64,000 bases of DNA, taken from positions 23,247,182 through 23,311,181 of the forward strand of contig OX439037.1 in NCBI GenBank assembly GCA_949317995.1, in the 5' to 3' direction. Below, in pieces: positions 1-64,000 of the stretch. The position numbers and the translations under genes are program-made. How positions within the stretch are numbered: position 1 is the stretch's first letter; every line of letters starts with the position of its first letter. Source of the stretch: Acholoe squamosa. Taxonomy: Eukaryota > Annelida > Polychaeta > Phyllodocida > Polynoidae. Below the pieces are notes generated by a model. The model saw nothing but the letters and a program-made list of their open reading frames with translations. It was not told the origin of the DNA and searched no databases.

Positions 1-1150
1 TTAAGTTATTAATGACTCGCCAAAATTTCCTATGATCGTTCTTATGTTCTTCAAGTTGTTCTTTGAAGAAATTTTTCCTTGCTTTATCTATTATTTTGTT
101 TGCATTATTTCTAAATTCTCTTGATCTCCTCCAGTCATCTTCCTTATGTGAACGTCTAGCTTTCCAAAGCTTTTTATTTTTTTCCCTTATTATTTCATAT
201 ACATTCTGAGTCATCCATGGGTCTCTATATCTGTGCACAAGGAATTTATGTACCGGGCAATATTTGTCTAGAATTCTACATATGGCAGACTCGAAATAGG
301 ACCAAGCAAAGTTAACATCCACTGTATTATTAAAGTTGTCCCAGTTAATTTTATCAAATTCTGAACAGAGTGTTTCCTCTGATAATTTTGAATACGATCG
401 CCCAGTTATATACACTTTATCTTGCACAATTTTAAGTTTCTTTCTTATTAGAAATATTGGTAAATGATCAGAGATATAATTGTTGCATATACCAGTAGTA
501 ATAAGATCCGGTCTAAGATTTGTGAAAATTAGATCGAGAGTGGACTTTTTTCTAGTAGCGTCTTTAATTTCTTGATTAAGACCAAAATGTTTCATACGGT
601 TTAATAAACTGTTAACTACATCAGTATCATCATTTATATTGAAATTAAAATCCCCTAGAATTATAATTTCGAATGTGTTTCTATTTTCAAAATTAGAAAG
701 GATATCCACAAGTACATCAACAAACACAGACTTATCGCCATCAGGCGGTCGATATACATTGAATAATAAAATTGGTTTCATATGCTCTTTAAGTATATGT
801 ATACATTGGAGTTCAATAATGCTATCAGACTTATTTAAACAATCATATTTTAGAATATCATGTTTCAAACCATGTTTTACAAATATACAAACACCTCCTC
901 CTGTTTTAATTTTACCCTTATTATTAAGTACTTGTCTATCAAGTCTATATCTGGTATATCCATGAAATTGAAAACTAGACTCATCATCTTCACATTTGAA
1001 CCAGGTTTCTGAGAATGTGAAAATTTCCAGGTTGGAAGGGTAGATTTCAGCACATATAGAGGCATAGTTTGCTTTGATACTTCGTGCATTTAGATGTAAG
1101 ATGCGCAGACCTTTAGAGCCCTCCAACTGTTTTAAGTTGGTATAATACAT
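1..1150 (-). CDS. LINE ORF2 N-terminal part: APE-type endonuclease (partial)
   Basis: An open frame runs from an ATG at 1150-1148 to the left edge of the window without a stop. The start of the mature domain reads LHLNARSIKAN, as in Jockey/CR1-like endonucleases. Further motifs in order are GGGVCIFVKHG, VYRPPDG, GDFNFNIN and, near 470-490, ISDHLPIF, which holds the conserved SDH catalytic motif. Downstream it enters the linker before the reverse transcriptase (KFLVHRYRDPWMTQNVYE), which lies outside the window. The enzyme would nick the target DNA for target-primed reverse transcription. An in-frame TAA lies upstream of the ATG, so this ATG or one slightly later is the likely start. The RT, and therefore the exact LINE clade, cannot be seen in this copy. 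Confidence 0.82.
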   Translation of the reverse strand, partial: MYYTNLKQLEGSKGLRILHLNARSIKANYASICAEIYPSNLEIFTFSETWFKCEDDESSFQFHGYTRYRLDRQVLNNKGKIKTGGGVCIFVKHGLKHDILKYDCLNKSDSIIELQCIHILKEHMKPILLFNVYRPPDGDKSVFVDVLVDILSNFENRNTFEIIILGDFNFNINDDTDVVNSLLNRMKHFGLNQEIKDATRKKSTLDLIFTNLRPDLITTGICNNYISDHLPIFLIRKKLKIVQDKVYITGRSYSKLSEETLCSEFDKINWDNFNNTVDVNFAWSYFESAICRILDKYCPVHKFLVHRYRDPWMTQNVYEIIREKNKKLWKARRSHKEDDWRRSREFRNNANKIIDKARKNFFKEQLEEHKNDHRKFWRVINNL

Positions 1151-1478
1151 GTTAAACAAGAAATTAGTTTCAACATTCTTTCCATTATTAAATTCCAGTC
1201 TAACAAGATAACTTATGACAATATCAAATCGACTCCTTAGTTAATTATTAACCAATATAGGAACTTCTGCCTTTATGCAGTCCCTTATACCGGTAGAGTT
1301 TTTGAACTTAGTAGGCTTTTGTACAGACGTTATCCATTGCCTAGGATTCAGTGGGTTGTATACAAAAATAAATTGAGAGTGATACATTATTATATATACA
1401 CCCTTGTCAAAATACTATGATCTTATAATAGAGAAAAAGGTCATTGTTCTAGATGTTCATAGGTATAAATTGTAGAAT

Positions 1479-2996
1479 TTAGGGATTGGGTTGCTGTAGT
1501 TTTGCTGCATCTTGGAGACGGATGTCTTCAGCTGTTGGGAGGGGCTGTTCACCGGTATGTCCATATCTTAGCTCCATAAGAAATTCTCCCAACTTGTTGG
1601 CACATTCAGCACGATTGTGGGCTACATTTCTAATATTAATGTCCATTTTTTGACCTAGATGAAATCCAGCCCCGTATGTGCGATGTCTTGTGGCTTCATA
1701 CAGGTATTTTCCTTCAGTTTGGGTTAGCTGGTGGAGTAGATGGGGGTCACTGAACTTGATCTCTAGCAGTTTTTTCATGACAGTCTCCTCCATATCGAAC
1801 CAGTCGTTGGTTTTCCGGCAAGCACGTCCAGCAAACATGCTGTCAAGTGGAGTGGAGGCAGAATTTACCTTCCTTAGAATGTTTACTTGGTTTGACACTA
1901 CACACATTTTTGCTTGATATGCTCTTTCAACAGAGTCGTATGTGTGGCCTTCGAATTTAATTTCAGATTTGTATAGGTTGGAGAATACTGAGTGCTCACT
2001 CTGGAAAGCAATACCGTCTGGTGTTTGAACCGTTTTGGCATTTTTAAGGGATAGATCGTGTGGCAGATTCCCCAGCTCCTTGTATGGATAGGCTTTACCA
2101 TTGATGATAATCTGGGTTCCTCTTATTGAACAGTCTATTCCTTTGCTTCTTGCTAATGCATGGATTGATCTCAGGTCACTCAGCATTTGTTTTTCTTCTT
2201 TGGTGATGTCATCTGCAAGATGAAGTCCACGCCAAGCAGCATTTCCTTGTAGTTTCTTTACATTTGAGAACATTTGGATTTTGTAGTGAGCTGAGGCAAA
2301 GACGACTATTATAGGACGATTCCTTTGTTTGAAGTTTGGATTCTGTTTTTGTTGCGCTGTGGGTATATACTTCTTACCTCGCCGATATATAGCTTCAGCT
2401 ACAGAGTTGTTAAAGTCAAGTCCCAGGTCATTTATAACTTGGTCTAGGGTATCTCTAAGACTACCTGGTTTGTCTTCATCGATGCCTTCCAGGACAAGTA
2501 TTCTTCTTTTCCTTTCAAGTTCAAGTCTTTCGAATTGACTCGCATGTTTGTCAAAGTCTACTTGGTTTTTAGACAGTTCAGAGGAATTTAGTTCAATTTT
2601 ATCACTGTGTGTCGATAGTGTGGAGTTATGCTCATCCAGCCGTGTTTCAATTTCTGGAATAGTGATGGACTTTGTACATGTAAATCCATTTGGCCCGAAC
2701 AATCTTGTCTCCATACCTCCTAGCAGTCTGATCGTTCTCTTGGCTATCGATTCCTGAACCTGCAGACGTGAATCAATTTCATTTATTTTATCCACAATGT
2801 CTTTTGTAGAGGATTTGTGGGTTAATGGTGGTAGGAAGACTTCTTTTTCTTCATCAGAATCCGATATTTCGTGTTGTAAAATAGTATTCTTGTTTGTAGC
2901 GGAAGTGGCAGCCATTTTTTTCGATTTGCCGGAAGCTAGCTCCGAGTGTGGGGATTGTTTCGTATTTCTAGTCGTCGGCATTTGTTTTCGTATCAT
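1479..2996 (-). CDS. LINE ORF1 protein with C-terminal NADAR-like domain
   Basis: This 505-residue protein begins with a polar, low-complexity region (1-60). It continues with a heptad-rich, likely coiled-coil segment (about 65-165; VDKINEIDSRLQ, then LDEHNSTLSTHSDKIELN). Next is an RRM-like nucleic-acid-binding region (about 165-325), with RRILVLEGIDED and a basic patch before PIIVVFASAHYKIQMF; this layout fits LINE ORF1 proteins. Residues 331-474 then match a NADAR/YbiA-type domain: an F-x-S-x6-SN-like start (FQSEHSVFSNLYKSEI), a helix with VERAYQAKM, a KKLLEIKFSDPHLLHQL segment, and LYEATRHRTYGAGFHLG in place of the usual WGxG-type motif. NADAR proteins act on ADP-ribose or N-glycosidic nucleotide intermediates. 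What the domain does in a LINE is unknown. The NADAR call is by motif recall, not a search. Confidence 0.8.
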   Translation of the reverse strand: MIRKQMPTTRNTKQSPHSELASGKSKKMAATSATNKNTILQHEISDSDEEKEVFLPPLTHKSSTKDIVDKINEIDSRLQVQESIAKRTIRLLGGMETRLFGPNGFTCTKSITIPEIETRLDEHNSTLSTHSDKIELNSSELSKNQVDFDKHASQFERLELERKRRILVLEGIDEDKPGSLRDTLDQVINDLGLDFNNSVAEAIYRRGKKYIPTAQQKQNPNFKQRNRPIIVVFASAHYKIQMFSNVKKLQGNAAWRGLHLADDITKEEKQMLSDLRSIHALARSKGIDCSIRGTQIIINGKAYPYKELGNLPHDLSLKNAKTVQTPDGIAFQSEHSVFSNLYKSEIKFEGHTYDSVERAYQAKMCVVSNQVNILRKVNSASTPLDSMFAGRACRKTNDWFDMEETVMKKLLEIKFSDPHLLHQLTQTEGKYLYEATRHRTYGAGFHLGQKMDINIRNVAHNRAECANKLGEFLMELRYGHTGEQPLPTAEDIRLQDAAKLQQPNP

Positions 2997-3100
2997 GAGG
3001 ATGTAGAATGCTGTTAATGCCTTATAATATCAAGAGGTTTGGTTTCATGTATTGTGTAGTCACTTATTTATAAGACATTTAGTTCCTTGGAGATTCCAGT

Positions 3101-5820
3101 GTACTCGTCCGCTCAATGTTTACAAACCGTCGTGTTGAAAGAGCATGGGTGCCGCCATCTTGGATCCTCGTTACTCCGAGCCGATGACAAATAAAAAATA
3201 CTTCTCATGTCGACCAGGTATGTTCAAAAGGTTTCTAGAGTCCCTCGTGTTGAAGTATATGAGTTCATAATGCACTGGTGCAAAAATATATGTTGAGCAA
3301 TGCTTGGTTACTACAAAACCAGAGAAATCCCAGGCTCCGAGAAAACCTCCGTGTGTTAGCCCTGTGCCATTGTACCCTTTAACGATTTAACATAGTTTAG
3401 CAAATAGCCTAGTTGTAAATGGTCTGGTTTCATTATCAGTATGGTAGAAACCGCTTTTTCATTTCCAAAGAAGGAGGGCTTTTCCATTTACAAAGAGGGA
3501 GGGCTACACTCGTCCTTTGGTGCCTACATTCTATCCATCACCTTGGTCGGCGGCTTGGCCTCCCTTTGCTATAGGCCTAGTATGCCTTATCAACCACATA
3601 TATAGACTGGGACTTTAAGGACCACAGAGTAACCTCATGGCTATGTTACTCGGTTGGCATAAATCACCAATGCAGTGCTGGTGGGTGTTCTCTAGCACTA
3701 TTATTGTTGGTGCACCACACTGATATTAAGGAGGATACCAATGCAGCTCTGTACATCAATGGATCATGCGGGCCCTTAACAGTTAACCTCAAAATTGGGA
3801 CAGCCCAGCCAGGCCTACCTGTGTTACCTAGTGCTCTCATCAGGTGGTACTTTATATTCATCGAGCTGCTCCTTGTATTGAGTTATCACCTTGTATACTT
3901 TACACAAGACACACCAGGACTGGGGTCTGTTTCACGAGACATGGATGGCAAACATTTGTACTGGTCCATAAATACTTTGTCAACACCACATATATGACTA
4001 TTAGCTGTGATAAATGGCATAAAAAGTGTATCTTTTCATCAATAAAGTACAGACTTTAGTCATTTGGGGTTTATAGATTTATAGATAGCATGGGTTCAAT
4101 ATAAATATTGCTCAGGGTTACATCTGACTCTCGTCTCCTTTTTTCAATTGCCTGTCTGTCTAGCAGTTGCCTCTGTCTAGATATTAGATATTTGCCCGTA
4201 AATATCTTCGTGTCTAATCCAGACTACAAGAGATATAGATAAGTACCATTTTAATTGCTAAGCACCACCTGACTAGGGAATGGCCAGGATTAGAGTATTG
4301 ATATCTCTCTCTCCCTCCACATGGTCAGTTCTTGAAACAATGTCTATTATGCTGCTTACACCCATAGTCCACTACGCCTCTGTCGCAGACATTTATATAG
4401 GAAATGCATGGCTCAATCGTGAGACTATGGGTTTAACGGAGGAAGGGGTATCATAAAGGATCCTTATACATATACCAGTGGCACTACCATGAAGAATTTA
4501 TATTCAGACCTTCTGTATTCTGTCATGGCCTGTACTTGTGTAGTACTAGTGTACTATATCGCCACAAATGAAGCCATTTTAGACTACGGTCTTGTGCAAT
4601 CACTTAACTCAAAGATTAGTATTTTAGGTGCCAGTTTCCTATTTAGAGATTCAATAGAGGCGGATTTGAATGAATCAAAGGATAACAACTTGACATTAGG
4701 TATTGGTCATCAGTAAACCAGCTAAGATAGACAACGGTAATATGAACAAGACTCGACCATTTCCCTGGTATCTAGCTGACCACCCTAGACTAACTTATAT
4801 AGAGCAGATAATAAACCAATCTTCACTAACTACCGGAGGAAATTGAACAACTTAAAGTTCGTACTAATAGTTTACAAAAATGCCCTGTCCAAAGGTGGGG
4901 AGATGGAATTTAGGTTCCGGCCAAGGTGGTGGAGTCTTGGGGGGCCTACCCAACACAGGTTAGATCCTGCTGGAGGAGGTGCCTTTCCTGCAGGTGAGTC
5001 AGTTGACATTTAACAGCTGCCTTAGCACTCTAAGGACAACATGGTGCCTTAAGGCATGATGCAGTGCCGGCGAGTTACTCACTAACCCTGGGTGCTGACC
5101 CTTCAGAGAATATCAACCAGGGTATAGAGACACAGGGAGTTCATCACCAGGGCTCTGTTGATACTTCATCTAAGACGTAAGACTATATTGGATATTTATT
5201 TCGGGAGTGAAAGGTTAAGTTCCATTGTGGTGTATTCAATAGGTACTTTATCAAGAGGAAAGAATCAGGTTGAGGCGTTCTGCTTCATGTAATACTACTG
5301 TGATTTTAGTTTCTCTTTTTCCCTGCCAATTTGGGATGCACATGAGTGGGAGCTATCAACGAGTCAACACTTTGACATTCTCTGGCACAATTTACAATTA
5401 TGGTGAATAGAAAAGTAGTCCAAGGATGTGTGTGGTGCTTGAAAACTTGATAATTGTCTCAATAATTATGACATTTGTCTGAACTATCATGCCATTTTAG
5501 CACAATAATCACTTACCCTAGTATAATTGAAATGTTGTTGTCGACCAAAGATCAATGCCGTGAGTGATAGTATCCAATATATCTTATACATACCACTCAT
5601 TATTCAGAAACCATCCACATGATTGGTGACTGATTGTTGATGCATAGTGTTTGTACCTGGGTCATGGCTGCTTCCTTCTGACTTGTGAGCAAGAATTGTC
5701 CTTTCTTGAAAAATGTATTTTTCGAGGCAGAACTCAAATGACACAGTCATTGTCTGCCTTATAAGGCCTATTACACTTCAATTGGCATCGGTTACATAGG
5801 CAAAGGTGCCCAGGAATTGC
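3101..5820. other. Non-coding stretch, no gene recognised
   Basis: The first few hundred bases may still be LINE 5' UTR. I see only short unsupported frames here, for example a 75-codon plus frame at 4489-4716 with no recognisable motif. A short duplication, TTTCCATTTACAAAG-like text next to GGAGGGCT, occurs at 3460-3500. No RNA gene or repeat array was recognised. Confidence 0.5.
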
Positions 5821-5874
5821 TCAACACTGAGGGTTATGACAGGAGGCAAATAGTATAATAACCCTCAGTGTTGA
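5821..5874. repeat. Perfect 17-bp inverted repeat
   Basis: The arms are TCAACACTGAGGGTTAT (5821-5837) and its exact reverse complement (5858-5874), with a 20-base spacer. The pair could form a stem-loop in RNA or a cruciform in DNA. No gene or element end was recognised at its edges. Confidence 0.85.
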
Positions 5875-6217
5875 CCAATGCGAGTACTCCTTTGTATTTA
5901 TCTCAAGTTAATCTAGTGAGTTATCATCAGTCATGGATGCTTTACGTGGTAGTGTGGTATGGAGTAGGGTTATCACACTGCATAGGGTTGTGATACAGAG
6001 GTTCTTGGTTAAACCTGTGGAGCTGTCGTATTCAACTTGAGATAAATACATATTCCTCGTCATCATTACTAAGTAATTAAATGTATAGACTAGCAAAAAC
6101 AGGCAAGTCCTTGTATCAATAAGACCTTTATCTCTAAACATTTCAAATCCAAAGGAAGGCATAATGCAGTACTGGAGTAATCTAAAATGTCACAAAAGGG
6201 AACATTAAAGTTCTTTT

Positions 6218-6301
6218 GATTTATCATAATAAGAAGTTGATTTATCATAATAAGAAGTTGATTTATCATAATAAGAAGTTGATTTATCATAATAAGAAGT
6301 T
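6218..6301. repeat. 21-bp tandem repeat, 4 copies
   Basis: Four consecutive copies of GATTTATCATAATAAGAAGT plus T, 21 bp each, appear without visible changes. The array yields a repetitive short minus-strand frame that is not a gene. Confidence 0.9.
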
Positions 6302-6641
6302 AAATTTAGCAATACCATTAATATACCATTTTAGAAATGTCTTCCTTGTTCATCTAAAAAATGATTAAGTATGCCTTCCCAAATTCCTAATGCCATGCAT
6401 TATATTGAGAATTTTACAGTAGTTCTGCTAAGATAATGCTATAAGCACTATGCAAGGATATGCAAGGGACTACAACCTATTACCTGTCATGCTTTTAAAT
6501 TTTATCCTGGATATTACATGTTTTGGCAGACTCCGGTTGTGATAAGCTTTCCCCAATATCCTACAATTTTAATAACACCACGCAGAAAAATGGTTATTTT
6601 CTTAACCTCATTGCAAGAAAAGAAAAATAAACAGGAGAAAC

Positions 6642-6823
6642 CTGCGTCATCTTTAATCTCTCTTGAAGACGTGTAGCATTAACAGCTCGATGACATATAG
6701 TGTTAATCTCCATTTCTGACTTAACGTCACAGGCAATTTTCTCAGCCTTTGCACTCTCCACGCAGAGGCGTGTAAGATGCTTAATGGATGTATAAGGTTG
6801 GCCAGGGATATATGTCATTAAAG
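6642..6823 (-). CDS. Candidate internal coding exon of an unrecognised host gene
   Basis: The minus-strand frame is open and reads like protein (ESAKAEKIACDVKSEME, then RAVNATRLQERLKMTQ). It is bounded by an acceptor AG at 6825-6824 (an alternative lies at 6840-6839 in the same phase) and a weak donor GTTTCT from 6641. Its phase matches the candidate exon that ends at 7348 on the same strand: the upstream exon leaves one base and this exon supplies two. The family was not recognised. Length (182 bp) is typical of an animal exon. Evidence is splice-phase logic and composition only. Confidence 0.3.
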
Positions 6824-7347
6824 CTGGGAAGGAGGGTGCTAGGATGGCAATAAGTAGTATCTTAGAGTTAGGAGCAGGTGGGCTGGTTGGTAGAAGGCCC
6901 ACCTTATATGGAGCAGCTCATCCAATAGCGAGCAACTGGATCTGATCCCAGCTCCCACCATAGTAAACAACATCGATCTTATCAAAGTCATCTCTAACTG
7001 CAAAATAGACTCAAGATCAACATGGATGTAGAGACCAAAATGGCCTTCTTATTATCAGTTTATCTCTTTTAACATAGCATGGATTAATTCCAAGTGGTGG
7101 ATAGAGCCGCTTTCAATATGCCTCATAAACAACAATTCTCTCAGGGAAATGGTCGGTTAAAGGTAGGATATGGATGAACAATAAATGGAGATGATTTGAT
7201 GTTGTGTTTAAACTAAGTCAATAGAAAAAGTCTATGTCAAATTCCAAAAACGATGTATCTACATTCATCAGACCAGAAATCTACAAAACATAACTAATGT
7301 GATGCGATTTTCCCATATGGAAAGAGCTAAATTTGGAGTTCCCTTAC

Positions 7348-7519
7348 CTGAAGCTGAGAGGCATGTCTTTGCTTCCGGTCTAGTTGTCATAGCTACACAA
7401 TTTGCACTTCCAATGTGGCTGCCATGGCTAACTCTTGTACTCATGCAGTCATTAGAAAAGAGAGTAATAGAGTAAATTAACTCATTGGATCTATCAGAAT
7501 TATGAGCGCTCACCCCCAC
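7348..7519 (-). CDS. Candidate coding exon upstream of the 6.8-kb exon
   Basis: This minus-strand open frame ends at a strong donor, TTCAG followed by GTAAGG (intron starts at 7347). The frame leaves one base at the junction, which fits the acceptor at 6825-6824 or the one at 6840-6839. It contains several Cys residues (for example NDCMSTRVSHGSH, then GSANCVAMTTRPEAK). The 5' exon edge is not defined and the given upper coordinate is only the limit of the open frame. The product was not recognised. Confidence 0.28.
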
Positions 7520-7941
7520 CCCACCCCTATCATCGTCATCATCATTAAGGTTCTGGAAAGCTGATTATCCCATCGTTATGAATCATATACGTCTTACATA
7601 AACGTAGGTTTAATACTTAGAATTAGAGCTACTGGTGACTTACCTGTTTACACATAGGTCTGTAGTCTAATGTCTGCTTTATTGTACTGTATTTGAATCC
7701 TATCAATATTATGTGAATTCCAGACATGAAAACAAATTTAGCTGGCCTATCAGAATGTGTTGAGTGTGACAAACCTAGAAGTATTGATTTCAAATGTTCA
7801 ATGCTAAGTCAGAATGCAGAAGGCCTCCTACTGATGGGCTATGCATGTACTTTTGGCATGTATCCTTATCAAATTGCCACTGCTACATGACTACGCTAAA
7901 GTAAAAAAAAAGTGAACTCAGATCAATATTGATTTCAATTA

Positions 7942-8147
7942 TACACTGTAAAAAATGTGTTTAACTTTAAACACATTTATGCTAAACACTTTCAATCGCT
8001 TAACACTTTTGACATTGCTAAACACTTTTTCAGCATCTAAACACTTTTTTCTAAACACTTTCACACTTTTTTTTAGAAAAGTGTTCAGGATTAAAAAGTG
8101 TTTAGAATCTCAACACTTATGTGTTTAGAATCTCAACACTTATAACA
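7942..8147. repeat. AAACACTT-rich hairpin repeat, copy 1
   Basis: An AT-rich block starts with TACACTGTAAAAAATGTGTT and holds many copies of CTAAACACTT in the first half and AAGTGTTTAG in the second half, so the block folds back on itself. Its outer left end is the inverted counterpart of the right end of the 10.5-10.8 kb block. It may be a MITE, or one terminus of a larger element spanning 7942-10821. Confidence 0.6.
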
Positions 8148-8150
8148 AAA

Positions 8151-9410
8151 TGTGTCCAAGAATAGAACATCATATCTTGAGGGACAACCGAAAAATTTCA
8201 GACCCTTTGATGTTGGGGGCACCAAAAACTTACTTATAATTACATCCTTTTCAGTGAAAAACCAAGTTACTCGACTTTTCAACATTTTCTGGCAGGGGGG
8301 GTATGGCCCTACTCATGTAGCACCCCCTCCCTCTACAATCGCCAACTTTTTGCTGCACTCCCTTTGTTGCTACTTGTCTATCTCTGTGTATAAGCTGCAG
8401 CCACATATAAGCCACACCCTGAGTTCATGATGTTGTCATCAGCCACAATTCTTCTATAGTCAACTGGTTGAAAGTCCATATTGTCCCGAAAAAAATCTAA
8501 AATCATGCCAGTTTGCCCTAGATCCACAAGGGGGGGGGGGCACCAAGAGCTTGCATTTGATATACCCCACATGAGGTGCGGCTTATATTATGGGTTTTGT
8601 AAGAGCATTATCCTTGCATATAAGCTTTAGGAGGATGATATAGGCATCTGAAGCCTCTTATATGCAGGTTTTACGCTATGTGCGCCATATTCATAGGGCA
8701 CCTTATACATAAGCTTTTATGCCAGGTCCTTCAGCAGGTTTGGCCATTTTCAAACTCAAAACATGGATGGGCTAGAGTACATGTGTGAAAAAAGTTTAAT
8801 GAATGGTCAAGTGTATGAAAAAAGGTAACATACATGTATTACGGAAATCTTAAAAGTGATTATTCTGGGGGTAGCTGCGTTCCTGAAACTGTGACCTTGA
8901 ATTTGACACCAAAATATGCCATATTCTGACGAGTTGTGATTGATCTTTTCATATATTTCTTTCATTAAAATTTTTGAATAGGAATTAGGGTAGGGACAAA
9001 CAATTAGGGTCATTCAGGATACCATAACACAACAGCCTGTACTGACAATTTGATTTACAAGGCATAATCTACAATTATTTATATCTAATTGCATTATTGA
9101 TACAATGAGCTTCACTTTATCGACAAATATGACCCACTCTAGGCACCTGTAGTAAGGAGAAAGGTGATTTTAAATTTCTTCTTTACCTTGTCTATTATAA
9201 AGTGTCATAATATATCAGTATAGAGGTTATGTCAATACAATTGAAAACATTGTAATATTGGCGATATTTCTAAATACATGTAGCTTGTATTGATTATATC
9301 CTTAGACTATGGTAAAGATGATATTAAATGTACATATACAAATGGACGTTCCCACGCTCCTGGTCCCGGCCGTTAGCCTTAACAATGCCTTACGTAACTC
9401 ACTGATAACG
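8151..9410. other. Non-coding stretch, nothing recognised
   Basis: AT-rich DNA with short runs of G (8530-8540) and TATAAG-containing text at 8580-8720 that resembles the interior of the CCGTAATCTCCC elements only weakly. No coding region is supported. Confidence 0.45.
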
Positions 9411-9423
9411 CCCGCATACCGAT

Positions 9424-9520
9424 GTGGCTCAGTTAGTGCATGTACACCTGTGTGTGCACTCAGTACTGCAGCAGCTTCAGTAGGGAGAGGAGGTTTGAAT
9501 CATAATGGTCTGGCTAGGTG
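9424..9520 (+). repeat. Possible tRNA-like (SINE-type) pol III promoter boxes
   Basis: TGGCTCAGTTAGTGC near 9424 resembles a pol III A box, and GGTTTGAATCATAAT near 9492 resembles a degenerate B box about 68 bases further on. Together they look like the head of a tRNA-derived SINE. No cloverleaf tRNA can be drawn and no tail or target duplication was identified, so this is a weak call. Confidence 0.25.
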
Positions 9521-9869
9521 AGTTTGTACATCATATTTCATCTATCTGCATTTTCTGTTTGTATTTCTGAAGCTCTAAGAATAGATATTCACAATAGACA
9601 GTTTGAATGATCTTGCTAAAAAAAGAGTACAACAATGAATGTGAAACAATGAATATGAATTGTATGCGGAAATTATCTAGGCTATATGGGATTTTGTAGA
9701 AGTATATAAAAAAGAGATGGGACAATGCAAATTGTTTGGCATAACCGAAAATACCCATGTTATACCAGTTCAATAGAATGGAAAATTCGCTTACACCACT
9801 CACACCAGTGGAGCTCATAGCCTGTCGTCAGATTGGGAGTTTAGGTTATATACAGCTCATATAATCTGT

Positions 9870-10095
9870 ACCTGTCTGACATCAATTGTATCTCCCGTGC
9901 AATGCAGTTGTGAAATGTACATGAACCAGATCTGACACATACCCAGTTTTTTTCCCAATTGTTCCAGGTTCTAACATTATCTGCATCCGTCTTATGTCAC
10001 CTTTACCTGCCTCACGTCACCTGTAGCTGCCTCACGTCACCTATATAGATCTGTTTCACATGTTCTGCACCTGTCTCATGTCACCTATCTCTCGG
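9870..10095. repeat. Degenerate tandem motif CCTGCCTCACGTCACCT
   Basis: Several imperfect copies of an approximately 23-bp unit with core CTCACGTCACCT or CTTATGTCACCT occur between 9980 and 10090, with a weaker copy near 9870. It appears to be local minisatellite-type duplication. Confidence 0.55.
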
Positions 10096-10512
10096 CAAGT
10101 ATATTAGCCTCATTTCTGGATTGGTCCCTTGGTCATTTCTCATGGCCCCATGGCACAGGTTCACGCTTGCCTGTCCATTACAAAATTTTGATAATGATGA
10201 TGCGGATGGGGGGAGGGTCAGACAGAGTAACGTACCCAGTCATTCCCCTCACACCCAGTCTGCCCTCACACCCAGTCTCGCCAACACCCCCAGTATCCCA
10301 CTCACACCCCATACCCTCAACACATCCCCATGACATACTTTTTTCTGTATAATATGCGTTCATAAGTTATTTTTTCTCTTTTTCAGAGGCCTCTATTGAT
10401 GCCATGGAAATCAGGCTGTAATATCATGCACCACATCCAGATAAAGGAAAATGATGAAAAATGATGAAAAGAAATAAAAACCATCCCAACCCTAAACATG
10501 AGAATAATTCAT

Positions 10513-10821
10513 AACACATCTACAATCTAAACACTTTTAACCCTAAACACTTTCTTCCCAAGAACATCTACAATCTAAACACTTTTAACCCTAAACACTT
10601 TCTTCTCAAGAATATCTAAACACTCTGTATCACTAAACACATTTTATTCTAAACACATGATATTTTAAACACTTTTTATAGCTAAACACTTTTTTATTTT
10701 AAACACTTTTGGCAAAAGTGTTAAGTGTTTAGAAAAAAGAAGTGTTTAGAAAAGTGTTGCAAGAAAGCGTTTAGAAAATAAGCTAAAAGTGTTTAGAAGC
10801 TAAACACTTTTTTGTAGTGTA
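10513..10821. repeat. AAACACTT-rich hairpin repeat, copy 2, with a 48-bp internal duplication
   Basis: Two nearly identical 48-bp units beginning ACATCTACAATCTAAACAC are followed by several CTAAACACTT copies. The right half has AAGTGTTTAG copies and an end of CACTTTTTTGTAGTGTA. The two halves are inverted, so the block can fold into a long hairpin. The end sequence mirrors the left end of the 7.9-kb block. Confidence 0.6.
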
Positions 10822-13629
10822 ATAGGCGCACGACGCCTGTATTCCACACATGTATATATCAGCCATTTCTCGTACAGCATTTAGACGTCTTCCTCATCTT
10901 TTCCCTCTGTGTGATGCTTACTTTTATAGCCAGTCACCAAATGTATACCCATTCATCACTGGCACTCTATCCCCATATCAGTTGGACGTACTATCTGATA
11001 AATGTACACCATACCAAGGGGAGTGAGCTCGGCACATTGAGCTAGAAAATGAATGAACATTTGTATATTATCCCCATGCAGTTAAGCTTAGTCACTGCCA
11101 TTTGTGGGTAGCTAGCGTGATGGTGTAGATAATGTAGAGAGATCATATTACTATTAGTAGAAGACCACGATTGTGGTATCTTGGCAATAGCTTCTGGCTA
11201 GGTGGATAATTATTACACACCTGTCCGCGCCTGACAGTCTCCTCTCTCTGGATCAATTTAATTGTTTTGCAGACTGAATTCATAACACTTGATAGGGCTC
11301 AAATAAGCAATCAACACGAAGATTACGGTTTATCTATTTTGAGGCAACACGTCAGTTTCTTACTAGGATTCTCATGGAATAATCCCATGCGGTTTTGATT
11401 GAAATTATGGTTTGGTGTCCATGTTACATAATAAATAATAATACGCAGTTTATTTTTTAGCTGTGATTTGCCTATAAGATTTGACTGTTTGAAATCCCGT
11501 GTATGCCTATACGCCTACGGTCTGTGATTTGAATTCAGACTTTTAAAATGATTAAATTTTGTATTATTTCCCTGTTTTGGTGGGAGCCTTGAAAATATTA
11601 GAATATTGTTGGTGTTATTCAAAAGCTCCGTGTCTCCTCATTAACCATGTCTCTGGGGACAGGATTCATGAGGTGGTCATATAAACAGATGTCACTTACT
11701 CACTGAGTGAAACGCCCATGTGCATATGCTATCGTAATGAAAAAGGAAATATGACCAAAACCACTTTTTACCCCACTTAATTTAGTGAAAGATCTGTCCA
11801 TGCTTCCTCAAATACCACCCCCTTGCTTGGTAAATAATTGACATCAATTACTACAGTGCATTTCAAAACGTAATCTATAGCTCTCAATTTAAAATGCCCC
11901 CCTGGAAATGTTTGTCGTGCAGGGTCTATAATGTGTGCATAGGTCTGTCACTAATAGTCAGTTCCCTGAGGACATGGTGGTTCTGACCTCCTCACTCACC
12001 TGTCAATCAGAGAACAGACTCCGCCTTTCCCCCCATCTGCACAAGTAGGTGGACGTGTTCGCGTGAACAGGCAATGTATGCTATAAAGGGAATTGTGTGG
12101 GAGTAATTCCCAAGTGGCCCTATTGAGAGGGGTATTCAATAGGCGGCATGCCCAGCCATCGGCGCGCGCCCGGACCTGAACGTGCTCGCACTCCAGCTAG
12201 AGAGGAGGTGTGCCTGTGGCGCCCGCCGCGTGGCTGGCGTGCGGCTAATGAATACCGCTCCGGTTATGTCTGATATTCCATAGGTGACTCCATAAGCAAT
12301 GCTACTATCAATAAGAAAATTCACGACTCTATTCAGAGGGTATAAAATAAACTTAAAAGTGATCCCACGTAGCCATGTATTTATTACACTCACTATTCTG
12401 CCACTGCTGATAGCTATGCTTTAGGCTGAGTTTAGCTTCATTCTGAGGTTATTGTCGAATCAAATTAATGACCATATAAACTATAATTATACGTTAGAAA
12501 GGGGGCTATTTTACCTCCCATTCCACCTTATTTCTAAATAAGAAATCACTATCCTATATTTATTCATTTTACTGATAGGTACATGTACTTCTAGATGCCG
12601 CGATTCAGGCTCTCATAGCAGAGCTAAGCCTCTCTGTGATGACCCTGGTAACCAATCCCTGTCCCAATTAGCTCCAATGCCCACGCTCATCACGTGATGG
12701 GTATTAGACCCTTCAAGGGTTAGATATGTAGTGCATTGATTTGAATGAGTATCGTCTCAATATTGGCAAATTGAGACTGAGATTACTCAATGCTAAAAGT
12801 TGGAGTGAATGCAGTTTAACTGCTAACACATGCATATTCCTTTCTTGTGAATCAATATTTTCTTTACCAGTCAATAGGTGGTACATCTTTCAGTGTGTCC
12901 TGTTTACAAATAATAAACAAATGTATGTTGTCTGACTTTTGAGACAAAACTAATCCAATATCCTGAGGTTTGTCATGTCCCCTAGCCTAAAGCCCATTCT
13001 GGCCTCAGTCAGTCTTCAGCAGATTCCTTAGTTTAGTACACTCAGAAGAGAAGGTGACTGAGGAGTGTGAGAGTGGTTATCATGATTAATTGAGTGGCTG
13101 TTATAGTCAATCAATTGTGCACAGTTCAAGGATCAGTCAAGCATGTAGGCACTCTTCAATCAAACAGATCACATTTAGAAGCAATGCACTTACTCTAAAT
13201 ACCTGGTTAGAGAATGAGAGAACACAATGGGAGACAGGGTTTTGGGAACTGAAAATAAGTAGGTATACACACAAAATTGCCAATATCAAACTCATATGAA
13301 TGTGCTCATGTCTGATTTGGTGTGAGCCCTATTGGGCATACCTTAAACTATCAGATTCACTCAATAGATTTCTGCTAAACTCTTTGGTTCTATATGAGCT
13401 AAATTTCACTCCATAAATCCCTATGGAGTGATCAATGGCAGTCCACAGACAGTCACTTATAGAGGCTATGCATTGATTTATCATGTCCATAGGTGATCAC
13501 CATGCAGAATGTAGCCATGGTGCGTTACCAGCTGGTTACTTAACGGGGGTATATTCATGCACCAGTGACCGTATAGGGTTTATTCTGTCCCTGCTAGTCC
13601 TGCTAGTATGATGTGAGTAGACCTGTCCT

Positions 13630-13632
<3 letters not shown>
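10822..13632. other. Non-coding stretch, nothing recognised
   Basis: No coding region with recognisable content was found. A GC-rich patch at 12140-12260 (GGCGCGCGCCCGG) stands out from the AT-rich surroundings, but no CpG-island-sized region or promoter was identified. Confidence 0.45.

Positions 13633-13692
<60 letters not shown>
13633..13692. repeat. (TA)n microsatellite
   Basis: About 30 uninterrupted TA units. Confidence 0.98.
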
Positions 13693-13695
<3 letters not shown>

Positions 13696-13944
13696 GGTGC
13701 CTCATGGCCACTAGGGAACAAGAACCTGGGGGCAACACGCAGCCTTAGAGGGTTAATGCGTGATGTGTGGGAGGTGGTGCACACTGTAGGAAGCCTTCAT
13801 GGAATGGTGCTGCCACAGTATCAGGGAGGAATACTGATGACTGTGCAAACATTTTCGATGTACAATATCAATGGAGATGGGATGAGATTACGAGAGGCAT
13901 ATAGGGAAGCAATTAAGGAGGTAGAAAATCAAGGGAGAGTGATA

Positions 13945-13947
<3 letters not shown>

Positions 13948-13994
<47 letters not shown>
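13948..13994. repeat. (GA)n microsatellite
   Basis: More than 20 GA units. Frames through it give spurious RE-repeat or SL-repeat peptides. Confidence 0.98.
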
Positions 13995-13997
<3 letters not shown>

Positions 13998-15136
13998 ATG
14001 AGGATAGAGATTGTGAAACATACCACAATGCAGCCCGTTGAAATATTTACCATAAACCTTACATATTTGAATGGGGGGAAATATATTATAGAGGCTCGGA
14101 AACGGGGCCAATTCACAAGGTGAGCTGGACCCATCTGATCAACACTTGAAGGGGAAAGATACATTGGATACTGATACAAGTTGAGAATTAGGCTAGAAAT
14201 ATGAGAAGGGTCAAGAAAATCAATTTTCCATGGGACAGAGGAGGGTCCCCAAATTTTTCATTGTAAGCTCACGGTGGCTCCCGTCCTATTTTAGACCAGC
14301 CACTTGTAGAATTCCATAAGGTCAGCCAATGAGCGTCCACGTCGGTCGGGGGGGATGACAATCTGTAGGTAGCCTAGTACAGATTGCGTAACAATCTAAA
14401 CATGTCAATCTTTTATCGTCTGTCACCTTGATACACCTTATGGTCTCAATTGACACTGAGAAGATATCTATAGAACATGCATCCTCAGACACTGTCAGTT
14501 GAAGGTTACTGTGAACACACATCTCACCCACTTCCACAATGACGTCACTGCACTGATCTCTGCTCAGCTTCTGAGGCAGAATTAAATGACTTCTGGCCAG
14601 CTTAATTTTTTCTATATGGCAGATAATTATAGCCTAGAGGTTATTTTATTTTTTTTATTAGTATCTCAAACCTAAATCAGACCTAACATCATAACATTAT
14701 ACTCTCAGCCCCAATTGTAACTAGGCTATAAAGAACACTGTACTGGATACAGGGCAAGCCACTGTTGGGTCATTGGATTTCTGTTGACAGTAACTACCAC
14801 CGTTTTCCAAATATAGAAGCAATCTACTGCAAATAACTTTTTTTTCATTTTAAACTGGCACGATCCTCTGTGAAGTACAATAATGAATTTCACCCTGGAT
14901 AGGTCTTTCCACCTGCCAATATCACAACAACCTGTGTGCTCCATTGGACCAATTGGATTGAAGCATGCGGTGACTGTGAGCACTTTCCACTGTGAAACAC
15001 ATCAAGTCAGAAAGCATGGGCACTATTCCATAGAAATAAGCTAGACATCATGAAAGAACCTCAAGAACATCGGACTGAAATGAATAGAGGGCCGAGCCGT
15101 CTGATTATTGACACACGGTTGCCAGGAAAGATAAAC
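13995..15136. other. Non-coding stretch, nothing recognised
   Basis: Only short frames without recognisable motifs; no repeat array was seen. Confidence 0.45.
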
Positions 15137-15426
15137 CGTAATCTCCCGCGTATAAGGTGCAGCCCGCGTATAAGGCGCACCTTGAGTTTTTGAAAATTCT
15201 CAAAAAAATGAAAAACTCATAACTTTGGTTCTATTGAATGAATTTTCAAAATTCAAAGACCTATGTGTAAGTTGGGCCCCATGGACCCCCCTGGGTCCCC
15301 ATATATCCTAGTATGGCTAAGGGGGCATGTAACATATCAAAAGAAAGGTCTTGGAGTCCCCCTTGTGGATGCAATGAGAACTAAAACCCCCCGTATAAGA
15401 CGCGCCTTATACGTGGGAGATTACGG
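15137..15426. mobile_element. TIR element / MITE (CCGTAATCTCCC family), copy 1
   Basis: A 290-bp block starts CCGTAATCTCCCGCGTATAA and ends with the near-perfect inverse (TTATACGTGGGAGATTACGG). No transposase is encoded. A second copy with the same termini lies at 24506-24751, which supports a dispersed non-autonomous DNA element. Confidence 0.75.
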
Positions 15427-16740
15427 TAGGCAACATAAATACCAGACTTGGACTTGCTAGTTTACTGCTACTTATTGTTGCCAGTCCCTTCCTTGGGTGT
15501 TGGTCCTGGAATTTTATAATCTATTGTTCATGAACATCTAAGAAAATTATATAAGGAAAAATAATTCAGTACACAGATACTAATGAAATTTCAAAGGGCT
15601 AGATGCCTATCCCATGGAGAATTTTACTGCCTCACAAAAGATTCCATACTCCCTCCATGAAAAGGATTTCAATGCAAAGTATATTATTTGTATCAAGTAC
15701 CTAAGGTGTGACCTAATAATAACATCACTGCCGAGTACTCTCTGTCACCATGGCATAACCAACTATAGGTATACAGGTAGATGCCCATAGTTACCATGTA
15801 TGTTACACCATAATGGGACATCCATAATGCATTATGTATTACCACCCACTCTCTCCGAACGTGGCCCACACACTACTTGATGTATATTGAAATACAGCCC
15901 CAGTTAGGTATGCCAACTACATTCATTATATCTACTTGGAAAGTATAGTTGTTTATTGCTGAATTTTGTTTGATTACAATGTATTGGACATTGTAAACCT
16001 GGAGGGTGTTGCCAAAAGATGATGGGGAAGAGCCTATAGATGTAAATCCTTTCAGATAGAATTGAGGAGCAAGTGCATGGCCTATATCGTTTGTCAAATA
16101 ATTGCCTTCTGAATGGATTAAGACAGAGGATGGAATGCATTGACAGCAAATCTATCCCAATCTCATGATAATGGTTGGTACAATTGACTATAATTACACT
16201 ATATTAAAAAAGGCATTATTAGATCGCTGGTATGAAATCTAAAATATTGACTGCTTCAGCCTAGAGTACCCTTGAGGTACCAGATGAAGCAAAATTTTTA
16301 GACAGTGAAGCAGTAAGGAAAGTCTGAGTTACCTCGAATTTTAGAATATATACACATTCATTTGATATTTAGAGGGTTGATGATGTAATAAGAATGTGTT
16401 TTATTACGAGAACGTTACACCTGAATGGTATCTTAAAGAAAATAGACATTTGTGCACATAATCTCGTGGTTGACTGCTTGACAACACGATCTAGAAAATG
16501 GTCAAATGGCTGCCATTAATTTCACCTACAATAAACCATTAATATAACTTATCAACGGTAGAGAAATGGTTAAAAACTACAGAAATCATGAGATATCTTT
16601 CCAAACTTGAATCCTCTCATTTATCATATCAATTTCTTCAAATATATTTGGAAATATCTACATCTGAATTTTTGAATTGGAGAGCTTCAAGAGAATCTGC
16701 TTGGAGAGTAGAAAGGGAAAGAACAATGGGGGTCAAAGGT
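15427..16740. other. Non-coding stretch, nothing recognised
   Basis: AT-rich DNA with short unsupported frames only. Confidence 0.45.
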
Positions 16741-16812
16741 CACGTCACTAAGCAACATAACGTCACTAAGCAACATAGCATCACTAAGCAACATCATGTC
16801 ACTAGGCGACCA
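16741..16812. repeat. 17-18 bp tandem repeat, about 4 copies
   Basis: Degenerate copies of GTCACTAAGCAACATA (CGTCACTAAGCAACATAA, then CATCACTAAGCAACATCA) sit directly before a second tandem array. Confidence 0.85.
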
Positions 16813-17030
16813 TTCACCGTGAACATGGGCCACAGTTTGCCATAAACATGGGCCACAGTTTGCCGTGAACATGGGCCACAGTTTGCTTTGAACATGGGCC
16901 ACAGTTTGCCATGAACATGGGCCACAGTTTGGCGAGAAAATGGACTACAATTTGCCGTGAATATGGGCCACAGTTTGCCGTGAATATGGGCCATGGTTTG
17001 CCATGAACATGGGCAACAATTTGCAATCCC
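16813..17030. repeat. 23-bp tandem repeat, about 9 copies
   Basis: Degenerate copies of a unit with core ATGGGCCACAGTTTGCC and variable GTGAAC/ATGAAC text. Because 23 is not a multiple of three, all minus-strand frames show AHVHGKLWP-like repeats; these are repeat translations and not genes. Confidence 0.9.
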
Positions 17031-17135
17031 CCTACCCATAGTGTAAACTCGCCTGCAATAAGCTCCTATAATTGTAACCCCCCCCCCCCCCCATAGTGCC
17101 GAAGGCACTAGTTCATTTAAATAACACCAACACAC

Positions 17136-19598
17136 TTTGAAATTTAACTACTGGTGTACAATTTAACTGGGTGAGCTGGCAAGAGTGACTTTGGCAACCG
17201 CAAATAGTCATGTTTTATATTTCATTATTCATTTCCTTTTCTTTTTGCAAAACCAATTCAGTTTACGGGACACATTCGTAGTGGCTACACTAAGATTGAT
17301 TAAAGATATCGATTAAATTCAATGGTCATTGTCTATCAATGATCACTAAGCAGAGTTGGAATTTGAATCAGCTTGAAAGTTTACTCAACCTCATGTCATC
17401 AGCCATGTTTATACATCAGCCTTGAATCAATATCTATTCATTGATCAAATCTTGACAACACATCCGATGATGGTGTTCTAATTTTCTTTGCGATGAGGAA
17501 TTAATTCGATTAAACCGGTAACAGCTTTTCCCCCTATATACTACAAATGTTCCTTTGATGCCCAATATATACCCAAGCTTTGCATCTCCTTTGGTACCTT
17601 TCATTACTGTTTTTCCCCCAAAAGGGAGAAGTTCCTATATCTCAATTCAGAGTTACTCTTTTGCAGAGGGCTAACGCTTTCACATTGTTTGGTATTTGTT
17701 TGGCAAAACAAATACTCTCTTATAAAGAAATTTTGATTTACTTTAGTAAATGGTATTTATTAGTTAAGAACAGATTTTCAGCAAAAGGAAAAGAGAGAGA
17801 AATGAATGCTTAATGTAAACCATCTCGACCATAGATATTCTCGGTGGGCCTACAGGGTGAATACTTAAATGACATTGTATCTGTCTGCACTATATCTCTA
17901 CAATACACAGTGAGTGCATGATTGGTAATGTACCTTGTGACTCAAGCAGCTTGCTCCTAAACTAAGAAAGTCTTTTTGTTATGTCAGCATTTTGTATTGA
18001 TTCAAGGTCGACGATTGGTTTGAGTAAACCCTGGTAAATGTTTATCATTTCAATAGTAGATATTTGAAGATGGTTCATATCACAGTGGAGTGAACTGCTG
18101 TGTGGTCGGGAATAACCGCCCCGGCGCTAATAGACTATAAGGAGAGGTGAATACTGCCGGCCCTTATACAAAACAGAAGTCAATTCAATGTCAGTTTTAG
18201 TGCTTATTTGAGTTCGGCGCTCATTCTGACGATTACACATAAATACACGGATAATTAGATTTTAAATCCCGAACAACAGTATCAAAAATAGGGTTGGGTA
18301 CATCTCGAATAAGGGTATTACTATAGCCGGTACCATAGTCTTGCTATAGATTTCTTCCCAAGGGACCAAGCAGGTGCTGCTCCACATATTGAAGGGCCAA
18401 GTGTTGACACACTGGTTTGTGCCCATCGGGGAATCCTTAATTTCTGGCTCCACCGGATGTCATTAGCTACAGACCAAGGGCACTGCTGGCATGAGACAAA
18501 CATGTGACCAGCCAACTAAAAAGCACGATCGGTGTGCCCTATCAGAGGGCATCCTTTCTCTCTGACTGTTCATAAATATATATGGAACATGGTCAGGACA
18601 TACCTTGAATTAACATTGAAAGCTGTGCGATCAATGTTGAGCAAGCACTCACTAATGCTGGCTCAATTTTGAGCTGGCATTTGTGCCAACTGCAAAGTGG
18701 TCTGGATCATCATAAAACATATTATCATGTCAAATCACTGTATCCAGCTTCAGTACTAATACATCTGAGATCAGCATGTGTCAGGTATGACGAATTACTG
18801 ATTAGCCAATCTCTATCCCCTGCTCTATTTGACATGGGGACCCCAGGTGGTGTGCAAACATAACGATCTGGCTGCAGAGTGGGCAGCAATTTACAGATAG
18901 CAACCCCCCTCCCTTTAAGTACACAACCTCGGCCTACCTACCAGGCTATCAACCATTAACCCTTTATCTACAACATAATGCATTTATATCTCAAGACATC
19001 TGCCGTCATGATGCATGAATGCAGTCCTGGTAAGTGATATGATATCCATGCATCAAGCACACTTTATTGTGTTGATACACTGATGATGTGCCATGATGCC
19101 ACAGTGTAGAAGACTCACCTCACCTGCATTACATGCTGTTTATTGATTACAAAGGCACATGCCTTTGTAAAGGGGTCCTTAAAAGGTTAATGTCCAGGAG
19201 AGACCTGTAACCTGTTGTGGTGGCCCATGGTGAAGGTCTCCAATAGCTCAAACCAATAAAAATTACCTTCTATATTCTCAATAGGACCAAAATGCTCAAT
19301 GGAAATCTATTTGTTGATGACAGAATACATTTACTAAAAAGGTGGTAAAATTGGCATCTTCAGCATGAAGAAAAACCCAGTAAACTGCACATGTGAGTGA
19401 AATTTGATACGTGCAGATCTAGTCATGTGGGAGAAAGGGAGCAAACATATGATGTATAAACGCACTGCATGAACGTACTATAGAAATGAGTACGGGTATA
19501 ACACTGACTCAAGTGTGTAGTAACAATATAAGCTGGCCATGAGCAAACCAATAAATAAATATGTAACTCGCGCTTGCAATTTGAAATCAAGGAGAAGG

Positions 19599-19600
<2 letters not shown>
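17136..19600. other. Non-coding stretch, nothing recognised
   Basis: No frame in this stretch has recognisable domains, and no array or element terminus was identified. Confidence 0.45.
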
Positions 19601-19601
<1 letters not shown>

Positions 19602-19693
<92 letters not shown>

Positions 19694-19720
19694 GGCAGAC
19701 AGACAGACAGACAGACAGAG
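19602..19720. repeat. Compound microsatellite (GA)n then (GACA)n
   Basis: About 32 GA units are followed by about 13 GACA units with one GGCA change. The 120-160 codon frames across it on both strands are low-complexity artefacts. Confidence 0.97.
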
Positions 19721-20823
19721 ATACAGGCAGAAACAGAGAAGGGAGGTAGCAAAAGAGACAGAGAAAGTATCGTAGCTTTAGTAGACCAAACCTTGACACA
19801 TAGTAGTACAGTGCGAGTAGAGTGTAGGAGCAGGTACAAGCAACTACATGAGCAGCTCCTCGGTGAAGGAGACTGCTGTGTGAGCTGCTCACCGTGTATG
19901 TGTACCAGCAGCATATGGCCTCACAAGAGCAGCAGCAAGGCTGGATCAAACCTCCACTCACCTGTAAAGCTTTCTAGACGGCGGCTTTGGGTTTGAGCTA
20001 CTGGTCGTGAGTCCTCCTGATTTCCTTTGAGGAATTAGTCTGTGTCTACCTTCATAAGAGAATAGCTCTGTTGCTAACGTCCATCATGACAGCGCGAGCT
20101 CCGCGCGACCCACAAGGCACTTGAAGGTCGGGAGTGTGCTGGAGACGAAGCTGGTACCTAAGGCCTGCCTCTAGTGATCGCTGCCACCGCCACCAGCACC
20201 ACCAAGGCCACCACCCTGCCACCACCAGCACCACCACCACCTGCTCACACACGGGGCCGGCTCTAGGTTGAGCTGCTCTCTAGCCGCAGTTGCTGGGTTG
20301 CAGTATCCTGTTGCCGTTACTGCATTACTTCTGCTGTTCATTTATGGGATGCCAAGCGAACCATAGTATGGTGGTGTTAAGTAAACATTTTGTGAATAAC
20401 ATAGCCTAGGCACGTCATGTGCCTACTTTAATAGAGCAAAGCAAATTGAAAATACCACGGGGAAAGGCAAGTAATAATTCGCATGCTATCGCTTTGAGTA
20501 TTGATGTCGACCTCAGATTCAGTCATATCACTGGGGCTATTCACCTGATTAACTGCCAGGATACGCTGTATATGGGTATGATAGAAACGGTTATCACACC
20601 ATATCATTATTACAAGAAATCAACAAGGGACCTTTAAGTTATCTCTATTTACATGACTGCTAAACAAGCAAGATATTTTTTATTTTTGTCGTGAGTTAGG
20701 AGAAGGCTATGTGGTTCCTCGTATTCTTCTAAATATCTATTCCATCCTCTGTCCTTCCGCCTCTCCATTACTGTCCCTTTCTCGATCCTTCGTCTGTACC
20801 AGAGAAGGGCCAACAGCCCCCCC
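19721..20823. other. Non-coding stretch with a CCACCA-rich patch
   Basis: A trinucleotide-type patch of CCACCA/CCACCG lies at about 20180-20245. The surrounding DNA has no recognised gene. Confidence 0.45.
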
Positions 20824-20871
20824 TTCTGTCTATCTGTCTGTCACACTCTGTCTGTCTGTCAGTCTCCCTCT

Positions 20872-20929
<58 letters not shown>

Positions 20930-20960
20930 CTCATTCTGTCTCTCTCATTCTCGGTCTCTC
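20824..20960. repeat. Compound microsatellite (TGTC)n and (TC)n
   Basis: TGTC-rich text is followed by about 24 TC units and degenerate TCTC text. Frames of 117-153 codons through it are artefacts. Confidence 0.95.
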
Positions 20961-21251
20961 TCCTCTCAGCCTTGATCTTTGTGCTCACTTGGCACCCCAT
21001 ACACCCCCACCACTGTGGCAGTGTGGTGCCTCTTGGGTGTGACAAGGTAGCCTGCTGCCACCAGGATTGCGGCTCTGAGTACATCAGTGAGGCTCCTGAG
21101 GGGGACACCCAACAGTCAGTTGTAGTGGGTTTTCTAATAGCTCCTGCTGCGTACACCCAAACGTCATTTTGAGTCGGCACCAAGTCACGAAGTACTGGTA
21201 GGTTCTATTAACAGAGGGCAAGAAAGAGAAAGCTAAATGCAGGCAGGCCTA

Positions 21252-21780
21252 TTAGTGCTGGGTATGAGGTGCTAGTTGGTATTCGTTTTGAATATGGTTA
21301 CCTTTTAGTGCTAGTTACGAGGCGCTAGTTGGTATTTGTTTTGAATATGGTTACCTTTTAGTGCTAGATACAAGGTGCTAGTTGGTATTCGTTTTGAATA
21401 TGGTTACCTTTTAGTGCTAGTTATGAGGCGCTAGTTGGTATTTGTTTTGAATATGGTTACCTTTTAGTGCTGGGTACAAGGTGCTAGTTGGTATTCGTTT
21501 TGAATATGGTTACCTTTTAGTGCTGGGTACGAGGTGCTAGATGGTATTCGTTTTCAATGTGGTTACCTTTTCGTGCTAGTTCCGGAGTGCTAGTTGGTAT
21601 TTGTTTTGAATATGATTACCTTTTAGTGCTAGGTACAAGGTGCTAGTTGGTATTCGTTTTGAATATGGTTACCTTTTAGTGCTGGGTATGAGGTGCTAGT
21701 TGGTATTCGTTTTGAATATGGTTACCTTTTAGTGCTGGGTACGAGGGGCTAGTTGGTATTTGTTTTGAATATGGTTACCA
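21252..21780. repeat. 53-bp minisatellite, about 10 copies
   Basis: The unit starts GTGCTGGGTATGAGGTGCTA and ends AATATGGTTACCTTTTA. Successive starts are 53 bp apart (for example 21255 and 21308). Copies differ at a few positions (GGGTA versus AGTTA, TTCG versus TTTG), so they are related but not freshly homogenised. Confidence 0.95.
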
Positions 21781-21805
21781 AAGGGGTAACAGTCAATGAA
21801 ATAAA

Positions 21806-22570
21806 ATTACATTTTTTGTTTTTTTTAAAGATCTTTATTGCCAATAAAGTAATTTACCGGTACAAATTAGTGTTAAACGTCTTTGTTGAATAGTCTTAAG
21901 ATAGAAATATATACAATAGTGTAGTAACAGGCAGAAGCCTCATCAGGTCTTCCGCTTTAGTTCATGAAAGATGAAACAATTAGAAAACAGTGAGAAATTA
22001 GACTGAACACTTGATTAATCATATAGTTTTCATGTGGCAAAAGAAAGCTATGGACCTCATCCCCACTAAATTAGTGTTATCGGTTGATCCTTCTGGTCCT
22101 AGCTATTTAAACATTTTATATAGTAGAAACCTAGCCACTAGAAATAAGAATAAGAATATATCTGAAAAAGATAGAGTCTGTGGAGAGGATTTGGGAAAAC
22201 ATATGAATTTGTATTAATTTGGTATAGGCTGATTGTAGGGTAGAAGGGATTTAAGGTGTGTTCTAGTATCATTTTTAAATGTTTCTAGTGTTTCAGCGTT
22301 CCTTCTACCACATGATAAAGCATTCCATGTTATGGCACCATGAAACTCCACACTTCTAATATAAGAGGCAGTTTGGGGTAATTGTTTTACATAGAGGGGC
22401 ATCATGTTGTCTAGTTTGCAGTCTATTTACAATCATGTACTCCGGAGATCTCGAACGGCTATACATATAGTTTATAGTATGAGCAAATCTTCTGTCAAAT
22501 AATTTGTTAGCCAACCTATGCTTAGTGTGTTGACTCTTCTTTTCGGGATTTTCTTTTCTCACTAATACTT
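21806..22570 (-). pseudogene. LINE 3' fragment (same family as 44.9 kb), minus strand
   Basis: Two minus-strand frames together match the ORF2 C-terminus of the LINE at 47.0-47.3 kb: NKLFDRRFAHTINYMYSRSR against NKLGDRRYIHILNYMFNRAQ, and VEFHGAITWNAL against VEYFGALNWNAL, with FKNDTRTHLKSLLP against FKNDSKKSLLSLIP. The frames are offset, so the copy is broken. The minus-strand 3' end at about 21810-21850 has AATAAAG and A-rich text. A GGGGATGAGGTCC segment also matches the 3' UTR of the 44.9-kb LINE. It lacks the RT and endonuclease and is severely 5'-truncated. Confidence 0.75.
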
Positions 22571-23210
22571 ATCTATATCTGCAGTTAATAGATTGATTTA
22601 TATTGAATTTATTGGAAATAATTCTCATAAACACTATGGTCAGTAAACTGCTTACCATTAAATCAACTAGAAGAAATCTCTATGTCGATAGCTAACAAAA
22701 AAAGCAAACCTTTCAAACTTACCTCTTTACTTTGATATATTTATCATCCAATGACAGCGTTGTAAGGGCATTGGAGAACATTGAATTATTTGTGACCCAT
22801 CCTTACAAAGTGAGGAACAGGTCGCATCAAGAGCTTTTATTTGATAAAATTATTACACTTGTATATAGGAATATTGGAAGTATGTTAAAATTGTTGCTGC
22901 AAAATATGATCGCAAATACCTTAAACAGCGAAAATGCCCTATAAAGGAGCTGGTCCCATATTCACAAAAGTAATGAATTTCAGGGAATCTCAATTATTTA
23001 CTACACAGTAGTCCTAATTACATTGAAATATTTTGTGTTGTCTCTAAACATACCTTTTTGATATATACTTCACATTACATTTTCTGAAAGCTGTTGTAGT
23101 GGCCTATTCAATATTTTTCTAAAGAAAATTCCAAAATTGGTTACACTGGCTACCTGAAACATTCCATTTGTTGTCATCAGTTCATATCCCCATGGATATC
23201 AGCATTATTA
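22571..23210. other. Non-coding stretch, nothing recognised
   Basis: AT-rich DNA; short frames without recognisable motifs. Confidence 0.4.
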
Positions 23211-23470
23211 GTGACCAGGCAGGCAAAAACACCCCTCTGCAGGGAAATTCATTATCAAAGTTCATGTCAAGATCTTTAAAATGAGACATCATTCGGTTAA
23301 ATATTCCTAGTAGTTATGTCAGAACCCCTCCTTGAACATAGGTCGTTATTCATATCTGAAATCGATGATTAAGCTCTAAATACATTACAAGCCATAATAA
23401 TGTCTAAATACATAATAAATCAGCCTTTTTCATAAAAAAATACATAATAATATGGTGATTTTAATCATAG
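23211..23470. repeat. Dispersed repeat, copy A
   Basis: The sequence from GTGACCAGGCAGGCAAAAAC to AATCATAG is closely similar to 52480-52744 over about 260 bp. The similarity continues here into ATTTTGATCTAGAAGG, while in the other copy it stops abruptly at an LTR. Class of repeat unknown; no coding content. Confidence 0.85.
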
Positions 23471-24505
23471 ATTTTGATCTAGAAGGAATTTTTCATTTCT
23501 GTTTTCAGTTTTGGGTTTTTGGTGAGTATCCCCAAAAATTGGCATAAACATCTGCAAATTTTGATTAGTTTTGCATTTTAAATGAGACCATTGAATTCTG
23601 TATCAAAAATTAGCTTAACATATGTTTATAATGATTTTAGAGTAATTTTGCCCTCCAATGACCCCTGGTAGCCAAATGGGGAATTAAAAATCCCCCGCGG
23701 AGGGGTGTTCTCCCTTGATGGGTCACTATTAAAATCCAGCAGCATATGATGACATATACACAATTCTATCGCTAAAAAAGAACTGTTCAGAGTGAAATTC
23801 CACTTTAAAATGTTTGATTTAGCATCGTTGACGTCTATTTTACCAAAAAACTGCCCACAACTCAATTATGGGCAAAACATTGATTAATTCATTTCACACT
23901 ATTACGTGTTTAACAGCTCTCCTGTAGCACTCTTTTCTTTACCTGTAGATTAACCACATCTTGTTCAATTCCCGCGGTAAATCTCTGATAACTAGCTCAA
24001 TCAACACTCTCTCCTGTACCCCAGTCTTACCTGTTGGTGCCATGGAGCTGTGCTATCAACGTTATCTATTTCTTACACACCTGTAGATGTATGTGTAAAC
24101 TAAGAATATACACCTGAGGTAGGCCTATATTGATCTCTTGTTGTTCTCTTTGATCTGCAGAAGACAGTCACTCTGTGTGGAGTAAGTATATACATGTACA
24201 CCTGCAGTATATTGGCGTCATATCTTGTTACTCTCCACCGTCTTTGAATGACAGTTACTCCGTATTAGAGATATCCACAGGGGTATTTCATCAGTTCTTG
24301 TTTCCCCTCTTAACCCTAGTTACTTCCCAGCAAATACAAAGGATAGTAGTATATATAGTTGACAATAGAGGACGAGGTATAGAAGGTGGTGTATACATGT
24401 ATCCCAAGGTGAATGGGAGGGGGGGATTCAGCATTTCGAGTATTATGGAAGCACTAAAGATTCGCCCACTCTAGAGATTGGCATACTTATCGGAACTTTG
24501 CAGCT
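23471..24505. other. Non-coding stretch, nothing recognised
   Basis: Contains possible splice-like text (TTTGATCTGCAG near 24160) but no exon that can be supported. Confidence 0.4.
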
Positions 24506-24751
24506 ACCGTAATCTCCCGCGTATAAGGCGCGTTATATAGGCCAAACAAAATGCTGCTGGGTCTTATACGTGGGAGGTAAATTGCCTTGAGTTTGGGGTG
24601 CGCCTTATAGGGGGGTATTTTTTTACTATAGAACAGTACTCAACTAACAAAAATCTGCCCTCAGAGGTGCGCCTTATATGTGAAACAGATCTCCCTGAGT
24701 TGGGGGTGTGCCTTATAGGCAAGCTGCGCCTTATATGCGGGAGATTACGGT
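24506..24751. mobile_element. TIR element / MITE (CCGTAATCTCCC family), copy 2
   Basis: Starts ACCGTAATCTCCCGCGTATA and ends with the inverse (TATATGCGGGAGATTACGGT), about 246 bp. TA flanks both ends, which is compatible with a TA target duplication. The interior has several GCGCCTTATA copies. No transposase. Confidence 0.75.
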
Positions 24752-27372
24752 AAGAGTATTTGAAAGAATTTTGAAAAAAGAAATTCGTTGTCCTACTTGG
24801 AAACCCCGATATCTATTTTCAAATCACAACATTGGACGTGGATAATTTGATGTCAAATATCAAAGCTTTGTTATTAAACTTTTGATACTCGATGCCAACA
24901 TTTCTCCGATCCTGGGCTTGTCTGTCGCCTCTAGGTCGGTGAAGTCACTGACCTGTTTCAGGTCCGTGGTTAAGTCGATGGGACCTTTTCCTGAGTTCTG
25001 AATTTTTTTTCAACCATCAGCACAAGAAGCTGGGCTTCCAATCACTAAATCATAGAATGCAATGGCAAATTCATACTGTCCCAGCTTACGATGTTCATGA
25101 CAAATAAAAATATTTTACTAAAAAAAATATTTCCCTCCCTCCCTCATGGGCCTGAAAAATCCCACCCTCTGGACAGGAAGCGAACATATTTTAAGGGTGG
25201 CCTGGTTGCAGGAAAATTTCTCGAGCTTTGATGCCAATCAAAACGCTTAAACAACTGTTTTTCTCTACATATATGTGCAACAGAGCTTTTTCATATGGTT
25301 CAGTATGTAACCGACATCTATTCGATGTAAATTCCCAGCCCAATTATGTCATAGTTGGACTGTAGATTGCCATTTAGATGGCTCGATCCATCACGTTCTT
25401 CATCCAGACCTATACTTGGGGCTCCCAAGGGGACCCCCCTGACGTCACAATGTCGCCAAAATTCAAGGGTTCAGGTCACATGTCACATTTTTAGGGAAAA
25501 TAATGTCGAAAAATAAAGCCATGACTCAAAATTCAAGGCTTCAGGTCACATGTCACTTCTTTAGGAAATGGACATGTCACATGTCACTTTTAAAAGGGTG
25601 CAATGTCAGAACGTCACCTCAAAATTGCCAAATGTCGCCAGTTCGTTTTTTACCCCTTGGAGGCCACATACTTTGGCAGGGAGCTAACTTGCACGCACAT
25701 CAGGCCTATATGGACTACTTACGCCACCTGGTAGCACAATACACTACTATCGAAATGCAGATTTACACTGCCGCCACCTGGTAGTCTGCAGCTGTCTATG
25801 AAACATTATCAGGAGATATCATATGTCTACAAAAAATGTCACATCATGAAAAAGTTCTTTTATGACAGATGATATTACACGTTTACAGTATTTACTGTTA
25901 CAAATAGACCAGAGGGATGTTCCTTACAACTTCAAGTTCAACTTAGCATCGACATCAACTGCCATTACAAAAAGGCATCCTGAATCCTTCAAAATTATGT
26001 CACATTTGCATTTGGTCATTTCATTTCTCTATCTGCCCCAAACTATTCTACAGAATTGTTAATAGAATAATTTACCATCTATGTTACAGTTTTACAGGCT
26101 TCTTTCCCGATTGATGGAAACACATCTTTTTTTCTTCTTGGCCGCCTGAGCTCAAAGCTTCACCTGCACCTTGTACACTCTACCAGTTGTCTTAATTCAT
26201 AGACAGGGCCAATCTATAACATGGGTCCAATGACTAAGTCCTAAGTCCTAAGTCCTACTGTCCTACATGTAGGACGGTAAGCAATCCCTCATATCTCTGG
26301 ACACGGTGCAGATAAAGGTCCGAAATTTTGAACAGGGCATATTTGGTCATATATTAGTCTACTGATCAATTTTTGTCACTCTATGACAAAATTTGCCACT
26401 TTAGGGTTATCTGGGTTAAAGGATATCTTGCTCTAATCCTAAGCCAAAACCATACTGGGCCAATGACACGGTAAAGAGCCTGGGGGGGGGGGCACTCATT
26501 ATGTGTTGGAGACACGGGTGTGTGGCGGGCAAGGCCACTTTTTGGCCGAAATCCCTCTCACCAATGGTCTCATCTTTGCAAAAGAAATCCCTCTCACCAA
26601 GGCTCACCTTTTGTCAAAATTCCTCTCAAAAAGAGCCCCTTTTTCCAAATTTCAATCTTGCGCGACAAAATTTGTGTCGATTTTCGGAAATTTCACCAGA
26701 GAAACCTGACATAAATGGATACTTTTGGCAAATATCCCTCTCAGCAAGGGTCACTCTCGGTGAAAATCCCTTAATTTTACCAAGGGTAAGGGTAGTCACA
26801 GGTCCAGCCGCAAAATAGAAAAAAAAATATAATTTTATTTTTATTTTTTTCCCTCTGGCCGCTGGGATTTTTCAAGATTTTTGATAAAAAATTATAAAGA
26901 AAGTACATGGTTTTGTGCAAACACACAACGGTTTTCAATCTCTCCTACATTTCATTCCTCAAACAGTAATTTTTAGTGTCAAAAGTTGACTTTGATAGCC
27001 TGAAAAGTAGTAATCTGGGTGGATTCTTTTTGCCTATTTTTGCCTATGGCGGCTGGGATTATTTGGTCTCAAAATCAAACTTTTTTAATTTTTTTTACCT
27101 TTGGCCTCCCAAATTTCAAGCTCAAAAATCCCGTAATCCAAGTTATTATAATAACATGGACTAAAAAGTTGTCCCCAGGGTTGTCAAACAATAAATCCGA
27201 AAGTACTTTAGTGTACATATGTGATATACTTCTTCATTTGTTTCTGGTATATACTCATTGGAATCATAAGAATATTCAGAAGCAACATCTGTAATTCACC
27301 ACATTTGTGATACAAATGTATGCTGCTGTGCCTCTATAGAGGTTAGCGTACTTCCTTCATATCCAAACTGCT
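24752..27372. other. Non-coding stretch with small local duplications
   Basis: At 25450-25600 the text AATTCAAGG-TTCAGGTCACATG is duplicated and TCACATGTCAC occurs three times. At 26230-26275 CTAAGTC is repeated three times. At 26545-26770 CCCTCTCACCAA-like text recurs. No gene was recognised. Confidence 0.5.
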
Positions 27373-27376
27373 ATAC
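27373..27376. repeat. Target site duplication ATAC (left)
   Basis: ATAC directly precedes the left LTR (TGTCAA) and is repeated directly after the right LTR at 43953-43956. A 4-bp duplication is usual for Gypsy/errantivirus-type integrases. Confidence 0.85.
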
Positions 27377-27770
27377 TGTCAATGGACCATTCTGGGTATT
27401 ATATTTATTTTTCATATTTACTAAATTCTTCGCCATATAAAACCTGAGCTCTGCCCATGATCCACACTCAACAATCTCCTGCATTCCCCAACAGGAACCA
27501 GGATGTATTACTCATGACAAACACGCCTCCTCCATGACACTCTGTGACATAAGATACAAGGATGTAATAACATTCCAACCTTATCTACGCATACACAGTG
27601 TAACTGGAGGAAGTGCGATCCACCTGTGGTGCCATATTTGGAATGAGAGAATATTTCACAATCTCCTCTCAATCCTCATCAACATGACTAACTCACAGGT
27701 GGCAATCTCTCCCTATGACACGTGTCCCTATTTCATTGAGCCACGTGTATAGAATATTTCACAACACTGT

Positions 27771-27820
27771 GAGCTGCTCAAGTCTTTCATATAAAAGGCA
27801 GCTTGAGCAGCTCCCAATCA
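27771..27820 (+). promoter_or_regulatory. LTR core promoter with TATA box inside an inverted repeat
   Basis: TATAAAAG lies at 27790-27797. It is framed by a perfect 12-bp inverted repeat, GAGCTGCTCAAG (27771-27782) and CTTGAGCAGCTC (27802-27813). Transcription would start near 27820. The 3' LTR has the same arrangement, with TATAAAAG at 43716-43723. Confidence 0.7.
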
Positions 27821-27954
27821 TCTCTCCCAACTTACACCTTACACCTATACCTAGAACCTACGACAGGTTGAGCTATAGGATCAGAGGCAGAGCTTAGATC
27901 TTGGCGAGTGTTATCATTGTTACCACCTTTATGAAACACTCATGTCAGCTATGC

Positions 27955-27960
27955 AATAAA
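27955..27960 (+). terminator. AATAAA polyadenylation signal in the LTR
   Basis: AATAAA lies about 135 bases downstream of the predicted start, which gives a plausible R region. The copy in the 3' LTR (43881-43886) would end the genomic RNA. Confidence 0.7.
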
Positions 27961-28029
27961 AGGATCAACTGAACTTCCCTGGATTCCGTGTACATTCACT
28001 TCACCACATGTAACCGTCCGTTGACACGA

Positions 28030-28047
28030 TGGTGGATGAACCCTCCA
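28030..28047 (+). other. Possible primer binding site
   Basis: TGG begins 4 bases after the 5' LTR end (TGGTGGATGAACC), as expected for pairing with a tRNA 3' CCA end. I could not assign the tRNA from memory. Confidence 0.4.
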
Positions 28048-28078
28048 AGAATATCCCACTACCAACCTCTCATTAAAC

Positions 28079-29917
28079 ATGAGCAATAGTGAGACATCAC
28101 CTAAGGAGCCAACTTCAGAACAACGCACCTTTACATCACCTGGGCTAGACGCGCCCAACCACCCCACAAGTGATACTACACATCCCCTCCAGAGACAAAC
28201 TTCATCTCCAGACGCACTGACATTGGACCCAGTTTTACCTATAGCACTGCAGGCCCACGTATTACAACCTGTGAGTACCGGTATTGAACAATTTTCCTCT
28301 ACAATAGTGGATCACAACACTGGAGCACACACCAGTACCCCAGTATCACTACCTGCACCAGGACTAGACATCACCTTACCTGGCTACTCACAAGTAAATT
28401 CACCGCCACTAAGACTTTCTGGTATAACTAGCCCAACCTCTGAAGTACCTGTGGACAATACACAAAGCCACCTGTACCTCGACCCACACCTGGAGGACAG
28501 AACACCAGAGCTTCAAGCCGCCCTCCAGGACATAACTCCCCCACAACCCACAACACCTAGTGCAGCTGCATCTGCAGCACAAACTGACCCAAGTGTAACT
28601 TCACATAAACCACCAGTTTGTGAGGAGCCAGTGGTTGTAGACACAGACTCTGACGCTTCCCTAGACGCTGATTACTGGAGAGACAGAATCGGATCAGCAG
28701 TTTCTAGGTGGAGAGCAGCCTATGAAAACGGTGTAGGCAGGGTTTCCAATAACGACTCTGGACACCCGGTAGGAGACAATCCAAACTTCTCACTCAATAT
28801 TAATAGACTATTGGACGAGTGGCTTGACCCTACCGTTACCCAGCCAAACCGATACCAATCCACTTCTAAAGAGGAGGACCTGTACCCCCCACCTGTGTAC
28901 ACACCTACACAGCCACTTAGAACCAGGTCAGTGGACTCACCACCAAGACAAGGCTCTAGATTTAGAAGGAGGGCCCAATCAAATTCACCTCTTAGAAGAA
29001 GAACCCCCACTGGTTACAGACTACTGAGAAGTGTGGACGGAGCTACAAGTAGGTCTCACCTCGTAGCTACAACCCCGCTACTCAACAGAGGCAATAGGAC
29101 GCCTTACAACTCACCTCTCCCCATCAATTCACCTGGAGGAGATACTGAAGTGACCTTTCCCCGCCGACCCAACATGGCAATGTCCAGAAGTCACCCCCCT
29201 CAGTATGACCAGGAGGACATGAGAAGAAGTCTTGTCAGAGACTGTACAAGCGCCGTCAGCGAATCTCTCTCTGAGCTACTGGCCAAGCACGTGAGCACCC
29301 TATCCACTGAAATTAAAAATCATGGACAGGAACACTCAGACCAATTGGCTAGAGTACACCTCAGGTTAGATGACATGGAACGTTGGAAGGAGCATATGGA
29401 AAGCAACACCGCCCATAATTTCAGGCAGGCAGAACAGAGCAATATGGAAGTTCTCAGAAGATCCGAGGATTTCACATATCAAATGACTGACCAGCTCAGC
29501 AAAAACATGGACTCAATGAGGCTCGACCTAATGAGGGCCATTCAAAGCCATTCAAAGGATGCCGACGCCACCAACTCCAACCAAACCGCCACCGGCGCCC
29601 AAGGTAATTCAGGACAGGCACAATCCACTCCACCTTACCCCACGGCACCGGACTACAGCACCAACCACAACGACATGACAGGAGCAGGTATGAGCCCACC
29701 ACATGCCTTCAACAATCAATACACGGCATCACATGCACTGCACCAATCTCCAACAGCTGGTGCACCAAACACCCACCAGGGGGCGACAACGTCTTGTAAC
29801 ACAGCGCCTAATCCAAATCAACACGGCGGCCATGTGGTTAATGGTGTTTACAGTCCCCAAGGACACACAAGCAACCATTCTGGACTACCGTATCCTCCTA
29901 GATATATGATCATATAG
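28079..29917 (+). CDS. ORF1: Pro/Ser/Thr-rich protein upstream of gag with late-domain motifs
   Basis: The first ATG after the LTR opens a 612-residue frame that ends with TAG at 29915-29917. The protein is Pro/Ser/Thr-rich and acidic in the first half, has an Arg-rich stretch at about 285-325 (FRRRAQSNSPLRRR), and a likely coiled-coil segment at about 385-480 (LSELLAKHVSTLSTEIKN). Three short motifs match retroviral late (budding) domains: PPVY at 271-274, PTAP at 521-524 and PPRY at 606-609, right at the C-terminus. Ordinary Gypsy elements have no such ORF before gag. I infer a matrix-like or assembly role, expressed alone or fused to gag by frameshifting. No family was recognised. Confidence 0.8.
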   Translation: MSNSETSPKEPTSEQRTFTSPGLDAPNHPTSDTTHPLQRQTSSPDALTLDPVLPIALQAHVLQPVSTGIEQFSSTIVDHNTGAHTSTPVSLPAPGLDITLPGYSQVNSPPLRLSGITSPTSEVPVDNTQSHLYLDPHLEDRTPELQAALQDITPPQPTTPSAAASAAQTDPSVTSHKPPVCEEPVVVDTDSDASLDADYWRDRIGSAVSRWRAAYENGVGRVSNNDSGHPVGDNPNFSLNINRLLDEWLDPTVTQPNRYQSTSKEEDLYPPPVYTPTQPLRTRSVDSPPRQGSRFRRRAQSNSPLRRRTPTGYRLLRSVDGATSRSHLVATTPLLNRGNRTPYNSPLPINSPGGDTEVTFPRRPNMAMSRSHPPQYDQEDMRRSLVRDCTSAVSESLSELLAKHVSTLSTEIKNHGQEHSDQLARVHLRLDDMERWKEHMESNTAHNFRQAEQSNMEVLRRSEDFTYQMTDQLSKNMDSMRLDLMRAIQSHSKDADATNSNQTATGAQGNSGQAQSTPPYPTAPDYSTNHNDMTGAGMSPPHAFNNQYTASHALHQSPTAGAPNTHQGATTSCNTAPNPNQHGGHVVNGVYSPQGHTSNHSGLPYPPRYMII

Positions 29918-31035
29918 CACACTCCACACCGGTAGTGCACCAGGGAGGATACCATGGCGCTGAGTATACCAGATTTCCCCCTAGTAGAATTGACAGCGAC
30001 AAGCTCACATCTGCCCAGCTAGGATCATTCAATAAGCCTGAACCCTTTGACAAACCAACGCCCTACAGGTCTGCAGCAAAATTTCTGACTGAATTTAAAT
30101 TCTTCATAAGGAATGTGCACGCCAAGAGGCCCGACCTACATGCAACTTGCCTGTACACCTTTCTCAAGGGAAGGGCAGCTCAGTGGTTTTTCAGCAATAT
30201 AATGGACAAGCCCATTATGCAAAACAATGACGCCGTCTATGAAGCTTTCTTGGCGAGGTTTGGCACTCCCGACCTCAGCACCATCCTCAAAGGATACAGA
30301 GCCAGGAAGCAAAAGCCAAATGAAACCACTGAGGACTACCTAGCAGACATGACCATGTTGTTGTCCAACAGCAGCCTGGACGAGGCCTCACAAGTGGACT
30401 ACCTTGTAAATGGCCTCAGACCCGAGCTGAAAAATGTTGTTGTAGCCAAATCTCCCAAAACCTTGCTGGAAGCTGAACAATTGGCCATAAATCAAGAACT
30501 AAACCTCGAAGCCATAAAAATTGCTCAGAACAGCTCAGCAGAGTTATGTGCTGTAGGCTACAACAAGAACAACGACAGATCCAGAAAGGATAAATATCAG
30601 CGCGACCACAAGAAAGAAGACAGACTGCCCAGTAGTAATTACAACAAACAGTATGAAAATAAATTCAAAAACGGCCACAGAGGAAGGTCCAAATCTTCGG
30701 ACAGATCCAATCCAAAGGACTACAGATCTAATTCCAAAAATAGATCCGACTATAAGTCCCCAGGAAGAGATAGGTCAAAAGATAGATCAGAACAAAGATC
30801 AAGATCCTCTGATAGCAACAAAAGTTTCGTTTTCATACCAGTTGCTGGACAGCCAAACAACAATAAGAATGTTTCCTTCATGGTCCCAGCTGACTTCACC
30901 ATCCCAGACAATTGGGTACAACAGTCATTAAAGAAGTCTAGAGATCCAACCCCAGGCAGGAATTACTCCAGGAGCCATTCGGGATCTCAGTCTGAGGCAG
31001 ACAATGACAGCCCCAACAACACACAAGATGAATAG
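29902..31035 (+). CDS. gag: Gag (retrotransposon capsid domain)
   Basis: The frame is open from 29902, in the -1 phase relative to ORF1 and overlapping its end by 16 bases. The capsid-like domain includes FNKPEPFDKPTPYRSAAKF, LYTFLKGRAAQWFFSNI, FLARFGTPD, YRARKQKPNETTEDYLADM and VDYLVNGLRPELKNVV, which fit the Ty3/Gypsy Gag fold. The C-terminus is strongly basic and Arg/Ser-rich (DYRSNSKNRSDYKSPGRDRS) and has no CCHC zinc knuckle. The first in-frame AUG lies inside the capsid domain (in SNIMDKPIMQ), so the domain must be reached by frameshift, splicing or non-AUG initiation. It ends in a UAG after which the same frame continues as pol. Confidence 0.9.
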   Translation: MYDHIAHSTPVVHQGGYHGAEYTRFPPSRIDSDKLTSAQLGSFNKPEPFDKPTPYRSAAKFLTEFKFFIRNVHAKRPDLHATCLYTFLKGRAAQWFFSNIMDKPIMQNNDAVYEAFLARFGTPDLSTILKGYRARKQKPNETTEDYLADMTMLLSNSSLDEASQVDYLVNGLRPELKNVVVAKSPKTLLEAEQLAINQELNLEAIKIAQNSSAELCAVGYNKNNDRSRKDKYQRDHKKEDRLPSSNYNKQYENKFKNGHRGRSKSSDRSNPKDYRSNSKNRSDYKSPGRDRSKDRSEQRSRSSDSNKSFVFIPVAGQPNNNKNVSFMVPADFTIPDNWVQQSLKKSRDPTPGRNYSRSHSGSQSEADNDSPNNTQDE

Positions 31036-31071
31036 GGATCAGGGGAAGGCACTCAAGCACCTAGTGACCCC
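31033..31071 (+). promoter_or_regulatory. Candidate UAG readthrough signal between gag and pol
   Basis: Gag ends at UAG (31033-31035), directly followed by GGA, a 6-base spacer in all, and then a stem: GGGG (31042-31045) can pair with CCCC (31068-31071), and CACU (31050-31053) with AGUG (31063-31066). Pol is in the same frame with no other stop. This layout resembles the gammaretroviral gag-pol readthrough site (UAG-GG plus downstream structure). Confidence 0.65.
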
Positions 31072-34000
31072 GACCCCAACCGGACCACGACCATCGAATT
31101 ATCCAAGGACACTTCTCGAGATGCTGATGCACAAATGAATTCAGTAGACTCCCAATCATCCAGTTCGGATTATACCAACTTCTTGAATACCAATGAGACT
31201 TCAGACTCCAGTGATGACGAGGACGAGTACGAGGACCAGAGCCAAAGGACCTCAATCCTGAAACTGAGGATCAAATCTGAGCAGTATGGGCAGCAAGGTA
31301 AGGCCATTTACGTTGATACAGAATTAACCAAAGGTGCAGTTTCTGTAGACATAAATAACCACTTGTATAGAGCTCTTGTTGACTCAGGCGCCTCACTTTC
31401 CTTTATTAGCCAAAAAATGGCTGACAAAATCGCGAGCACACCAAATTTTAAACACGGGAGACGCGCGCGACTGACAGTTTTATTGGCTTATAAAACCCCC
31501 ATCCAAGTAAATCACTCCATAACTGTAACTTTCCTCATTGGTGGCCATGAATTCAGATCCAGATTCCATGTGGTACCTGAACTGAACCATCCCCTAATTT
31601 TAGGAGTAAATTTCATGACCAAATACAAAGCCAAAATTTCCTTTGGACCGACCCCCCCATCGCCCAACTACATCAGGGCGAACAAAAATGTTGATATCCC
31701 ACCAAACACTGAAGCCACTTTCAATGCGGTCGTGATAGGGAACAGCAACATTGTGGGAAAAACTGGATTGACTGAGAACTCAGGTTCTACCCTACCGGTA
31801 CTTATTAAGCACGCAATAGTTAAACCTAGATCAGACCTTAAAATAGTACCAGTAACAGTAGCTAACCCAAATGACTTCCCCATCAAGATAAAAAGACACA
31901 TGAACCTCAGTGTATTTAGACTTTTCAACATCAAAAAGGCTGTACCCATTGGTGCACTCAATAGCGCCCATTCACTCAACAGTGTAACAACAGAAAAGGA
32001 CTTATTCCCAATCAATTGTGGAGAGGATCCCATGGACCAACTCCCCAAAGGGAATGAACCTTTGAAGTATAAAATCTGTGAAAAACTCTCTGAAATTCAA
32101 AGACAACAGATCAAAAACATTGTTGAGGCCAATAGGCAAGCCTTTGTCCTAAATGAAAGCGCCATAGGTCTCAATGTAGAAAATGAAGTCAAGCTGGAAT
32201 TAAAGCCAGACTTCAAACCCTGCAACAGACCGTCGTATAGGATGTCCCCCCACAAAGAAATTTTTCAAAGGGAACTCCTGAAAAAACATTTAGAACAGGG
32301 GATAATAGAAGAGTGTACCAAACCCTGTGAGTGGAACTCACCTGCCTTTTTAGTGCCAAAACCACAAGGTGACAGGTCAGTAGCCTCTGGTTGGAGAATT
32401 GTAGTTGACTACAGATGGGTAAATGAGAATTTAAAAACTTTCTCTTACTCATTCCCCAGAGCTGACGACCTCATGCAGCAGATAGGCAGAACGGGCGCCA
32501 AGTATTTTTCCAAATTGGATGTCTACAGCGCCTACCACCAGATTCCCCTAGCAGAAGAATCTAGGCCACTTACCACTTTCTCCGCCAATGGCACGAGATA
32601 CATGGCAAAAGTTCTCCCTATGGGACTCAAAACTTCAGGCCTATCCTTCATGAATGTAATGGAGCAACTTCTCATGAAATGCAAGTATAAAAATGCTGTA
32701 GCATATGTAGATGATGTAGCCATTTACAGCCCCACGTGGGAAAGGCACTTACAAGATCTGGACGAGGTTTTAAAACTTTTTATCAGAGGTAACATCAAAC
32801 TGAAATCAGAAAAGTGCGAATTTGGAACTACCAAAATGGAATTTTTGGGTTTCAATGTAGACCAGCATGGTTTGTCACCATCCCCGGACAAAATAGGACC
32901 TGTCAAAACCTTCCCCCCACCTAAAAACATCCATGATCTTAGATGTTTCAATGGTATGGCGCAGTTTTACAAAAGGTTCATCAGAGGTTTTGCTCATGTC
33001 ATGAAGCCCCTTTATGAGGCGACGAAAAGCACCTTTAAATGGACCGCTGAGTGCCAGAGAGCCTTTGAGAAAATTAAAACTGCTATCTGTACTGAAGCTG
33101 TGCTGAAATTCCCGGACTATAATAGACCTTTTGTCATTTTTACTGACTCGAGCAACTACAGCCTAGGAGCTGTAATCACTCAAGTAGACGACTACGGTTT
33201 CTATAGACCGATTGAATTTGCAGGGAGAGGCTTGACACCTCAAGAGTCTAGGTATGGGATAACTGACAAAGAACTGTTAGGAATAGTTTTTGCAGTCAAA
33301 AAGTTCCACCATTATGTGGATGGAACTCACTTCAAAGTATACTCGGACCACACCGCCCTGGTTTCCCTTTTCAACAAAAAGGAAAACATAACCAATGGAA
33401 GGTTAGCCAGGTGGGTCGACACAGTCATGTCCTACGACTTTGAAGTCAGATACCTGCAAGGCAGAGCCAACATTGTGGCAGACTTCCTTTCCAGAAGGAA
33501 ATACTCGCCCAGCTCTGATGATCCAATTCCCATCAGGTCTCAAGGTAGAATAATACTCCCTCCTAAATCAGTCAGATTCTCCAACATCACCATGACCAAA
33601 GTCTTCAAATCAAATGACCCAATTCCCAAAAATCCAGTCCTCATGGGACCACCTAGGTCCATACTAAAAGGAGGACAGATTTGGGGTAGCACTTCCAAGA
33701 AGCCAAAGGGCGTGATTGCCAAGAAAGGTAGCTCTGAGAGAGAAAAACTCAGCTCCAATCAAACCGTGCCCGAGCTGTGCATTCTAACTCGATCTAAAGC
33801 CAAGTTACCAGATCCAGTCACACCCCCTCAGCCCAGCAAATCAACCAGAAGTAAACAGACCCGCCCCCCTAAGGTCAAGGACACCAAGACCAAAACAAGG
33901 GGCCGACCACCAAAATCTAGGTCACCCAGAGTATCAGTGAAATTAGCTAATACCAGAAGGGCTAAGCTATCACACAAAGTGCTACCCATGGCTGAACGAG

Positions 34001-35532
34001 CGATAAGCCAGCTATGTAAACACCACTCCCTAACCCCATCCAGGGAGACACTGATACAGGCACAGCAGGAGGATGTTTTCTCAAACTCCATGCTGTCATA
34101 CATCAATAAGGGTGAATTACCAGAGGACCCAAGCCTTAGTAAACAGATACTGCTAAACCATGACCAGTTCATGATTTTAGACGAAGTTTTATTCAGGATG
34201 ACCAAATCAACCTATGGAGACAGTTTGGAGCCTACACTACAAATAGTGATGCCAGAAAAATGGGCAGAATCACTAATTGAGGCCACACACTGCTCACCAT
34301 TAGGAGGACACCTTGGTCCCACTAAAACATATGCAGCAATCAGATCCAGGTATTATTGGCGTTCCATGTTCAAACATGTTTTTGACTACTGTGGCACTTG
34401 CCACACATGTCTCACAACAAAGAAAAGACCAAAACACTTGAGAACCCCAATGACCCTGAGAGACCCTGTTTTAACAGCCTACACTCACCTCACCATGGAC
34501 ACCATCGGTCCTTTCACACCTGCTGTGGATGGATCCTCATTTATCCATGTTGTCACAGATCATGCTACCAGGCACATCACCGTTTGGTCCACAAAGGATA
34601 ACACCAGCGCCGAAGTAGCGCTAGGATTTTTCCAAAGGGTTATCTGTGTTTTTGGAACCCCGTCAGTCCTGAACACAGATAACGCAAAACAGTATGTGTC
34701 CAAATATTTCACATCTTTTTGTGATAAATTGGGCATCAAACATGTGACAGGGAGTGCACATTGGTCAAAATCACAAGGTCTATGTGAGCGTCAACATCAA
34801 ACAATAGAATCTCCACTCGTCTCCAAATCACAGAAACATTGGTCGACCTTCCTACAGGCTATAGCATTCAGCATAAACAACACCGTATGCAGCGTGTTAG
34901 GATACTCACCCAGTCTTTTGGTGTTTGGAAAGCAATCACATCTCCCAACTGAGTCCTCCCTGTCATTGGTCAAACAAACTGAAGAGATCAAAGACAAGGA
35001 AAAATTGGTCACCGCCTTACTCAGCTTAAGAGATGACATCCAACTTAAGGCAGCTGAGAGCATGGTCAAACACCATAAAAAGATGAAAGCCAGATTTGAC
35101 GCCACTGCTTCCCCATGCACCTACAACACAGGCCAGCTTGTGTATTTACACATACCTAACCTGTTGGTAAAACAAACGAGCAAAAAGCTGCAGCCCACCT
35201 ATAGTGGACCATACATCATAATGAAAATGACTTCACCAGTAACTGCAAAATTAAAAAGGCTTCAAGATGGTAAAGTATTAAAAAAATCAATACATGTATC
35301 CAGATTAAGGAGACCAATCACCAAGGCTAGCGCCAAGGCTGTAATCAAAAGACTGCAGTCTGGGCCAATCAACACCTTGTATGACCCTGATCTGGATTCC
35401 ACCCATATTGGTGAACCAGAATCCCCCGCAGTCAAAAAGAAAAGAGGACGACCTGCAAAGAAAGGACTTGTCACCTTTGCCCCTTCCCCAAAGAAGAAGA
35501 CAAGGAAAAAGTCCACAGAAAAAAAGAAATAG
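31036..35532 (+). CDS. pol: Pol polyprotein (protease, RT, RNase H, integrase)
   Basis: The frame continues from gag; its first internal ATG is at 31135. Counting from that ATG: aspartic protease DSGA at 83-86; reverse transcriptase with LPMGLKTSGLSF and YVDD at 524-527; RNase H with TDSS (D671) and YSDHTALVSLF; a linker with Lys/Arg-rich text; integrase with an HHCC zinc domain (THCSPLGGHLG, CGTCHTC) and a DDE triad at D1122, D1182 and E1218, which gives DD35E spacing; then a GPY/F-like module (YSGPYIIMKM). The C-terminus is Lys-rich (KKKRGRPAKKG, an AT-hook-like motif); no chromodomain was seen. All key residues are present, so the enzyme set looks intact. Confidence 0.96.
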   Translation, partial: GSGEGTQAPSDPDPNRTTTIELSKDTSRDADAQMNSVDSQSSSSDYTNFLNTNETSDSSDDEDEYEDQSQRTSILKLRIKSEQYGQQGKAIYVDTELTKGAVSVDINNHLYRALVDSGASLSFISQKMADKIASTPNFKHGRRARLTVLLAYKTPIQVNHSITVTFLIGGHEFRSRFHVVPELNHPLILGVNFMTKYKAKISFGPTPPSPNYIRANKNVDIPPNTEATFNAVVIGNSNIVGKTGLTENSGSTLPVLIKHAIVKPRSDLKIVPVTVANPNDFPIKIKRHMNLSVFRLFNIKKAVPIGALNSAHSLNSVTTEKDLFPINCGEDPMDQLPKGNEPLKYKICEKLSEIQRQQIKNIVEANRQAFVLNESAIGLNVENEVKLELKPDFKPCNRPSYRMSPHKEIFQRELLKKHLEQGIIEECTKPCEWNSPAFLVPKPQGDRSVASGWRIVVDYRWVNENLKTFSYSFPRADDLMQQIGRTGAKYFSKLDVYSAYHQIPLAEESRPLTTFSANGTRYMAKVLPMGLKTSGLSFMNVMEQLLMKCKYKNAVAYVDDVAIYSPTWERHLQDLDEVLKLFIRGNIKLKSEKCEFGTTKMEFLGFNVDQHGLSPSPDKIGPVKTFPPPKNIHDLRCFNGMAQFYKRFIRGFAHVMKPLYEATKSTFKWTAECQRAFEKIKTAICTEAVLKFPDYNRPFVIFTDSSNYSLGAVITQVDDYGFYRPIEFAGRGLTPQESRYGITDKELLGIVFAVKKFHHYVDGTHFKVYSDHTALVSLFNKKENITNGRLARWVDTVMSYDFEVRYLQGRANIVADFLSRRKYSPSSDDPIPIRSQGRIILPPKSVRFSNITMTKVFKSNDPIPKNPVLMGPPRSILKGGQIWGSTSKKPKGVIAKKGSSEREKLSSNQTVPELCILTRSKAKLPDPVTPPQPSKSTRSKQTRPPKVKDTKTKTRGRPPKSRSPRVSVKLANTRRAKLSHKVLPMAERAISQLCKHHSLTPSRETLIQAQQEDVFSNSMLSYINKGELPEDPSLSKQILLNHDQFMILDEVLFRMTKSTYGDSLEPTLQIVMPEKWAESLIEATHCSPLGGHLGPTKTYAAIRSRYYWRSMFKHVFDYCGTCHTCLTTKKRPKHLRTPMTLRDPVLTAYTHLTMDTIGPFTPAVDGSSFIHVVTDHATRHITVWSTKDNTSAEVALGFFQRVICVFGTPSVLNTDNAKQYVSKYFTSFCDKLGIKHVTGSAHWSKSQGLCERQHQTIESPLVSKSQKHWSTFLQAIAFSINNTVCSVLGYSPSLLVFGKQSHLPTESSLSLVKQTEEIKDKEKLVTALLSLRDDIQLKAAESMVKHHKKMKARFDATASPCTYNTGQLVYLHIPNLLVKQTSKKLQPTYSGPYIIMKMTSPVTAKLKRLQDGKVLKKSIHVSRLRRPITKASAKAVIKRLQSGPINTLYDPDLDSTHIGEPESPAVKKKRGRPAKKGLVTFAPSPKKKTRKKSTEKKK

Positions 35533-36442
35533 ATTTTCAGAAAACACACAATTTTTTTTTTCTCTCCCTCCTTTTTCACCCCAAGACCCCCACCACAAGC
35601 CCCCCCACATCTACACATACCCCCCCACCTTCACCCAAACCGGTGGCAATTTTGGCCACGTGTTATTTCATGCAGTGATGTTTTTCCCCCACAATTTTTT
35701 TTTTTTTTTTTTCTTATTATCCAAACCACATACCAACTACCTTTAACGTCACAATTTCTACACGATGCCCCAAAAGCCTTCTAGCTTACTTCCACTGATG
35801 GGACATTGTCAAAAGTTTTATCTAGGATTTGAGACTCAGACAGTCATATAATGATTGATTAAGGTTGGCACGCCACATAAATTACCCAAGGTCACAGCGT
35901 ATTCTCGGTTCGTGAATCCTAATTTTAGGAACACGCATGCGCCGGTTTGTTACAAGCTCAGGGCTCCTCTATACCTTAAAGTATTACCAAATGACCACCT
36001 ATTGTAGGAGAGCAGCACCTAGACATCCTGATCCGTGTTTATGCCTCTGTTTACCATCGGTACTGGAATGTTTGGTGAGACACTTAATCAAATAATTCAG
36101 CACAGTTCCCTGCTGTGTTATCATAACAGGAACAAGTGCACCCCCACAAGCTGACTAATCTCAGCACCACAACCATCAACCCCCCATTATAACTACAATA
36201 TTCAGATCACCCAATGATCATCCACGCCCTTCTAGAGGGCCCATCAAATTTGCATATCACATTGTACAAGTGTATGCAAACCAACCAATGGCTAGGCCCC
36301 GTGCCATATAAGGGTGAGACATACCTAATCGGGAGGCACGTAATGAGGAATTAGCCAACCTCATGAAATGCTTATAAGCCTCACACCACCCCCATCTTAT
36401 CCACTTCCAAAACAATAACCAAACTCACCACATCCAGCCACC
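35533..36442 (+). other. Non-coding spacer between pol and the 3' gene block
   Basis: Pyrimidine-rich text follows the pol stop, including a long T run at 35695-35713. No ORF is supported. The last 200 bases hold promoter-like motifs (separate entry). Confidence 0.6.
36248..36340 (+). promoter_or_regulatory. Candidate internal promoter
   Basis: An octamer ATTTGCAT (36248-36255), an inverted octamer-like TATGCAAA (about 36273-36280), a CCAAT (36285-36289) and a TATA box in CCATATAAGG (TATAAG at 36307-36312) cluster within 65 bases. GCCATATAA also occurs in the LTR (about 27431). A start near 36340 would leave a 100-base leader before the ATG at 36443. An alternative is splicing from an upstream leader. 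Confidence 0.4.
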
Positions 36443-36504
36443 ATGGAGCAAGCATCCGGAGACCACAGGACCCAAGTGTCGGGACTGCCATGCAACAAGC
36501 CCAG
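36443..36504 (+). CDS. Leader exon encoding a shared 20-residue N-terminus
   Basis: CCACCATGG, a near-ideal Kozak context, starts a short frame of 20 codons plus 2 bases. It ends at a donor, CAG followed by GTAGGA (intron from 36505). Unspliced, the frame stops two codons later at UAG. The two leftover bases fit the phase of three separate acceptors: 36800, 37685 and 41715. Each is preceded by a pyrimidine tract and each opens into a long frame with no suitable AUG at its own start. The simplest reading is one initiation exon alternatively spliced to three bodies. Confidence 0.7.
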
Positions 36505-36800
36505 GTAGGATCGGTCTTATGTGTCCATTAGTAGCGTCATCAATCGTTCTAGCATGACAATGATGGAATCTACCATTATGTTGCCCAGATACCCATTACA
36601 TGCCAATGGTAGTGTGCGCCCAGAGTGCTTTGTAAAATGCAATAGTTGAATTTGCAGTCCTTTTTCAAAACCATGTATGGCAGTCTGACTTTTCACAACC
36701 TTATTTATCAACCTCTTGACAAAACCCCCCACCAGCCCATTCATCTATCTTAGTCTAACAACGAACCTATCAAAATTTTTTCTCTCATTATTCACAACAG

Positions 36801-37284
36801 CCTTAGAGCCCCAGAGATTAGACATGGAGCCAACTCAGGGTGGACCATCCACAGTCTTTTAGGCCCAAACGGCATCAAAAGTAAGGCCATGGATCTGTTC
36901 GAGATCAGAATAACTATTATGGAGCACAAAGACATGATCAAACATATATCCAGCGACGACTTAGGCGTATACCTAAACAACAAAACAGTTCAAAAAGAGC
37001 TCACCCTACAAGACCCAATTGTATTGTCGGCCACCAAGGCCATGATATTCGATCTATGCAAAGATTTCCCCACAGTCCCATTGTGGGACAGATTCAGTGA
37101 GGAAACATCAAGCTATATAGCACTCCTATGTGCCAGGACTCTGATTACCACAGAGAAACCACTTAAAGAGCTACCAAGATATGAAACAGGTATCGGCAGA
37201 TACAATGTCATTATCCAATCAACAAATCTTCAGACTCAGCTGGCAGCGTTTGAGATGGCTAGATACTCCCACTTATACAGTTAA
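36801..37284 (+). CDS. Accessory ORF (exon 2), unknown function
   Basis: The exon follows a good acceptor (TTTTTTCTCTCATT tract, then ACAACAG at 36794-36800). The frame is open from 36802 through an internal ATG at 36889 to a TAA ending at 37284. With the leader the product would be about 180 residues. It contains KAMDLFEIRITIMEHKD and KAMIFDLCKDFPTVPLWDR and looks globular and helical, without a signal peptide or membrane segment. No family was recognised. The internal ATG at 36889 could give a shorter 131-residue form. Confidence 0.6.
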
Positions 37285-37685
37285 ATCTATCAACCCTGAA
37301 TTGACCCATTCTACCCCCCCCCCCCTTTTTACACATTTACGACGTGAAAAATCAATTACTCCCCTCCAACCATTTCCCCTTTCAATTCTCACGACCTTTC
37401 TACATGACTAAGATGGAGACATCCTGCTAGTTAAGGCATCAGCCTAGCAAACTGATAACCTTTTAAATAACCATGTCCAAAAGCGCCACATTCACACTAC
37501 ACTTAACCAAGAACACACCCAAACACGTATAGGACGACCACCGCCCAATCTACACAAACATACCTCACACAAAGCCAACCCCCCCCCAACCCCACCCTTA
37601 GAGCACCCAACTCACCCCAGACAACAGCCCTATCTCAGTCTCTATGATCAATCTCTCACAAGCTTATCTAAATTTCTATTTTTAG

Positions 37686-40392
37686 GACAGCAGCCTCCTT
37701 GGCAGCACTCCTCCTAATTTTGTGCGCCCAGACCCACCAGTCAGGAGCACAGGATTTTGTAACCAATGAAGAAACCATCTTCAGGCCAAACTATGGTGTT
37801 TTATTCACTAAAATACCCCAGAAAATGATCTCAGGATATATGGATTACCCATTAGTTTTCACTTTAGACCTATCCTTCAATCAATCCTTGCAGCGACCAG
37901 ACAAATTAACCTCACTAATCAGCAAAAATGCCCCAAATTTTATCTTGGAAACCGCCCAAAGTTTAGACCTAATTCTGGCAAATCTCTACCAAAAATCTCA
38001 AAAATCTTTAGCCCTGTTAATAAAATTTTTGGAACATCCCCAAGCTAGGTCACCCAGAGGCGCCCCAGGACAAATAATAGGTGATATTTTAAGAGCATCA
38101 ATTGGCTTGAGCACGCAACCTGAAGTAGACTTGTTGAATTCCGAAATGTCCGACTTAGAGAAAACTCTAGCCACCAAAATGCACGTGGTAGAATTAGCCA
38201 CACATTTTCTCTTGAACATTTCGGAATTTAATTATCAGTCTTTGAGTATTTTCTCCAGCATGCAAAATGACACGGATGACGCCCTGGCTCTGCTCAGTTC
38301 CAACCTCCAATTGTTGACTAAGAATGTATCAAATATCTTATTCAACCTGGAACAACAGAGCAGACAGGATACCTATCATTCGATGTTATTCACCGCTGCT
38401 AACTCTCAAATTGAAGCGCTAATGAATCTGCAAAATGATTTAGACACCCTACTGGACTCACTAACCACTCTAATGGAAGGCGAGCTACCTCCAAAATTAA
38501 TTCCACATAAAATCATGGAAGATGGACTTAATAATCTATCAAGCTCTTTGTATGAATCCAACAACGGCATCAAAATTCTAAACGTACCCACCGGTTTCTA
38601 CTACCAAAGGAGAGTGCATGTGCACTGGCAGGACCAAAACAAACTTTACATCACAGTGCCTATACCCATAGGACTGGGGGACAATATCTACTCCATATAT
38701 AGAGCGGAAGCCTTCCCAGTTCCATTTGATACCACCAATGTAAACACTACTGGGTTTACACGAGTACAGCCATTGCCTAATTATATAGCCATGTCTGCGT
38801 CCCAGTCACACTACATTGAACTGGATCACTCTGACTTAGATCTCTGTGACGTAAATGTTTTCATAACATGCAACCTGCCCCTGCCCATGTTATCTCCTAG
38901 GCACCCCACCTGCAGCTTATCCTTATTTTTAGACCTACCTGACGCTGTACATAACACCTGCAATTTTCGGGTCCACATGACAGCACAAATTCCCAACATC
39001 GCTAAGCCCATCTCCCAGAGCTCCTACTTGCTCATCACTAGCTTTTCACCTTCAATAATGCAATGCTCAAACTCAGGCCAAATTGAGATAAAAAATGCAG
39101 CCTACTCTATTATTTCAGTACCATGCCTGTGCTCACTTAAAAACAGAGGCATGATAATGATTAATTCAGACCTGTCCTGCGCCCAAAACTTTACTTTAGA
39201 ACCTATCGCCAAAGTGCCCTTCAACTTGCCTCTATGGCAGCATTTTGGTAACCCGCCAAATAACATATCAGGAGTAACCATAGCAACCACCCCGACCCAC
39301 CTAGACCTACCAAATTTTCAGCGCCTGAAGCGCCTTCACAACCAAAAATTCCTACCCCTATTTAAGGACATTTTAGACTTAAAAGGCGCTGCCACCAAAA
39401 TTCATAATAAATTATCCATCCTGAGCACCAACTCACTCATACATCTAGGATATCACCTGGAGTTTTCCCCTTGGTTACACCTGTTGTCGCCAGCCATCGC
39501 CATCTTGTGCTGCCTGATCACGTGTCGCATACACATGCGCGTGGTATACCTAGCCCAATTAGTGACCATTCACAGTCGAGCAACGATGGCTGACGCAGCA
39601 TCTTGGAATAAGCTCAAAGAGATGATCAAAAATACCAACCAAAATTGGCCCACGCGGACCACACCCCAGGAGATCACTACACCTGACTGGATTCAGATGC
39701 CAGGAAGGTATGATTCCATGATTGCCTTCCTAGGCATCATCCTAAGCTTGCTATTCATCAAGGCGGCGGGGAGACGCTGTCTTAGGCATTGGCCCTACGG
39801 CAGACAGGACCCCGCCCCCGGAACACCAAGATTCGTGCTGAAGATACACTCTGGAGGGCACACATATGCCTTTCCAGTGGGATTAATGGTGTATGGAAGG
39901 AACCTTTGGCCAGCATCCATCTTGGCACCCAAACTAGCACCACCCAGGTTAACTTTCCCCCTAGCCCGTCATCTTGATGCGCATTGGAAGTCGGACGTCG
40001 GAATGATCATTGGTGGAAGACTGAGGACGGTGAGGCTGGAGAGGTACCCCAGTTGCCCTTTGCTCTGGCGGATCCCCCTCACAATCATCCTCAGATCCAG
40101 ACCCCATACGGTCACCCTGGCCATTGTACAGGAAAACCAGCCCGACTTCCAACTCACACCAAGTGAATATGAACTATCAGCCAGCTACAAACCAGTGCCA
40201 CCTCTGACACGGAGAAAAGACCTAAGCAGGCGGGAAGCCCCTAAAGCCTCCACCAGTGGGACAACTCCGGCAGAGATGGCCCTGCTACAACTCAGGGAAA
40301 CCCAACCACCCAAGGATCTATACCTATTCGACCCTACACTGGCTGAGAGGGCCATTAACACCATAGATGGTAGGTTTTCTTTAAAACTTTAA
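37686..40392 (+). CDS. env: Envelope-like protein, baculovirus F / errantivirus type
   Basis: The frame opens after an acceptor (CTATTTTTAG, AG at 37684-37685). It has no ATG at its start, so it needs the leader exon. Residue numbers are from codon 37699. A hydrophobic signal-like run (ALLLILCA, 3-10) is followed by an ectodomain with a furin-type RSPR (117-120) and a Gly/Ile-rich stretch directly after it, the usual place of a fusion peptide. Next come heptad-rich helices and a GELPPKLIPHKIMEDGL segment recalling the F-protein family, Cys-rich text at about 375-510 and several NxS/T sites. A transmembrane segment lies at about 592-613. Unusually, about 280 residues follow it, with a second hydrophobic segment at about 671-690 and a further globular-looking domain. 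No internal stop is seen. Confidence 0.82.
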
Positions 40393-41715
40393 ACCATTAG
40401 TTTCGGCTGATGTGGGGATCGTTGGGTACGCTCGGTGTCCTCATCGACCTCCACCGGCCACCCCCCGAGGTTCCTCCCATAATGGACTGTCCCCAGCGCC
40501 CACAGGCCCGGTGACAACACTGGACGGTACCACCACCCTTATGTGGGGATGGCAGGTGCTGAACAGCGCTACATAGCAGACCGGATAGCCCTGAGACGCT
40601 GATGTGGGGATCCCCCTCCTATCCGGCGAGATCCCCCCGAGACCCCCCAAGGACCCCCCATAGGGCCCCATCCCAACCATACATAACCATACCCACAAAA
40701 TCGCAATATCCCGCCATTGCTTCACTTTGCACATCACTGGATCTTATCAATGACGACGCAGGGCCGTTCCACAAACCATAAACGCAGTCATAACGTCTGC
40801 ACAAATTTTTCGCGCCAGTCGCAACCCGGCGTCGCCATTTTTAAGGAGCTTCGTGATATGCAAATGTCCATTAGTTTCGGTCACATGATCGTCGTGACTC
40901 GATACATAGACTGAAAACAACAACATCAACACGTGCAAACAACCTAGCTTCATGATAAAAGGGATTACTCACGTCTTTCCTAAAAGCCGTTCACTGCCGG
41001 CACCTGAGGCGCCAGCAGTAGGTAGGTGACCTGATGTATCCTACAAAAACAAATCCAAAATTGAAATTACCAAAAAGCCCGTAACAAATTTCTGATTCAA
41101 AATTTTCCAAAATAAATTCACGCAACCACCTATTCAAATTACTTACGTCCCGTCCTCATTGATGAACACTGTGATCAACAGGGCACGACCGTCCGGAAAA
41201 TGGAGAACGCCTTGGACGATCTACATCTTGCGTAACTACTGATAAGATAGCCGGCACCCATATCTTATATAGGGCCAAGGCTATAGGCATCAAAACTCAA
41301 AATTTATTTCAAATCCGCGACCCCCACCCTCAAATTCAGTTAACATACCGTATGACAGAATGCCAAAAATGAAAACTTTCCAAGACCTTTTTTCAACCAC
41401 CTTCAAAAAAATTTAGGCCACTATTCGAAATATTTTTCAGAATTTTTATCTGAATAATCAGGTTCAGCACGGTGAAGCGACAGCTCGGTACCGCCACCCA
41501 GTGTGATACAAATTAACCAACTAAGCTTGCTTAGTTACACTTACCGCGTTCTATTCTTGCAATCACATTGAGCTCTGTCAAGTTAATATTATGTGTCAAA
41601 CAGCTGAAATTCATAGCACCTATTGGTTATCCTGTATTGACAAGGCCACCAGCTGACCCAAGCAGGATTTCACACCTCTGTTAATGGTTTGTTTTCACGG
41701 CTCTCTTCCCTACAG
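40393..41715 (+). other. Non-coding region after env, with repeated TGTGGGGAT
   Basis: No ORF is supported. TGTGGGGAT occurs at 40411-40419, 40542-40550 and 40603-40611, and the same 9-mer is in the polypurine tract at 43293-43301. The region ends in a pyrimidine tract and acceptor (CTCTCTTCCCTACAG, AG at 41714-41715). Confidence 0.6.
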
Positions 41716-42415
41716 ACCCCTCCTCTGGAGACCTGGCAGCCCTACCATCCGTCGGCCCTCCAGCCCTGGAGAAAGACGAGCCGGGGCTATCATCGTCAAG
41801 GAAGGCGACAGGAAGAAGAAGCAGCATGGAAGAGGTCAAGCCAAATCCAACCCCACCAGCCGCGGACCCCGAGCCCCAGCAGCAACTCCCACCAGCCAGT
41901 GGAGGGAGCCAGCTAGGAAGCCCCATCTAACACCCAGGGGAACCTATGTGTCGGCAGCTTGTAGGCCTGGGACACCCATGCCCCCAACCTACAGGCACAA
42001 CAATAATTACTGCCGCCACATCAATGGGCAGGTATCCGCTGCCAAACTCTGTATACCGTGTTACCATCAGCCAAATGGGTTCCTGTGCCCTTGCGCTTAT
42101 GACAATAAACCTAAGCCAGGCGGCAACAGGCAACAGTCCCCACCCAGAACCATGTGGAAGCCCATGCCAGCTCGACCTAGCCCCACCACAGAGACAGACA
42201 CAACCTCAGAGGACGGATCAGATGTGGCCACCGCTGGTGACTTACCATCAGTATATCTAGACTTTTCAGACATTACCATCTCAAAATTCAGACCCATCAG
42301 ATCCAGGAACCATCGTAAAGCTGAGGGCAGGTTTAAGAACTTCAACATTAAAGAACACCAAAACCTACCTCCAAATAGCATACACCCTAATCGACATTTC
42401 AGAACACACAAATAG
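41716..42415 (+). CDS. Spliced basic Cys/His-cluster accessory protein
   Basis: The acceptor at 41715 opens a frame to a TAG ending at 42415; the ATG at 41684 lies before the acceptor and is probably not used. With the leader the protein would be about 253 residues. The N-terminal third is strongly basic and Pro-rich (GDRKKKQHGRGQAK). A Cys/His cluster follows (YCRHINGQVSAAKLCIPCYH, then LCPC), which could bind zinc. The next part is acidic and Ser/Thr-rich (TETDTTSEDGSD) and the C-terminus is basic. The basic-plus-Cys-cluster make-up recalls regulatory proteins of complex retroviruses, but no homology is claimed. Confidence 0.6.
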
Positions 42416-43286
42416 ACATTTCACAGAATCAATTCTTGTACTACCCAACCATTGAGATACGATTGTAAACAACCCCCATGCCTATACGTATCATTTGTTT
42501 TCTGTGAATGTAAAAATTTTCTTTTTCTATCAAGTATGTCAAACCCTTTTCACTGGATTCTTCAAAGCCTGTTTTGTTTAGGCCAAATGTATATATTAGC
42601 TTAAGATTTCTCTCCTTTGATGAACATTATGAGACTAAAAACCAAAATGGCCTCCTGGTTTAACTCTAGGCGCTATAAAGTTCATCACCTTCACCATTGT
42701 TTTTCAAGCTCAACCATGAAATGTATTTATGAGTTTTAGTCATAGTAGATCCATAGCAATAAGTTTTTATTTACCCCATTCATATATATTTGATGAATAT
42801 TTTGCGTCCCTGTTATACACTACTCCACCTTAATTTTCACCTCGTAACTAACTTTGCAAGATAAACTTGGTAGTGTGGAGCCAAAGATTCATCACCCTTG
42901 TGCTGATCTTTGACCCCACAGTACCAAGAATTACCGACCCCAGTTAATTTTCACATGGACAAGTCCTGGCATATTAATGCGCCAAACAGAACTTGCCACC
43001 AGACAAGAAAATTCCCATATTTTCAAAATAACAGGCATACGCACACATTATAAGCATATAACATGTAACCTTTATAACCTGTACATAGATTAAGTCACTT
43101 GATCCACACGAACTGTATTTTTGTAAACCCAGAAAGAAGCTTTTTATCATACCGCATGTTATGTAAACTCGTCAGATTTTCACAAGAACCTTGTACATGT
43201 ACCATAATACCCATAATTGTCAATGGACTTGGCAAAGCCTTATTTTTCTGATTATTTTTTTCCCTTTACACTCGTGCAGAGACGAG
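42416..43286 (+). other. 3' untranslated region of the 16.6-kb element
   Basis: AT-rich DNA with no supported frame between the last ORF and the polypurine tract. Confidence 0.6.
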
Positions 43287-43302
43287 TAGGAATGTGGGGA
43301 TT
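43287..43302 (+). other. Polypurine tract
   Basis: Purine-rich text (AGTAGGAATGTGGGGA, then TT) lies directly before the 3' LTR, as expected for plus-strand priming. Confidence 0.75.
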
Positions 43303-43952
43303 TGTCAATGGACCATTCTGGGTATTATATTTATTTTTCATATTTACTAAATTCTTCGCCATATAAAACCTGAGCTCTGCCCATGATCCACACTCAACAA
43401 TCTCCTGCATTCCCCAACAGGAACCAGGATGTATTACTCATGACAAACACGCCTCCTCCATGACACTCTGTGACATAAGATACAAGGATGTAATAACATT
43501 CCAACCTTATCTACGCATACACAGTGTAACTGGAGGAAGTGCGATCCACCTGTGGTGCCATATTTGGAATGAGAGAATATTTCACAATCTCCTCTCAATC
43601 CTCATCAACATGACTAACTCACAGGTGGCAATCTCTCCCTATGACACGTGTCCCTATTTCATTGAGCCACGTGTATAGAATATTTCACAACACTGTGAGC
43701 TGCTCAAGTCTTTCATATAAAAGGCAGCTTGAGCAGCTCCCAATCATCTCTCCCAACTTACACCTTACACCTATACCTAGAACCTACGACAGGTTGAGCT
43801 ATAGGATCAGAGGCAGAGCTTAGATCTTGGCGAGTGTTATCATTGTTACCACCTTTATGAAACACTCATGTCAGCTATGCAATAAAAGGATCAACTGAAC
43901 TTCCCTGGATTCCGTGTACATTCACTTCACCACATGTAACCGTCCGTTGACA
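43303..43952 (+). repeat. 3' LTR, 650 bp
   Basis: Same length and, by eye, the same sequence as the 5' LTR at 27377-28026, with the same TGTCAA and TTGACA ends. Its AATAAA at 43881-43886 would serve for polyadenylation. Confidence 0.97.
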
Positions 43953-43956
43953 ATAC
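43953..43956. repeat. Target site duplication ATAC (right)
   Basis: Copy of the ATAC found before the 5' LTR. Confidence 0.85.
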
Positions 43957-44405
43957 TACATTGTACAATTGGAAGCTTCCTGTGAGTTAGTCGTAGCAGA
44001 TATACAGTTCTAAATAACCTCCAGATCAGAACATCATTTTATTGCAATTCATGGACAATGGCTAATCCCCCCCCCACAGCTCCCCACAAAGCATACAACT
44101 CTTTTTTTTTTATTATTTCAAATTCGAATTGATATGTGATGTTTGACTCTTATAGTGCCGAGTTATTCATTGCCAAGAGGGGGGAGGGGCTTGTTAGACA
44201 GCACCTTAAAATCCACTAAATCTTCACACTGGGGGAAAACAACTAAATATGAATGATTCAAGTACTCATCATGACGAGTAGGGGGAAGGCTCCTAAGCCA
44301 ATTAGTCTATGAGAAACGCCAGTGCTAAATTCCGTCTGTGGGCAACTACCATGACGATTTGTCCTTAGATAACCCCTTAAGATACCTTCAAGGTAATTTT
44401 AGACA

Positions 44406-44457
<52 letters not shown>

Positions 44458-44462
44458 TATAC

Positions 44463-44493
<31 letters not shown>

Positions 44494-44848
44494 AACATAT
44501 AGGAGCTAGTACAGGGAGTCCCCTTTAGGGGTCTCTCCAGATTACCGGTCACGATCATAATGCTTTACCTAGGTATTAGGGCTCATCACTTAAGCCACTC
44601 TGAAGATGTGCCTTATCATAGCTTCGTGAAACACCAGAGCATTCTTTATCTCATATAGGGTGATAATTACAGACTTTAACCATTTGCATGGTCCATCTTA
44701 AAGCTTCTTATACAGAATCTAGGCTATGTTATCTCACTCTCACCTCTCGTACTAGCGTGTATATATCAGGCAAAAGACGTATATAGTTCATAGCCTGACT
44801 GTCGGTGAAAGGGTCTACGAGCGTATTTTTTCCTCAGCGTGCTTTAAA
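43957..44848. other. Non-coding stretch with a (TA)n microsatellite
   Basis: A (TA)n run with CA interruptions spans 44411-44492. At 44826-44836 a pyrimidine tract and AG (TTTTTTCCTCAG) look like a splice acceptor for the exon that begins just after it. Confidence 0.6.
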
Positions 44849-44884
44849 ATGAATATCATCCTGCTGATAGTCATAATGTCAGGA
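44849..44884 (+). pseudogene. Signal-peptide-like start of an interrupted host exon
   Basis: ATG at 44849 opens MNIILLIVIMSG, a hydrophobic signal-peptide-like start. It follows a strong acceptor at about 44836. The frame is cut by a LINE at 44885 and its target site AATGTCAGGA is duplicated at 47891-47900. Across the insertion, the frame resumes one base out of phase with the LRR-like frame at 47902, so the allele is broken or the true start differs. Confidence 0.45.
44875..44884. repeat. 10-bp target site duplication (left)
   Basis: AATGTCAGGA occurs here and at 47891-47900, right after the LINE poly(A) tail. Confidence 0.85.
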
Positions 44885-47800
44885 CTCTTTGGACATCCAG
44901 TACTATGTCGAAATGTACTTTATCGAAATCTCTGATATCCTATCCAATTTAGAAAATAGAGATACATTTGAAATTATAGCTATGGGGGATTTCAACTTTA
45001 ACATAAATGAAGATATTGATGTAGTTAATAATTTATTAAATAGAATGAAATACTTTGGTCTGAACCAAGAAATTAAAAATGCCACAAGAAAAAAAGGCAA
45101 CACTTGATTTAATTTTTACGAATCTTAGACCAAATCTTATTACAACTGGAATATGTAACAATTACATATCAGACCACCTGCCAATCTTTTTAATATGGAA
45201 AAAGTGGAAAATTGTGCAAGAAAAGATATATAACAGGACGTTCTTATTCAAAATTATCAGACGCAACACTATATGCTGAATTCGATAAAATAAATTGGGA
45301 CAATTTTAATAACACTGAAGATGTTAATTATGCTTGGTCACACTTTGAGTTAGCTATACGTAATATTCTTGATAAATATTGTCCAGTACATAAATTCCTT
45401 GTGCATAGATATAGAGACCCATGGATGACTCAGAATGTATATGAAATTACAAGGGGAAAAAATAAAAAAAACTATGGAAAGCCAGACACTCAGATAAAGA
45501 TGAAGACTGGAAAAGCTCAAGAGAATATAAGAATAATGCAAATAAGATAATAGATAAAGCTAGAAAAAGTTTCTTTAAAGAACAAATTGAAAGTTATAAA
45601 AATGACCATAGAAAATTCTGAAGAGTCATCAATAACCTGATACCGGGACATCCCAACCATGCAAAAGATATTACACTGGTTGATCATGATAATGGTAATA
45701 TACCTATTGATAATGAAAAAGTTCCTGCTTTTATAAACCAGTATTTTGCCAATATTGGACCCACACTTGCCAAAGATTTATATATTCCTTGGAAACCATA
45801 TGATGATTATGTTGTAAACAAAATGGAATCCTTTGCTACTAATCTTCAGGAGGTTAAAAGACTAGTTCATGATATTAATGTTAATAAGTCCTTGGCAATT
45901 ACGGACATATCTACCACTGTATTAAAAAAGATTTTTACACATGCTCCTGATAAACTTCTAACCTATCATTTTCTTCTAACACTGTACCAGATGCTTGGAA
46001 ACTTTCGAAAGTAACCCCAATACCTAAAGCTGGTAATGATAAATTGGTTAATAACTACCGCCCAATATCACTGTTACCCTTACCTTATAAATTAAATGAA
46101 AAAATTGTTCACAATAGAATGTATGGTTTCTTGGTCAAAGAAAAAATATTAACACCCCACCAGGGAGGATTTAGATCAGGATTCAGTACAGTAGATACCT
46201 TGGCTAAGTTTACAGATGATATCAAAAGAAATCTAAATGTGGGAAACTCTACTATAGCTGCATTCATAGACCTAAGGAAGGCCTTCGATACGGTTGATCA
46301 TTCTGTACTGTTAATAAAATTAAATCACTATGGTATAAGGTCTGATAATTACCACTAGTTTGAAAATTATCTTACAAACAGACACCAAACTACTATAGCA
46401 AATGGTATAATGTCTGAAAAAAAACAAATGATCTGTGGTGTTCCTCAGGGGTCCATTTTGGGGCCTTTGTTATTTTTGATATATTTGAATGATGTAATTA
46501 ATTGTGTAAAAACCTGTAAAATTAAACTGTATGCTGATGATACCGTTATATACTCAGCACACCACTCATATATATCAGCAAAAATCGAACTTCAACATGA
46601 CCTTGAAATGTATGAAACATGGTGTATTCAAAATAAATTATCTATCAATGTAGCTAAAACCAATGTAATGATTTTCTCTTCAAGTAGTAAAAAACTTAAT
46701 ACATTAACAGCTGATATTCATCTAGGTGATCAACTACTGCAAATATCTTGGTGTCATTCTTGATCCATTACTGCATTATAATTTACATTTAGTTAATCAA
46801 GTTAAAATAATTGCTTATAAAACATACAAGTTATGTCAATTGAGAAGATATCTTGATGTAAAACTAGCTATAAGAATATACAAAACTACTATTCCCCCGT
46901 ATATGGAATATGCTGATATCTGCTTTGCCACTACATTTGATAAGTATTTAGACCCACTCCAATATGCACAGAACCGTTGTATAAACATATGTCTTGGAAT
47001 GCCCCACCTTACAAATACTAATTATATCCATAACATAACTAAGATTAACAAACTTGGTGATAGAAGATATATCCACATACTGAACTATATGTTTAATAGA
47101 GCCCAAGATGATACATATAAAGATAATAGAGCATTAGTAACCTGATTATATGATGCTCCGACACTTAAGGTTATAACCCCCAATGGAATGGCATTTGCCA
47201 AAAGTGTAGAATACTTTGGAGCCCTGAACTGAAATGCTTTACCTACTGAAAGGAGAAATGCTACAAACTTAAAACAATTTAAAAATGATTCTAAGAAATC
47301 ACTATTGTCTCTTATTCCGCATGTAAATGCATAATGTGTTCCTAAATACTAATAATAATGCGAATTGTACTGTCTTTTCCATTACATCTATCAAGTATTC
47401 CAATGTGTGACATGGATTACTGAATTTTTCCTGGTATGACTCCTTTTGTATGTATCTATTTCACTTTTTTTTTAAATCATGTGCCAATGTTCTCGTACAT
47501 ATTTTCGGGAAGATAGGAAGGACCAGAATATCAACCTAACACTACTTTAGTGGGATGAGGTCCGTAACCTTCTGTTTGACTTATTCTATTGTTCGTAATT
47601 TATGGAAATCATATTTATCTACATAAGAAATCACGATATGACTATGTTCAACCATGATGATTAAATATAGTTGTCTGATATTCTTATTAAAGTACCAAAG
47701 ATTGATGAAGATGATGGCAATGTCGAATTAATAATAATGGTGATAAAGATATGCTCAATCTAAACATCATTGGTACATACATATGCATACTTCTTGTAAT

Positions 47801-47890
47801 AATTGTTATCATTACCGAATTGAACTCTGTACCGTTATTATACCACGGTCGATATGAATTAAGTCAATAAAGTTAATTCAAACAAAAAAA
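44885..47890 (+). pseudogene. 5'-truncated, mutated LINE (ORF2 endonuclease end, RT, 3' tail)
   Basis: The copy starts inside the endonuclease (ENRDTFEIIAMGDFNFNIN, ISDHLPIFLI) and continues through the linker to the reverse transcriptase: NYRPISLLPLPYKLNEKIVH, GGFRSGFSTVDTLAKF, IDLRKAFDTVDHSVLL, GVPQGSILGPLLFLIYLNDV, then the catalytic YADD in KLYADDTVIYSAH (about 46530). Several frameshifts and stops break it (for example near 45100, 45620, 46358 and 46740), so it is dead. The 3' end has AATAAAG and an A-rich tail, followed by the 10-bp target duplication. The RT motifs fit a Jockey/CR1-like LINE. It lacks ORF1, so no NADAR domain is present in this copy. Confidence 0.93.
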
Positions 47891-47900
47891 AATGTCAGGA
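47891..47900. repeat. 10-bp target site duplication (right)
   Basis: Second copy of AATGTCAGGA, adjoining the poly(A) tail. Confidence 0.85.
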
Positions 47901-48384
47901 AGTGGGTTCCTGTGGGGGACCTGCTCAGTGTTTATGCACAGGTAATAACCGGATAGTTTTCTGTGACGGTCCAGACATAGAATTTCTACCTGATTTCTTC
48001 ATGGAGAAAATACAAAGTAAAACATTGATAGTGCAGAATACTCACATCAGAACCCTAAGACATCTTAAACTACACAAATGGATCTCTCTTCAGCAGCTGC
48101 ATGTATCTAATCACAGGAAACTACATTGTCTAAAGGAAAGGGGTCTGCTTGAGACGAAATGCAGTAAATTAAACATCTCTCTCTTCATGACATGTGCAGA
48201 AATTTCAACCCCCGACACCTGCTACACAGAAAAGAGTAAGTCCTCTTTCTTCTCCACTGTGTCTACTGCAGAGATGACAGCTGAGGTGACTACTTATTAC
48301 GACACTCTCTCTTCAGGGGGCAGCACCTATGCTCTCATCTACAGGTCAAAATGGTCCAGACCAGAGATTTCCATGGAAGCATGA
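47899..48384 (+). pseudogene. LRR-type secreted/receptor protein fragment (host exon)
   Basis: The frame reads GSCGGPAQCLCTGNNRIVFC and then IEFLPDFFMEK, an LRRNT-like Cys cluster (CxxxxxCxC...C) and first LRR strand. It continues with KTLIVQNTHIRTLRHLKLHK and a SLQQLHVSNHRKLHC segment like a short LRR cap. A Ser/Thr-rich stalk follows (STVSTAEMTAEVTTYYDTLS). An upstream AUG and signal peptide are expected and fit the 44849 segment apart from a one-base phase problem. The real 3' exon end is unclear: ATCTACAG text near 48340 could be a splice site. Function unknown; the LRR call rests on pattern only. Confidence 0.5.
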
Positions 48385-48665
48385 CGATAATTTCTCTAGG
48401 AAACCAAGCCCTCACCATGGCTGTAACTCAAATGTCATTCGGAAAGACAGATTGCCAGAATCGCTTTATCACAAGAACGTTCATTCTATGATAAGAAGAA
48501 CACATTCTATGATAAGAAGAACACATCTGACATAAATGCTGATACAATTTTTATAATCTACAGGTCAGAATGGTCCAGACTAGAGATTTCCATGGAGGTA
48601 TGATGATAATATCTTTAGGAAACGAATCACTCAACATAGCATGTAACTAAAATGTCATTCGGCAA
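48330..48665. repeat. About 105-bp direct duplication spaced by about 220 bp
   Basis: The block from TCTACAGGTCAAAATGGTCC (about 48338) to AATGTCATTCGG recurs from about 48560 to 48665 with a few changes (AAGCATGACGATAATTTCTC versus AGGTATGATGATAATATCTT). Both copies start with the same TCTACAG text, so this may be an exon-edge duplication. Confidence 0.8.
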
Positions 48666-48873
48666 GACATGTCATTCGGCAAGACATTTTTTAGACTTTT
48701 CCCCCTGCTATTCCAAACCATGAGGGATAATTTATCTGTTTTACACTATGGCACTTAGATATATGTGGGGGGTAAATAACTGACATAGTTAATTAGGTTA
48801 AATATGTAAACCCGAGCCAGGATGAGAAGGAATGTGCTATTTCGGGAAGACACCCAAAACAGGGCTGGCTGGC

Positions 48874-49581
48874 TTAAAAAATACTCATGGCCTGCTCACA
48901 GCCAGAGCAATTCCAATCATTTTTCCAGATTACTTCAGCATCTTCCACCAAGTGTCGAGCATACCTGCCATCTGTCGTGTACACGCGAGGGGGGAAACCC
49001 TTACGTGTGCAGTTCTCAAAAGCATACTGCTGCCCGGGATTGAAGATGCGCCACGCAAAACCAATCCGCTGTCTTTCAGGCAGCGACACCCCCGACGAGT
49101 CTGAGGCATTCGTGATGTTCTCGATCATCGAGACATACCAGTCGATGGCATGTGTATCATCAGAATACCACTCCTCGTCATCGCTTCCATCCTTCCCGAC
49201 GAGACTGGGGAGTACAACTTGACCACTCTTACGGTAGTCCTGAAGCTTGGTCAAGGGCCTGTCGTCGACGTACTCGGCACGTCGCTTGGCAGTAATCCCT
49301 GATAGCCTTCCACTCGTCGACAGCCTTGGCCGTGTCCGGGGGTGAGGATACGGTGCTCTCTACGGCACCCGCCTCGACCTCCGACGGCTCGGTTCCAGGT
49401 TCCGGGGGAACAGTGGAATCACTGCTCTTCTCGCGGGCTGGAGCCTTCTTGGCTGCGGATTCCTTCTTGCCACCCTCCTTCTTAGGCACCTTCGGAATCT
49501 TGAAGTCTTTCAAGGTCCCCTTAGATGCCTTCGATTCTGTAGACTTCTTGCTCTTAGAACCGGAAGGGGTGTCGCTAACTT
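48874..49581 (-). pseudogene. Broken ORF3-like gene fragment, related to the 988-residue ORF3 at 54.6-57.6 kb
   Basis: Two minus-strand frames join with a one-base shift near 49290. The 5' part is Lys/Ser/Pro-rich (KVPKKEGGKKESAAKKAP) and ends in DEWKAIRDYC. The 3' part runs AKRRAEYVDDRPLTKLQDYR, then GSDDEEW, SLPERQRIGFAWRIF and YARHLVEDAEVIW. These align in order with ESDDEDW, RRKLRWALEKWYGDD and RFQRHLVEAHFH of the 988-residue protein. A good acceptor (TTTTCTGTGCTAACATTTAG, AG at 49583-49582) precedes the 5' part, so this may be a spliced exon of a related gene or an old retroelement remnant. Confidence 0.55.
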
Positions 49582-49592
49582 CTAAATGTTAG

Positions 49593-52479
49593 CACAGAAA
49601 ATAAACCCATATACATCATAAATATTTTAGGAGGGGGTCATATGCCCTAAAATCTTCGCCCAGACAAACTACTTTACAAAAAGTTAATTTCTCAAAAAAT
49701 ATAGAACAACTACCCCTAGGAAGGCAATCTTAGGTCCAACAATTTGGTTTCCCTTCAGATTCCAGTGATCATAAATGGAAGGACCCATTCCAATTGTCAA
49801 ATTTTTAAAAATTATGAAAAATGTCGGATGTATTGATTTTTCCCTACAAAATTGGTCATTTTGGGCCTATTTTAACCCCTGGTGCCCAAAATATGCATAT
49901 TGGACCATCAAAACCCATATGTAACATGAAGATCTCAATGAGCCCTACATTTTGAGCCAAAAGAATTAGGGGGGAAACTAAAACTCTAAGTGTAGGAGCT
50001 GGAATACATCCAAATTTGTCATATGCAAACCTTCTATGATTTGTGACCTTAAAATGTCAAAAATGGTGGATTTGATATGGGGTGCCAGTAATAACAACAG
50101 ATCTGCTCAGTCGTTGGTATTAATGGCACCCTATCATTCTGCTGTGTAGTTGATATTGTTTCAGGGTACGTTCTGCATGTTTTCTCTCCATTTGTCACTG
50201 GACTGTACATGTTTCATAGATTACCAAGGTTCCTTTTATACATTCTTGTTTTGTTCTGGAGATATAGGTTACTTAAGGAATAAGGCACACAGAAGAGTTT
50301 TGAGTTCAAAAATAGTTATTGGTCAATCAATCATAATCACATATATTGTTCATGATGGCCAAAGGTGAATACGACATTAGCAGAAGTAGTATGAAGAAGG
50401 GGAGCAGGTGTGCATCTATTACCCAATAAAGAGTGGGGGTTACACTCCCTCCCCTTTGAAGTGGCCTTATTCCTGTTATAACAAGATGTCAAAAGATACC
50501 ACTGCCCTGCATTATTAAATCATATATTCATGGCTACCAAAATAATTGCACAACAGACCTATTAGAGGAGCTGTGCATCCATTGGACTGCCATGCCTATA
50601 TAATCCAATATATGCATGGCAAGGAGAAATCCCTGTCCAACCACATCTCTCATCACTATGATTGGATTTCAAAAATTGCAAGTTTCACATTATATGGACA
50701 TGATTTCATTAGTACAACAGCACATTCCTGAATCTTAAGATATGCATAAACATGTAAAAGCAAGTTGTAGCCATTAGTAATGACCCTGCATTAAATCACT
50801 TCTGAGGCTCCTGCTGCCCTCCTTCTACTCCCATGAACTCAAGTCTGGGAAATTCATTTCTGTTATTCCCCTCATGCTATGGTGATTATTTGCTTAGAAA
50901 CAGGCATTCTTTTAATTTATCTGCATGGCATGGCTAAATCCACGGGCTTAGGTCCTATATCAACTAATTGCAGCAGGGCTAAAGGTGATATTCATTGGGC
51001 ACTCAGTTAGAAAGGCGGGGAGGTCACTTATCCATCCAAGGTGGAGGTAGGGAGAGAGTGAACAGCAACGAAGAGCATTTCCGAGGTCTGCAGTTTCTTA
51101 TGCCTAGCTGTTGTGTAATTGTCAACCCTAGGTTAGCAATAATATGATTACTTTAAGAATATTTGACTATACTATACATCATGTTTACATATAACTAGAG
51201 AGAGAGAAAGTGAAACAGAATATGGTGTATAATGAAGATGTCCAAAAATAAGTGAACAAGTGGTGTGTCGTGTCTTATATCTAAAATGAAAGAAAGTACT
51301 TACATCACCTGTTATCTTCATGTTCATACATCATGTTTACATAAAACTAAAGAGAGAGAGAAAGCGAAAGAGCATATGGTGTATAAGCAAAGAGTTTGGG
51401 TCACAGTCTAGAAACACCCCCCTAACATCCAGATGTAATGAAGGTAACATGACAGTCTTTTGACATCAACGAGGGATCTCATGATTGAGATTATGGGCAT
51501 TATATATGCAGGCTGATTAATGTAACTCAAAAAGCTGCTATAATTGATCATTGTCCTTAATGTATGTATCTTGCATTGGTCTCATGAAATCAGTTGTAGG
51601 AACATGAATTTTGATCTAATAATACCTTTGGATGGCATTAGCGACTGTTTTTAAAAGTATCTGGATATAAAAATAGATTGGCAGATCCTCTTTATGGTAG
51701 TTATGACACAGATGCCTCATAAAATGGCATTACAGTGGCTAAGGTTAGGGATGCAAGTAATACATCCATCTATGCCAGTAATGATCAACTAATTAAATAC
51801 ATTGCAGTCAATTTTCTCTTATACCCCATGGGTAATGTGTAAAAGACCTTCCTTTGTCAACATGTAAAAACAAATTTGAAAAAAAATATTCATTGTAAAG
51901 CCAAGCGGGATGAAATGCCCTTAAGGTGCCACGGCTATACTCTAGCTTCATAATAAGTTTTCAATAGATCTGTCTTCAACATTTCAGACATTCCACAATT
52001 GTTCAACAGAGACTTCTGACATAAAGTTCAGTAGATATTTTAAAATTGGTCCATCAAACTTTGTTGAGTAAACGTGGCATTTCCTCCTCTTTACCACTAC
52101 CGCATGAATGAAATCCAGACACTAAATTGATCCACATTTTGACAGCAATTGAGTTACAGTTGCAAGAAAACTAGTATTCTTATGTCAGGTCTTGCTTTCA
52201 TAGATCCTTATCAGTCTGTCTCTTCACCATAGCAGGTGAATTTAGCAAAAGTCATGGCCTACATACTTTTTTCCAAGAGTGTTCTGAGATTCTTCCAGGT
52301 TCTTCCGGAAGAAACCTGGAAGAAACCGTACAAACTAGGTTTCTTCCAGGTTTTTTCCACTGTCCAGGCAGAAATACCTTTCATCCGGGATAAAATCCAG
52401 CCCTAAATGAGTGTAATACTATAAAGATATCGAAAAGGGTATCTCTACTTTGAATCAACTTAAAGTTCCGAAAGTACAT
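49593..52479. other. Non-coding stretch with small repeats
   Basis: A block of about 55 bp (ACATCATGTTTACATA-AACTA, GA-rich, GTGTATAA) is duplicated at 51176-51231 and 51328-51385. A near-perfect palindrome lies at 52290-52324 (separate entry). No gene was recognised. Confidence 0.5.
52290..52324. repeat. 35-bp near-perfect palindrome
   Basis: TTCTTCCAGGTTCTTCC is followed at once by its near-exact inverse ending CCTGGAAGAA, and a third arm-like copy (TTTCTTCCAGGTTTT) follows near 52340. Confidence 0.8.
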
Positions 52480-52744
52480 GTGACCAGGCAAGCAAAACCA
52501 CCCCTCTGCAGGGGAATTCATACTCAAAGTTTATCTCAAGATCTTTAAAATGATACATCATTGGGTTAAATATTCCTAGTAGTTATGTCAGAACCCCTCC
52601 TTGAACATAGGTTGTTATTTTTATCTGAAATCGATGATTAAGCTCTAAATACAGTATAAACCATGATAATGTCTAAAAACACAATAATAAATCAGCCTTT
52701 TTCATAAAAAATACATAATAATAATATGGAGATTTTTATCATAG
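52480..52744. repeat. Dispersed repeat, copy B (interrupted by the LTR)
   Basis: Closely similar to 23211-23470. The similarity ends at ATCATAG, where the LTR beginning TGTAAGGG starts. The rest of the repeat is expected beyond the right window edge. Confidence 0.85.
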
Positions 52745-53121
52745 TGTAAGGGTTTGTGGCCTTACGGACCTGGGGGGTTCGGGTCTTACGGTTCGGAAAG
52801 AAAGAGTAAGACAGTATTCCAAGTGTATGCCAACGGTTAGGTTTATTACTTAATGCACACTCACGGCTGCCGGATGATATCAAAGAGGCAGCTAATATTA
52901 AAAGACAGTGGTTTACATAGTGTGGAGGCCAGAAGGGCCTCTGACGTAGCGGCTGAGCCCTGGGCTTTATATACGGACCCAGGTGTTCGTCGTCAGATGT
53001 CCCCACAGACCCGGATCGGTGCTGCCACCTATCCGGAACCTGAGGAACGTCCGACGACTCGACTCACCCGCCACGTCAGACGGTACCCAACTCCTATGGT
53101 TTAGTAAAGTGTACCTCTACA
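52745..53121 (-). repeat. 3' LTR, 377 bp
   Basis: Minus-strand ends are TGTAGAGG and CCCTTACA, with a TGTA/TACA inverted repeat. On the minus strand a TATATAAA box lies at 52973-52966 and AATAAA at 52847-52842, in the expected order for U3-R-U5. The other LTR is beyond the edge, so this is based on one copy plus the repeat comparison. Confidence 0.8.
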
Positions 53122-53134
53122 CCACTCCCCCAGA
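53122..53134 (-). other. Polypurine tract
   Basis: The minus strand reads CTGGGGGAGTGG directly before the LTR start TGTAGAGG. Confidence 0.7.
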
Positions 53135-54652
53135 CATTTAGGAGGGTGTTATACATATAATATTACTAGGATAACATTTCTACATGTCTAAACCTTTAGT
53201 AATAGAGGTACAACCATAGGTATAACATTAACACTAAATAAATTGTGAACCAGATGTCATATATATATATATTCGATAGTGAAATTTAGTTACATATAAC
53301 GATTAGGATGTTGAAATATTATACGAATTACTTGAAGAAGAGACAGTTATGTGAAACGGAACTGTCTATTTAATTATTATACCACATAATATTCTATTAT
53401 ATTTCAGGTATAATTAATAAGACAAGTAATATGAATCGTATACATGTGATGATGACAGCCATATGTAACGGAACTGTCGATAATAAAACATATCACATAA
53501 TAACATCCGTATGTGTGTTTGTAGTATTGACACCACATTTGAATATGTAGTCTTAAAGAAGACTGTTATAGTAACATCACTATCTAATGACATGTCGTAT
53601 ATTAATATTATACGAATCCGTTAAAGATTCCGTGAGTAGTACGAATAGGGATGTATATACCATACACTTAGAAAAAAAAGAAAAAAAATTCACGGTGTGG
53701 TAATGAATATGATAATGATATATTATCACCGTGTATCTAACAATCTTTATAGCACCAGATCAATATACTTATTATATAATTTTGTCTCGCAGGACAATAA
53801 TATGTGTTTTCTGGTGAGATTTAACGGATCTTATAATATGAATACTAATAATAATCAGAGATCCGTTTCAAGAAAATATCTATGTACCCGTATCATAATA
53901 TGTATCTAGTGGATATGTACATACATATAATATTATAGAAAAATAGAAATATGACATTATATACAATATACAGAAATTATAAATGCTGCTGAAGTCTTCT
54001 GCTGTATCCTCCGGGTACTAGTAGGTAGGTGTGGTCAGCTAACCACGGGATGGACGTGCTAAAGTTTATAGTTTCCTTATACAGAGTGAACACGATAGTT
54101 GATTTGGGGCAGCTACCCACAATCCTCTAGTAGTGCTAAAGTTTATAGTATATCCGAATGGTGTAGATTTGTAGAATAATAGTCCGGATGTGTCAACTAT
54201 GTAGAGAACGTAATCCTTTTTAAGCTTAGTTGACATAAGTAAAATAATAGTCCGATATAGGTTGATCCGGAAGTAATAGTAGTATTTGATATAAGTCCAT
54301 TCGGGAGTACAGATGAGTTGTAGAGGTAAATCGTAAAGTCCATCCTAGTAATTGGTTAGCACGGGTAACAGCAGGAGTCTGGAACTGGCATCCGGATACG
54401 TCTCACAGCAGCAAGTCTACTATCGGATTGTTCATGGATGAAATTATAAATCCGAATAGGCTATTCAGGGTGCAATAAATGTTATACAACCTAAATTATA
54501 TAATAGACTGGTCAAAGGAACCCGGAACACATATCATAGGTGTTCATGCACTAGTGAATAAAACATTCGCAGACCTATAGGGTTCCGCAAACACTATATC
54601 TGGTCATTTGGTGTTGGAAAAAAAATTATGGAAGAAATAACCCTAGCATGCT
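53135..54652 (-). other. AT-rich non-coding stretch between ORF3 and LTR
   Basis: No supported frame. TGCTAAAGTTTATAGT occurs twice (about 54057 and 54135). Likely the 3' untranslated region of the element. Confidence 0.55.
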
Positions 54653-57601
54653 TTAAACGGATTTCTTAGCATGCTTCTTCTTCAGAAGAGCTAAAGCCGA
54701 CTCGGGAGTGCCGTCCCACTCGTCCAAGTCGACTCCGAACACCCTCATGAACTTAGTGTTCAGATTGGTGTTCCGAGTGATCTCCTCCTTTACACGCTTT
54801 TCCAACACGTGTACATCCATAGCTGCCTTTTCTTGGGCAGCTGCGGCAGCCTCCTCCTGGGCCTTCACATCGTCCCGGATGAGAGTCTCGAGACGTTGCT
54901 TTTCAGCGTCGCCCACCTGTTTCATACACAACAGAGTTTCGTTTAGGAGACCCTGATGAAACTCGATCGCTTTCTCACGAACGCTCTTCTCCCAATGGGT
55001 GTAGATGGCCTTCTGGACATCTGCCTCCCCTTGGCGAGACTTCTCGAACCAAACTTCCGCATTACCGGTTTTAATGGTAATAGCGTCCTTTGGTTTCTCA
55101 GGTGCCGCGACAGCCTTGGGAGGAGTCGAGGCGGCCTGTGGACCACTTCCGGGTTTAGGACTTCCGGACACACCTGTCGTTGGTACACAGAAGGCAGGTG
55201 GTACATTCTGTTTCAGTCCCATTTGCAGGTACATGTTTAACTGCTCCTGGGTAAAGGTAACTGGTGGGGCGGCTGGAGCGGATGCAGATCCGGCGGCAGC
55301 AGATGCGGTGGTCTTCTTTGGCATAAGGCGACCATCCTTTCCTACCACCAAGGTCTGGCTCTCAGGTCCAGGTCCCTGGTTTAAGGACGGAAAGTTTCGA
55401 GAACTCACTTTCCCAGGTTTAGATACGGCTCCAGCGTATCCGGCAGGTTCGGGCTTCTTGAACACCGGAGTGCCCTGAGCCTGCTCTGCGGGGTGCCTTG
55501 CCAGAGGGGACCTGGAACGGTCCTCTGCTCTGACTTTCGATTTAGTCGTGCTCTGACCATTACCGTTGCCGCCACGGTTCTGATCTCTCCTGCTCCTTTC
55601 ACGAGCTCTCTTTGCATCCTTTCCGGATTCCTCGCATTTCTGCCAGAGAGACTCGTGCATGTCCAGTTTACCCTTTCCAGGAGTCAGGACTATCTTTGCT
55701 CGGAGTTTCGAATCCTTGGTCTTCGGAACTTCGCAGAGGACTTGGTCCCCTGGTCGGATCTTAGACCAAGCATCCTCGCTCAGGCTGTCGAACTCCTTCA
55801 TGAGTTCCTGATGAAGCTCCATGATGCGCTTCCGTGCCCCGTCCAAACCTTCTGCGTGGCATTTCTTCTGGTGTCTAGCCAGATCACTACGTCGGTTGTA
55901 TTGCACCTTCGTAGTACACTTCTTGCCCTTCTTACCATAACTCGGATCACAAATGTAAACCGGGTGATGGTGGAAGTGGGCTTCTACCAGATGCCTTTGG
56001 AACCGGGCTGGAGTACTCCAGGTCCGGATCGAGACATCACTCGCATCCTGGCAGATAGAGAAGGGACAGGACTTTTGATCGTCGCCGTACCACTTCTCTA
56101 AAGCCCAACGCAGCTTCCTCCTCTGGGTATAAGTGTAATACCCTTCGGTGTGGTTTAGCATAAGCCACATCTTTCGATAGGCTTTGCTCGGATTGGGGTC
56201 CTCGTCCGAAAGACGCATCCAATCTTCATCATCCGACTCATCGTTCTTATTGATTGAGTCTGGACAGGCATAGAGGGTAGAGCCGTCCTTCTTAACTCCG
56301 TACGCACAGTCGGAGAAACACGTCGGGATCCGGGTTTTGAATCCGGATTTGGCGTTAGCCCAACGTTCGGCCTCGGTTTGAGTTGATGGAGTGGCCTTCT
56401 CATCATACTCAACCGAGGATTCGTGCACCGACTCCTCGTCAGACGACTCAACCTCCATGGCAGTACTACCAGTGGTTGAGGTGCTGGGTTTCGGCTCGGC
56501 TCTCGCAGAATCCGGGAGATTCTTGAGCTTCCGAGCAGCGGATCGTCGGTTCTTACTGACCTTCCAGTCTTCCTCCGGTTCCTGGGTTCCGGATGTGCTG
56601 GAGGTCGTGGCTTCTACTGGGGTAGTAGTGCTGCCGGTAGCTGATGTAGCACTGGCGGAGCTTCTGGTGGCAAGCTTCAGGTCGGGGATAGGAGGTGCGG
56701 GTGCTTCCGCGGCCCTCTTAGCCTCTTCCTGTGCCTCCTGTTCGGCAGTCATACGGCGGACAATAACCGTCCGAAGGGCTGCAGCTCGGTCCAATCCGAT
56801 TAGTGAATTGTTCTGGACATCCACCAATTCCTGTTCGGTTATGTAGTAACCGTCATCCCACTGCTCGAAGTTAGCAGCGGCCTCCCGGAATTCCTTAGTG
56901 GTCCGGCACGGCGTCCGGATAGCACTAGGGCGTGGGTAGGTCTGGCCATCGGTATCCCAGACACAGCCTACCCAGTTGATGTTCGTAGCCTTGACGTTCC
57001 ACAGGGACTTGTCAGGCTTCGGATACGCTCCGAGCTCGAAGGCTCGGTTAGCTGCGTACACGGTTTCACGGAAACCAGCGTCCACCATAAGTCCCCGTTG
57101 GAACCACGGCCAGTCTCGAAGCCACTCGGGAGGCATCCTGGTCAGCTGTTCGGGAGCCATGACGCCCTCGATAGCTATCCTGACTTTCGGGTCCATCCTG
57201 ACTGGTGTCCCGTCCGCGTAGGTCACTTGTGCCTGCAGTTCCGGGTGGACATACAGGTAGCGACCATCATAGCTAGCTGGAAAAGGCTCCGCCACTGCTG
57301 GCTTCCACTCATCCTTCTGTCCGTCAACTTGGGTAGTTTCGGACTCTGTCGCTGCGGGTTCAGCACTCGCAGTCGCTCCGGATCCCTCGGCCGGGAGTGG
57401 AGATAATAGTTTCTCTGGCTCATTTAGTGAGAATGAAGCCAGCTTCTCCTCGAACGAGCGATCCGTGGGTTCCTCCACGTCCATCATCTCGCTCTCTTCC
57501 TGTGTAACAGGCGACAAAGCTTCCGGAAAAGCTTCTGCGGACGGAGTCAGCTTATCTGGGTCACCGGATAGCTTGGCTGCAGCTACGGATTCCTCAGCCA
57601 T
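54653..57601 (-). CDS. ORF3: large hydrophilic protein with Cys/His-rich, zinc-finger-like region
   Basis: The frame is open from 57619, but that codon is GTG; the first ATG is at 57601-57599, giving about 982 residues. Numbering is from the GTG. The N-terminus is acidic (EESEMMDVEEPTDR); a region at about 120-290 reads like a folded domain (GRYLYVHPELQAQVTYADGT, WLRDWPWFQRGL). Ser/Thr-rich linkers follow. At about 525-605 a Cys/His-rich segment (CPFSICQDASDVS, RHLVEAHFHHHPVYICD, CTTKVQYNRRSDLARHQKK) resembles C2H2-type fingers. The C-terminus (about 800-985) is charged and likely coiled coil. There is no signal peptide or membrane segment, so it is not an envelope. A broken relative lies at 48.9-49.6 kb. 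Function unknown; nucleic-acid binding is plausible. Confidence 0.8.
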   Translation of the reverse strand: MAEESVAAAKLSGDPDKLTPSAEAFPEALSPVTQEESEMMDVEEPTDRSFEEKLASFSLNEPEKLLSPLPAEGSGATASAEPAATESETTQVDGQKDEWKPAVAEPFPASYDGRYLYVHPELQAQVTYADGTPVRMDPKVRIAIEGVMAPEQLTRMPPEWLRDWPWFQRGLMVDAGFRETVYAANRAFELGAYPKPDKSLWNVKATNINWVGCVWDTDGQTYPRPSAIRTPCRTTKEFREAAANFEQWDDGYYITEQELVDVQNNSLIGLDRAAALRTVIVRRMTAEQEAQEEAKRAAEAPAPPIPDLKLATRSSASATSATGSTTTPVEATTSSTSGTQEPEEDWKVSKNRRSAARKLKNLPDSARAEPKPSTSTTGSTAMEVESSDEESVHESSVEYDEKATPSTQTEAERWANAKSGFKTRIPTCFSDCAYGVKKDGSTLYACPDSINKNDESDDEDWMRLSDEDPNPSKAYRKMWLMLNHTEGYYTYTQRRKLRWALEKWYGDDQKSCPFSICQDASDVSIRTWSTPARFQRHLVEAHFHHHPVYICDPSYGKKGKKCTTKVQYNRRSDLARHQKKCHAEGLDGARKRIMELHQELMKEFDSLSEDAWSKIRPGDQVLCEVPKTKDSKLRAKIVLTPGKGKLDMHESLWQKCEESGKDAKRARERSRRDQNRGGNGNGQSTTKSKVRAEDRSRSPLARHPAEQAQGTPVFKKPEPAGYAGAVSKPGKVSSRNFPSLNQGPGPESQTLVVGKDGRLMPKKTTASAAAGSASAPAAPPVTFTQEQLNMYLQMGLKQNVPPAFCVPTTGVSGSPKPGSGPQAASTPPKAVAAPEKPKDAITIKTGNAEVWFEKSRQGEADVQKAIYTHWEKSVREKAIEFHQGLLNETLLCMKQVGDAEKQRLETLIRDDVKAQEEAAAAAQEKAAMDVHVLEKRVKEEITRNTNLNTKFMRVFGVDLDEWDGTPESALALLKKKHAKKSV

Positions 57602-58110
57602 GACTGGGGAATCGCCCACGGGAGTAAACTACTCCTTTTTCCGGCTTTTACGGCGCCGGGGCCGGCACAAACGGAGTCTGTCTACCAGGAGACAGACTCT
57701 GGAGGAGCAGCGGGGGGTTTGCTTAGCCGGTAAAATCCAAGAAGGGAGCGAGCTCGACCGTCTTGAACGTTACCGAAAACAAATATGGCGACAGGCCAGC
57801 TTTCGTGACGTCATTTCCTCGCGGTCCGCGAGGTCACGAGAGGTCAGCCGAGACTGGACACGGTGACGTCATGCGGAAACGCACGTGCTACAGGCGGTAC
57901 ATCAACAAACTGATTGTTTTTAGGTAATTATCGCTCACCCCGATGACTCGACTGGGGATTTAAGTGGAGATTATGGAAAGCTTAAGCAAATCCACCGGAT
58001 TATCCGTCCACTACCCATTGGTACATCATGCGGGGGCGACAAATAAGCCTTTAGGGTCAGTTGTCATCCGTTCCTCTAAATGTAAACATTACACTCGTTG
58101 TGTATACAGG

Positions 58111-61100
58111 TTAGGTCACTGCAGTCCTCTGGGCAATTCGGGGGCTGCGGCGAACGTATCTCCCCTTCTCGGATAGTTCTTTATCGGACCTGACAGTCTG
58201 AAGAGCTTTCTCTAGGTGCTTCTTAGCCTTAGAAACACCTTTCCTCTTCTTTTTGTCTTCACCTGCCGAGACTTTTTTAACTCCCCCACGCTTAATCGGT
58301 GTTGGCGTGGGTGTCACTGATTCGGAACACTTCTTGGGTCTACCACGGCCGCGCTTCACTGTAGTGTTCTCTACCTGGTCTATTATGCGATTCTGGTTCA
58401 GGATCTTTCCGGAACCTTCACCATACATTTCTGTGGAGGTCTCCCTCCCAGACCATCTCCTTAATCTAGCCACATTTGACTTATAGAGTCGACCAAGGTC
58501 AGATTTAATAATTACGGTACAATCACTGATAATTTGTGTTATAGTAAAGGGACCGTCCCAATTAGACGCTAATTTTATGTGTCTAAGCGGTTCATGTAAT
58601 CTGAGGACTCTGTCTCCGGATTGGAATTTCCGATGCTTTAGATCGGTATCGTATCCTACTTTCTGCCATTTGGCACTTTTCTCCAAATCAATTCGGACAG
58701 ACTCATATGCTTTTCTAAATCTGTCTCTTAAACATTCCACAAAAACTACATGGCAAGGTAGTTCAGGGTCCATTCCTACGACTCCAAAAACTAGGTCAGC
58801 AGGCATTATCAAATCCTCTCCGAATACTAAAAGGTTCGGAGAACAATTTGTACTTGAATGTACCGTACTATTATAAGCATGTGTCACAAAATGACATTGC
58901 TCATCCCAGTCATCCATATGTTCATTAACGAGTGACTTTAGGACTTGGATGAGGGTTCTATTGAACCTTTCCACCAATCCGTCGCTTTGTGGTCTATACG
59001 GATTGGTTCTAGTCTTGCAAATAGCTAAGTATTCGCACATACCCTGCCAGAGATTTGATTCGAACTCTCTGCCTTGGTCACTGTGTAACATTAATGGTAC
59101 ACCGAAGCTTAGTACCCAACCTTTTACAAAAGCTTCGGCACAAGTAATTGCTTTGTGGTCCGGTAGTGGAAATACTTTAGTGTATTTCGTATAATAATCA
59201 CACACTACCATCATACAGGTATTATCATTAGCGGTTGTATTAAATCCACTAATAATATCTACCCCGATTCTTGCGAATCTAACTCCGAAAAGTTCTTGGG
59301 ATAGGGGAAGTTTGCCCATCCCGGGTCCGGGTTTGTTTTTACAACAATCCGGACAGGTGGTTACCCATCTTTGCAAGTCCCGTGTCATGCCAGGCCAATA
59401 GTATTTCTTGGAAAGTCGTGCTAGCGAGCGTTTCCTTCCGAAATGACCACTGGTCCGATGTCCATGACAGAAGTACATAATGTCATGTCTCATGGCATGT
59501 GGTATCACCACTTGCATGATTCTATCACCATTATTACATGGCTTCCAACGGTATAACACGCCTTTCCGGACTTCAAGCTCGGTCCATTGAGCAAGAAACC
59601 TTCTCATTTCTCGATTTTCCAGAGAGACCTCTGGTCTAGCTGGACGTATACCCTTTGGTACTAATTGCAGTAGCTGCGCAGTTATCGAGTCAGCTTTCTG
59701 GAAATGTCGTATGTGATCCATAGACCAATCCAGTATACTGGCAACTAGGGGTACGAATGGTCTTCGAATCCCTGCTAACACTGCCCTATGAGCTCCACAA
59801 TCAGTACAATCCGGATTATCACATTTCCGGATTGGTATTCGAGACAAAGCATCAGCATTTAAATGCTTAACTCCGGGTCTATGCTGAATCTGTTGATGTT
59901 CAAGCCCATATTCGGATAAATGGGCTAGCCATCGGCCTAACATGCCTTCAGCATCTCGGAAGTTCAGTAGCCACCTTAAAGAGGAATGATCCGTACGCAA
60001 AGTAAAGTTCGTTCCCCATAGAAAATGTTTGAACTTCTTGGTATATACGACTACTGCTAACAACTCTCTTTTGGTTGTGCAGTAATTGCGCTGAGTCTTG
60101 CTCAGTGTGTTGCTGGCAAAGGCAATTGGTACTTCTCTCCCATTTTGGACTTGCGAGAGAGCTGCACCAATGCTATCATTACTAGCATCAGTATCCAGTA
60201 TGAAATGATCCGTCTCATTCGGATATTGCAATACGGGAGTACTTGTGAACAGGTCTTTTAGCTTTTGAAAAGCGTTTTCCTGTTCATGTGTCCAAGGAAA
60301 TTTTTCCTTGGTACTTCCTGGAGTCCAGTTAGCTATTGCTTGTAATGGGTAACTGACTCTAGAATAATTCGGAATAAATTCCCTGTAATAGGAACAGAAT
60401 CCTAAAAAGGACCTCACTTCCTTGGGTGTTTTAGGTCTATTCCAATTCGTAACTGATTCGATTTTTTCCGGATCAGCCTTTATTCCTTCATCACTGATGA
60501 TGCGGCCCAAATAATTTATGGACTTTCTAAACATGTGGCATTTCTTAGGTTTCAATTTGAGACCATTAGAAATAATACGTTCTAGTACCATTTTCAGGTT
60601 ATTAGAACATTCTTCGAATGTTTTTCCGAAGACAATGACATCGTCTAGATATACAAGACATCTTTTCCACAATAAATCACTTAGAATTGTTTCCATCATT
60701 GCTTCAAATGTTGCAGGTGCATTGCACAGTCCAAACGCCATTACATTATATTGGAATAATCCAATATGACTCGAAAATGCAGTTTTCTCCATATCTGGAG
60801 GGTTCATTCCCACTTGCCAGTAGCCTGATTGCAAGTCTAGGGTACAAAACCAACTGTTTCCCCCTAAGGAGTCAATGGTTTCATCTATTCTCGGTAATGG
60901 ATACGAATTCTTTTTCGTTATTCCATTCAACTTCCTGTAGTCTATGCAGAAACGGATAGTACCGTCTTTTTTTGTTACCATACACACAGGACTACTCCAT
61001 GGACTATTGGAAGGGACTATTACATCCTGTTCCAACATCTTATTTATTTCATCCTCAGCTACTCTCTTTTTTGCTAAGGGTAACCGTCTATACGGTATCT

Positions 61101-62346
61101 TAAAGGGTTCGGCATCTCCAGTATCTATTTTATGTAATACTTTATTTGTTGTACCTAGTTTTTCACCAGGTTTGGCAAAGGCAGTATGATACTGACAGAG
61201 CATATCATAGAACTCTTTCCGGTGTTCCGGATCCTCTAATGAAGTTTCTTCATACAACTTAAATAAGTCTTCCGAAATTTCATCATCCCCTGTTACCTTC
61301 TGTAAGCTTAGCTTACTATCCGTTACAGTTTCCGAAAGGGTCACATTTCCAAAAACTTGTCCCTTTTTCAAGTAGATAGTAGTGTTTCCAGTATTGGAGA
61401 CAGGTACTACCGACCAGGATGCATTCGCTACTATCGTGTCTACAGAATTTAATCCGATACTTGATAACGTAACTACGTCCGGTTCTATCACTGCAGGCTT
61501 ATTACGCATTGCAGGATCACTTCTTACAAGCACATCACAGGCTACTCCTGGAGGGATTCGCACAGTGTGTGCCACACTAGCCATACTGCTTACTTGTCTC
61601 AGTACACATCTAACTTTCACGGGATACGGGTATCTCACACTCAACACTCCTGTTTGGGGTTCCAACACGGCACCATACAGGGATGCGAAATCCAACCCGA
61701 GTATACCCTCATCTGCTATATCCGCAACGGTGGTGCTCATGACATAGTCATGGATACCATCCAACTGTAGTTTCACACAAGTTCTACCATACGTTTGCAA
61801 GGTACTGCCGTCGGCCGTCTGAGCACTTCCTCCCGATTTGAGAGTCTCATGTTCATCCGGTATAAGATCGTAGAACCCCCTGGAGATACAAGAGTGGCTA
61901 GCTCCCGTATCCACAAGGAATTCGGCAGATCTTCCGTTAACAGTGAGGCAAACATACCACCGCCTTCCGTTTAGAACAGAGGGTATGTCCGTGACAATCG
62001 GAACATCATTTTTCACACCAGGAGTCGATCCACATCTTTTCAAGAATTCAAGACAAGGATGACCCGGGGGCAGGTGGGCACCACAGACCTTGGCTAATTC
62101 ATAGCCGCCTGCCTCGTTACTGATATTGGGTTTCCCCAGTGCGCCCGTGGCACCTGTTATATCAGCTTCCCTAACCTTCCGGGTGTCTACAACCACCTCG
62201 GTGTTAGGCGATCTTGTTACTAAATGCGAACTATCGTCACGGATGGTGATATTATGGCAAGATTTGTCACTGGGATCCCCTTCTTTGCCCCTCGGGAGAT
62301 CCCTTTCTAGTTTTCCTCTGTACTTATCCCAGAGACACTCTCCTGT
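58111..62346 (-). CDS. pol: Pol polyprotein (protease, RT, RNase H, integrase) of element 2
   Basis: The frame is open from 62346 and overlaps the end of gag by about 40 bases in the -1 phase. The first long segment begins with a GTG at 62196, so numbering here is from that codon. Motifs in order: protease DTGAS at 96-100; RT with FCIDYRKLNGITKK, FGLCNAPATFEAMM and YLDD at 516-519; RNase H with LDTDASNDSIGAAL and LRTDHSSLRWLL; integrase HHCC (HGHRTSGHFG, CPDCCKNKPG) and a DDE triad in IGVDIISGF, HSDQGREFESN and GLVERFNR with 35 residues between the last two. A basic tail with a KRGRGRPKK AT-hook-like motif ends the protein. All catalytic residues are present. Confidence 0.96.
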   Translation of the reverse strand, partial: TGECLWDKYRGKLERDLPRGKEGDPSDKSCHNITIRDDSSHLVTRSPNTEVVVDTRKVREADITGATGALGKPNISNEAGGYELAKVCGAHLPPGHPCLEFLKRCGSTPGVKNDVPIVTDIPSVLNGRRWYVCLTVNGRSAEFLVDTGASHSCISRGFYDLIPDEHETLKSGGSAQTADGSTLQTYGRTCVKLQLDGIHDYVMSTTVADIADEGILGLDFASLYGAVLEPQTGVLSVRYPYPVKVRCVLRQVSSMASVAHTVRIPPGVACDVLVRSDPAMRNKPAVIEPDVVTLSSIGLNSVDTIVANASWSVVPVSNTGNTTIYLKKGQVFGNVTLSETVTDSKLSLQKVTGDDEISEDLFKLYEETSLEDPEHRKEFYDMLCQYHTAFAKPGEKLGTTNKVLHKIDTGDAEPFKIPYRRLPLAKKRVAEDEINKMLEQDVIVPSNSPWSSPVCMVTKKDGTIRFCIDYRKLNGITKKNSYPLPRIDETIDSLGGNSWFCTLDLQSGYWQVGMNPPDMEKTAFSSHIGLFQYNVMAFGLCNAPATFEAMMETILSDLLWKRCLVYLDDVIVFGKTFEECSNNLKMVLERIISNGLKLKPKKCHMFRKSINYLGRIISDEGIKADPEKIESVTNWNRPKTPKEVRSFLGFCSYYREFIPNYSRVSYPLQAIANWTPGSTKEKFPWTHEQENAFQKLKDLFTSTPVLQYPNETDHFILDTDASNDSIGAALSQVQNGREVPIAFASNTLSKTQRNYCTTKRELLAVVVYTKKFKHFLWGTNFTLRTDHSSLRWLLNFRDAEGMLGRWLAHLSEYGLEHQQIQHRPGVKHLNADALSRIPIRKCDNPDCTDCGAHRAVLAGIRRPFVPLVASILDWSMDHIRHFQKADSITAQLLQLVPKGIRPARPEVSLENREMRRFLAQWTELEVRKGVLYRWKPCNNGDRIMQVVIPHAMRHDIMYFCHGHRTSGHFGRKRSLARLSKKYYWPGMTRDLQRWVTTCPDCCKNKPGPGMGKLPLSQELFGVRFARIGVDIISGFNTTANDNTCMMVVCDYYTKYTKVFPLPDHKAITCAEAFVKGWVLSFGVPLMLHSDQGREFESNLWQGMCEYLAICKTRTNPYRPQSDGLVERFNRTLIQVLKSLVNEHMDDWDEQCHFVTHAYNSTVHSSTNCSPNLLVFGEDLIMPADLVFGVVGMDPELPCHVVFVECLRDRFRKAYESVRIDLEKSAKWQKVGYDTDLKHRKFQSGDRVLRLHEPLRHIKLASNWDGPFTITQIISDCTVIIKSDLGRLYKSNVARLRRWSGRETSTEMYGEGSGKILNQNRIIDQVENTTVKRGRGRPKKCSESVTPTPTPIKRGGVKKVSAGEDKKKRKGVSKAKKHLEKALQTVRSDKELSEKGRYVRRSPRIAQRTAVT

Positions 62347-63389
62347 TTACGTGGAACAGGCTTTTCAGCCATACATTCGGGAGCAAAATGCCCCAGTTTC
62401 TGACATCTGAAACATCTCCTTTGAGATTTATCAACTCTTGGTCTCCTTAGAGCTTCTGTTAATCCGGCTATTAATGTTTCCATCATGTTAGTCGGAGCAA
62501 CTGTGGCTGCTACAGTTGAGTTCGCCGTAGAGGCTGCACTACCATGTTGAGTTGATCCGGAAGCTGTTTTACCAGCAACAGATCCTCCTCTCCCTCTCGA
62601 ATGTACCTTCCTATACCGCTTTTGTCGGTAATACTTTCCGGCCACATGGACTGAACCAATATATTCTCCGTTTTCATCGGAGATATATTCATCTTCCTCA
62701 TTAACTTCATTCGATTCAACCGGAGCTAATTGGGAAGTATCGTATACTGGAGCAGGTGTACCCCCGTATTGGAAAGGAGCTGCTCTTACTGGACTAGGTC
62801 CAAGACCTACCAAACGTTTCTTCATGTCATGTCCATCAATTGCTATGAACAGATCACTGAATGAAGTGTCATCTTTCCAGGAGTCCCACACCACTTGCTT
62901 ATGATCCGGATCTCGCAATCCACTATAGAATTGTATGAACAATTCTTGTAGATAACAATCATCATCATGAGCCCAATTTGGACGTGCTTTCGAAAGCAAG
63001 TCTTGTAGCTCCAAACCAAAGACTTTGTGTGATTCTTTAGGTTTTTGTGTTCTCTTCTTAAAGCTTACCCACGGATCTTCTCTAACGATTGATCCGAAAA
63101 GGTATGCGGCACATTCGACCAATTGATCATAGGTACCATATATTCCGTAAGCTGCTCTCCATTGGTTGAGAGCTACTTTTCCGCCTTTATTTAACCAACA
63201 AATCAAATATGGCAGAGCTTCTTCTTTTGTCCATCCACTACAATTGACTTCGTCGACAAAAGCTTGGTACCTGTCCTTCCATGGATCATTAGAATCATAT
63301 GGAGGGGGTATCCGTGCCTGTCTACGTGCCGGATTATTACATCCGCGTAGTCTATCTGCTTCTCGCATGCTCCAGTTCATGACTTCCAT
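62307..63389 (-). CDS. gag: Gag of element 2, with CCHC zinc knuckle
   Basis: ATG at 63389-63387 starts a 360-residue protein. A capsid-like domain includes WKDRYQAFVDEVNCSGWTKE, LNQWRAAYGIYGTYDQLVE and ELFIQFYSGLRDPDHKQVVW. Residues 326-339 form a CX2CX4HX4C knuckle (CFRCQKLGHFAPEC). The stop TAG is at 62309-62307, directly preceded by GAGGAAAAC. That A-rich run lies in the gag/pol overlap and is a possible -1 slip site, although it is not a perfect slippery heptamer. The frame upstream of the ATG continues from the Asn/Gly-rich ORF through a single TGA. Confidence 0.9.
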   Translation of the reverse strand: MEVMNWSMREADRLRGCNNPARRQARIPPPYDSNDPWKDRYQAFVDEVNCSGWTKEEALPYLICWLNKGGKVALNQWRAAYGIYGTYDQLVECAAYLFGSIVREDPWVSFKKRTQKPKESHKVFGLELQDLLSKARPNWAHDDDCYLQELFIQFYSGLRDPDHKQVVWDSWKDDTSFSDLFIAIDGHDMKKRLVGLGPSPVRAAPFQYGGTPAPVYDTSQLAPVESNEVNEEDEYISDENGEYIGSVHVAGKYYRQKRYRKVHSRGRGGSVAGKTASGSTQHGSAASTANSTVAATVAPTNMMETLIAGLTEALRRPRVDKSQRRCFRCQKLGHFAPECMAEKPVPRKQESVSGISTEEN

Positions 63390-63404
63390 GCCGTCCGCTC
63401 CCTT

Positions 63405-64000
63405 TCAGTAGCAGTCAATGCCAAGGTTTTGTATACATTGGCTTCTATCAAAGATGGTTTGCATCCCTGCAGGCATAGAAGTTCTCCTGTTAGGTTTCCT
63501 GCCATCTCCTCCTGATCCTGATCCTCCGAATCCGGATCCTCCTGGGCCGCCTGGAGGGTTTCCTCCTGGTGGACCATTATTATTATAGCCTCCAGATGAA
63601 CCACCAGGGCATCCACTATTGTGACCGGTGTTTCCAGAAGAAGCGTATCTAGGGTAAGAATCATTTTGATTCCATCCCTGGTTATAGCTATTACCATTCT
63701 GATAATTGCCACTTCCCGATGGATTATAATTATTTCTATATCCATAGGACGATGTTCTCGGTTGATACGTACCGCCATTAATATTGTTTCGTGGCGGATT
63801 TGGTCTCGGAAAACGTCCATCAGTAGGACCATTACCAGAACCTAGGGTTGGATTCGGTAATCTTGGTACTGCTGGTGTACTGTGGCCGGGTTGGGGGAAA
63901 TATGAAGGTGGTGTCAACATATGCCTCATTGGTCCGGGTGCTCTTGGTTGTGCCACGGGTGTATTATTATTATTCCCTGTAGCGCCATCGTGAGTCGCTT
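63405..64000 (-). CDS. Asn/Gly/Pro-rich ORF upstream of gag (partial)
   Basis: The frame is open from the right window edge to a TGA at 63407-63405. It is strongly biased to Asn, Gly, Pro, Ser and Tyr (YGYRNNYNPSGSGNYQN, GGSGFGGSGSGGDGRK), like low-complexity or prion-like segments that drive condensation. It is in the same frame as gag, with only the TGA and five codons between. It could be a separate leader protein, or the N-terminal part of gag reached by readthrough. The true start is outside the window. Confidence 0.7.
   Translation of the reverse strand, partial: ATHDGATGNNNNTPVAQPRAPGPMRHMLTPPSYFPQPGHSTPAVPRLPNPTLGSGNGPTDGRFPRPNPPRNNINGGTYQPRTSSYGYRNNYNPSGSGNYQNGNSYNQGWNQNDSYPRYASSGNTGHNSGCPGGSSGGYNNNGPPGGNPPGGPGGSGFGGSGSGGDGRKPNRRTSMPAGMQTIFDRSQCIQNLGIDCY

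What the first reader, a model, noticed from the sequence alone, without database searches (positions are those of the whole stretch)
36443..42415. One leader exon in phase with three downstream acceptors
The ATG exon 36443-36504 leaves two bases. Acceptors at 36800, 37685 and 41715 each restore the open frame of the ORF behind them, and each has a pyrimidine tract. None of the three ORFs has a good start of its own. The chance of all three phases matching is about 1 in 27, and the leader frame is useless unspliced. This implies a complex-retrovirus-like alternative splicing programme giving three proteins with a common 20-residue N-terminus.
Basis: seen in the sequence. Interest (0 to 1): 0.86.

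Follow-up and report, generated by a model that had tools for sequence, protein, structure and literature searches.

The report
Shared leader exon in retrovirus-like transposon
A large, recently inserted virus-like jumping gene in an animal genome seems to attach one short starter piece, by RNA splicing, to three different proteins including its envelope, much as complex retroviruses do; sequence comparison supports this, but no RNA has been examined.

Summary
The ATG exon 36443-36504 and acceptors 36800, 37685 and 41715 lie in a 16.6-kb Ty3/gypsy (Metaviridae) provirus with identical LTRs and an F-type envelope. I aligned 40 further copies from the same genome with the window (41 rows): the donor is kept in 40 of 41, acceptors 36800 and 37685 in 41, acceptor 41715 in 37 (the other four do not align there). 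The leader carries 2 shared variants in 62 sites, against 86 in 293 just upstream. Purifying selection in the predicted frame shows in ORFa behind its own ATG, in env including the signal-peptide stretch that has no ATG in the window, and in the 3' ORF after its first 70 codons. Two claims need correcting: ORFa has a good ATG of its own (36889), and 10 of 41 rows have an env ATG right after the acceptor. The 1-in-27 figure is post hoc. Beyond the finding, a TATA-initiator pair 40-70 nt upstream suggests an internal promoter, and a second conserved donor (40369) may join env to a second frame of the 3' exon. Insect errantiviruses already splice a short leader to env, so this is a new variant, not a new kind. 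No RNA was examined.

The parts
27377..28026 (+). 5' LTR (650 bp, TG...CA), identical to the 3' LTR; ATAC flanks the element on both sides
28079..29917 (+). ORF1, 612 codons, no Pfam match, in front of gag
29935..31035 (+). gag ORF (Retrotrans_gag 1.6e-06); no in-frame ATG before 30202; ends in TAG
31135..35532 (+). pol: protease, reverse transcriptase, RNase H, integrase; in the same frame as gag, which ends in a single TAG
36373..36403 (+). candidate internal promoter core: TATAAG at 36373 and initiator-like CCACTTC with A at 36403, 30 nt apart; no ATG between 36403 and 36443
   Evidence: frequency of such pairs in the window: 9 of 197 TATAWR on +, 17 of 219 on -
36443..36504 (+). leader exon, ATG in CCACCATGG, 20 codons plus two bases, donor CAG|GTAGGA
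36505..36665 (+). 5' half of the intron, unusually conserved (7 shared variants in 161 sites); role unknown
   Evidence: no excess folding of 36430-36680
36801..37284 (+). exon of ORFa (160 codons from 36802), acceptor 36799-36800; own ATG at 36889; no Pfam match
37686..40392 (+). env exon (901 codons from 37687), acceptor 37684-37685; starts inside the signal peptide; Baculo_F 7.3e-10
40367..40375 (+). second conserved donor, ATG|GTAGGT after 40369, 23 nt before the end of the env stop
40506..40624 (+). conserved block between env and the 3' ORF (7 shared variants in 119 sites), includes two of three GATGTGGGGAT-like copies
41716..42415 (+). 3' exon (232 codons from 41717), acceptor 41714-41715; basic protein with six cysteines; no Pfam match
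41716..41930 (+). second open frame of the 3' exon (70 codons from 41718), the one that donor 40369 would select
43303..43952 (+). 3' LTR

Best explanation
The region is the 3' half of a recently inserted, env-bearing Ty3/gypsy element. Subgenomic transcripts carry the exon that ends at 36504. Its 20-codon ATG leader is spliced alternatively to acceptor 36800 (ORFa), 37685 (envelope, whose signal peptide is completed by the leader) or 41715 (a basic, cysteine-containing 3' protein). Shown by sequence: the sites, the phases, their conservation among copies, and coding selection in most of the downstream frames. Inferred: that the junctions are used, and that ORFa and the 3' protein are accessory or regulatory proteins. 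My guess for the 3' protein is RNA binding or export, because gag, pol and env would have to be made from RNAs that still contain splice sites. Transcription probably starts at an internal TATA/initiator promoter near 36403 (about 55%) and otherwise at the LTR, with splicing into a weak acceptor near 36437.
For: Donor in 40 of 41 rows, acceptors 41, 41 and 37 of 41. Leader 2 shared variants in 62 sites against 86/293 upstream and 140/385 in the ORFa-env spacer (40 rows). Env 37687-37824, before the window's first in-frame ATG, is selected as protein (pN/pS 0.23, p 5e-4); ORFa from 36889 0.22 (p 3e-5); rest of env 0.17; 3' ORF 41932-42412 0.23 (p 1e-16, 37 rows). After acceptor 37685 the frame reads (R)TAASLAALLLILCAQ, a signal-peptide core without a start codon. 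ATG 41684, the rival start of the 3' ORF, is out of frame in 4 of 37 rows, one of which keeps the full 232-codon ORF. A copy of a second F-env family in the same genome (L050) likewise has an env frame whose signal-peptide core follows an acceptor-like site directly, with no ATG and two bases to be supplied. Insect errantiviruses splice env from a short-peptide exon (PMC12992720 passages).
Against: No RNA data. No spliced retrocopies were found for any of the three junctions (exact gapped patterns). The leader has no clear excess of silent variants (1 silent, 1 not), and the intron behind it (36505-36665) is almost as conserved, so conservation of the leader is not proof of coding. The ORFa stretch before ATG 36889 does not look coding on codon use (-1.0 bits in frame, +1.5 in another frame) and has too few variants to show selection (pN/pS 0.60, p 0.61); ORFa could start at 36889. 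10 of 41 rows have an env ATG just after the acceptor. In the first stretch of the 3' exon (about 41720-41911) neither frame 41717 nor 41718 departs from neutrality (pN/pS 0.78 and 0.70), and codon use there is against frame 41717 (-2.0 bits over 41716-41930).
Confidence: 0.72

Rival explanations
1. Only env uses the leader. ORFa starts at its own ATG 36889 and the 3' ORF is reached in another way (ATG 41684, or as the last exon after donor 40369); their phase match is coincidence.
For: ATG 36889 has a good context in 39 of 41 rows. The ORFa segment before it is not shown to be coding. Donor 40369 is kept in 39 of 41 rows, and codon use over 41716-41930 favours frame 41718 (+3.7 bits) over 41717 (-2.0).
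Against: Acceptors 36800 and 41715 are the best acceptors of their zones, in phase, and kept in 41 and 37 of 41 rows. No indel in 36801-36888 in 40 rows, against 90 small indels in the 293 nt upstream of the leader. ATG 41684 is out of frame in 4 of 37 rows.
Confidence: 0.17
2. The leader exon is an internal exon. A transcript from the 5' LTR is spliced from a donor in or before ORF1/gag to an acceptor just upstream of ATG 36443, then onward, as in ordinary retroviral or errantiviral env mRNAs. The splicing to three ORFs is unchanged; only the promoter differs, so this confidence overlaps with the main explanation.
For: Env of insect errantiviruses is spliced from exons at or before gag (PMC12992720 passages). 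AG at 36436-36437 is kept in 41 of 41 rows. Good donors exist in ORF1, e.g. 28926; their conservation was not tested.
Against: The acceptor at 36437 scores 0.72 bits (rank 304 of 1081) and its tract is A-rich. A TATA/initiator pair sits at the right distance upstream with no ATG in between, and the initiator is kept in both groups in the 14 rows printed although those 40 nt diverge by 23-30%.
Confidence: 0.4
3. The leader-ATG and phases are chance; the conservation of 36443-36665 reflects another cis element (packaging, enhancer or RNA structure) and env has no working start.
For: Conservation continues 160 nt into the intron, and the leader shows no clear excess of silent variants.
Against: The donor and the acceptors are conserved (40, 41, 41 and 37 of 41), the leader has no stop in any of 41 rows, and the env signal peptide is under protein selection without an ATG. 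36430-36680 does not fold better than shuffles (z 0.32).
Confidence: 0.08

Closest known systems
Insect errantiviruses / iERVs (ZAM, Beagle, springer, idefix; Metaviridae with F-type env)
   Same: Ty3/gypsy pol, baculovirus-F-type envelope, and env exon joined by splicing to a short upstream exon that gives the start (PMC12992720 passages)
   Different: There the short-peptide exon lies upstream of gag (ZAM, Beagle) or the splice comes from an AU dinucleotide or from gag; here it lies between pol and env and is in phase with two further ORFs. Element 16.6 kb with an extra ORF before gag and a 1.3-kb spacer before the 3' ORF.
Cer1 of C. elegans with CERV (Ty3/gypsy-type)
   Same: A spliced extra protein besides gag-pol, needed there for export of unspliced genomic RNA (PMC10309623 passages); a model for what the 3' protein might do
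   Different: CERV is made from five exons partly shared with gag; [quoted passage not shown] sequence relation not tested
Complex retroviruses (lentiviruses; MMTV Rem, HERV-K Rec)
   Same: Works alike: alternative splicing to env and small regulatory proteins, with a possible second coding frame in the last exon (tat/rev recalled). Rem and Rec come from alternatively spliced env mRNAs and share the env leader peptide (PMC7828637 passage)
   Different: Pol matches Ty3 far better than any retroviral RT, and env is F-type; not a member
Foamy viruses (internal promoter)
   Same: A promoter inside the element near env driving accessory genes, if the TATA/initiator pair is real (internal promoter named in a figure legend of PMC7828637; the rest recalled)
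   Different: The promoter here would lie upstream of the env leader, not inside env (position in foamy virus recalled); envelope types not compared

Membership tests
Metaviridae (Ty3/gypsy) | PR-RT-RH-IN order, with closest solved relative Ty3 | tested here: met
   Pfam order; best PDB match Ty3 Gag-Pol 8.1e-90
Metaviridae (Ty3/gypsy) | LTRs, TG...CA ends, short target duplication | tested here: met
   650-bp LTRs with 0 differences, ATAC on both sides
Errantivirus-like (env-bearing) | F-type (Baculo_F) envelope after pol | tested here: met
   PF12259 7.3e-10 over residues 190-621; weak PDB match to a fusion protein, E 0.002. The genome-wide PF12259 search did not list the window's own env, so that search missed this family
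Errantivirus-like (env-bearing) | env translated from a spliced mRNA | tested here: inconclusive
   Splice sites and phase conserved; no RNA
Errantivirus-like (env-bearing) | Placement inside the errantivirus clade by pol tree | not tested
Retroviridae, complex | Retroviral pol | tested here: not met
   Ty3 8.1e-90, against 5.8e-29 or weaker for the entries that I take by name to be retroviral or foamy RT
Retroviridae, complex | Alternatively spliced regulatory genes | tested here: inconclusive
   Predicted sites conserved; functions unknown
Internal promoter as in foamy virus | Transcription start inside the element | tested here: inconclusive
   TATA-Inr pair 30 nt apart; such pairs are 9 of 197 and 17 of 219 TATAWR in the window

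The most novel reading that the evidence does not exclude
A Ty3/gypsy element with a full complex-retrovirus programme that arose independently: an internal promoter, one coding leader exon for envelope and two accessory proteins, and a 3' exon read in two frames (frame 41717 from the leader, frame 41718 as an alternative envelope tail from donor 40369), comparable to tat/rev.
Probability: 0.2. Interest if true: 0.85.

Novelty: new variant of a known kind. Interest (0 to 1): 0.6.

Why it matters
It would show that a shared-leader, multi-product splicing programme evolved outside Retroviridae, in Ty3/gypsy elements of an animal, and with many nearly identical copies in one genome it could be tested directly. 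It would also raise the question of how such elements export RNA that still contains working splice sites.

Tried and rejected
Spliced retrocopies as genomic junction evidence: none for leader to env, to the 3' exon or to ORFa, all exact gapped patterns made from the window's letters, so group-B copies that differ at the env exon edge would be missed. A wider env pattern and donor 40369 to 41715 or to 40505 did not complete.

Relatives elsewhere: viral contigs gave none. Other collections (prokaryotic genomes, phages, plasmids) were not searched.

ORFa fold without relatives is meaningless (pLDDT 31).

RNA structure for the conserved 36430-36680: z 0.32. A sliding scan found the strongest folds elsewhere (36073-36252 z -4.6, 38233-38412 z -4.6, 42853-43032 z -6.7, 130 windows, not corrected for number).

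Env tail by 40369 to acceptor 40505: the downstream block is conserved, but without a silent-site pattern, and the acceptor AG is changed in 4 of 22 group-B rows, one of which does not align there, so I do not claim it.

Env tail by 40369 to 41715, frame 41718: for it, third positions of frame 41717 are less variable over that stretch than beyond it (12/71 against 56/161, p 0.007) and codon use over 41716-41930 favours frame 41718 (+3.7 bits against -2.0). Against it, a 70-codon open frame is expected by chance in 11-39% of codon shuffles, the stop of the third frame is kept as often (29 of 37 rows each), and selection is not significant. Suggestive only.

One search's pN/pS for the 3' ORF (0.96, 0.72) included rows that do not align there; one search repeats it with the 37 rows that keep the acceptor. 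L040 (61% over 36443-40369) fell outside both groups (divergence and tail-exon counts) and was left out, but is counted in the 41-row tallies. The p-values treat sites as independent although copies are related.

Splice weight matrices, Inr and TATA motifs and Kozak context are recalled, not from a call.

Full report
WHAT IT IS. The window comes from a 1.48-Gb genome of 63 contigs (no name is given; that it is an animal is my inference). The finding lies in a provirus of 16,576 bp bounded by 650-bp LTRs (27377-28026 and 43303-43952) with no difference between them and ATAC on either side, so it inserted recently. Its order is ORF1 (no Pfam match), gag, pol, ORFa, env, 3' ORF. Pol is Ty3/gypsy: PR-RT-RH-IN by Pfam, best solved match Ty3 Gag-Pol at 8.1e-90. 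Env matches Baculo_F at 7.3e-10. ORFa and the 3' ORF match nothing in Pfam.

THE OBSERVATION. The leader exon, the donor, the three acceptors and the phases are exactly as written. On recalled weight matrices the donor is 6th of 621 GTs in the element and the acceptors 21st, 26th and 5th of 1081 AGs. In the entry zones of ORFa and the 3' ORF the in-phase acceptor is the best one; in the env zone it is second to an out-of-phase one that would cut the signal peptide. Among ATG-to-donor stretches of 5 bits or more that begin between 35533 and ORFa, the leader is the only one with both Kozak marks (list). The figure of 1 in 27 is not a fair chance level because sites were chosen after looking; the test that matters is conservation.

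CONSERVATION. A protein search of the window's own genome with ORFa scored 150 of 1938 candidates, and the 150 listed (the window's own included) matched at 95-100% identity, so the copy number is a lower bound and more diverged relatives were not reached. I took the 36150-42500 region of 40 of the other 149 places (7 of the 40 were fetched short at the 3' end) and mapped them to the window. The 41 rows fall into 18 close to the window (window included) and 22 roughly 8% away, with one outlier, L040. Over 41 rows: CAGGTAGG 40, ATG 36443 41, AG at 36800 41, AG at 37685 41, ACAG at 41712-41715 37; the other four rows (L025, L033, L034, L040) do not align there. The leader is 62 nt in 39 rows and 61 in 2, with no stop in any. 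Sites with a variant shared by two or more rows: leader 2 of 62, upstream 36150-36442 86 of 293, spacer 37285-37669 140 of 385, intron 36505-36665 7 of 161 (40 rows). The high conservation of the intron's first half is unexplained and means that leader conservation alone does not prove coding.

CODING. Shared variants favour silent changes in ORFa from its own ATG on (pN/pS 0.22, p 3e-5), in env 37687-37824 (0.23, p 5e-4) and in the rest of env (0.17), and in 41932-42412 of the 3' ORF (0.23, p 1e-16, 37 rows). The env stretch is the telling one: it encodes the signal-peptide core, has no ATG in the window, and is selected as protein. The leader itself (2 variants) and the ORFa stretch before its own ATG 36889 (6 variants; 0.60, p 0.61) are too poor in variants to judge; codon use of the latter is not in favour of the frame (-1.0 bits, against +1.5 in another frame), though it has no indel in 40 rows. 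ORFa is open over 160 codons in 37 of 41 rows; env is open over 899 codons or more in 13 of 41; the 3' ORF has exactly 232 codons in 17 of 37, several others being cut by the end of the fetched stretch. The six cysteines of the 3' ORF are kept in 29 to 34 of the 37 rows, 2 to 7 rows having a gap there.

STARTS OF THEIR OWN. For the 3' ORF the upstream ATG 41684 has a poor context and is out of frame in 4 of 37 rows, one of which keeps the full ORF. For env, 10 of 41 rows carry ATG directly after the acceptor, 18 ACA and 13 ATA: those ten could start env without the leader.

5' END OF THE LEADER. TATAAG at 36373 and CCACTTC with A at 36403 lie 30 nt apart, and the 40 nt to the ATG hold no ATG, whereas three ATGs lie just upstream of 36403 (sequence). 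Of 14 rows printed, 13 keep TATAAG; L033 has other sequence there; the initiator is kept in all 14, of both groups, although the stretch diverges by 23-30%. Such pairs occur at 9 of 197 and 17 of 219 TATA-like sites in the window, so this is a lead, not proof. The alternative acceptor at 36437 is weak.

A SECOND DONOR. ATG|GTAGG after 40369 is kept in 39 of 41 rows, while the env tail behind it takes 20 forms in 41 rows if unspliced. Joined to 41715 it would select frame 41718, open for 70 codons. Third positions of frame 41717 are less variable over that stretch than beyond it (12/71 against 56/161, p 0.007), as expected if two frames are read there, and codon use over 41716-41930 favours frame 41718 (+3.7 bits) over 41717 (-2.0). 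But an open frame of that length arises in 11-39% of codon shuffles, and neither frame there departs significantly from neutrality. I keep it as the bold reading.

OTHER F-ENV FAMILIES IN THE SAME GENOME. A Baculo_F search listed 72 matches, all over the cut-off, from 191 candidates of which 72 were scored; the window's own env is not among them, so the search missed at least this family. I looked at one copy each of three families. L049 and L051 have their own ATG shortly after an acceptor-like site. L050 has none: its signal-peptide core follows an acceptor-like site directly, with two bases to be supplied. So a split signal peptide is not unique to this element, but in L050 fewer than 80 nt separate the end of the pol frame from that site, which leaves little room for a leader exon there.

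KNOWN KINDS. Passages of PMC12992720 state that insect errantiviral env is spliced from a short-peptide exon upstream of gag (ZAM, Beagle), from an AU dinucleotide (springer) or from gag (idefix). Passages of PMC10309623 describe Cer1's spliced CERV protein, needed to export genomic RNA. Passages of PMC7828637 mention the foamy internal promoter and the Rem/Rec export factors made from spliced env mRNAs. In the listings of the searches that answered I saw no title or abstract opening on a Ty3/gypsy element whose single leader serves env and two accessory ORFs; the library is partial and I read only passages of three papers.

VERDICT. It is a new variant of errantivirus-type env splicing with complex-retrovirus-like features.

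Noticed in passing
29902-29917 and 31033-31036: ORF1 and gag overlap in different frames (gag is -1 to ORF1, and gag has no in-frame ATG before 30202), while gag and pol share one frame and are separated by a single TAG followed by G, as in stop-codon readthrough.
   Followed up: partly
36505-36665: First half of the intron after the leader is about as conserved as the leader (7 shared variants in 161 sites) without unusual folding.
   Followed up: partly
40406-40624: GATGTGGGGAT-like words occur three times here and resemble the stretch just before the 3' LTR (AATGTGGGGATT); the block 40506-40624 is strongly conserved.
   Followed up: partly
42853-43032: Strongest predicted RNA fold among 130 windows of 35533-43300 (z -6.7), in the non-coding stretch before the 3' LTR.
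   Followed up: no
54653-63956 (minus strand): A second Ty3/gypsy-type element: pol 58111-62196 (25-27% identity to the first pol over two stretches), an ORF with a zinc knuckle at 62307-63389, and a 988-codon ORF without a Pfam match in the env position.
   Followed up: partly
1479-2996 (minus strand): 505-codon ORF with a NADAR domain (5.5e-16).
   Followed up: no
L033, 36150-36385 region: One copy lacks the candidate promoter block upstream of the leader and has sequence from further upstream in the element there instead.
   Followed up: no
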